A stretch of DNA of 36,170 bases from Pseudomonas sp. B6002 (lineage in GTDB: Bacteria; Pseudomonadota; Gammaproteobacteria; Pseudomonadales; Pseudomonadaceae). The stretch is taken from contig NZ_JACAOY010000013.1 in NCBI RefSeq assembly GCF_013385985.1, forward strand, positions 1 through 36,170, written 5' to 3'. Below are positions 1 through 36,170 of the stretch, piece by piece; the first letter of the stretch is position 1; each line of letters starts with the position of its first letter. The notes below the pieces were generated by a model, which ran no database searches, was not told the origin of the DNA, and saw only the letters and a program-made list of their open reading frames with translations. Both the position numbers and the translations under genes were made by a program.

Positions 1-1
1 C

Positions 2-3000
2 GACTCCCACATAGCGTTTATCGAACACGAGCTGGATGGCTTCCATCAGAGCCTGGCGGAGTATCGCCAGCAGATGGGCACCTGGTACGCGCAGGCGTTG
101 GATTCAGCCAGCCATGCCGCTGATTTGCCTTCGCTGTTGGGCATGGAGCGGGTGTTGCGGGTGGGTGATTCGCAGATCTCGGTGAGTGTGTCCGATGCCG
201 ATTTTTCGACCGTCACCCATTGCTCGCTGGGCGGCGAGCTGAACATCGAGAGCCTGTTCGAATCGGTGTATGACGTGCCGATCGGCAACATCCCGGTTGA
301 GGTAATCGGGCTCGATGACGGCACCTCCACCGTGGTCATGCTCGATGAACACGGCAAAGGCTCACACCACTGCGCGGCGGGCAAGCGCTATCAGGTGCGG
401 GTGCGAGGGAGCGTTTCCGAGGAACAGGTGGAGGCGCTGTTTGCCTCTTACGCGGGGCTGACGGCTGACCTGGAACAGTGGCTGCGGTCGCAATGGTCTG
501 GGTTCAAGCCGCACTGGGAACGCTCGACCGCCAGCGCCATTGGCAGCGGTGTTTTGGCTGGCAGTTGGGCGGCGATCAAAGAGGTGTGGGACAGCATCAA
601 GCGGGTCCAGGCGATTCTTGAAGACCCGCTCAAGTTCGCCGAGCAGCTGGGCGATCAGGCCGCCAAGTTGGCGCAATTGGCCACCGACACGCCCAGGGTC
701 ATGGAGCAGGCCATGCTGCTGGCCAGTGACGAGGCGGCGCTGTACCTGATGCTGCGCACGGCGATGCTCTGGCTCGACGCGCTGCCCCCCGGCGAGATGG
801 CCGAGAAGGCAGCCGGGTTGGCGGTGTCGTTGTTGATTGATCTGGTGATTGGCGCGGTCTTGACCATCGCATTACCCGCGGCGGGCGTGGCTTACCTGGG
901 GTTGCGCCTGGTCAAGTACGGCGCGCAGATCCTTGATGCGGCGGTGGGTTTTGTTAAGAGCCTTTTGGCGATTTTGACGAAGTTCATGCACGCGGTGGAT
1001 CGCTACAAGGCCGTGGCGGTTCGCGGCGTGGTCGGCGGGCTGAAACAAGGCACGATGCAGATGCGCTGGCGGGCTCGGCAGAACGCGGTGTTGAAGCAGA
1101 AAGAGCATGTGGATGACGTGCCTGCGTCGGGGAAAAACCAGAACGGCGATGCGGCGACGTGTTCGGCGACTACGTGCAAGAACGGCTGCCCGGTGTCGAT
1201 GGTTACGGGCGAGGAATTGCTCACCCTCACCGATGGCACGCTCGATGGGATGTTGCCGTTTGAGTGGACGCGGCTGTATCGCACCAGCGCTGTGGAAGTG
1301 GATTGTGGGTTGGGGTTTGGTTGGAGTCATGCGCTGGCGCATCGGCTGGTTGTTTCCGGCGACTCGGTGGTGTGGACGGATCATGAGAACCGCTCGACAG
1401 AGTTTCCGCTGCCCACTGCCGCTCGCCCCGCGATCACCAACAGCTTGGCCGAAGCGGCGATTTATCTGGGGGCCTTGCCCGATGAATTAGTGCTGGCGCA
1501 AGGCTCGCGTTTCTACCATTTCGTTAATGGTTTTCTGACAGCGATCAGCGATGCGTATGACAACCGGCTGCGTATTTCCCGGGATTTCAGGGGGCGTATT
1601 GAGCGGGTGGATAACGGCGTCGGGCGGTCGCTGTTTTTGCGCTATTCGTCTGGCCGCATCGTGGGTGTGGACTACCAGATTCACCGGGCTGAAGGGCCGG
1701 GTGAGTTTGTCTGGGTTACCGAGTACACCGTTGTTTCCTACGCCTATGACGACCTTGGCCGACTTGTGTGTGCGACTAACGCTGTCGGTGAAAGCGAGGT
1801 TTATCGCTACGACGATCAGCACGTCATTCTTGAACGCCAGTTGGCCGGTGGGGCGAGTTTCTTCTGGGAGTGGGAAAGGTCTGGCAAGGCGGCGCGCTGT
1901 GTTCGGCACTGGGCCAGCTTTTCGCAGATGGACACCCGGTATGCCTGGGATGACAACGGGCAGGTCACGGTGTTTAACGCCGATGGCAGCCAGGAAGTCT
2001 ATGTGCATGACGGGCGTGCGCGGCTGGTGCAGCGTGTTGATCCGGACGGTGCCGAGCACTTCAAATCCTACGATGACAAAGGCCGGCTGACGGTTGAGCA
2101 GGACCCACTGGGCGCGATCACGGCCTATCAGTACGACGACGCTGGACGTTTGGTGGCGCTGTTTCCGGGGGACGATGAGCCGACCTCCTACGAGCATGAC
2201 AATGGGTTCGTACGGGTTGTAAGGCGCGGTCAGGCGGTCTGGAAATATGAGCGAAATGACAGGGGCGATATCACCCGCAGGATTGATCCTGAGGGCCACA
2301 GCACCGACTACAGCTACAACAAATATGGGCAGCTGACGAGGGTTTGGTTCCCGGATAACAGTTGTCAGCGGCTGGTGTGGAATGAGCGGGGGCAGCTGCT
2401 TGAGGAGCATCTGCCGGAGGGCGGGATCAAGCGGTATCGCTATGACGACCTTGGCCGCCAGGTGGCGCGGGAGGATGAACATGGCGCGCTGACCCAGTAT
2501 CAGTGGGACAGCGTGGGGCGCTTGGTTCGGGTGGTGTTGCCGGGGGGAGCTTGTAGGGAATACAGCTACAACCCTTACGGAAAAATCACCTCTGAGCGGG
2601 ATGAGTTAGGCCGCGTTACTCGTTACGAGTATGCCGATGGGCTGCACCTGATCAGCCGTCGTATTAATTCCGACGGCACCCAGGTCAAGTATCGCTACGA
2701 CAATGCGCGGTTGTTGCTGACTGAAATCGAAAATGAAGTCGGTGAAACCTATGGATTGCAGTACTACCCCAATGGCCTGATCCAGCAAGAGATAGGGTTT
2801 GATGGCCAACGCACGGCCTACGTCTACGACCTCAACGGCAACCTGCAGGAAAAGACCGAACACGGTGACGACGGCAGTCAGCTAGTCACCCGCTATGAGC
2901 GCGATCCTGCCGGCCGCCTTGTACGAAAAACCCTCCCCGACGGCAAAACCGTCGACTACACCTACGACCGCCAGGGCAACCTCCTCGGCGTCGAAGACGG

Positions 3001-4744
3001 TCACTGGGCGCTGGCTTACGAGTACGACAGCCAAAACCGCCTCACCGCCGAACACCAGGGCTGGGGCACCTTGCGCTACGGCTACGACGCCTGCGGCCAG
3101 TTGCAAAACCTGCGCCTGCCCGACAACAACCGCCTGGTCTTCAATCACGCCAAAGGCGGCCACCTCGCCACCGTCGAGCTCAATGGCGAAATCCTCACCT
3201 CCCACCTGTTCAAAGCCGGCCAGGAACACCAACGCCAACAAGGCCAACTGCTCAGTCACTACCACTACGACGATCAACAACGCCTGCACGCCCACACCGT
3301 CACCCAGCAGGAACATCACCTCTACGCACGCCACTACACCTACGACAAGTCCGGCAACCTCACCCGCCTGCTCGACACCCGCAAGGGCCAGCACGACTAC
3401 ACCTACGACCCACTGAACCGCCTCACCCGCGCCGACCATTCCCAGGACCTGCAAGAACGCTTCGCCCACGACCCGGCCGGCAACCTGCTCATGCAAAACC
3501 GCCCCGGCCCGGACATCGTGGCGGGTAATCGGCTGATGATCCAGGGGGACCGGCATTACGACTATGACGCTTTCGGCAATCTGATCCGTGAGCGGCGTGG
3601 GCGTGGGCACGCACTGGTCACCGAATACCGTTATGACTGTCAGCATCGGCTGATCGGTATCACGCAACCCAACGGACAGACTGCTAGCTACCGTTACGAT
3701 CCGTTTGGGCGGCGGATCAGCAAAACCGTAGATGACATAACCACGGAGTTCTTTTGGCAAGGCGACAAGCTGATTGCCGAGCATCACAAGGACCGGCATC
3801 GCAGCTACCTCTACGAACCCGGTAGCTTCAGGCTGCTGGCTTTGCTGGAAGGCTTCGGCCCCAAACAAACCAAGCCCTTCCACTACCAACTGGATCACCT
3901 TGGAACACCACAGGAGTTGACCGCCCCCAACGGTGAAATCGTCTGGTCCGCCCACTACCGCGCCTATGGCGAAATCAGCCGTCTGGACGTCGGAAAAATC
4001 GACAACCCGCTGCGCTTTCAGGGCCAATACTTCGATCAGGAAAGCGGGCTGCACTACAACCGCCATCGCTACTACAATCCGGATATTGGTCGTTACCTGA
4101 CGCCGGACCCGGTGAAGTTGGCGGGTGGGATCAATGCCTATCAGTACGTGCCGAATCCTACGGGGTGGGTAGATCCGTTAGGTTTAAGCACATGTCCTGG
4201 AGGCGATGGCTGCAAGCCAAGCACCACAAATCCATCTCCCACGGAAAGTGTTAATCACGGAGAACCTGCGCTACCGCAACTGACGCGTGCGCAGCGACAG
4301 GCAAGAATTGATGAGCTTGCTGAGGCTAACGCCTATAGGCGTCTAGACGAGCTTGAAAAGGCCATACCTGATGCACACTTCTTGGAAAAACATGGAGCTC
4401 AAACATCATTAGAATCCCAGCTTGAGCGCGTAATAACGGCTAAAAACCCGACAACCGGCGAAATCGAGATTTTCGATACAGGAAGGAGAGCGGGCCTGCC
4501 AAGACCGCCAAGTGCTGCCACGCACTTCCTTAGCCACAGAGATCAATTTAATGCAATTGAACGGGCAATTTTGATATTTAAACTAAATGGCCGAGCGCAG
4601 GCTCCGATACCAATGGACATGGGGAAAATTATCGGCGAAGGTTATAAGAGAGACGGATTAGAATATGGAAGACAAGCCAAGGCCACCGTACACTTAAATA
4701 GCGACGGATACCCAATTACAGCGCATGCAGAATTTGACAAATGA
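2..4744 (+). CDS. RHS-repeat polymorphic toxin, 5' end outside the window
   Basis: This is a large contact-dependent or type VI-delivered toxin. The frame is open to base 2, so the true start lies to the left; the first internal ATG is at 74, and numbering here starts from it (1556 aa). A hydrophobic stretch lies near residues 247-300. A DUF6531-like block with the Cys-rich stretch TCKNGCPVSMVTGEE follows near 370. Dozens of YD repeats (for example YRYDDLGR, YTYDRQGN) fill about 490-1250. The conserved core ends with RYLTPDP and DPLGLS, after which the variable toxin tip begins at base 4190. RHS repeats build a closed shell around the tip, and the core end is cut by self-proteolysis in known family members. 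The tip is AT-richer than the core, as expected for swapped cassettes. Delivery by a type VI VgrG/PAAR partner is inferred; none is in view. Confidence 0.95.
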   Translation, partial: DSHIAFIEHELDGFHQSLAEYRQQMGTWYAQALDSASHAADLPSLLGMERVLRVGDSQISVSVSDADFSTVTHCSLGGELNIESLFESVYDVPIGNIPVEVIGLDDGTSTVVMLDEHGKGSHHCAAGKRYQVRVRGSVSEEQVEALFASYAGLTADLEQWLRSQWSGFKPHWERSTASAIGSGVLAGSWAAIKEVWDSIKRVQAILEDPLKFAEQLGDQAAKLAQLATDTPRVMEQAMLLASDEAALYLMLRTAMLWLDALPPGEMAEKAAGLAVSLLIDLVIGAVLTIALPAAGVAYLGLRLVKYGAQILDAAVGFVKSLLAILTKFMHAVDRYKAVAVRGVVGGLKQGTMQMRWRARQNAVLKQKEHVDDVPASGKNQNGDAATCSATTCKNGCPVSMVTGEELLTLTDGTLDGMLPFEWTRLYRTSAVEVDCGLGFGWSHALAHRLVVSGDSVVWTDHENRSTEFPLPTAARPAITNSLAEAAIYLGALPDELVLAQGSRFYHFVNGFLTAISDAYDNRLRISRDFRGRIERVDNGVGRSLFLRYSSGRIVGVDYQIHRAEGPGEFVWVTEYTVVSYAYDDLGRLVCATNAVGESEVYRYDDQHVILERQLAGGASFFWEWERSGKAARCVRHWASFSQMDTRYAWDDNGQVTVFNADGSQEVYVHDGRARLVQRVDPDGAEHFKSYDDKGRLTVEQDPLGAITAYQYDDAGRLVALFPGDDEPTSYEHDNGFVRVVRRGQAVWKYERNDRGDITRRIDPEGHSTDYSYNKYGQLTRVWFPDNSCQRLVWNERGQLLEEHLPEGGIKRYRYDDLGRQVAREDEHGALTQYQWDSVGRLVRVVLPGGACREYSYNPYGKITSERDELGRVTRYEYADGLHLISRRINSDGTQVKYRYDNARLLLTEIENEVGETYGLQYYPNGLIQQEIGFDGQRTAYVYDLNGNLQEKTEHGDDGSQLVTRYERDPAGRLVRKTLPDGKTVDYTYDRQGNLLGVEDGHWALAYEYDSQNRLTAEHQGWGTLRYGYDACGQLQNLRLPDNNRLVFNHAKGGHLATVELNGEILTSHLFKAGQEHQRQQGQLLSHYHYDDQQRLHAHTVTQQEHHLYARHYTYDKSGNLTRLLDTRKGQHDYTYDPLNRLTRADHSQDLQERFAHDPAGNLLMQNRPGPDIVAGNRLMIQGDRHYDYDAFGNLIRERRGRGHALVTEYRYDCQHRLIGITQPNGQTASYRYDPFGRRISKTVDDITTEFFWQGDKLIAEHHKDRHRSYLYEPGSFRLLALLEGFGPKQTKPFHYQLDHLGTPQELTAPNGEIVWSAHYRAYGEISRLDVGKIDNPLRFQGQYFDQESGLHYNRHRYYNPDIGRYLTPDPVKLAGGINAYQYVPNPTGWVDPLGLSTCPGGDGCKPSTTNPSPTESVNHGEPALPQLTRAQRQARIDELAEANAYRRLDELEKAIPDAHFLEKHGAQTSLESQLERVITAKNPTTGEIEIFDTGRRAGLPRPPSAATHFLSHRDQFNAIERAILIFKLNGRAQAPIPMDMGKIIGEGYKRDGLEYGRQAKATVHLNSDGYPITAHAEFDK
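4190..4741 (+). other. Variable C-terminal toxin tip of the RHS protein
   Basis: These 184 residues follow DPLGLS. The first 60 or so are a linker with a charged helix (QRQARIDELAEANAYRRLDE). The likely catalytic part starts at HFLEKHGAQTSLESQ, continues through SAATHFLSHRDQFNAIERAI and the glycine-rich IIGEGYKRDG, and ends with AKATVHLNSDGYPITAHAEF. A His-x4-His pair, a later Ser/Thr-rich stretch followed by Phe, and a terminal beta hairpin recall the layout of small metal-independent RNase toxins (BECR or RNase A-like folds). That is an analogy of layout, not a recognised family, so the activity is unassigned. The lower GC of this part supports recent cassette exchange. Confidence 0.7.
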
Positions 4745-5112
4745 AAAACAAACCAAATCTCGAAATACTCAAAGGCCTTTTGTTCACATATTGCACGGAA
4801 AACAACAAAAATTTAGAGCGAGAAGAAATCATAGTTTCAAAAAACGTCAACAGTGAGACTGAGCTCTCAGAGCTTTTCAATATTTTAACAAAGCCGGAAT
4901 TCCTCTCATACAGAGAGGATGAACAGATTTGGTTTATAGATACCATTGAACTATACCTTTCAAAAGGCGATGACTTTGAGGCCGTATTTTATCTGTTCGA
5001 CACATACTTTGAAGATGAAATAACGGACAAAAGACAATTCATGAAAGTACTGCTTGAAAGCCTCAAGCGCTACAGCAGCGAGGCAAAAATTCAATCAGGG
5101 ACAATAAAATAA
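4741..5112 (+). CDS. Probable cognate immunity protein of the RHS toxin
   Basis: A 123-residue acidic protein without signal peptide or membrane segment, so probably cytoplasmic. Its ATG overlaps the toxin TGA (ATGA), implying translational coupling with the toxin, which is the classic position for an immunity gene. It is as AT-rich as the toxin tip and unlike the GC-rich core, so tip and immunity gene probably arrived together. It looks helical and is rich in Glu and Asp (SETELSELFN, FYLFDTYFEDEITD), which suits binding a basic nuclease. No family was recognised; the immunity role is inferred from position alone. Confidence 0.75.
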   Translation: MKNKPNLEILKGLLFTYCTENNKNLEREEIIVSKNVNSETELSELFNILTKPEFLSYREDEQIWFIDTIELYLSKGDDFEAVFYLFDTYFEDEITDKRQFMKVLLESLKRYSSEAKIQSGTIK

Positions 5113-5185
5113 AAACATTAAATCTTTCAAGCATTAAATAAACATCCTGACTCGATCACTTGCCACTTTCCCACGTGAGCATCCA

Positions 5186-5602
5186 ATGCTGAAATGCCCC
5201 TTCATGAAAGCTCCATACATCCCCAGAATTTCGCACGTATTAGGGGCACTATCGATATACGACCTTGAAGAAACCAAAGGTGCGGCCCTATGGAAGTACG
5301 ACCCTAACAATGCTGAACAGCGGAAAATAATAATTAGAGAGTTTATTTTAAAAGAGCTGTTATACCTATCCTACAGACATAGATACGTCCTGATCTCCTT
5401 GCTTAAAGACGCACTAAATAGTCCAGACTATATTTTCTCTAAAGAGTTCGAGAGCAACTACGATGAACACACAACCATGGCTTGGGACGAAACCGAAATC
5501 ATCGACCCCCGAGGCTTCTTCGCCGACATCTACCGACTCGCCAATGAGGTCTGGAAAGACGACCTCCAAAAAGCCAGTCTTGAAGACCCATCAACGTGGT
5601 AA
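5186..5602 (+). CDS. Hypothetical protein, possible orphan immunity gene
   Basis: A 138-residue protein, 73 bases after the immunity gene. An alternative ATG at 5204 would give MKAPYIPRIS; the upstream Shine-Dalgarno is weak for both. It is mostly helical (EQRKIIIREFILKELLYLSYRHRYVLISLLK), soluble and acidic, with no recognised motif. Its first two thirds share the low GC of the toxin tip, while the last 100 bases or so return to chromosomal composition. RHS loci often keep displaced immunity genes from earlier tips downstream of the current pair, and this gene fits that pattern. The role is inferred from location only. Confidence 0.6.
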   Translation: MLKCPFMKAPYIPRISHVLGALSIYDLEETKGAALWKYDPNNAEQRKIIIREFILKELLYLSYRHRYVLISLLKDALNSPDYIFSKEFESNYDEHTTMAWDETEIIDPRGFFADIYRLANEVWKDDLQKASLEDPSTW

Positions 5603-5633
5603 CCCCCATACCAGCAAACGTAATCCACACCCC

Positions 5634-5768
5634 CTGTAGTGAGCGAGCTTGCTCGCGCCGGGCCGCAAAGCAGCCCCAACCCAGACGCCGCATTTCTTCA
5701 GGCAGATTTGCGTGGATGGATTAGGGCTGCTTCGCAACCCAGCGCAGGGCAAGCCTGCTCACTACAAG
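5634..5768. repeat. REP-type inverted pair between the RHS locus and the M20 peptidase gene
   Basis: The left arm starts TGTAGTGAGCGAGC and the right arm ends GCCTGCTCACTACA. A second nested pair, GGGCCGCAAAGCAGCCC and GGGCTGCTTCGCAACCC, lies between them. This is the other common pseudomonad REP flavour (core GTGAGC, GCTTGC), arranged as two facing copies. It sits between convergent genes, where it could form a hairpin and end or protect transcripts from either side. Confidence 0.75.
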
Positions 5769-5770
5769 GA

Positions 5771-7000
5771 CTAGCGTTTGCTCAGCTCCATGATCATCCG
5801 GCTCAGCAGGTAGATACGCGGTGCCACACTTTCCACTTCCGCATATTCCTCTGGCGTATGGATGTTGCCACCCACAATCCCAAACCCATCCAACGTCGGC
5901 GTCCCGACCCCGGCTGACAGGCTGGCATCCGCCGCGCCGCCGCTGCCTTCAACCGTGAGTTTCTTGCCCAACTCGCCATAAATCCCCTGGGCAATCGCCA
6001 CCAGCTTGTCCGACTCAGGCGTCTGTGGCATCGGCGGCAGGCCGCGCTGCAACGACGTCTTCACTTCGGTTTCCGGGATCAGCTTGTTGGCCGATACCCG
6101 CGCCAGGTCTTTCTCGATACGGTCGAATTCTTCCGGCAACGCCGCGCGCACGTCGGCCTTGGCAGTGGCTTGATCAGGGATCACGTTGACCCGGTCGCCC
6201 GCCTTGAGCACGGTGAAGTTGATGGTGGTTTTCTTCTCTTCATCCCCGAGCTTACCCAGTTGCAGTATCTGATGGGCAGCTTCCATTGCGGCGTTACGGC
6301 CCAGCTCTGGCGCGACGCCGGCGTGAGCGGCCTTGCCTTTGACTTCGACCACGGCGGTCGCGCTGCCTTTGCGCCACACGACCAAACCATCGGCTGGGCG
6401 GCCGGGTTCCAGGTTGAGGGTCACGTCGTGGCCCTTGGCGGTTTTGCGGATGAGGTCGGAGGCGGTGTCAGAACCGGTTTCTTCGCTGGCGTCGAGCAGG
6501 AAGGTGATCTGAGCGTAGTCCTTGAAGCCTTGATCCTTGAGCACTTTGAGCGCGTAGATGCCGGCGACGATGCCGCCCTTGTCATCCATCACGCCCGGCC
6601 CATAGGCGCGACCGTCCTTGATGTGGAACGGGCGCTCGGCGGCGGAGCCTTCCTTGAACACGGTGTCCATGTGGGCCATGAGCAGGATCCTGGCTTTGCC
6701 GGTGCCCTTGAGGGTGGCGATCACATGGCTATTGTTGGCCGCTTTGTCCGGCACCAGCTCAATGGAAAAACCCAGTTGCTTCAGCTCGTCGACGGCAATG
6801 TCACGCACTTGGGTCAGGCCTGGCTCGTAGCCAGAACCGGAATCGATATTCACCAAACGTTCCAGCAGTTTCAGGGCGTCGGGCTTGTACTGCTCGGCCT
6901 GTGCCTGGATCTGTTTGTGGGGTTCGGCGCTGTAGGCTGGCACGGCAAAGGACAACGCCAGGGTGGCGGCCAGCAGGGTACGGGAGAAGGTGAAGAGCAT
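5771..7000 (-). CDS. Glutamate carboxypeptidase, M20 family (CPG2-like)
   Basis: A zinc exopeptidase that removes C-terminal glutamate from folates or N-acyl-glutamates; CPG2 is the described prototype. A signal peptide (TLLAATLALSFAVPAYSA, residues about 8-25) indicates export to the periplasm. The two-zinc ligands align by eye as His110 (LLMAHMDTV), Asp139 (GVMDDKGG), Glu174 (DASEETGS), Glu198 (LNLEPG) and His381 (GGNIHTPEE), with Glu173 as catalytic base. The dimerisation domain lies about 210-320, beginning near KGKAAHAGVAPELG. At 409 aa the length matches CPG2 (about 415). The gene is monocistronic, with a REP pair downstream. M20 proteins vary in substrate, so folate specificity is not certain. 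Confidence 0.88.
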   Translation of the reverse strand: MLFTFSRTLLAATLALSFAVPAYSAEPHKQIQAQAEQYKPDALKLLERLVNIDSGSGYEPGLTQVRDIAVDELKQLGFSIELVPDKAANNSHVIATLKGTGKARILLMAHMDTVFKEGSAAERPFHIKDGRAYGPGVMDDKGGIVAGIYALKVLKDQGFKDYAQITFLLDASEETGSDTASDLIRKTAKGHDVTLNLEPGRPADGLVVWRKGSATAVVEVKGKAAHAGVAPELGRNAAMEAAHQILQLGKLGDEEKKTTINFTVLKAGDRVNVIPDQATAKADVRAALPEEFDRIEKDLARVSANKLIPETEVKTSLQRGLPPMPQTPESDKLVAIAQGIYGELGKKLTVEGSGGAADASLSAGVGTPTLDGFGIVGGNIHTPEEYAEVESVAPRIYLLSRMIMELSKR

Positions 7001-7047
7001 GAACCGATCCTTGTTTTTGTGATGAGGTGCCGCAACACCCTACCCCA

Positions 7048-8106
7048 CTAAACCGACCGTAACCAACTCCCCTGTACCGAACTGACCCGGTTGCGCCCGC
7101 TGCTCTTGGCTTCGTACAACGCCTGGTCGGCGTCGTTGAGCCAACTGGTGGAATCGGCGTGGTGCGCCTGGTAGGGCGCCAGGCCGATGCTCAAACTCAC
7201 GCGCAACGTCGGGTCCTGCGCATAGGCCAACGCGTTGAAGCGATCACGCAAGGCGTCCATCACTTCGGTGGCGCGGTTGAGCGGCATGTCCGGCAGGATC
7301 ACGCAAAATTCATCACCGCCATAACGCCCGGCCAGGTCGGTGGCGCGCAGGTTCTGGCGCAATACCTTGCTGAGCTGGCGCAGCACGATGTCGCCGGTCA
7401 CGTGGCCGTAGGTGTCGTTGATGACCTTGAAGTGGTCGATGTCGATCAGCGCAATCGCAGCGCCTGCGGGGCCGCGACGGCAGCGTTGGAATTCGATTTC
7501 AAGGTGGTCTTTCCACGCGCCGTGGTTGAGCAGGCCGGACAGGCTGTCGGTACGGCTCAGGGCCAGCAACTCGCGTTTGTGCCGGGCCAGGGTCACGGCC
7601 TGGCGGTAGCAGATCCACCCCAGCGCCAGGGGATACACCATCAGGATCGGCAGGCACGCATAGAGCTGTGCCGAAGTGGTGACGGCGATGAAAGCCGGAG
7701 TAAAGAGCAGCAACGATGTACCCATCCCCAACGCCTGTGCCACCCAGCCGGCAAGCATGAAGCGCGGCCCGCCGATGGCGACGTTGTTCATGGTCATCAT
7801 CGACAGGGTCGTCACGCTGGGCAGCGGGTTGAAGTGCATCGCCCCCACCCAGAACCCGCCGCAGAACGAATCGAACAGCAAGTTGCGACGCTCACTGCGC
7901 AACGCATGGGCGGCGCGCAGCGACAGGCGGAACGCCAGGTGTGGCCAGACAAACGCGTTGATCACCATCCACACCCAGACCCAGGCAGGCGGATGCAACG
8001 GGTACATGCCAAACGCCACGCACACAAAACCGAGCGTCAGCCCCAGTGTGCGCGACTTGTACAACCGTGAAGCGAGCGGAAGTCCATTTCCTCCGGCAGC
8101 CGTCAT
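7048..8106 (-). CDS. Diguanylate cyclase with MASE2 membrane sensor domain
   Basis: Makes cyclic di-GMP from two GTP at the inner membrane, promoting sessile behaviour. Residues about 15-175 contain several hydrophobic helices of the MASE2 type (start LYKSRTLGLTLGFVCVAFGM). The GGDEF domain begins near 185 (SRTDSLSGLLNHGAW), with DIDHFKVINDTYGH at 222-235 and an intact catalytic GGDEF at 263-267. The inhibitory site RATD (254-257) lies exactly five residues upstream, so product inhibition is expected. The architecture matches the AdrA/DgcC type, 352 aa. No EAL domain is present. The gene stands alone; its upstream Shine-Dalgarno is weak. Confidence 0.93.
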   Translation of the reverse strand: MTAAGGNGLPLASRLYKSRTLGLTLGFVCVAFGMYPLHPPAWVWVWMVINAFVWPHLAFRLSLRAAHALRSERRNLLFDSFCGGFWVGAMHFNPLPSVTTLSMMTMNNVAIGGPRFMLAGWVAQALGMGTSLLLFTPAFIAVTTSAQLYACLPILMVYPLALGWICYRQAVTLARHKRELLALSRTDSLSGLLNHGAWKDHLEIEFQRCRRGPAGAAIALIDIDHFKVINDTYGHVTGDIVLRQLSKVLRQNLRATDLAGRYGGDEFCVILPDMPLNRATEVMDALRDRFNALAYAQDPTLRVSLSIGLAPYQAHHADSTSWLNDADQALYEAKSSGRNRVSSVQGSWLRSV

Positions 8107-8184
8107 GGTGAGGGTGTGATCCTTGATGAATGCCTGGAGTCTATCAGGGGGGCGTCAAATCGCCACTACCGCTCATAAGCCCGA

Positions 8185-8817
8185 TCAATGCGTCAGACCA
8201 CGCGCCAGCATCAACGCCACGCCCACCAGCAGCACGGCGGTCGCCCGTTGCAGCATTTTCTGTCGTTGGGGGTTTTCCAACACATGCTTGATGCGCTGGC
8301 CGAAATAGCAGTACAGGCAACCGCTGATGAACTGCAGCACCAGGAACGTCAGCCCGAGGATCGCAATGTCAACCATCGAGCTGTGCCCCCCGCTCCCGGC
8401 GAACTGGGGGAACACCGCGCTGAACATGATCAGGGTCTTGGGGTTGGAGAAGCCGGTCAGCAGCCCTTTGCCGAACCGGCTGCGCGCCGCCTCCACATGG
8501 CCGATCCGGTCGATCGCGATGCCGCCGCTGGTCCACTGTTTGTAAGCCAGGTGCAGAATGTACGCCACGCCCACCACCTGGATGACCTGGGTGATCACCG
8601 GGTAACCGCGGACCAACTCGGAAAAGCCCACGGCAAAGATCAGGATCGAGATCAGGTACGACACGCTCGCTCCGATCTGCGCCGGGATCGAACTACGCAA
8701 GCCGTCCCGCAACCCCAGGCTCAACAGCATCAGGGTCATGGGGCCGGGGCTGAAGGTCATGGCTGAGCAAAACAGCAAAAAGTAGAGAAACGAAGACAGG
8801 GTTAACGCGCTTGTCAT
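8185..8817 (-). CDS. LysE/RhtB-family amino-acid exporter
   Basis: An inner-membrane exporter of 210 aa with about six helices. The family signature is at the N-terminus: FSPGPMTLMLLSLGLRDG followed by SIPAQIGASVSYLI. GFSNPKTLIMFSAVFPQF in the middle is also typical of LysE/RhtB proteins. The start ATG at 8817 gives MTSALTLSS; an ATG at 8823 would add two residues and neither has a strong Shine-Dalgarno. It is divergent from a MocR regulator gene, with an inverted repeat in the shared spacer, so MocR control is likely. The exported amino acid cannot be read from the sequence. Confidence 0.9.
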   Translation of the reverse strand: MTSALTLSSFLYFLLFCSAMTFSPGPMTLMLLSLGLRDGLRSSIPAQIGASVSYLISILIFAVGFSELVRGYPVITQVIQVVGVAYILHLAYKQWTSGGIAIDRIGHVEAARSRFGKGLLTGFSNPKTLIMFSAVFPQFAGSGGHSSMVDIAILGLTFLVLQFISGCLYCYFGQRIKHVLENPQRQKMLQRATAVLLVGVALMLARGLTH

Positions 8818-8874
8818 GACCATGTACCCGAGGAAGAGAGCGCGCAGTCTAGGCAAACGGCATTGCACAAGGCA

Positions 8875-8916
8875 GGTAAAGTCAGGCCTAATCCGGCCGA
8901 ACTTTACCGGTAAAAT
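8875..8916. promoter_or_regulatory. Candidate MocR operator in the lysE-mocR divergent spacer
   Basis: GGTAAAGT (8875-8882) faces ACTTTACC (8901-8908) across an 18-base spacer that itself holds GGCC-N6-GGCC. A third copy in direct orientation, GGTAAAAT, follows immediately at 8909-8916. MocR-type regulators characterised so far (PdxR, GabR) bind paired direct or inverted sites in the divergent promoter, which this arrangement resembles. Confidence 0.65.
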
Positions 8917-8940
8917 CATCGGCAAACGCAAGGAAGGTTT

Positions 8941-10330
8941 ATGTTCGTATCCGCCATTGCCTTTACGCCAGGCACCCCAAAAGTGCAGCAGATTGTCGAG
9001 GCGTTCAGCCAGGCCATCCAGAACGGCGAATGGGCCCCCGGCAGCAAGTTGCCGTCGGTGCGTGAGCTGACTCAGGTTTTGGGCGTGAGCAAGTTCACCC
9101 TCAACGAGGCGCTGGACCGGCTGCGCGGGCGCAACCTGCTCACGTCCAGCCAGGGCCGTGGCTACTTTGTGGCGATGGACACCGTGCGCCCGACCAGCGC
9201 GAACTGGGTCGACCTGCTGCCCCAGGATTTGCTCAGCGTGTTGCGTCGCCCCCTGGCCACCGTCGGCGCCGAACTGCGCCCCGGGGGCGGCCACCTGCCG
9301 GAAGACTGGCTCAACAGCGAAGCCATCCGCCAGGCCATGCGCAGCGTGGTGCGCGCGCCGTCGTTGCGCGTCGCCGGGCTGGGCACACCGGCCGGGCTGC
9401 TGCCGTTGCGCCAGGCCCTGCAACAGAAACTGCACGCTGAAGGCGTGTCGGTGCCGGTGGAACAGATCATCACCACCCCCAACACAGTGCAGGGCCTGGA
9501 CATGCTGATGCGCCTGCTCGCCCGCCCCGGCGACACCGTGTTGCTGGACGCGCCGTGCTATTTCAACTTCCACGCCAACCTGGCCCTGCATGGGGTCAAG
9601 GTGGTGACCCTCGAGCGCCGCCCCGACGGCTTCGACTTCGCGGCCCTCGAACAGCTATTGGCCGAGCATCGCCCCAGCCTGTACCTGACCACCGGCGTGC
9701 TGCACAACCCCACCGGCCACTCCTTCAGCCCCAGCCAGGCATTTCGCCTGCTGCAACTGACCCGGCAGTATCAATGCCACATCATCGAGGATGACCTCTA
9801 CGGCGACTTGCACCCTAACCCTCCCCCGCGCCTGGCCGCCCTCGCCGGCCTGGACCAGGTCACCTACCTGTCAGGTTTCTCCAAGGTCCTCAGCGCCAAT
9901 GCGCGGGTGAGTTACGTGGTGGCCGCACCGCAACTGGCGGCCAACCTGACCAACATGAAGCTGATGAGCGGCGGCATTACGTCGGAGCTGTTCGAGCAGA
10001 TCGTGTACCGCATGCTCAGCGAAGGCAGTTACGCCAAGCATCGCAAGCGCATGGTGCAGCGGTTGCTGGAGGCCGGTGGGCGTGTCGAGCAATGGCTCAA
10101 GCGTTGTGGGTGCCAGCTGCCGATGGCGTATGAAGGCGGGATGTTTATCTGGGCGCGCCTGCCCCAAGGGGTGAACGGCGAGCAGTTGGCCCAGGACGCC
10201 TTGAAGCAAGGACTGGTGCTCGCGCCGGGGGTGCTGTTCGGTTATGACCCGGCCCATCGCGACTCGATGCGCTTCAACGTGGCCCACAGCGATGAGCCGT
10301 CGATGCAAAAGGTGTTTGAAGCCCTGTTGC

Positions 10331-10353
<23 letters not shown>
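8941..10353 (+). CDS. MocR-type regulator: GntR DNA-binding domain fused to a PLP aminotransferase-like domain
   Basis: A winged-helix GntR domain occupies residues about 12-77 ([20 protein letters not shown]). An aminotransferase fold-type I domain covers about 115-465. PLP-binding residues visible are Asn256 (HNPTG), the Asp284/Tyr287 region (EDDLYGDL) and the Schiff-base Lys315 ([10 protein letters not shown]), so cofactor binding should be intact. Such proteins sense an amino acid or PLP and control a divergent gene, here a LysE exporter. AAGGAAGG lies just before the ATG, a good Shine-Dalgarno. It is 470 aa, the usual length. Which ligand it senses is unknown. Confidence 0.93.
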
Positions 10354-11410
<1,057 letters not shown>

Positions 11411-11873
11411 GAACAATTTCCCGGCGGCGAGGATGGAGAATGATGGGCAACTGTACTCATCACCGGTTATAACCAGAAATACTTAAAATTCATTAGCACA
11501 TAACCGACATGATCATCGGCGAAAGCCCACCTGAGCTCAGTGGTGAAATTGAAATCGCCATCGCTGGCAAGCCAGCTCCTACAGGGGGCAGCGCAAGGCT
11601 GGATATCACCATCAATCCCGTAGGAGCCGGCTTGCCGGCGATCGCGTCCTTGAACACAACGATGATCTTGCGGCCACCATCGCTGGCAAGCCAGCGCCTG
11701 CAAGCGATGGCGTCCGTAGCGCGTAAAGGTACCGAACACCCCCTCTGTATCGGCTTTTTTGCGTCGTCGTGTATCTCCCCAACGCCAGATACACTGCAAT
11801 ACAAAGGGCACAAGGCAAGGCCTCGGGCAGTGGCTAGACTGCGCACCATTGACTACTTATTGAGGAAGGCAGC
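11411..11873. other. Gene-free spacer of 463 bases holding REP elements and the response-regulator leader
   Basis: No convincing gene is present. The first 140 bases hold the sigma54-activator leader and an AT-rich stretch. REP copies occupy 11554-11710. The rest (11711-11873) leads into the response-regulator gene; GAGGAAGGCAGC just before the ATG at 11874 is a good Shine-Dalgarno. Small open frames on both strands here are read-through of repeats. Confidence 0.7.
11554..11710. repeat. Cluster of three REP elements
   Basis: Copies at about 11554-11587, 11617-11646 (inverted) and 11675-11710. The shared core is TCGCTGGCAAGCCAGC or its complement, with TCCTACAGGG flanks in the first two. The third copy has diverged on its right flank (GCCTGCAAGCGATGG). 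Confidence 0.8.
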
Positions 11874-12614
11874 ATGGATCATGTCGATCACATCCTGATC
11901 GTCGATGACGACCGGGAGATCCGCGAACTGGTGGGTAATTACCTGAAGAAAAACGGTATGCGCACCACCGTGGTCGCCGATGGTCGGCAGATGCGCAGCT
12001 TCCTCGACACCACCCCCGTGGACCTGATCGTGCTGGACATAATGATGCCCGGCGATGACGGCTTGCAGCTGTGCCGCGAGCTGCGGGTGGGCAAGCACAA
12101 GGCCACGCCGGTGCTGATGCTGACCGCACGCAACGACGAAACCGACCGCATCATCGGCCTGGAAATGGGCGCCGACGATTACTTGGTCAAGCCTTTCGCC
12201 GCCCGCGAATTGCTGGCGCGCATCAACGCCGTGTTGCGCCGTACGCGGATGTTGCCGCCCAACCTGGTGGTCAGCGAAACCGGGCGGTTGATCCGTTTTG
12301 GCCGTTGGCGCCTGGACACCACCGCCCGCCACCTGCTCGACGAAGACGACACGCTGGTGGCCCTGAGCGGTGCCGAATACCGCCTGCTGCGGGTGTTCCT
12401 CGACCACCCGCAACGCGTGCTCAACCGCGACCAGTTGCTCAACCTCACCCAAGGCCGCGACGCCGACCTGTTCGACCGCTCCATCGACCTGCTGGTGAGC
12501 CGCCTGCGCCAGCGCTTGCTGGATGATGCGCGGGAACCGGCCTACATCAAGACCGTGCGCAGCGAAGGTTATGTGTTCTCCCTGCCGGTGGAAATCCTCG
12601 GGGCTGACCAATGA
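11874..12614 (+). CDS. OmpR/PhoB-family response regulator
   Basis: A 246-residue DNA-binding response regulator. The receiver domain (about 6-120) shows the acidic pocket DDD at 11-13, phospho-acceptor Asp55 (VLDIMMPG), Thr84 (LTARND) and Lys106 (LVKPF). The winged-helix effector domain (about 140-240) has the usual LSGAEYRLLRVFLDHPQRVL and IKTVRSEGYVFS motifs. It overlaps the sensor kinase gene by four bases (ATGA at 12611-12614), so the two are co-translated partners. Target genes and signal cannot be read from the sequence. Confidence 0.95.
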   Translation: MDHVDHILIVDDDREIRELVGNYLKKNGMRTTVVADGRQMRSFLDTTPVDLIVLDIMMPGDDGLQLCRELRVGKHKATPVLMLTARNDETDRIIGLEMGADDYLVKPFAARELLARINAVLRRTRMLPPNLVVSETGRLIRFGRWRLDTTARHLLDEDDTLVALSGAEYRLLRVFLDHPQRVLNRDQLLNLTQGRDADLFDRSIDLLVSRLRQRLLDDAREPAYIKTVRSEGYVFSLPVEILGADQ

Positions 12615-13915
12615 ATTTCAAGTGGGGCTGGCCGCGTACCCTGGCGTCGCAGTTGTCGCTGATCTTCCTGATCAGCCTGCTGTGCGCCCACGGGTTGTCG
12701 TTCAGCGCGCAGTTCTACGAGCGCTACATCAGCGCGCGCACGGTGATGCTGGGCAACCTGGAAAACGACGTGGCCACCTCGGTGGCGATCCTCGACCGCC
12801 TGCCCGCCAATGAACGCGCCAGCTGGCTGCCGCGCCTGGACCGGCAGAACTACCGCTACCTGCTCAACGCCGGTGAGCCCGGCGAGCCGATGCGCAGCGA
12901 CGATGTACCCATGGCAGCCACCTCGATCAGCGATGCGCTGGGTGAGCACTATGCCCTGACCTTTCGTGACATCCCCGGCAAGCAGAAGCACTTCCAGGCG
13001 CACCTGATCCTGGCCGACGGCAACCCGATCACCCTCGACGTGCGCCCCGCCGCCCAGCCCGTGGCCTACTGGTTGCCGGTGGTGCTCATCCTGCAACTGG
13101 CGCTGTTGCTGGGCTGCACCTGGTTTGCTGTGCGCCTGGCGATCCGCCCGTTGACGCGCCTGGCGCGTGCCGTGGAAACCCTCGACCCCAACGCCCACCC
13201 CACGCCACTGGACGAAAAAGGCCCCACCGAAGTGGCCCACGCAGCGGCGGCGTTCAACGAAATGCAAAAGCGCATTGCCGAATACCTCAAGGAGCGCATG
13301 CAGATCCTCGCGGCGATTTCCCATGACCTGCAAACCCCGATCACCCGAATGAAACTGCGCGCCGAGTTCATGGAAGACTCGGTCGACCGCGACAAACTGT
13401 GGAGCGACCTCGGGGAAATGGAGCACCTGGTGCGTGAAGGCGTGGCCTATGCGCGCAGCGTCCATGGCGCCACCGAAGCCAGCCACCGCATCAACCTCGA
13501 CGCCTTCCTCGACAGCCTGGTGTTCGACTACCAGGACATGAACAAACAGGTCAGCCTTACCGGCAAGAGCGCGGTGGTGCTCGACACCCGCCCCCATGCC
13601 CTGCGCCGGGTGTTGGTGAACCTGGTGGACAACGCCCTGAAGTTCGCCGGTTCTGCACAACTGGAAGTGGGCTCGACGGCGGGTGGCGAGTTGTCGATCA
13701 AGGTGCTCGACAACGGCCCGGGCATTGCCGAAGACGAGTTGAAACAGGTGATGCAGCCGTTCTACCGGGTAGAAAGCTCACGCAACCGCGGCACCGGCGG
13801 CACCGGGTTGGGGCTGGCGATTGCCCAGCAACTGGCCGTGGCGATTGGCGGTTCACTGACCTTGAGCAACCGCCCGGGCGGCGGGTTGTGTGCGCAGATC
13901 ACTATCAACCTGTAG
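12611..13915 (+). CDS. Membrane sensor histidine kinase, partner of the upstream response regulator
   Basis: A 434-residue inner-membrane kinase. TM1 is at about 11-33, a periplasmic sensor loop at 34-150, TM2 at about 153-175, and a HAMP linker at about 176-230 (RPLTRLARAVETLD). Phospho-acceptor His238 is in ISHDLQTPITRMKLRAEF. The ATPase domain has the N box NLVDNALKFA, G1 DNGPGI, the F box PFYRVE and G2 GTGGTGLGLAIAQQL. The cognate regulator is the overlapping upstream gene. The architecture resembles EnvZ-type kinases. The periplasmic loop has no recognised domain. Confidence 0.95.
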   Translation: MNFKWGWPRTLASQLSLIFLISLLCAHGLSFSAQFYERYISARTVMLGNLENDVATSVAILDRLPANERASWLPRLDRQNYRYLLNAGEPGEPMRSDDVPMAATSISDALGEHYALTFRDIPGKQKHFQAHLILADGNPITLDVRPAAQPVAYWLPVVLILQLALLLGCTWFAVRLAIRPLTRLARAVETLDPNAHPTPLDEKGPTEVAHAAAAFNEMQKRIAEYLKERMQILAAISHDLQTPITRMKLRAEFMEDSVDRDKLWSDLGEMEHLVREGVAYARSVHGATEASHRINLDAFLDSLVFDYQDMNKQVSLTGKSAVVLDTRPHALRRVLVNLVDNALKFAGSAQLEVGSTAGGELSIKVLDNGPGIAEDELKQVMQPFYRVESSRNRGTGGTGLGLAIAQQLAVAIGGSLTLSNRPGGGLCAQITINL

Positions 13916-13920
13916 GCGCT

Positions 13921-14322
13921 TGCCTGCGAAAGCGGCGGCACAGCTAATAGTGATGTCGCCTGAACCACCGCCTTCGCAGCCTCGCCAAGGCTCGACAACT
14001 CCCACAGGTGGCCGGGTCCATCCTTTGAAATGCCGTCAAATGTGGGAGCTGGCTTGCCTGCGAAAGCGGCGGCACAGCTAATAGTGATGTCGCCTGAACC
14101 ACCGCCTTCGCAGCCTCGCCAAGGCTCGACAACTCCCACAGGTGACCGGGTCCATCCGTTGAAATGCCGTCGAATGTGGTAGCTGGCTTGCCTGCGAAAG
14201 CGGCGGCACAGCTAATAGCGATGTCGCCTGAACCACCGCCTTCGCAGCCCCGCCAAGGCTCGACAACTCCCACAGGTGACCGGGTCCATCCGTTGAAATG
14301 CCGTCGAATGTGGGAGCTGGCT
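13921..14322. repeat. Three tandem 134-bp REP-containing units
   Basis: Units lie at 13921-14054, 14055-14188 and 14189-14322, each starting TGCCTGCGAAAGCGGC and differing by only a few bases (for example CTTTGAAATGCCGTCAA against CGTTGAAATGCCGTCGA). A fourth begins at 14323 but departs after about ten bases. Each unit carries a REP core (GTGGGAGCTGGCTTGCC) and a facing degenerate partner ending CAACTCCCACAGGTG, so this is an amplified REP doublet of the BIME type. Confidence 0.92.
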
Positions 14323-14368
14323 TGCCTGCGATGGCATCAACGCGGTGTACCTGAAAAACCTGGGCGCT

Positions 14369-14398
14369 TGCATCGCCGGCAAGCCGGCTCCTACAGGG
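14369..14398. repeat. Single REP element
   Basis: A short palindrome-forming copy containing ATCGCCGGCAAGCCGGCTCC and a CTACAGGG flank, the same flavour as the copies at 11617 and 35573. It lies just downstream of the LysR gene stop. Confidence 0.75.
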
Positions 14399-14410
14399 AT
14401 CTGTGGGCGG

Positions 14411-15343
14411 TCAGGCGCTTGCGGCGGTGGACGGTTGCAACTGGCGCTGCGCCAACCAGATTTCTTCCTGCAACCACTGGCTGAACACCTGCAATTGCGG
14501 CAGGTCCGTTTGCTCCGGTCGCGTCACCAGCCAATAGGATTGGTGCCCTTCCACGTGCACGTTCATCACCTGGGTCAACTGCCCGGACGCCAACTCCGCC
14601 GCCACCATGTGCCAGTCGGCAATGGTGATGCCCAACCCATCGGTAGCCGCACGAATGGCCAGGTCCAGCAGGTCAAACTCATAACCGCCCTGGGTATCCA
14701 CGCCATGAATGCGCGCCGCGTCCAGCCAGTGTTTCCAGGTGAGGTAGCGCTGGTCCTCGCTGGCCAACACGTGCAGCAGGGTCATGCGATTCAGGTCCAC
14801 CCCATCGCTGCATTCACGGGCGTACAACGACGGCGCGCACACCGCGATATGCCGCTCTTGCACCAGCAGTGAACTGTCCAGGCCATCCCATTCGCCATTG
14901 CCGAAACGGATGGCGCAATCCAGTGTGCTGGTCTGGGCCAGGCTGTCCTGCAAACAGGTGGTGATGCTCAGTTCCAGCTCCGGATGGGCCTCGCGCAAAC
15001 GCCCCAAGCGTGGCATCAGCCAGCGGCTGGTAAAGGTCGGCGGCGCATTCACGTGCAAGCGATTGGAGTGGGTTTTCTGCTGGATGCTGCGCACCGTCAG
15101 CTCGATCTTGTCGAAAGACTGGTGCAACGCCCGCAACAGCACGCGCCCGGCGCTGGTCAGCTCCAAGTGGTGGTGACGGCGCTCCAGCAGGTGCTCGCCC
15201 AATTGTTCTTCCAACTGCCGTACCTGGCGACTGACCGCGCTCTGGGTCACGTTCAACAGCTCGGCAGCCCGGGTAAAGCTGCCGGTACTGCCGGCCACTT
15301 CGAAGGCTTTGAGAGCATTGAGACCGGGCATTTTGCGTTTCAT
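14411..15343 (-). CDS. LysR-family regulator (GcvA-like)
   Basis: A 310-residue regulator. The winged HTH occupies about 7-65 (LNALKAFEVAGSTGSFTRAAELLNVTQ, spanning residues 8-34), followed by the ligand-binding domain with RLHVNAPPTFTSRWLMPRL, a hallmark of the GcvA-like branch. The ATG at 15343 gives MKRKMPGLNALKAF; a GTG at 15352 is an alternative, and neither has a clear Shine-Dalgarno. It is divergent from an MFS transporter gene with a strong palindrome in the spacer, so it probably controls that transporter. The frame stays open upstream to 15523 but that part does not look like LysR. Confidence 0.92.
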   Translation of the reverse strand: MKRKMPGLNALKAFEVAGSTGSFTRAAELLNVTQSAVSRQVRQLEEQLGEHLLERRHHHLELTSAGRVLLRALHQSFDKIELTVRSIQQKTHSNRLHVNAPPTFTSRWLMPRLGRLREAHPELELSITTCLQDSLAQTSTLDCAIRFGNGEWDGLDSSLLVQERHIAVCAPSLYARECSDGVDLNRMTLLHVLASEDQRYLTWKHWLDAARIHGVDTQGGYEFDLLDLAIRAATDGLGITIADWHMVAAELASGQLTQVMNVHVEGHQSYWLVTRPEQTDLPQLQVFSQWLQEEIWLAQRQLQPSTAASA

Positions 15344-15519
15344 GGAGGGCACTCGACAGCGGCTGACAAGAAAACGAAATCCCACGACGCCGCGGGAAAA
15401 TTCGCACACAACATACCTTTTTGTATCGGGCCAGCGGTAGCACCCTCTGCCGGCGATGAAAAACCGACAAAAACCCTCCCTGTCGTTTTCCAGCGTATTT
15501 CGTCGCTCACGCATAAATA

Positions 15520-15538
15520 GCACGCGTATTACGCATGC
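15520..15538. promoter_or_regulatory. 19-bp near-perfect palindrome in the lysR-MFS divergent spacer
   Basis: GCACGCGTATTACGCATGC is symmetric apart from its centre base and one mismatched pair (positions 4 and 16). It lies about 100 bases from the MFS start and 177 from the LysR start, in an otherwise AT-richer promoter region. A LysR-type site (T-N11-A with dyad symmetry) is the simplest reading. Confidence 0.5.
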
Positions 15539-15640
15539 ACACTAAGACAATTAAGCATTGGTCGCAGACGTACCACAAAAGTTAGTCTGCCCTACAACTA
15601 ACCCATCATTATTCGCCGCTTATTAAATCGGGGCCTCGTC

Positions 15641-16873
15641 ATGTCGAACACCGTTGTTTCATCACGGCGAAGTATTGGCCTGTTGGCACTGATATTTACC
15701 GCCTGCAATGCCACCACCCACGGATTCAGTATTTTTCTTTATTCGGCGTTATTACCGCAGATCCGCCAGGTATTTGAACTCAGCTACAGCCAGGCCGCCC
15801 TGATTGCCGCGCTGTTGCAGCTGTTCTACATGGGTGCCTCCATCGCCAGCGGCATTGCGGCGGCGTGGGTCAGCCCGCGGAACATGGTGCGCCTGACCAT
15901 GCTCCTCAGCCCCGCACTGCTGGCGTTGGCCGTCGCCACGCCCTGGGTGGTGCCGTTCGCGGCATGCCTGGCACTGGTGTCGGCGTGCGCGGTGTCGAAC
16001 TGGAACGCAATCGCCGCCCTGGCGCGGGAGGTCATCCCGGCCACGCATCGCAGCCGTGTGCTGGGGCTGGCGTCCTCGGGCGCCGCCTTTGCGATCTGCC
16101 TGAATGGCGTGTTGATCGCGCTGTTGCAAGGCCTGTCGTTGCGCCAGTTCTGGTTGATCTGCGCCAGCCTGACGCTGTTGGTCACGCTGCTGACGCTATG
16201 GGCATTGGCCCCGCATACCGAGCAGGCACCCCGTACCGCCGAAGCGCCGGCCTTCAACCAGGTGTTGAAACAGTGGCTACGCCTGTGCCTGGAACACCCC
16301 GTGGCCATGCAGATCGTGTTGCTTAGCGGGTTTATCGGCGCCATCAGCGGGCCGTTTCTGAATTTCCTGTCGGCGTTTGTCAGCGACCACCTGCACGCCA
16401 GCGCGGCGGTGACGGGTTCGATGTGGACGCTGATCGGCCTCGGCGGCGCCGCTGGCGGCTTGATGCTCGGCGCGTTGGCCGATCGCTGGGGCGCACTCCG
16501 CGTATTGGCACTGAGCATCGGCGCCTTCGGCCTGGCCATGCTGGGCCTGCTATGGCACCCCAACCTATTGCTGGGCTGGCTCGCGGCCGGGTTGTTCGCG
16601 CTGTTCTACTTCCCGTCCTGGGGCTTGATGGCGGCCTACCTCAGCGCCCGCCTCAACCCCGTGCAAAGCCTGCAAGTGGTGAGCCTGAGCATGGTCAGCT
16701 ATGGCCTGGCCAGCGCTGTGGCCAATAGTTTGTGCGGCGGGCTGCTGCAAGCCAGCGGCGAGTTTGCAGTGGTGCACGCCTGGATCGCCGCCTGGGTGCT
16801 CGCCTGCCTGCTAATGCTCAAGCGCATGGCCCATCGACAGTTCGCCGTGACGCTGCCGCTCCACATACCCTGA
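15641..16873 (+). CDS. Major facilitator superfamily transporter
   Basis: A 410-residue inner-membrane transporter with about twelve hydrophobic helices. The N-terminal half has the charged cytoplasmic loop SPRNMVRLTM after TM2. The second half has GGLMLGALADRWGALRVLALS, the usual MFS motif A after TM8. Divergent from a LysR regulator gene with a palindrome between them. The last 63 bases overlap the 3' end of a convergent LysR gene. Substrate unknown; layout is compatible with small-metabolite uptake or drug efflux. Confidence 0.9.
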   Translation: MSNTVVSSRRSIGLLALIFTACNATTHGFSIFLYSALLPQIRQVFELSYSQAALIAALLQLFYMGASIASGIAAAWVSPRNMVRLTMLLSPALLALAVATPWVVPFAACLALVSACAVSNWNAIAALAREVIPATHRSRVLGLASSGAAFAICLNGVLIALLQGLSLRQFWLICASLTLLVTLLTLWALAPHTEQAPRTAEAPAFNQVLKQWLRLCLEHPVAMQIVLLSGFIGAISGPFLNFLSAFVSDHLHASAAVTGSMWTLIGLGGAAGGLMLGALADRWGALRVLALSIGAFGLAMLGLLWHPNLLLGWLAAGLFALFYFPSWGLMAAYLSARLNPVQSLQVVSLSMVSYGLASAVANSLCGGLLQASGEFAVVHAWIAAWVLACLLMLKRMAHRQFAVTLPLHIP

Positions 16874-17725
16874 GTGCCCCAGCTGGCGCTGCAGGATCTC
16901 CACCAACGCCTCAACCTCCGGCACCTGGCAACCGGCCGGGCGCCAATACATCAGGCGCGCCGGCGCAATCGGCGGGAAGCCCTGGCGCTCATCCAGGATC
17001 TGCCAGCCCGTCGGCACCAGCCGCCGCGCCATCACCCCGACCGACAAGCCTTGCTCGATGGCAACTGCAATGCCGCGCGGGCTCTGGCTGGTGTACACCA
17101 CCTGCCACGAGCGCCCTGCCCTGGCCAACGCCTGCACGGCATTCGCCCGAAACGCACAGCCCTCGGCGTACACCGCCAGCGGCACCGACTGGCGCCCCAC
17201 GCAGCTCCAGCTCGGCGCCGCCACCCACACCAACGGCTCATCGCACAGGTATTCACCGGGTTGCAGGCCGGCGTGTTCCACCCCCAGCACCAGGTCCAGC
17301 TCACCGCGGTTGAGGCGGCTGACCAGCGCCGTGGACATTTCACAACAGATGTCCGGGCGCACCTGGGCGAACTGCGCCTGGAAGTCCTTGAGCATGCCGC
17401 CCAGGCAATAGTCGGCATAGTCCTCCGGCATGCCCAGGTGGATGCACACCTGTTCATTGGGCAATTGCGCCGCGCTGACCGCCTCGCCGTGCAGCTTGAG
17501 GATCTGCCGCGCGTAGATCAGGAAGGTTTCCCCGCCGGGGGTCAGCCCGACGGAGCGGCTGGTGCGACGGATCAACGGCGTGCCGACGATCTCTTCCAGG
17601 CGCTGCAAGCTCTGGCTGACCGTCGACTGGGTCTTGTGCAAACGCTCGGCTGCGGCCGAGAAACCCTGGCACTCGATAATTGCCACAAACACTTTAAGTA
17701 AACTGCCATCCAATTCGCCTGACAT
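16811..17725 (-). CDS. LysR-family regulator divergent from the oxygenase locus
   Basis: A 304-residue LysR protein. The HTH covers about 6-65 (LKVFVAIIECQGFSAAAERL, HKTQSTVSQSLQRLEE) and the effector domain starts near 90 (QVCIHLGMPEDYADYCLGGM). It is transcribed away from the BesD-like gene across a 105-base spacer, the classic arrangement for a LysR activator of a catabolic operon. The best inference is that it senses the substrate of the oxygenase, M24 and ABC locus. Its 3' 63 bases overlap the convergent MFS gene. Confidence 0.92.
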   Translation of the reverse strand: MSGELDGSLLKVFVAIIECQGFSAAAERLHKTQSTVSQSLQRLEEIVGTPLIRRTSRSVGLTPGGETFLIYARQILKLHGEAVSAAQLPNEQVCIHLGMPEDYADYCLGGMLKDFQAQFAQVRPDICCEMSTALVSRLNRGELDLVLGVEHAGLQPGEYLCDEPLVWVAAPSWSCVGRQSVPLAVYAEGCAFRANAVQALARAGRSWQVVYTSQSPRGIAVAIEQGLSVGVMARRLVPTGWQILDERQGFPPIAPARLMYWRPAGCQVPEVEALVEILQRQLGHSGYVERQRHGELSMGHALEH

Positions 17726-17830
17726 AACTATCGCCCCTGCCGATGGATTCGATCACAACTTGTAATTTCCCCTTAAAACTCATTTACGCAACTATCGACT
17801 CAACACAACAACCTCATTCAGGAGCCGTGT
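17726..17830. promoter_or_regulatory. Divergent promoter spacer of lysR and the oxygenase gene
   Basis: A 105-base AT-richer spacer. CAGGAG at 17819-17824 precedes the oxygenase ATG at 17831 with good spacing. It contains AACTTGTAATTTCC and TTTACGCAACTATCG, in which LysR contacts are likely, but no single palindrome stands out enough to name an operator. Confidence 0.5.
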
Positions 17831-18712
17831 ATGAGTCTTAAACTTGCCGATGCCGAAACCGGTGATATCAGCGACATCATTAATACCGAGCTGTATCCCA
17901 TACATGATTCGGGCCATGTTCAATTACAGGCATTGATCGAACATGCCCGCGCCGAACTGGCCGAAGACGGCTGCTGCCTGCTGAAGAACTTCCTGCGCCC
18001 CGAAGCGCTGGAACAGGCGCGTCTGGAAGGCCTGGCGCTGTCAGACAAAACTTTCTTCTCGGTGCGCAAGGTCAACGCCTACTTCACCGAAGACGACACT
18101 TCCCTGCCCCAGGATGACCCGCGCCGCACATTCATGGAGCGCACCAGCGGCTTTGTGACCCGCGACATGATCGCCCCCGACGCGATCATCCACCGCCTGT
18201 ACGTGTCGCCGATGATGAAGCGCTTTATCGGCGCCTGCCTTGATGAACCGGAGATTTTCGAATACGCCGACCCGTTCGCCGGGCTGGTGATCAACGTGAT
18301 GCCCGAAGGCACCGAACAGCCTTGGCACTTCGACACCAACGAATTCATCGTCAGCATGATGACCCAGAAGCCAGAGGCCGGCGGCCTGTTCGAATACGCA
18401 CCGATGATCCGTTCGCGCAGCCAGGAAAACCTCGGCGCAGTGGGCCAGGTGGTACGCGGTGAAGACCGCTCGCGGGTGCAGGAACTGGAGCTGAACCCCG
18501 GCGACCTGCAGATCTTCAAGGGCCGCTTCTCGGTGCACCGCGTTACCCGCGTACAAGGCGCCACCGAGCGCAACACGGCGATCTTCGCCTACTCGGAAAA
18601 GCCCGGAATCATCGGCCGCGCCCAGCGCACCAAGCAGCTTTACGGACGCCTGTCCGAAGCCCACCTGCAAGCCGAACGCAACCTGGTGCGCAGCGACCAG
18701 TTGCTCGACTGA
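17831..18712 (+). CDS. Fe(II)/2-oxoglutarate oxygenase of the BesD/HalD family, HxD type
   Basis: A 293-residue soluble enzyme. The family layout is visible: N-terminal YPIHDSG and an acidic helix (HARAELAEDGCCLLKNFLRPEAL), then VNAYFTEDDTSLP and DPRRTFMERTSG, then the jelly-roll core. The iron triad is His166-x-Asp168 (QPWHFDTNEF) and His236 (FSVHRVTRV), with Arg247 likely binding 2-oxoglutarate (TERNTAIFAY). BesD-type halogenases replace the Asp with Gly to make room for chloride; Asp168 is present here, so hydroxylation of a free amino acid or related compound is more likely. First gene of the locus, 55 bases before the M24 gene. Family assignment is from memory of the pattern; the substrate is unknown. 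Confidence 0.82.
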   Translation: MSLKLADAETGDISDIINTELYPIHDSGHVQLQALIEHARAELAEDGCCLLKNFLRPEALEQARLEGLALSDKTFFSVRKVNAYFTEDDTSLPQDDPRRTFMERTSGFVTRDMIAPDAIIHRLYVSPMMKRFIGACLDEPEIFEYADPFAGLVINVMPEGTEQPWHFDTNEFIVSMMTQKPEAGGLFEYAPMIRSRSQENLGAVGQVVRGEDRSRVQELELNPGDLQIFKGRFSVHRVTRVQGATERNTAIFAYSEKPGIIGRAQRTKQLYGRLSEAHLQAERNLVRSDQLLD

Positions 18713-18767
18713 TTCGCCTCTCCCCCCCAAAAAACTAAAAACCGTAATTGCCCTGCGAGGAACACCC

Positions 18768-19994
18768 ATGAGTCTGTCCGGCCCGAACCGTAACCCCGCC
18801 GACTGCGAACCCACCCATGACGAGATCCAGCAGATTCAGCTGGACCGCCTGCAACGGGTGCGCAACGAACTGAAGAAACGCGACTACGCCGCCTGCGTGC
18901 TGTTCGACCCCACCCACATGCGCTACGCCACCGGCTCGCGCAACATGCAGGTGTACTCGGCGCGCAACCCGGCCCGCTACGCCTTTATCCCGGCAGAAGG
19001 CCCGGTGGTGATCTTCGAATTCGGCGGCTGCCTGCACCTGGCCGAAACCCTTAACACCGTGGACGAAGTGCGCCCGGCCAAGGCGATTTCCTATTACTTC
19101 TGCGAAAGTTTCCTGGGCAACGTCACCGCCGATTGGGCTGCCGAAATCGACGAACTGGTGCGCAAGTGCGGTGGCGGTAAACGCATCGCCATCGAAAGCG
19201 CCACCTCGGCCGCCGCCTTTGAACTGCAGCGTCTCGGCTATCAGGTGTTCGACGCCCAGGAACCGCTGGAGCGCGCTCGCTGCATCAAGGTGCCCAACGA
19301 ATTGAAGATGATTCGCGCCAGCCTGCGTGCCACCGAAGCCGGGGTGCGCCTGATGGAAAGCAAGCTGACCCCCGGCATCACCGAGAACCAGTTGTGGTCA
19401 CACCTGCACCAGCACGTGATCGCCACCGATGGCGACTATGTGGAAACCCGCCTGCTCTCCTCCGGCCCGCGCACCAACCCGTGGTTCCAGGAATGCAGCA
19501 CGCGCCCTATCGAGGCGGGTGACCTGGTGGCCCTAGACACCGACGTGGTCGGGCGTTTTGGCTACTACGCGGACTTCTCGCGCACCTTCCTGTGTGGCGA
19601 CCAGGCCGCCACGCCCAAGCAGCAGGAGCTGTACAAGCTTGCCTACGAGCAGGTGCAGACCAACGTCGAAATGCTCAAGGCCGGGCGCAGTTTCAAGGAA
19701 TACGCCGAGATGGCCTGGAAGATCCCCGACCATTACAAGAACAACCGCTATTTCGCCCTGGTGCACGGCGTTGGCATGACCGGTGAATACCCCTACGTGG
19801 TGCACCGCGAGGACATCGACGCGCTGGGCTACGACGGCGTGTTCGAAGCCGGCATGACCATCTGCGTGGAAAGCTACATCGGCCACGATGACGGCGGCGA
19901 AGGCGTGAAGCTCGAAGAACAGATCTATATCCACGAACACGGCATCGAGTTGCTCTCCGATTACCCGTTCGATCCGCGCCTGTTGCCGCGCTGA
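18768..19994 (+). CDS. M24-family metalloenzyme closely resembling DMSP lyase DddP
   Basis: A 408-residue pita-bread-fold enzyme. Metal ligands by eye are Asp257, Asp259 and Asp269 (LDTDVVGRFGYYADFSRT), His333 (LVHGVGMTGEYP), Glu368 (ICVESYIG) and Glu383 (VKLEEQI). Blocks FDPTHMRYATGSRNMQ, ETRLLSSGPRTNPWFQEC and the C-terminal YPFDPRLLPR recall DddP very closely, and spacing of the ligands matches, including the extra Asp259. DddP's proposed catalytic Asp, six residues after the His, corresponds to Gly339 here, so DMSP cleavage is doubtful. Alternatives are peptide, ectoine-like or amide hydrolysis. GAGGAA precedes the ATG. It should act on the product or substrate of the upstream oxygenase. 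Confidence 0.85.
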   Translation: MSLSGPNRNPADCEPTHDEIQQIQLDRLQRVRNELKKRDYAACVLFDPTHMRYATGSRNMQVYSARNPARYAFIPAEGPVVIFEFGGCLHLAETLNTVDEVRPAKAISYYFCESFLGNVTADWAAEIDELVRKCGGGKRIAIESATSAAAFELQRLGYQVFDAQEPLERARCIKVPNELKMIRASLRATEAGVRLMESKLTPGITENQLWSHLHQHVIATDGDYVETRLLSSGPRTNPWFQECSTRPIEAGDLVALDTDVVGRFGYYADFSRTFLCGDQAATPKQQELYKLAYEQVQTNVEMLKAGRSFKEYAEMAWKIPDHYKNNRYFALVHGVGMTGEYPYVVHREDIDALGYDGVFEAGMTICVESYIGHDDGGEGVKLEEQIYIHEHGIELLSDYPFDPRLLPR

Positions 19995-20030
19995 ACCCGT
20001 CTAGCCCCACAGGCGGCCCTGGGAAGGACC

Positions 20031-20057
20031 AGTAACATGCATTTATAGAAGGTTACT
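20031..20057. promoter_or_regulatory. Small inverted repeat after the M24 gene
   Basis: AGTAAC (20031-20036) and GTTACT (20052-20057) face each other across 15 bases. Another symmetric element, TTTGCGCAAA, lies at 20083-20092, flanked by TTTGTC and GACAAA. These lie in the 293-base gap before the binding-protein gene and may mark a separate promoter for the transporter genes. Confidence 0.4.
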
Positions 20058-20114
20058 GCGCAGAATTTGTCGTTTGTCGATCTTTGCGCAAATGACAAAA
20101 CTGCGGGCATCTCT

Positions 20115-20127
20115 AATAAAAACAACA
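20115..20127 (+). promoter_or_regulatory. A-rich Hfq/Crc-type motif before the leader ORF
   Basis: AATAAAAACAACA contains two overlapping matches to the AANAANAA pattern that Hfq and Crc bind in pseudomonads to repress translation of catabolic genes. It lies 13 bases before the ATG of the small ORF at 20141 and about 160 bases before the binding-protein start, so direct control would act on the leader ORF or by coupling. Confidence 0.45.
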
Positions 20128-20140
20128 TGAGAGCTGCCCT

Positions 20141-20239
20141 ATGTCCTACCTCATTGCCCGCCTCCTGACTACGTTGCGCCTTGTTCTCCTGCCGGCTTCA
20201 CAGCGGTCCGTGCTGCGCCTGATCGGCGCCTGCCACTGA
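20141..20239 (+). CDS. Candidate 32-residue leader peptide ORF upstream of the transporter
   Basis: ATG at 20141, TGA at 20237-20239. The peptide starts MSYLIARLLTTLRLVLL and ends RLIGACH; it is hydrophobic and Arg-rich with five Arg codons. GAGAGC lies nine bases before the ATG as a weak Shine-Dalgarno. The stop is 48 bases before the start of the binding-protein gene. Its place directly after an Hfq/Crc-like motif and before a transporter gene suggests a regulatory leader, but the size is small enough to arise by chance. Function not assigned. Confidence 0.35.
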   Translation: MSYLIARLLTTLRLVLLPASQRSVLRLIGACH

Positions 20240-20287
20240 CCCTTGCGGTTCAACAAAAACGCATATTCGCAAGTACCGGAGAGGCTT

Positions 20288-21922
20288 ATGAAAGACTTGA
20301 CGACCCTGGACGGCAGCCTGCCGCATCCAGCCGTAAACGACCTGTGTGCCCAAGTGCAAAGCGGCGAGATCAACCGCCGCCAATTCCTGCGCACCGCCGC
20401 CCTGCTGGGCGTTACCGTGGCCAGCGCGTCCACCTTTATCGGCTCGGCCCTGTTGGGCAACGATGCCCGCGCCGCCGATGGCACGCCGGCCCGCCAGGGC
20501 GGCAGCCTGCGCTTTGCCTGTGCGATCCAGGAGATCCAGGACCCGATGCTGATCACCTGGATCGAAGCCTCGAACCTGTTGCGCAACTCCCTCGAATACC
20601 TGACCTGGGTCGATGCCGACAACATCACCCACCCGTACCTGGCCGAAAGCTGGAGCCCGTCCGAAGACCTCACCACCTGGACCTTCAACCTGCGCCAGGA
20701 CGTGAAGTGGAGCAACGGCGACAGCTTCAACGTCGACGACGTGCAGCACAACATCGAGCGCTGGATCGCGGCCGACTCCAAGTCGGTCAACCGCACGGCG
20801 TTCCAGGACATCAAGGCCTTCGAAAAAGTCAGCGACTACCAGTTCCGCCTGCAACTGAAACGGCCGATCCTGGCCATCCCGGAAATGCTCAATGCGTTCA
20901 CCTGCGCCCTGGTACACCGCAGCTTCAAGGCCGGTGACGACTGGGCGAAAAACCCGCTGGCCACCGGGCCGTTCAAGCTGGTGTCGTTCGCGGTGAACAA
21001 GCAGGCGACCTTCGCCAAGCGCGCCGACTACTGGGGCAAGCCCGCCAACCTCGACGAGCTGCGCTACATCGACATGGGCACCGACGTGTCCACCCACCTG
21101 GCCGCCCTGCAAGCGGGCCAGGTCGACGTGCTGTACCGCGTCACCGTGGCCGAGCTGGACCTGGCCAAGCGACTGCCCGGCGCACAACTGCTCAGCTGCA
21201 AATCGGCGCAGACCGTGGTCATGCGCATGGCCTGCGACCAGAAGCCCTTCACTGATTTGCGCATCCGCAAGGCCGTGGTGCTGTGCGCCGATAACGCACA
21301 GATGCTCAAGGTGGCGTATCGCGGCATGGGCACCCTCGGCGAAGACCACCACGTGGCGCCGTCCCACCCTGAATACTTCCCTCTGCCCAAGCGCGAGCGC
21401 GACGTGGCGGCGGCTAAAAAACTGCTGGCCGAAGCGGGCTTCCCCAAGGGCCTGGACATCGACCTGATCGTCGGCAACACCCAGGGCCGTTATGAGCAGG
21501 ACTGCGCGCAGATTCTGCAACAGAACTGCCTGGAAGCCGGCATCCGCATCAACCTCAAGGTGGTGCCTGCGGCGCAATACTGGCCAATCTGGGACAAAGC
21601 CGCGTTCAGCCTCACCTACTGGGCCCACCGCCCGCTGGGGGTGATGTCCCTGGAACTGGCCTATCGCGGCGGCGGCGCGTGGAACGAAAGCCACTACAGC
21701 GACCCGGCCTTCGACGCCGCCCTGGACAAAGCCATGGGCATCATCGACCCGAAACAGCGGGCCGTGGCCATGCAAAGCGTGGAGCAGATCCTGCAAGACG
21801 CCTGCGTGATCGTGCAGCCGTTCTGGGGCGACAAATTCACCGCCGTGAGCAAAAAGGTCCAGGGCTTCCAGGTACACCCTTCCGACTTCTACCCCATGGG
21901 TAATGTCTGGCTGAGCGTTTGA
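20288..21922 (+). CDS. Peptide-type ABC substrate-binding protein with Tat signal
   Basis: A 544-residue family 5 (DppA/OppA-like) periplasmic binding protein. A long n-region precedes the twin-arginine motif NRRQFLR (Arg30-Arg31), a hydrophobic stretch AALLGVTVASASTF and a cleavage site near ARA (about 60-62), so export is by Tat. No lipobox Cys is present, unlike lipid-anchored homologues. LAESWSPSEDLTTWTFNLRQDVKWSNGD is the family signature region, around residues 118-145. GGAGAGG six to twelve bases upstream supports the ATG at 20288 over a TTG at 20243. It supplies substrate to the following permeases. Ligand may be a dipeptide or an amino-acid derivative. Confidence 0.93.
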   Translation: MKDLTTLDGSLPHPAVNDLCAQVQSGEINRRQFLRTAALLGVTVASASTFIGSALLGNDARAADGTPARQGGSLRFACAIQEIQDPMLITWIEASNLLRNSLEYLTWVDADNITHPYLAESWSPSEDLTTWTFNLRQDVKWSNGDSFNVDDVQHNIERWIAADSKSVNRTAFQDIKAFEKVSDYQFRLQLKRPILAIPEMLNAFTCALVHRSFKAGDDWAKNPLATGPFKLVSFAVNKQATFAKRADYWGKPANLDELRYIDMGTDVSTHLAALQAGQVDVLYRVTVAELDLAKRLPGAQLLSCKSAQTVVMRMACDQKPFTDLRIRKAVVLCADNAQMLKVAYRGMGTLGEDHHVAPSHPEYFPLPKRERDVAAAKKLLAEAGFPKGLDIDLIVGNTQGRYEQDCAQILQQNCLEAGIRINLKVVPAAQYWPIWDKAAFSLTYWAHRPLGVMSLELAYRGGGAWNESHYSDPAFDAALDKAMGIIDPKQRAVAMQSVEQILQDACVIVQPFWGDKFTAVSKKVQGFQVHPSDFYPMGNVWLSV

Positions 21923-21929
21923 GTCGACG

Positions 21930-21949
21930 CTGCCCGCACGTGCGGGCAG
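21930..21949 (+). other. Perfect hairpin between binding-protein and permease genes
   Basis: CTGCCCGCACGTGCGGGCAG is a 20-base perfect palindrome eight bases after the binding-protein stop, followed by GTTTCCC rather than a T-run. Hairpins in this place commonly protect the upstream message or partly stop transcription, giving more binding protein than membrane components. Confidence 0.7.
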
Positions 21950-21980
21950 GTTTCCCATCATCCGTCGGAGCATGTACCTG

Positions 21981-22934
21981 ATGGCTCATTTTCTACTGCG
22001 CAAATTGCTGATGCTGCTGGCGACCCTGCTGTCGGTATCGCTGATTGTGTTCCTGGCCCTGGAACTCAATATCGAGGACGTCGCAATCAACGTTCTCGGC
22101 CCCTACTCCGCCGCCGACCAGCGCGCCGCCTGGCTGCTGGAACACGGCTACAACCAGCCGTTCGTGTGGCGCTACCTGGTGTGGCTCAAGGACTTCGTGA
22201 CCGGTGACTGGGGCACCTCGGTGTACTTTCGCGAGCCGGTGCTCAAGCTGCTGCTGCCCAACCTGTGGCAAACCCTGACTCTGGCCGGGCTGGCCTTGCT
22301 GGTGATGGTGCCCGTGGCGTTGACCCTGGGCATCCTGGCCGGTGTGCGCCAAGGCTCGCTGATTGACCGGCTGGTGTCGTTTTTGTCGATCGTCACCACC
22401 TCGATCCCGGACTTTGCCAGTGCGGTGTTCGTCTCGGCGATCTTTGTGTTCTGGCTCAACTGGCTGCCGGGCGTGAGCAGCATGAGCGACGGTTTCAGCG
22501 CCGTGCAGCTGGTGCTGCCGCTGATGGTGCTGTGCCTGTTCGGCATCGGTTACCTGGCACGCATCACGCGGGCGTCGATGGTCGAGGTGATGCAGGCGCC
22601 GTATATCCGTACGGCACGCCTCAAGGGCGCCTCGACCACCCGCATCGTGTTGCGCCATGCCCTGCGCAACGTGCTGATCGCGCCGGTCACGGTGATCATG
22701 CTGTACATCCCGTGGCTGCTGTCGAACGTGATCGTGGTGGAGGTATTTTTCGCCTACAAGGGCTTCGGTTCGATGCTCTACACCGCGTCCCTCAACCATG
22801 ACGTCTACCTGATCGAAGCCTGCGCGATGATCAGCGGCGTGGTGGTGGGCATCAGCAAGATCTTCTCGGACCTGGCCTACACCTGGCTCAACCCGCGCAT
22901 CACCCTGCGCAGTCTCGGCGGAGGCAGCCAATGA
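21981..22934 (+). CDS. ABC transporter permease, DppB-like
   Basis: A 317-residue inner-membrane subunit with about six helices. The family layout is clear: LLRKLLMLLATLLSVSLIVFLAL at the N-terminus, GDWGTSVYFREPV, and the ATPase-contacting loop ASMVEVMQAPYIRTARLKGAS near 200. The start ATG at 21981 has GGAG ten bases upstream; an ATG at 21972 is only one base from it and is less likely. It pairs with the next permease, overlapping by four bases (ATGA). Confidence 0.93.
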   Translation: MAHFLLRKLLMLLATLLSVSLIVFLALELNIEDVAINVLGPYSAADQRAAWLLEHGYNQPFVWRYLVWLKDFVTGDWGTSVYFREPVLKLLLPNLWQTLTLAGLALLVMVPVALTLGILAGVRQGSLIDRLVSFLSIVTTSIPDFASAVFVSAIFVFWLNWLPGVSSMSDGFSAVQLVLPLMVLCLFGIGYLARITRASMVEVMQAPYIRTARLKGASTTRIVLRHALRNVLIAPVTVIMLYIPWLLSNVIVVEVFFAYKGFGSMLYTASLNHDVYLIEACAMISGVVVGISKIFSDLAYTWLNPRITLRSLGGGSQ

Positions 22935-23767
22935 ACCTGCTCAAATCCTTCAAACACCCCCTGGCCCTGCTCGGCCTGCTGCTGGTAGGCGGCTGGGTGC
23001 TGGTGGCGCTCTGCGCGCCGTGGCTGGCGCCCCATGACCCGCTGGAAAGCTTCACGCCGCTGCTCACCCCGATGACCGCCGGTGACGACGGCGCGAGCTT
23101 TTTGCTGGGCACCGACATGATCGGTCGCGACATTCTTTCGCGCCTGATCTGGGGCACGCGCACCGTGCTGTTCTGGTCGATCCTGGCCACGCTTACCGCG
23201 TTTGCCGTGGGCATTGCCATGGGCCTGTGCGCCGGCTACTTCAATGGCTGGGTGGACGCGGCGCTGTCCTACGTGGCCGACACCGTGCTGTCGTTCCCGG
23301 TGCTGGTGCTGTACATCGTGATCATCATCGCCCTCGGCGCCTCGGCGCTGAACATCTTGATTGCGGTGACGTTCACCAGCGCACCGGCGATCTTTCGCAT
23401 CATGCGCGCGCTGACCATCGACATCCGCTCGCGTGACTACGTGCTCAGCGCCATCACCCAGGGTGAAGGCTCGTTGCGCATCATGCTGGTGGAGATCCTG
23501 CCCAATTGCGGCGGCCCGTTGATCGTCGATTTCTGCCTGCGTATCGGCTACACCGCAATCATGATCGGCGCCCTGGGTTTCCTCGGCCTCGGCCTGCCGC
23601 CACCCACCCCGGACTGGGGCGGCATGATCAACGACGGCCGCGCCATGGCCATTACCTTCCCGCACCTGGTGATCTTCCCCTGCATCGCCATCTCCACCCT
23701 GATGCTCGGCCTGAGCTTGCTCGCCGACGGGCTGGATGAACACGCGCAGCAAGGCGCAAGGAGTTGA
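22931..23767 (+). CDS. ABC transporter permease, DppC-like
   Basis: A 278-residue second permease. An N-terminal helix (LALLGLLLVGGWVLVALCAPWLAP) is followed by LGTDMIGRDILSRLIWGTRT, the signature of DppC/OppC subunits. The EAA-type loop is RALTIDIRSRDYVLSAITQGEGS, at about residues 157-180, and PPPTPDWGGMINDGR near the end is also typical. Translation is coupled to the upstream permease by ATGA overlap, and the ATPase ATG is three bases after its stop. Confidence 0.93.
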   Translation: MNLLKSFKHPLALLGLLLVGGWVLVALCAPWLAPHDPLESFTPLLTPMTAGDDGASFLLGTDMIGRDILSRLIWGTRTVLFWSILATLTAFAVGIAMGLCAGYFNGWVDAALSYVADTVLSFPVLVLYIVIIIALGASALNILIAVTFTSAPAIFRIMRALTIDIRSRDYVLSAITQGEGSLRIMLVEILPNCGGPLIVDFCLRIGYTAIMIGALGFLGLGLPPPTPDWGGMINDGRAMAITFPHLVIFPCIAISTLMLGLSLLADGLDEHAQQGARS

Positions 23768-23769
23768 GC

Positions 23770-25410
<1,641 letters not shown>

Positions 25411-25431
25411 GTTCCACCCCTTTCCCTGCGT

Positions 25432-25447
25432 CGCAGCGTTCGCTGCG
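25432..25447 (+). other. Small perfect hairpin between ATPase and porin genes
   Basis: CGCAGCG and CGCTGCG flank a TT loop, 21 bases after the ATPase stop. No T-run follows, so it is not a standard terminator; partial transcription stop or message protection before the porin gene is plausible. Confidence 0.5.
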
Positions 25448-25494
25448 GCAACGGGCTGCTGTTGCCCAAAAAAACCAATAACGAGAGCCAAACC

Positions 25495-26664
25495 ATGCGA
25501 CCAACCTTAGGCTACTTCGCCCTGATCCCCGTGCTCGGCGCCCTCGCGGCACCGGCCATGGCGATCCAGGTCACCGACAACCTCGACATCGGCGGCGCCA
25601 TCCGCGCACGCTGGGACTACGACCCCGACCGTGATATCCAGAAGTTCGGCCTGGACACCGCGTTCCTCAGCGCCAAGTACAACTCCGACACCTGGATCGG
25701 CGAGGCGCAATACCGCTTCTACGGGCGCTCCTACCCGTACCAGTACACCAAGAACTACGGCGACATCCAGTTCGCCAAGTTCGCCTGGGTTGGCTACAAG
25801 TTCAACCCTGACCAACAGGTGCAAGTAGGCCTCAACACCGTGCCGTTCGGCCTGCAGCCGTATTTCGGCAGCACCTTCTACGAAACCCTGGGCAACGTGA
25901 TCGGCCTGGAAGACGTGCAGCAGATCGGTACCAAGTACATCCAGCAAAGTGGCGACTGGAACATCCAGGCCGGTTACTACCTGCGCCCGGCGTGGCAAGG
26001 CAAGGGCACCAGCAAGGGCGTGACCTACTCCAGCGTGATCTCCGAGGCCGACAGCTACGTGGCCGACGGCAGCAACAACCAGGAGCGCAACACCGTGGTG
26101 GTGCGGGTGGCCAAGGCCATGGACCTGGGTAACTGGAAATCCGAAGTCGGTGTGTCTGGCCTGACCTCGACCCTGGAGAACAAGGACACCGGCAACGACG
26201 GCCGCCGCAACGCAGTGGCCATCCACTACCTGGGCAAGAACGGCCCGTGGGGCCTGCAATTGCAGGCGGCGCGCCAGCAAATGTCGCCGCGCAACGAAGG
26301 CACCGACGGCGTGGTGACCCTGGGCGGGTATGACGGCACGTTCAACGTCGCCAGCCGTGGCAACCTGTACGTGGCGGACTTGAGCTACGACGTGGGCGGC
26401 AAGTACCTGTTCGACCAGATCAGCGGCGTGAAGCTGTACGCCAACTACAGTGCCTTCGACAAATCCGACAATGAGTTCAAGACTTCGCAGCGGGTGATCC
26501 TGGGTACGTCGTTTTCGTTCAGCAAATTGTGGATTGCCACGGAGTGGTTGATCGGCAAGAACGATCCGTACATTGGCGGCAGCAGCTATACCCAGAGCCT
26601 GGGGGCTGGGGGTAGCAATCAGTGGGAGAATCAGCTGTACATGAACATCGGGTATTACTTCTAA
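25495..26664 (+). CDS. Outer-membrane beta-barrel porin
   Basis: A 389-residue protein with signal peptide MRPTLGYFALIPVLGALAAP and a cleavage site near AMA-IQ. The body consists of alternating, aromatic-rich beta strands (IGGAIRARWDYD, WIGEAQYRFYGRSY, KFAWVGYKFN) with short turns and acidic loops. The terminal residues YMNIGYYF end in Phe, the usual signal for the BAM assembly machinery. It resembles general or phosphate/carbohydrate porins rather than a clear OprD. As last gene after the importer it likely provides passage of the same substrate across the outer membrane. ATG chosen over a TTG at 25462 because of the signal peptide. Confidence 0.85.
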   Translation: MRPTLGYFALIPVLGALAAPAMAIQVTDNLDIGGAIRARWDYDPDRDIQKFGLDTAFLSAKYNSDTWIGEAQYRFYGRSYPYQYTKNYGDIQFAKFAWVGYKFNPDQQVQVGLNTVPFGLQPYFGSTFYETLGNVIGLEDVQQIGTKYIQQSGDWNIQAGYYLRPAWQGKGTSKGVTYSSVISEADSYVADGSNNQERNTVVVRVAKAMDLGNWKSEVGVSGLTSTLENKDTGNDGRRNAVAIHYLGKNGPWGLQLQAARQQMSPRNEGTDGVVTLGGYDGTFNVASRGNLYVADLSYDVGGKYLFDQISGVKLYANYSAFDKSDNEFKTSQRVILGTSFSFSKLWIATEWLIGKNDPYIGGSSYTQSLGAGGSNQWENQLYMNIGYYF

Positions 26665-26687
26665 TAGGCGGCGTCATCACTGACGCT

Positions 26688-26758
26688 ATCGCAGGCAAGC
26701 CAGCTCCCACATTTTGACCGCGCCGCCGATCAATTGTGGGAGCTGGCTTGCCTGCGAT
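26688..26758. repeat. Perfect 24-bp REP inverted pair after the porin gene
   Basis: Arms 26688-26711 and 26735-26758 are exact reverse complements, each holding the core GGAGCTGGCTTGCCTGCGAT. The 23-base spacer is unrelated. It starts 23 bases after the porin stop and can form a long hairpin that would end or protect the transcript. Confidence 0.9.
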
Positions 26759-26772
26759 GGGGCCGGTGAAAA

Positions 26773-26786
26773 AACAATAAAAACAA
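26773..26786 (+). promoter_or_regulatory. A-rich Hfq/Crc-type motif in the lysR leader
   Basis: AACAATAAAAACAA contains two matches to AANAANAA and lies 18 bases before the LysR ATG at 26804, where bound Hfq/Crc could block ribosomes. A strong Shine-Dalgarno is absent. Confidence 0.4.
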
Positions 26787-26803
26787 TGTGTGGAACCCGA
26801 ACC

Positions 26804-27679
26804 ATGCGCCACCTGCCCTCTCTCAACATGCTCCGTGTCTTTGAAGAAGTTGCCCGTCACCGCAGCTTCAGCCAGGCAGCCGTGGGCCTCAATGTCACCC
26901 AGGGCGCGGTCAGCCGTCAGATCAAGCAACTGGAAGACTACCTCGGCGTCGCCCTCTTCATCCGCACGCCCCAGGGCCTGTCCCTGACCGAAGCCGGCTT
27001 TGCCCTCTCCCCGCACCTGAGCGACGCCTTCGACCATATCGAACGCGCCCTGCAAGCCGTGCGTGTGCCCAACCTGCGCCAGCGCCTGCGCATCGTGGCA
27101 CCGCCGACCTGGGCCACGCGTTGGCTGTCGGCGCACTTGCGCAGGTTTTGTGAGCGCTACCCGGACATCAACCTCAGCGTCACCCACCAGAACAGCCACG
27201 CCAGCCTGGCCGAGATCGACTGCCAGATCCGCTTCGGCCTGGAGGCCAACGCCCAGTGCAGCAGTGAGCTGTTGGTGATGGAACGCCACATTGCCGTGGC
27301 CAGCCCCGAAATGTTCACCGGCGACCAGCCGCCCGACCTGCGACGTTTTCCGTTGCTGCATATCCTGCACGACGGCAAGCGTTTGAAGGTGTGGGAGAAC
27401 TGGCTGGCGGCCATGGGCCGAGACGACATTGATGCGGACCAGGGCCTGGAATTCAGCACCCTGGACCAGGTGATCCACACCGCCCTGGCAGGCGGTGGGC
27501 TGGCGGTGATCGACCGGCAGATGATCGAACGCGAGCTGGCCAACGGCAGCCTGGTGCCGATCACCCCCGTGGAAGTGATCGGCCCATACGGCTATTGGCT
27601 GGATGTGGCGACGGACAAACAGGGTTTATCCAAGGTTCGCCTGTTTACGCAGTGGCTGGGCCAGGTTAGCAACCCCTGA
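26804..27679 (+). CDS. LysR-family regulator (GcvA-like)
   Basis: A 291-residue LysR protein starting MRHLPSLNMLRVFEEVARHR, typical of the GcvA branch, with HTH to about 62 and effector domain RLRIVAPPTWATRWLSAHLRR. An in-frame ATG at 26786 would add MCGTRT, which is not typical. It lies directly downstream of the porin gene but separated by a REP pair, so it is probably not part of that operon. It is paralogous in style to the LysR at 14411-15343. Its 3' end overlaps the convergent nuclease-like gene by 14 bases. Confidence 0.93.
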   Translation: MRHLPSLNMLRVFEEVARHRSFSQAAVGLNVTQGAVSRQIKQLEDYLGVALFIRTPQGLSLTEAGFALSPHLSDAFDHIERALQAVRVPNLRQRLRIVAPPTWATRWLSAHLRRFCERYPDINLSVTHQNSHASLAEIDCQIRFGLEANAQCSSELLVMERHIAVASPEMFTGDQPPDLRRFPLLHILHDGKRLKVWENWLAAMGRDDIDADQGLEFSTLDQVIHTALAGGGLAVIDRQMIERELANGSLVPITPVEVIGPYGYWLDVATDKQGLSKVRLFTQWLGQVSNP

Positions 27680-28814
27680 GTTCATTGTTATCTATCGAGT
27701 TATTGTCCGGCAAAGTGAGTTGCAAATATTCCAGCTTCAATCCGAACTCAGTATTCAACCTTTTCAGAAACTGGCCCGTGTCGGCATCAAGCACGGGCTC
27801 AGCAACAATAAAGAGCTTCTCTGGCTCAAGCCCCATAGGCCGATAAGCATATTCAAGCAACTGCCCAAGCGCTTCTCGAACGGCACTGGCAGCTGTAGAA
27901 CACACTTTGACTTCGTAGAGAAAGCAACGGGTATCGCTAACTCGAACCAAAGCATCTGCGAAACCTCCAGAACCAGTCGCTTGCTCTGTTTTCACTTTTG
28001 TATCGCCATACTGCTCACACAACTGATGATACAAGCAGGTTTGCAGTTGGTTGTGCCGCAACAGGATTTTACGCAGGGTTGCCGGCACATTAGCGTACGC
28101 CGAATGTGCGCGCTCACGATGCCCGGGCTTGAAGGTAGCCAGGAAGTTTTCACCGCGTAACTGTTCGTACACAAACCAGGGAAACATATTACGTTCGAGG
28201 CCCGCTTCATCGAATGAGGCTATTGCAGTCAAATGTCGTGCGAGCGCTTGCGCTCTATGCGCCCAGTTACCCTCCGGTGCGGAAAAACCGGTGTATTTGC
28301 TCATCCAGGCAATGACTTTTTCCTGCATGGCTGCCTCAGCCAGCGTGTGGTAAACCTTTGGGTGAAGGGTTGCAAAAGCGCGGGCTGTCAATAGCTTAGG
28401 TAGTTTTGAAATTCGTCTTTCGTCACGCCACTCCGTTAGCTGACGAATCACTGACTGAAAACTTTCAGGGCTTCCATCCGCTACGATTTTAAGGGTTAGC
28501 GCCTCAAAGTCTTCGCGTAGAGCGTTGACAGAAGCTGCACCTAACCCCCCTTTTCCGACATTGCAGACATTGTTATCTTTTTCACTCCAGACGAGATCGA
28601 CGATTTCAGCTGTCCGTCCCTCTTCAATAGCGCTACTTACGGTTGTCAGCGTGTCCCAGTAACGAGGTTTCCATATGCTCTGGTACGGGTTATCTGGCTC
28701 AATGAACCTCTGGATAAAAATCTCCGCCTCTGGCTGAAGCCTCGGTGCGTCATTTGAGGATGCAAAAACCTGCCCATCGTTTTTTAAACTGACTGGAGAA
28801 AAAAACTCGTCCAA
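27666..28814 (-). CDS. PD-(D/E)XK nuclease-like protein of unknown role
   Basis: A 382-residue soluble protein. The C-terminal part shows a PD-(D/E)XK pattern: Asp287 (GSGGFADALVRV), Glu301-x-Lys303 (FLYEVKVC), then Gln318 and Tyr322 (GQLLEYAYR), the arrangement of restriction-like endonucleases. The N-terminal 280 residues are helical with no recognised domain (LTARAFATLHPKVYHTL, NWAHRAQALARHLTA). No ATG is available at the N-terminus; TTG at 28814 has GGAG seven bases upstream and is the likely start. GC is clearly lower than neighbours, suggesting transfer. A solitary type IV-like restriction or other defence nuclease is possible but unproven. Confidence 0.75.
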   Translation of the reverse strand: MDEFFSPVSLKNDGQVFASSNDAPRLQPEAEIFIQRFIEPDNPYQSIWKPRYWDTLTTVSSAIEEGRTAEIVDLVWSEKDNNVCNVGKGGLGAASVNALREDFEALTLKIVADGSPESFQSVIRQLTEWRDERRISKLPKLLTARAFATLHPKVYHTLAEAAMQEKVIAWMSKYTGFSAPEGNWAHRAQALARHLTAIASFDEAGLERNMFPWFVYEQLRGENFLATFKPGHRERAHSAYANVPATLRKILLRHNQLQTCLYHQLCEQYGDTKVKTEQATGSGGFADALVRVSDTRCFLYEVKVCSTAASAVREALGQLLEYAYRPMGLEPEKLFIVAEPVLDADTGQFLKRLNTEFGLKLEYLQLTLPDNNSIDNNELRGC

Positions 28815-28917
28815 AATCCGGCTCCACGCGCTGACAACCTGATGAAATTTGAAGTCAAGTTACGCCGTTCCTCCCGCACGGCATAGACGAGTTCAAAACG
28901 TTAAGTAGCCGCGCGCT

Positions 28918-30288
28918 TTATATTGGCGCAACAGTACGGACTGCCTGCGTTTCAGAAGAACCACCCTCCACTGGGCTTTGCGCCTTGCACGCCTGGTTCA
29001 GGGTCAGGGACTTGGTCTCCGGCGCCCAGGCCCAGGAGATGATCGCGCCAAACACCAGGATCGCCGCAAGAATACCCATGGTCGGGCTCAAGCCAATCCC
29101 GGCCACGCTCACCGGCAACAGGAACGTGCTGACTGCCGAACCCAGGCGGCTTACCGCCGTGGCCAGGCCGATGCCGCTGGCGCGCACTTCGGTGGGGAAA
29201 CTTTCGGCCGGGAACACGCCCACCAGGTTGCTCACCGCAGACAGCACCAAGGTGAACACGCCGAAGGTCAGCACCATCAGCCACGCCAGGCTCCCCGGCA
29301 ATACCGCCAGCAGGAACAACGCCGCCGCGAGGATGATGAACGAGTTGATCAAGAAGCCCCGGCGCGAGAATTTCACCGTGCACCAGATACCGATCAACGC
29401 GCCGACAATCAGCAGCAGGTTGAGCAGCAACTCGGTGCCAAAGCCCTGGGACAAGCCCATCTTCTGCAGGATCGACGGCAGGAACGTGTAGATCGCAAAG
29501 TACGGCATCACGATGCACACAAAGAACAGGCAGTTGAACGCCGTGCGCTTGCGGTATTCACGGCTGAACAGCACGCCGTAGCCGGAGCGGGTTTGGGTGG
29601 CGGGCTCTTCATCCAGCACCACGTGTTCACCCAGGTGTTTCTTGACGATGGCACGGGCTTCGGCAATACGCCCACGGTTGACCAGCCAGCGCGGGGATTC
29701 CGGGGTGCCGATTCGCGCAATCAGGATCAGGCCGGCCGGGATCGCCGAAGACGCCAACATCCAGCGCCAGGCATCGTCGCCCAGGCTGAGCATCGCGGTG
29801 CCGACAAAGATCGCCGCCACGTAGCCGAAGGTCCAGATCACACTGAACGAACCGAGCAGCACGCCACGGTGTTTCTTCGGCGAGAACTCGGCCAGCATCG
29901 CGTGGCCGACACTGAAGTCACCGCCCAGGCCAATGCCGATCAGGATGCGGCACAGCAACAAGCCCATGGCGGTTTCAGCGTAGAACTGCATCACCGAGGC
30001 CACGGTGATCAGCACAAAGCTGACCAGGAAGATTTTTTGCCGGCCGAGGGTGTCGGAGATCCAGCCAAAAAACAGGCTGCCCAGAAACAGGCCGATCAGG
30101 GCCGAAGCGCCGATCAAGCCTTGCCAGAACGCGTCCAGTTGCATCTGTGGGCTGAGCAGGGTGAAGGCGATGCCGATGAGGCCGAGGATATAGCCGTCGG
30201 TGAAGTGCGCGCCAAATGTGAGGCCGGCGATTTTCAGGTGGAAACGGCCGATGGGCAGGTCGTCGATTTTGACGGGTTGAGCAGTCAT
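28918..30288 (-). CDS. MFS transporter, sugar/metabolite:H+ symporter type
   Basis: A 456-residue transporter with twelve predicted helices. Motifs of the sugar and aromatic-acid transporter branch are present: GWISDTLGRQKIF after TM2, RILIGIGLGGDFSVGHAMLAEFSPKKHRG, and PESPRWLVNRGR before the central loop. GGAG lies eight bases before the ATG at 30288; the frame is open upstream to 30396 but runs into REP sequence. An A-rich Hfq/Crc-like motif (30303-30313) sits just before the Shine-Dalgarno. It follows the aldehyde dehydrogenase gene on the same strand, separated by a REP pair, and may import the substrate of that operon. Confidence 0.92.
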   Translation of the reverse strand: MTAQPVKIDDLPIGRFHLKIAGLTFGAHFTDGYILGLIGIAFTLLSPQMQLDAFWQGLIGASALIGLFLGSLFFGWISDTLGRQKIFLVSFVLITVASVMQFYAETAMGLLLCRILIGIGLGGDFSVGHAMLAEFSPKKHRGVLLGSFSVIWTFGYVAAIFVGTAMLSLGDDAWRWMLASSAIPAGLILIARIGTPESPRWLVNRGRIAEARAIVKKHLGEHVVLDEEPATQTRSGYGVLFSREYRKRTAFNCLFFVCIVMPYFAIYTFLPSILQKMGLSQGFGTELLLNLLLIVGALIGIWCTVKFSRRGFLINSFIILAAALFLLAVLPGSLAWLMVLTFGVFTLVLSAVSNLVGVFPAESFPTEVRASGIGLATAVSRLGSAVSTFLLPVSVAGIGLSPTMGILAAILVFGAIISWAWAPETKSLTLNQACKAQSPVEGGSSETQAVRTVAPI

Positions 30289-30302
30289 GGGTGTTCTCCA
30301 TA

Positions 30303-30313
30303 TTGTTTTTCTT
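30303..30313 (-). promoter_or_regulatory. A-rich Hfq/Crc-type motif before the MFS gene
   Basis: On the minus strand AAGAAAAACAA matches AANAANAA twice and lies immediately before the GGAG of the MFS gene, where it could block translation under catabolite repression. Confidence 0.4.
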
Positions 30314-30352
30314 GACGGAGTAACAGCGGGCTTGCGCCTTGTATTTGCCCTT

Positions 30353-30440
30353 TGTGGGAGCTGGCTTGCCTGCGATAGCGGTGGATCAGGTGACACTGGG
30401 CAGCTGGCAGACCGCTATCGCAGGCAAGCCAGCTCCCACA
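30353..30440. repeat. Perfect 30-bp REP inverted pair between MFS and aldehyde dehydrogenase genes
   Basis: Arms 30353-30382 and 30411-30440 are exact reverse complements, extending the REP core by ATAGCGGT on the inner side. The spacer is 28 bases. It lies 31 bases after the dehydrogenase stop and upstream of the MFS gene on the same strand, so it may reduce read-through or protect the upstream message. Confidence 0.92.
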
Positions 30441-30470
30441 GGGGTTTAGTGTTGTTTGGACGCGGGTGGC

Positions 30471-31904
30471 TTAGAGGCCGCCCATCAGCAGGTATTTGAT
30501 CTCCAGGTAATCTTCCAGGCCGTACTTGGAGCCTTCACGGCCCAGGCCCGATTCCTTGATGCCGCCAAACGGCGCGACTTCGGTGGAGATGATCCCTTCG
30601 TTGATCCCGACCATGCCGGCTTCCAGGCCTTCGGCCATGCGCCACACGCGGCCGATGTCACGGCTGTAGAAGTAGGCCGACAAGCCAAACGGCGTGTCGT
30701 TGGCACGTGCCAGCACCTCGGCTTCATCCTTGAAGCGGAAGCATGCCGCCACCGGGCCAAAGGTTTCTTCCTGGGCGATCAGCATGTCGCCGCTGGCTTC
30801 CGTGAGGATGGTCGGTTCGAAGAACGTACCGCCGAGCGCATGGCGACGGCCACCGCACAGCAACGTGGCGCCCTTCTCCAACGCGTCGCCGACATGGGCT
30901 TCGACCTTGGCCAACGCCGCAGCGTTGATCAGCGGGCCTTGCTCGGTTTCACCGTCCAGGGCGCTGCCGACACGCATGGCGCTGACCGCTTCGGCCAGTT
31001 TGCGGGTGAACGCGTCGTACACACCGTCCTGGATGAAGAAGCGGTTGACGCACACACAGGTCTGCCCGGTGTTGCGGAACTTGGAAGCCATGGCGCCTTT
31101 GACGGCGGCTTCCAGATCGGCGTCGTCGAACACGATGAACGGGGCGTTGCCGCCCAGTTCCAGCGAGACTTTTTTCAGGGTGTCCGCCGCCTGGCGCATC
31201 AGCAGCTTGCCAGTGCGGGTAGAGCCGGTGAACGACAGCTTGCGCACCACGCTGGAGGCTTGCAGCGCGCCGCCGATGGCCACGGCATCGCCAGAGACGA
31301 TGTTGAACACACCGGCCGGAATGCCCGCCTGCTCGGCCAGCACCGCCAGGGCAAATGCCGACAGCGGGGTTTCTTCCGACGGTTTGAGGATCATGGTGCA
31401 ACCCGCCGCCAGCGCCGGCCCGACCTTGCGGGTGACCATGGCCAGGGGGAAGTTCCACGGGGTGATTGCCGCGACCACACCGATGGCTTCCTTGACCACG
31501 ATGATGCGCGCGTCGGCCTTGTGGCTCGGGATCACGTCACCGTAGGCACGCTTGGCTTCTTCGCCAAACCATTCCAGGAAGCTGGCGGCGTAGACCACTT
31601 CGCCCATGGCTTCGGCCAAGGGTTTGCCCTGCTCCAGGCTGAGCAGTTGTGCGAGGTCTTTCTGGTTGGCCAGCATCAGCTCGCTCCAACGCTTGAGGCG
31701 CTGGCTGCGCTCCTTGGCGGTGAGCTTGCGCCAGGCCGGCAACGCACGGTTGGCAGCGTCGATGGCCAGGTCGGTTTCCTCGGCGGCAGCGCGCTGTACA
31801 TCAGCGATCAGCGCGCCATTGGCCGGGTTGAGCACCGGGTAAGTCGGGCCACCGCTGGACCATTGGCCATCGATGTAGTTACCCGTACGGATCAGCGGAT
31901 TCAT
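30471..31904 (-). CDS. NAD(P)-dependent aldehyde dehydrogenase, succinate-semialdehyde dehydrogenase-like
   Basis: A 477-residue cytoplasmic enzyme oxidising an aldehyde to its acid. Catalytic residues are Cys283 (NTGQTCVCVNR) and Glu249 (SLELGGNAPFIV); Asn151 in TPWNFPLAM helps hold the oxyanion. The cofactor loop is SFTGSTRTGK (224-233). NPANGALIADV and the YFYSRDIGRVWR stretch resemble GabD. An extra Cys (QTCVC) is common in GabD-type enzymes. The ATG overlaps the aldo/keto reductase stop by four bases. In this operon an alternative small aldehyde is as likely as succinate semialdehyde. Confidence 0.93.
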   Translation of the reverse strand: MNPLIRTGNYIDGQWSSGGPTYPVLNPANGALIADVQRAAAEETDLAIDAANRALPAWRKLTAKERSQRLKRWSELMLANQKDLAQLLSLEQGKPLAEAMGEVVYAASFLEWFGEEAKRAYGDVIPSHKADARIIVVKEAIGVVAAITPWNFPLAMVTRKVGPALAAGCTMILKPSEETPLSAFALAVLAEQAGIPAGVFNIVSGDAVAIGGALQASSVVRKLSFTGSTRTGKLLMRQAADTLKKVSLELGGNAPFIVFDDADLEAAVKGAMASKFRNTGQTCVCVNRFFIQDGVYDAFTRKLAEAVSAMRVGSALDGETEQGPLINAAALAKVEAHVGDALEKGATLLCGGRRHALGGTFFEPTILTEASGDMLIAQEETFGPVAACFRFKDEAEVLARANDTPFGLSAYFYSRDIGRVWRMAEGLEAGMVGINEGIISTEVAPFGGIKESGLGREGSKYGLEDYLEIKYLLMGGL

Positions 31905-32935
31905 GCCACGGCCTCGATCAAGTTGAAACGGTCCAGGCCCGGACGGGCCTCACGCAGGATGCGCTTGCCGGCGGTGTAGTCGTTGATCACATCGCACGGG
32001 GTGTAGTTGCGTTCCAGCTCGTGGAGTTCTTCGGCGTCCAGCTGGGTGTCCAGGGCCGCCAGCGCGCTGTCGAATTGTTCGGTGGTGTCCGCCCCCACCA
32101 GCATCACGTCGACACCCGGGTGGTTGGCGACCCAGGCCTGGGCGATCTGCGCGTTGGACACGCCACGGGCACGGGCCACGCGTTGCACCGAGTGAGCGAT
32201 GTCGAACGACGCCTGGTCGGCGTACATCTGTTGGGTGAAGAAGTCGGTCTGGTTGCGGGTGGACTGCACTTCACCGGTGAGCAAGCCACGGGCCAGCGGG
32301 CTGAACACCGAGACGCCCAGGCCCTGGTCGCGGCAGAACGGGATCATCTCGCGCTCTTCTTCGCGGTAAGCGCAGTTCAGTTGCAGCTGCATGTTGATCG
32401 GCTTGACCCAACCGTTGCGCTCGCAGGCCATGAGGATCTTGGCCAGTTGGCCGGTGAGCATGGTCGACACGCCGATATAGCGGGCCTTGCCGGAACGCAC
32501 GATGTCGTTGAGGGCGCACATGGTTTCTTCGACGGGGGTGTTCACGTCGAAGTAATGCAGCATGAACACGTCGACATAATCCATGCCCAGGCGGCTCAAG
32601 GACAGGTCGATGCTGTCCATGATGTGCTTGCGCGAATGGCCGCTGGCGTTGATGCCGCTGCGGGTGCCGTAGCCGACTTTGGTGGTGACCACGATGTCGT
32701 CGCGGCGCGCCACGCGCTTGAGGATGCGCCCCACCACTTCTTCGCCGACACCGGCGGAGTAGAAGTCGGCCAGGTCAATGAAGTTGACGCCGTTGGCCAG
32801 GGCGTGGGCGACGATGGGCTCACTTTGCTTTTCGTCGAAGATCCACGGTTTCCAGTCCGGGGTGCCCATGTTCATGGTGCCCAGGCACAGGCGCGAGACT
32901 TGCAGGCCGGAGTTGCCCAGTCGAGTGTATTGCAT
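31901..32935 (-). CDS. Aldo/keto reductase
   Basis: A 344-residue TIM-barrel NADPH-dependent oxidoreductase. The catalytic tetrad is Asp54, Tyr59, Lys86 and His127 (NFIDLADFYS, TTKVGYG, VFMLHYFD). NPG-type cofactor segment SVFSPLARGLLTGE is present at about 209-222. AGGAG eight bases before the ATG supports the start. It lies ten bases after the Fae-like gene and is coupled to the aldehyde dehydrogenase gene by ATGA, so the three form one operon. Substrate unknown; reduction or oxidation of a hydroxy-aldehyde would suit its partner. Confidence 0.92.
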   Translation of the reverse strand: MQYTRLGNSGLQVSRLCLGTMNMGTPDWKPWIFDEKQSEPIVAHALANGVNFIDLADFYSAGVGEEVVGRILKRVARRDDIVVTTKVGYGTRSGINASGHSRKHIMDSIDLSLSRLGMDYVDVFMLHYFDVNTPVEETMCALNDIVRSGKARYIGVSTMLTGQLAKILMACERNGWVKPINMQLQLNCAYREEEREMIPFCRDQGLGVSVFSPLARGLLTGEVQSTRNQTDFFTQQMYADQASFDIAHSVQRVARARGVSNAQIAQAWVANHPGVDVMLVGADTTEQFDSALAALDTQLDAEELHELERNYTPCDVINDYTAGKRILREARPGLDRFNLIEAVA

Positions 32936-32945
32936 GGGATTCTCC

Positions 32946-33458
32946 TCAGGCCTTAGGCGTGTAGAAAGGGTTGCTGATGTGGTTGACCACGTCCGCCAGT
33001 TGCGCGGTGTACGGCGTGCCGGTCAGGGCGGCGCGGATCGCGGTGCGGCAGGCGTTGTAGTTGTTCAGGTAGACGGCATCCAGGTCGTCGCAGCCCGGGT
33101 TGACCCAGTTGGCCGTGACAATGGCCCACTCGTCTTCGGCTTCGGGCGGCAAGGTGCCGTCGAGCAAGGCTTCCAGCACGGCCTTGGCGATACCGGCCTG
33201 GGACGCGCCCCAGGTGGCGTTGCCGTGCAGGTCGCTGCTGATTTCGGCCTTGTTGACGTAGAGGGTCATGGGCTTGACCGGGATGTTCGGCTGGGCGATC
33301 ACCATGAACGGGCAGTGGCCCTGGCTTGGCGACGCCAGGCTGTTGGCAAACGCCTGGCCGGCCGGGCCGTTGCGCGGGCCGATGAGGATGTTGATGTGGG
33401 CAGCATTGACGCCTGGGCCTTCGAAGCCTTCGCCGATGTACAGATCAAGTGCTTTCAT
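32946..33458 (-). CDS. fae: Formaldehyde-activating enzyme (Fae) family protein
   Basis: A 170-residue protein clearly of the Fae family. The catalytic His aligns as His21 in AAHINILIGPRNGPAGQAFA, and the conserved TPSQGH/VKP blocks are seen as SPSQGHCPFMVI and NIPVKPMTLYVNKAEI; the tail HISNPFYTPK resembles the end of Methylorubrum Fae. Fae condenses formaldehyde with tetrahydromethanopterin. Pseudomonads are not known to make that cofactor, so this homologue may use another carrier or bind another aldehyde. It is the first gene of an operon with an aldo/keto reductase and an aldehyde dehydrogenase. AACAACAA lies 16 bases before the ATG and no strong Shine-Dalgarno is seen. Confidence 0.88.
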   Translation of the reverse strand: MKALDLYIGEGFEGPGVNAAHINILIGPRNGPAGQAFANSLASPSQGHCPFMVIAQPNIPVKPMTLYVNKAEISSDLHGNATWGASQAGIAKAVLEALLDGTLPPEAEDEWAIVTANWVNPGCDDLDAVYLNNYNACRTAIRAALTGTPYTAQLADVVNHISNPFYTPKA

Positions 33459-33473
33459 TTTCGCAAACGCTCG

Positions 33474-33481
33474 TTGTTGTT
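33474..33481 (-). promoter_or_regulatory. A-rich Hfq/Crc-type motif before fae
   Basis: On the minus strand AACAACAA is an exact AANAANAA match, ending 16 bases before the fae ATG. Together with a similar motif before the MFS gene, it suggests catabolite repression of the operon. Confidence 0.45.
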
Positions 33482-33574
33482 ATGGGGAGCTGGTTGGCGA
33501 ATTTTTAGCACTCGGCCTCGGGGCGGCCGTAACCATTAAAAGTCATGGGGGTGTGAGTTTTCCTCATACCCCTG

Positions 33575-34042
33575 CTACAAGGCGCGCTCCATCTTGATGA
33601 TCTCAAGGCGAACCGGGCTGTTGCCCCGGCTGAACGTGCCTTCGCCGACCTTGCGAAAACCGAAGGAGGCATAGAATTTTTCAGCGGTGCGGGTGGCTTC
33701 CAGGTAGGCCTTGGAGTGGCCTGCGGCTTCGATCCGTTGCAAGGCTTCATTGAGCAACAGCGCACCGATGCCCTGCCCGGCTGCGTCACCGCGAATGAAC
33801 AGCTTGCTGACTTCATGCCCGTCGATTTCGATGAAGCCCTGGAGGCGGTCATTACAGGCAAGCCACAGGTTGCCGGCGTCGATGGCGGCGCGGTAAGTCT
33901 CGGGCGAACGGCCGTCGAGCCACATGGCGATCTGGTCGGCGTCGTAGTCGGCAGTGCAGAGGTTTTCCACCGAGTGTTTATGCACCTGAAAGATGTTTTC
34001 GGCGTCGTCCTGGGTGGCTGGGCGGATGCGTAGATTTTTCAT
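33575..34042 (-). CDS. GNAT-family N-acetyltransferase
   Basis: A 155-residue acetyl-CoA-dependent transferase. The acetyl-CoA loop is VSKLFIRGDAAGQGIGALLL (about 79-98), with the Q/RxxGxG/A motif as AAGQGIGA. LEATRTAEKFYASFGFRKVGEG near the end is typical of YafP/ElaA-like proteins. AAGGG precedes the ATG. It is transcribed toward the fae operon but separated by 116 bases. Acceptor substrate unknown. Confidence 0.9.
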   Translation of the reverse strand: MKNLRIRPATQDDAENIFQVHKHSVENLCTADYDADQIAMWLDGRSPETYRAAIDAGNLWLACNDRLQGFIEIDGHEVSKLFIRGDAAGQGIGALLLNEALQRIEAAGHSKAYLEATRTAEKFYASFGFRKVGEGTFSRGNSPVRLEIIKMERAL

Positions 34043-34148
34043 TCCCTTGAAATTCCATGTAAGGCCAATGTACTAAGGCTTTATAGCTGAACAGGCGCCT
34101 GGCAGCGACCCATGACCGCACATCTTGTGCGTTGACCATCCTTATTAC

Positions 34149-34196
34149 ACACCATATAGTGTGCCCACAAACAAAACAGACCACTACATAGTGTGC
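34149..34196. promoter_or_regulatory. Pair of NrdR-like boxes before nrdB
   Basis: ACACCATATAGTGTGC (34149-34164) and CCACTACATAGTGTGC (34181-34196) resemble the NrdR consensus, and their starts are 32 bases apart, three helical turns, as in known NrdR operators. A weaker third resemblance (CACACTATGCGCAG) lies near 34216-34229. NrdR represses ribonucleotide reductase genes when dATP is plentiful. Confidence 0.75.
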
Positions 34197-34313
34197 AGTA
34201 TCGGTATTTACCGACCACACTATGCGCAGTATTTCAATGCCTTGAAGCCTGCAAATCGCACATTTATGGACGGGTTCACACACCGTCAGAACAGACCAGG
34301 AAGGAGTATTTCG

Positions 34314-35564
34314 ATGCTGAGTTGGGATGAAGTCGACAACGAAGACACCGGTGCAGCGGTGATCAAGGGCGCCAACGCCGGCCACGCCACCGAAGCCAAC
34401 ATGGACCGCCTCGACGGTGCCGGCGCCGCTGCCGCCATCGAAGCCCGCGCCGTCACCGCCAGTGACTCCGCCGCCATCAAGCGCGCCAAGGCCGCCCTCG
34501 ACAGCCTCGACGTCGCCGAAGGCCTCGCTGAACTCGAAGGCGCCTCCGCCCGCGTCGCCGTTGACGAAAAGCGCATGATCAACTGCCGCGCCGACCTCAA
34601 CCAACTCGTGCCCTTCAAGTACGACTGGGCCTGGCAGAAGTACCTCGACGGCTGCGCCAACCACTGGATGCCGCAAGAGGTCAACATGACCGCCGACATC
34701 GCCCTGTGGAAAAACCCCGAAGGCCTGACCGACGACGAACGTCGCATCGTCATGCGCAACCTCGGCTTCTTCTCCACCGCCGACTCCCTGGTTGCCAACA
34801 ACCTGGTGCTGGCCGTGTACCGCCTGATCACCAACCCGGAGTGCCGCCAGTACATCCTGCGCCAGGCCTTCGAAGAAGCGATCCACACCCACGCCTACCA
34901 GTACTGCATCGAATCCCTGGCCATGGATGAAGGCGAGATCTTCAACATGTACCACGAGATTCCATCCGTCGCGAAGAAAGCGGCCTGGGGCCTGAAGTAC
35001 ACCCGTTCGATCTCCGATCCGAAGTTCGAAACCGGCACCGTCGACACCGACAAAGAACTGCTGCGCAACCTGGTCGCCTACTACTGCGTCCTCGAAGGCA
35101 TCTTCTTCTACTGCGGCTTCACCCAGATCCTCTCCATGGGCCGTCGCAACAAAATGACCGGCGTCGCCGAGCAGTTCCAGTACATCCTGCGCGACGAGTC
35201 GATGCACCTGAACTTCGGTATCGACGTGATCAACCAGATCAAAATCGAAAACCCGCATTTGTGGGATGCCGAGATGAAAGAAGAAGCGACCCAGATGATC
35301 CTGCAGGGGACTCAGTTGGAGATTGAATATGCGCGGGATACCATGCCTCGCGGTGTTCTCGGCATGAACGCGGCGATGATGGAAGACTATTTGAAGTTCA
35401 TCGCGAACCGTCGCCTGTCGCAGATTGGCTTGAAGGAAGAGTACCCAGGCACGACCAACCCGTTCCCGTGGATGAGCGAGATCATGGACTTGAAGAAAGA
35501 GAAGAACTTCTTCGAGACCCGTGTGATCGAGTACCAGACCGGCGGCGCGCTGAGCTGGGATTGA
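34314..35564 (+). CDS. nrdB: Class Ia ribonucleotide reductase, beta subunit
   Basis: A 416-residue subunit that carries the diiron-tyrosyl radical needed to make deoxynucleotides. Iron ligands by eye are Asp128 (MTADIALWK), Glu188 and His191 ([12 protein letters not shown]), Glu261 (VLEGIFFY), Glu295 and His298 ([10 protein letters not shown]). Tyr195 matches the radical tyrosine, so this is the Ia type. The first 85 residues or so form an Ala-rich extension absent from E. coli NrdB. AGGAG lies eight bases before the ATG. NrdR-like boxes precede it. The alpha subunit gene nrdA is not in the window, although it is commonly adjacent. Confidence 0.97.
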
Positions 35565-35572
35565 TTGGGTAG

Positions 35573-35598
35573 GTAGGAGCCGGCTTGCCGGCTCCTAC
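35573..35598. repeat. Perfect 26-base REP-type palindrome after nrdB
   Basis: Twelve-base arms (GTAGGAGCCGGC and its complement) flank TT, eight bases after the nrdB stop. The flank CAGGGTTTGCG gives only a short T-run. It may serve as terminator or message-stabilising hairpin between nrdB and the next gene. Confidence 0.8.
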
Positions 35599-35631
35599 AG
35601 GGTTTGCGTTCACTCTCGTTAAAAAGTTTTT

Positions 35632-36120
35632 ATGCCCAATCAAACCATCAAGACGCCCTGCGTCGGCTTGTGCTCCACCGTTTACGGGGACCTGGTCTGC
35701 CGGGGCTGCAAGCGTTATCACCATGAGGTGATCCAGTGGAACGGCTATAACGCCGAGGAAAAGCAGGCGGTGTGGTTGCGCCTGGAGCAGTTGCTGGTGC
35801 AGGTGATGGCCAGCAAGCTGGAAGTGTTCGACGCCCACCTGCTGCGCCAGCAGCTGGAAAGCCGCAAGATCCGTTTTGTGCCGCACCAGTCGCCGTATTG
35901 CTGGGCCTACCAGTTGATTGCCCGGGGTGCACGGGTGATTTCCAAGCTGGAGGCCTATGGCCTGGCGCTGCTGCCGGAGTTTCGCGAGCGGCACCTGGCG
36001 GATTTGCGCGATGCGATTGACCGGGAGTTTTTCCTGTTGTCGGAGGCGCATTACGAGCGGTACATCGCCCCAGGTTTCCTCAAGGAAGCCTTCGGCCCTG
36101 CCCTGATTGCCACTATCTAA
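35632..36120 (+). CDS. DUF1289 domain protein
   Basis: A 162-residue protein. The N-terminal DUF1289 domain (about 7-60) shows the Cys motif TPCVGLCSTVYGDLVCRGC: four cysteines (10, 14, 23, 26) placed to bind a metal or iron-sulfur cluster, followed by the WNGYNAEEKQAVW signature. The C-terminal part (RFVPHQSPYCWAYQLIARG, then FLLSEAHYERYIAPGFL) is seen in the longer pseudomonad members. Function is unknown in this family. It lies 67 bases after nrdB, past a hairpin. Confidence 0.85.
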   Translation: MPNQTIKTPCVGLCSTVYGDLVCRGCKRYHHEVIQWNGYNAEEKQAVWLRLEQLLVQVMASKLEVFDAHLLRQQLESRKIRFVPHQSPYCWAYQLIARGARVISKLEAYGLALLPEFRERHLADLRDAIDREFFLLSEAHYERYIAPGFLKEAFGPALIATI

Positions 36121-36138
36121 GCAACACCACAAAACCCA

Positions 36139-36154
36139 TGTGGGAGCTGGCTTG
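36139..36154. repeat. Truncated REP element at the window edge
   Basis: TGTGGGAGCTGGCTTG matches the left part of the REP core but then continues AACTGGCCTAATG in place of CCTGCGAT. The element is broken at 36155 by unrelated sequence. Confidence 0.6.
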
Positions 36155-36170
36155 AACTGGCCTAATGATT

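Follow-up and report, generated by a model that had tools for sequence, protein, structure and literature searches.

A conserved oxygenase–M24 enzyme pair in Pseudomonas points to a possible unrecognised breakdown route for betaine-like compounds

The window analysed here, a stretch of 36,170 nucleotides from Pseudomonas sp. B6002, raises the question of which compound would be processed by a putative Fe(II)/2-oxoglutarate oxygenase encoded beside a DddP-like M24 metalloenzyme, a complete importer and a porin, and whether these genes belong together. A first-pass annotation had drawn them as a single unit. Every gene that it named is an open reading frame where it had been placed, and the seven co-directional genes are present, but they form two separately inherited modules, and an MFS gene upstream had been overlooked. 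The enzyme cassette (15641–19994) comprises this MFS transporter (MFS_1/MFS_4 in Pfam, YbfB-like; 15641–16873, forward strand), a LysR regulator identified by Pfam and divergent from the oxygenase (16811–17725, reverse strand), the oxygenase (OXY; 17831–18712, forward) and the M24 enzyme (18768–19994, forward). The second module has its own conserved leader (20029–20150, forward), which marks the module boundary, and encodes on the forward strand a family-5 solute-binding protein (SBP; 20288–21922, in an ORF opening at 20243), two ABC permeases (21972–22934 and 22931–23767), a fused double ABC ATPase (23764–25410) and an outer-membrane porin-like protein (25462–26664). Among the 80 matches listed out of 557 confirmed, the gene order from oxygenase to porin is the same in 25 of 28 named Pseudomonas loci and therefore exceeds chance; in two of the remaining three the contig ends there. 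No promoter was detected in a promoter and terminator scan, terminators occurred at chance level, base composition over the enzyme cassette gave no clear outlier, and searches of PHROGs with the oxygenase and of PADLOC with two ORFs of the window returned no matches.

The boundary between the modules is evident from loci that carry one without the other, and the single-operon reading was rejected on these grounds. In five readable loci lacking the oxygenase, MFS, LysR, oxygenase and M24 genes are missing as one block, while two of the five retain the SBP, ABC and porin genes. The leader is found at 72–85% identity in four cassette-less genomes (G017, G021, G005 and G002) and was not found in G009. 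All 28 named Pseudomonas loci that contain the oxygenase also have the upstream MFS gene (72% identity for the P. oryzihabitans copy), and the five readable oxygenase-lacking loci lack it along with the rest of the cassette; it was detected neither in Marinomonas (L117) nor in Caballeronia (L081). P. oryzihabitans (L112) represents the reverse case, with the enzyme pair followed by an OpuAC protein behind M24 and a family-5 importer of only 33–38% identity further upstream, and elsewhere the pair occurs with OpuAC or BCCT transporters.

What is conserved at the locus is above all the enzyme pair, though pairing is not universal. Among 299 Pseudomonas genomes, an identical set of 23 carries each of the two genes (identities of at least 92% for the oxygenase and at least 93% for M24). 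In a second family (f3, perhaps akin to Halomonadaceae), an M24 gene lies within 2 kb of 125 of 128 oxygenase matches, the M24-adjacent oxygenases sharing 43–62% identity with that of the window; 85 f3 genomes hold both genes, two the oxygenase only, four M24 only and 110 neither. Marinomonas holds the pair at 74% and 85% identity. Across 29 pairs, oxygenase and M24 distances correlate (Mantel r 0.925, with 0 of 2000 permutations as high), a value that still includes shared descent. Class and phylum samples supplied 20 other oxygenase loci, of which 10 lack M24; in six of these 10 (L200, L201, L210–L213) the oxygenase has 40–44% identity. Genome G038 encodes two oxygenase relatives, neither beside an M24. 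Neighbourhood conservation, the check proposed with the first-pass annotation, was thus confirmed for the pair both in Pseudomonas and in f3, but its tie to the SBP importer and porin was not supported, as other transporters take their place elsewhere.

The oxygenase belongs to the HalD/BesD family, as had been suggested, with a Pfam HalD (PF23169) score of 39.1 bits (cut-off 26) and profile matches to the solved Halogenase B, Lysine hydroxylase and Halogenase D chains; a single-sequence search of the PDB gave no match. Its triad, H166-F-D168 ... H236, is of the H-x-D type, which predicts a hydroxylase. In PMC10187165, halogenases of the BesD type are described as having lost the iron-binding carboxylate ligand; a halogenase reading is ruled out by the H-x-D triad, which is kept, Asp included, in all 29 paired homologues. 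In Nocardia and relatives, sister oxygenases share an operon with a carnitine acyltransferase and a protein that weakly resembles methyltransferases. Among the matches listed for actinobacterial oxygenase loci, a choline/carnitine acyltransferase gene (PF00755) lies just downstream in 49 of 51 and an M24 gene in none of the 51; this arrangement is consistent with an oxygenase that yields a hydroxylated quaternary amine.

The M24 enzyme combines PF00557 and Creatinase_N domains and is DddP-like as annotated, DddP being its nearest match both in NCBIfam (326.1 bits, under the equivalog cut-off of 600) and among PDB chains (262 bits, versus 34 bits for creatinase); the PepQ model scores 59 bits against a cut-off of 630, short of the creatinase/prolidase family score. 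PMC4108388 lists the DddP metal ligands as D295, D297, D307, H371, E406 and E421 and calls Tyr366 and Asp377 invariant in DddP lyases. All six ligands are kept by every one of the 29 paired and 9 unpaired M24s, which come from chosen, non-random loci, 'unpaired' meaning that no oxygenase lies within the fetched stretch. Tyr366 is kept in the window M24, whereas Asp377, the proposed base, is replaced by Gly339. The same replacement is found in 27 of 29 paired M24s, the exceptions being those of L061 and L082, while Asp is kept in six of nine unpaired enzymes; no oxygenase accompanies the Gly-type M24s of L065 and L086 within the stretch examined. Furthermore, position 95 is Trp in DddP and Tyr here, this Trp having been picked from the alignment, since the tryptophan mentioned in the literature carries no number. 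Because Asp377 is lost, DddP-type C–S lyase chemistry, one of the cleavage options offered earlier, is unlikely.

A LysR relative is encoded at 24 of 28 oxygenase–M24 loci outside Pseudomonas. Between LysR and the oxygenase lies an operator-like site, CGATGGATTCGAT (17741–17753, no strand assigned), which is conserved in Pseudomonas and Marinomonas. Within the 59–100% identity clade, 10 of 11 loci show at most two mismatches and the eleventh (L203) three; the 18 more distant loci show three to six. In its own genome the motif occurs at 19 places with at most one mismatch, two of them exact. A wider LysR regulon was rejected, as the 4 of 18 other places examined, including the second exact one, all lie inside open reading frames.

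Betaine-type transporters are encoded near 20 of 28 pairs outside Pseudomonas versus 0 of 20 control stretches, which were hand-picked and in 19 cases stem from genomes that also supplied a pair. Of the 28 loci, 21 belong to f3 and two share a genome; L232 and L240 had been excluded beforehand since the ORF caller showed no pair in the former and the latter has no M24. Partner transporters are OpuAC at 18, BCCT at four and SBP5 at three of these loci, with no betaine transporter in the stretch at eight; gene labels at the relatives' loci derive from similarity to a reference set, part of which was named by eye. MttB occurs at two of the 28 loci, DAO-GCV_T at one and Sox genes at one. The L197 cluster unites MttB, DAO-GCV_T, LysR, OXY, M24, SoxB and SoxA, the sarcosine oxidase genes directly following M24. 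At L235 and L206, a CoA-acylating semialdehyde dehydrogenase gene lies immediately 3' of M24; only these two are relied upon, as MMSDH counts are inflated by general aldehyde-dehydrogenase similarity. In the window itself, the only transporters are the SBP5 importer and MFS proteins. The earlier proposal of a zwitterionic or peptide-like substrate therefore stands in part: a small zwitterion is likely, and a peptide has less backing than a quaternary amine.

The importer has the make-up of family 5 (Opp/Dpp), with an SBP_bac_5 protein, two BPD_transp_1 permeases (the second also with OppC_N) and an ATPase with two ABC_tran domains and oligo_HPY. Judged by eye, SBP more likely starts at 20288, with a Tat-like RRQFLRTA start, than at 20243. 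Its relatives include one of 58.9% identity in Ensifer and one of 45% beside the oxygenase and M24 genes in L208; importer relatives at about 40% adjoin hydantoinase genes. The porin-like protein, recognised by eye from its signal-like start and C-terminal Phe, has no match in Pfam, NCBIfam or the PDB, and its gene is in place both with and without the enzymes. A second LysR gene (GcvA-like by NCBIfam; 26714–27679, forward) adjoins the porin in most loci and is assigned to the next module downstream. Further downstream, on the reverse strand, are the further genes of that module, for an MFS transporter (28918–30396; undetected in 5 of 16 stretches), a succinate-semialdehyde-type aldehyde dehydrogenase (30471–31904; TIGR01780, 698.6 bits, cut-off 646), an aldo/keto reductase (31901–32935; 72% identity to the reductase beside the Ensifer SBP relative) and a formaldehyde-activating enzyme (Fae) homologue (32946–33458; TIGR03126, 134.9 bits, cut-off 118). 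The dehydrogenase accompanies the locus in all 16 Pseudomonas stretches, with relatives at 57–59% near the pairs of L112 and L221. All 12 selected genomes that have the cassette oxygenase encode Fae, but so do 6 of 18 selected genomes that lack it (G023, counted among the 18, has a 34% relative); the block of dehydrogenase, reductase and Fae was consequently rejected as a fixed pathway part and counts only as linked. A LysR3-ALDH-MR operon shared upstream with f3 was likewise discarded, the aldehyde dehydrogenases being 31–33% and the enolase-superfamily enzymes 25% alike, which gives no indication of a common function. One GMC oxidoreductase is 64% alike.

Taken together, the enzyme pair suggests a breakdown route for betaine-like compounds, for which we infer substrate class, order of steps and cleavage type. 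LysR would sense the compound and switch on oxygenase and M24 from the intergenic site. The oxygenase would hydroxylate an unactivated carbon of a small quaternary-ammonium carboxylic acid (a betaine), and the two-metal centre of M24 would bind the carboxylate and cut the chain with the help of the newly introduced hydroxyl. On sequence grounds, hydroxylation of a betaine-like acid followed by M24 cleavage has, in our estimate, nearly an even chance of being correct. A retro-aldol-like form of this cleavage, which taken alone appears doubtful, would lead to the same metal-held enediolate that DddP forms by alpha-proton removal, so that the DddP base Asp377 would be dispensable and could have become Gly. 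The products would be an aldehyde and a smaller methylated amine or acid that could enter ordinary demethylation; from an alpha-betaine, glycine betaine would result. Uptake would be modular, via MFS, joined in most pseudomonads by the neighbouring SBP5 importer and porin, and via OpuAC or BCCT betaine carriers elsewhere. We know of no M24 enzyme with retro-aldol activity, a free beta-hydroxy acid is a chemically difficult substrate for such a reaction, and the peptide-type class of the window's own importer also counts against the proposal.

Amine loss primed by hydroxylation is a rather unlikely alternative to betaine cleavage at the carbon chain: an acid with a trimethylammonio group at its beta or gamma carbon (gamma-butyrobetaine or a similar compound) would be hydroxylated and then split by M24, as a C–N lyase, into trimethylamine and a semialdehyde or keto acid, with the succinate-semialdehyde-type dehydrogenase taking the product and Fae handling formaldehyde from demethylation. 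The C–S lyase DddP as nearest characterised M24, the constant presence of the dehydrogenase beside the Pseudomonas locus together with its relatives near the L112 and L221 pairs, and a Fae score above cut-off are consistent with this, but 27 of 29 paired M24s have Gly in place of the proposed elimination base, and the dehydrogenase–reductase–Fae block also occurs without the oxygenase and need not belong to the pathway. Somewhat less likely still, M24 could act like creatinase or prolidase and hydrolyse a C–N bond in a substrate supplied by the Opp-type importer, either a small peptide or an N-methylated derivative of an amino acid, the oxygenase acting before or after. The M24 fold with all metal ligands, the adjacent SBP5 importer and the sarcosine oxidase genes of L197, which resemble the creatinase–sarcosine oxidase gene order, would agree with this, yet creatinase and prolidase models and chains match far more weakly than DddP, and partner transporters are mostly OpuAC or BCCT (18 and 4 of 28, SBP5 at three).

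That the enzymes are chance neighbours with unrelated substrates is very improbable. The importer module is separable, and half of the 20 oxygenase loci from the class and phylum samples lack M24, but adjacency in f3 (125 of 128, at 43–62% identity) contradicts chance for the pair, and its correlated divergence, shared descent included, also counts against it; for the enzymes relative to the SBP importer, the association may be due to chance. Least credible of all is a true DMSP (or DMSOP) lyase producing DMS and acrylate beside an incidental oxygenase: DddP is the best curated model, and Marinomonas, with 74% and 85% identity, has the pair, but the score of 326 lies below 600, Asp377, described as invariant in DddP lyases in PMC4108388, is Gly, and the oxygenase is paired too often to be incidental.

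No description of the oxygenase–M24 pair was found in the open-licence literature, including the accessible parts of PMC5395565, PMC4108388, PMC10686828, PMC8079746, PMC10187165 and PMC12478193, which is weak evidence but agrees with the first-pass statement that no described pathway combines the two enzymes. Plants, fungi and salt-stressed cells contain betaines in abundance as carriers of nitrogen and methyl groups; the conserved pair would give the degradation of these compounds a new opening step and account for genes now labelled 'Xaa-Pro peptidase' or 'hypothetical protein'. DddP-like M24 genes of soil bacteria should not be taken for DMSP lyases by default, and Asp377 needs inspection. 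Furthermore, the switch from Asp to Gly with an adjoining oxygenase makes the mechanism directly addressable by enzymology. An undescribed aerobic betaine route in Gamma-, Beta- and Alphaproteobacteria, with HalD-family hydroxylation and a base-less, DddP-like retro-aldol M24, combined with Nocardia-type sister oxygenases making a carnitine-like acylated hydroxy-betaine in a bacterial carnitine-type biosynthesis, is an improbable extension.

The oxygenase resembles the BesD/HalB/HalD family and lysine hydroxylases in Pfam family, profile matches and, as in the hydroxylases, the H-x-D triad; it differs from BesD/HalD halogenases in retaining Asp and in neighbouring M24 and betaine genes, whereas BesD/HalD-family genes typically accompany amino-acid natural-product genes. 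The M24 enzyme shares with the DMSP lyase DddP its best family match, the six metal ligands and Tyr366, but differs in Asp377 to Gly, Trp to Tyr at position 95, a sub-cut-off score and its coupling to an oxygenase. Like DoeA of ectoine degradation, an M24 enzyme in solute breakdown, it would act on a solute, but it scores only 46 and 32 bits against the DoeA cut-offs of 575 and 613. As in the glycine betaine, carnitine and stachydrine clusters of Pseudomonas and rhizobia, relatives of the pair sit among OpuAC, BCCT, Rieske, MttB, DAO-GCV_T and sarcosine oxidase genes, labels that are partly annotated and partly assigned by eye. Known betaine routes begin with a Rieske oxygenase, CdhA or MttB, whereas the first steps here would be taken by a HalD-family oxygenase and an M24 enzyme.

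The Pseudomonas sp. B6002 locus encodes an Fe(II)/2-oxoglutarate oxygenase of the HalD/BesD family (OXY; 17831-18712, forward strand), a DddP-like M24 metalloenzyme (18768-19994, forward strand), a family 5 substrate-binding protein (SBP), two permeases, a fused ATPase and a porin-like protein. These seven co-directional genes, preceded by a divergent LysR gene (16811-17725, reverse strand), were confirmed in the position and families proposed by the first-pass annotation. OXY scored above the Pfam cut-off for HalD and its profile matched the solved chains of Halogenase B, Lysine hydroxylase and Halogenase D; as a single sequence it had no match in PDB. DddP was the closest family to M24, and the porin-like protein had no family match in searches of family models and PDB. 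The combination of OXY and M24 had rightly been singled out as unusual, and the pair is conserved in Pseudomonas and beyond. It is of more interest than the operon as first drawn.

Among 299 sampled Pseudomonas genomes, including that of strain B6002, OXY (at least 92% identity) and M24 (at least 93%) occur as adjacent genes in an identical set of 23. More distant OXY relatives were identified in further Pseudomonas genomes, three of which (loci L061-L063) carry a paired M24 at approximately 45% identity; one genome (L064) encodes two such relatives, neither with M24 beside it, and four stretches read around other relatives at 30-35% identity (L077-L080) contained no M24. Among the matches listed (80 of 557 confirmed loci), the cassette of MFS transporter, LysR, OXY and M24 (15641-19994) is present in all 28 named Pseudomonas loci and is followed by a complete SBP-permeases-ATPase-porin unit in 25; two of the other three (L095 and L109) are cut there by the contig end. 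P. oryzihabitans (L112) encodes an OpuAC-type binding protein directly 3' of M24 and a family-5-type importer (33-38% identity) upstream of the MFS gene. The OXY gene of Pseudomonas sp. UYIF39 (L019/L109) contains one in-frame TAG stop. At L103, an operon of aldehyde dehydrogenase, MFS transporter, enolase-superfamily enzyme and GMC oxidoreductase (817-6517) adjoins LysR3, the LysR gene flanking the cassette upstream; many further pseudomonads have an aldehyde dehydrogenase at this position, and the window does not.

Outside the genus, the pair was identified in Marinomonas MED121 (74% and 85% identity for OXY and M24) and Caballeronia SBC2 (64% and 73.5%). OXY relatives at E 1e-20 or better were present in 12 of 369 genomes of the class and 23 of 398 of the phylum, each sample including strain B6002, and M24 was adjacent in 10 of the 20 loci fetched and absent from 10, six of which (L200, L201, L210-L213; some close to contig ends) have OXY at 40-44% identity. 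One other family of the same order yielded 128 OXY matches in 87 of 201 genomes, with M24 less than 2 kb away in 125, those at 43-62% identity; 85 genomes encode both genes, two only OXY, four only M24 and 110 neither. Pairwise OXY and M24 distances are correlated across 29 pairs (Mantel r 0.925, a value reached by none of 2000 permutations), to which shared descent contributes. The Marinomonas pair (L117) lies by eye between transposase fragments and a block resembling site-specific recombinases beside recA, which suggests mobility. Clusters with two divergent OXY genes, one M24, enolase-superfamily enzymes, a 2-hydroxyacid dehydrogenase and ProXWV occur at L061, L062, L063 and L082, and one of this type in Pseudomonas sp. 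MPC6 is located on a plasmid typed as conjugative. In addition, Pantoea plasmids (L085 and others) carry a 33% OXY relative beside a DUF2817 (AstE/AspA-like) hydrolase, a name found under or next to many listed Pantoea matches.

The proposal that enzymes, importer and porin form one unit was not borne out. A dehydrogenase, a reductase and a homologue of formaldehyde-activating enzyme (Fae) lie beside the locus in all 16 stretches compared, which represent 16 of the 22 other genomes carrying the pair; this block may be part of the pathway or independent of it, because Fae also occurs without OXY. Six Fae-carrying genomes without the cassette OXY were inspected, five of which were readable from LysR3 to LysR2, the LysR gene past the porin (26714-27679, forward strand). 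In G017 and G021, LysR3 is followed by SBP, permeases, ATPase, porin, LysR2, dehydrogenase, reductase and Fae, and the entire MFS-LysR-OXY-M24 block is absent; the porin is retained in G005, G009 and G002, which have neither this block nor the ABC importer. In the sixth (G023), only LysR2, a second MFS gene (MFS2; 28918-30396 in the window, reverse strand), a partial reductase match and Fae were seen. Homology to the window stops at ~15346-15427 in the loci lacking OXY and resumes at ~20029-20033, except in G009, where it does not return before the porin (25542), and a leader of ~120 bases (20029-20150) is retained in G017, G021, G005 and G002. Given this break and the leader kept without the cassette, the transporter/porin unit has a start and a history of its own. 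The enzymes in turn are a cassette that can be separated from it and that has its own MFS transporter, regulator and operator-like site, CGATGGATTCGAT. In the closest clade, 10 of 11 loci keep this site with no more than two mismatches, among them loci where the transporter differs, and in Caballeronia (L081) it lies on the opposite strand; the 18 more distant loci show three to six mismatches. The importer nevertheless accompanies the enzymes more often than not, being present in 25 of 26 named cassette loci with room for it, among the matches listed, versus two of the five readable loci without OXY.

Short REP-like repeats of 27 to ~100 bases are located close to the module ends (14037-14339 and 26670-26772) and match several places in related loci. 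The ORF between LysR2 and MFS2 (27666-28814, reverse strand) contains, by eye, a stretch resembling a PD-(D/E)XK nuclease core and had no match in Pfam or PADLOC; a partial 72% match occurs in L097, and none was seen at the other named Pseudomonas loci. The contig starts with a 1556-residue RHS-repeat protein with DUF6531 (74-4744, forward strand), for which a PADLOC scan gave no match.

The first-pass annotation left undecided whether the substrate is a small zwitterion or peptide-like; the former agrees with the gene neighbourhoods, which lean towards betaines. OpuAC or BCCT transporters were identified at 20 of 28 pair loci outside Pseudomonas (not independent, 21 being from one family) versus none of 20 control stretches (hand-picked, 19 from genomes that gave a case), and these neighbours point to quaternary amines as the substrate class. 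Locus L197 encodes MttB, a DAO-GCV_T oxidoreductase, LysR, OXY, M24, SoxB and SoxA in a row, L235 and L206 a CoA-acylating semialdehyde dehydrogenase directly 3' of M24, and L208 the pair plus a 45% relative of the window SBP. M24 relatives without a nearby OXY also lie among betaine genes (some by annotation, some by eye), and more distant OXY relatives occur with OpuAC (Pfam) and FrmA-like genes (by eye; L079, L080); at L084 the neighbours of such a relative are an SBP5 importer, MttB and two FAD-dependent oxidoreductases. The family 5 type of the window importer counts against quaternary amines, and relatives of this importer keep mixed company. In Ensifer the neighbours are an aspartase-like lyase and an aldo/keto reductase 72% identical to that of the window; in Aminobacter they are MttB and a B12-binding protein, whereas Rhizobium and Paracoccus have hydantoinase-type genes and Roseateles has urease genes. 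An isopenicillin-N-synthase-like 2-oxoglutarate oxygenase lies between M24 and the OpuAC protein in L221 (6832-7833, by Pfam) and L223 (11916-13085, by eye), and L222 has an unlabelled 333-residue ORF at this site.

Among the matches listed, 49 of 51 actinobacterial OXY loci encode a choline/carnitine acyltransferase (PF00755) downstream, one of the other two ending with its contig, 43 a weakly methyltransferase-like neighbour below Pfam cut-offs, and none M24. These operons of OXY (46-52% identity), methyltransferase-like protein and acyltransferase (L118-L168; Nocardia, Micromonospora, Actinomadura and others) possibly function in the biosynthesis of a hydroxy-betaine (carnitine-like).

OXY is read as a hydroxylase because H-x-D...H is kept in all 29 pairs; loss of this iron-binding carboxylate marks the halogenase BesD (PMC10187165). 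DddP is thought to bind the carboxylate through its metals, with an aspartate abstracting the alpha proton (PMC5395565 and PMC4108388). We hypothesize that hydroxylation by OXY would replace alpha-proton removal, and that the new hydroxyl would let M24 cleave the chain, yielding the same metal-stabilised enediolate as in DddP. The preferred form of this putative reaction is a retro-aldol cleavage to an aldehyde and a smaller methylated acid, the main rival being amine loss in its place.

At the position of DddP Asp377 and at position 95, 27 of the 29 paired M24s have Gly (Gly339 in the window) and Tyr, respectively, with Asp and Phe instead in L061 and L082; among nine unpaired M24s, Asp377 is present in six and Trp at 95 in seven. 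The Gly-type enzymes (29 rows, 27 paired and two unpaired) form one group with 100/99 support in a midpoint-rooted tree with several long branches. In comparison with DddP, the paired M24s share the six metal ligands and Tyr366 (29/29), whereas the Asp377 of DddP is replaced by Gly in all but two.
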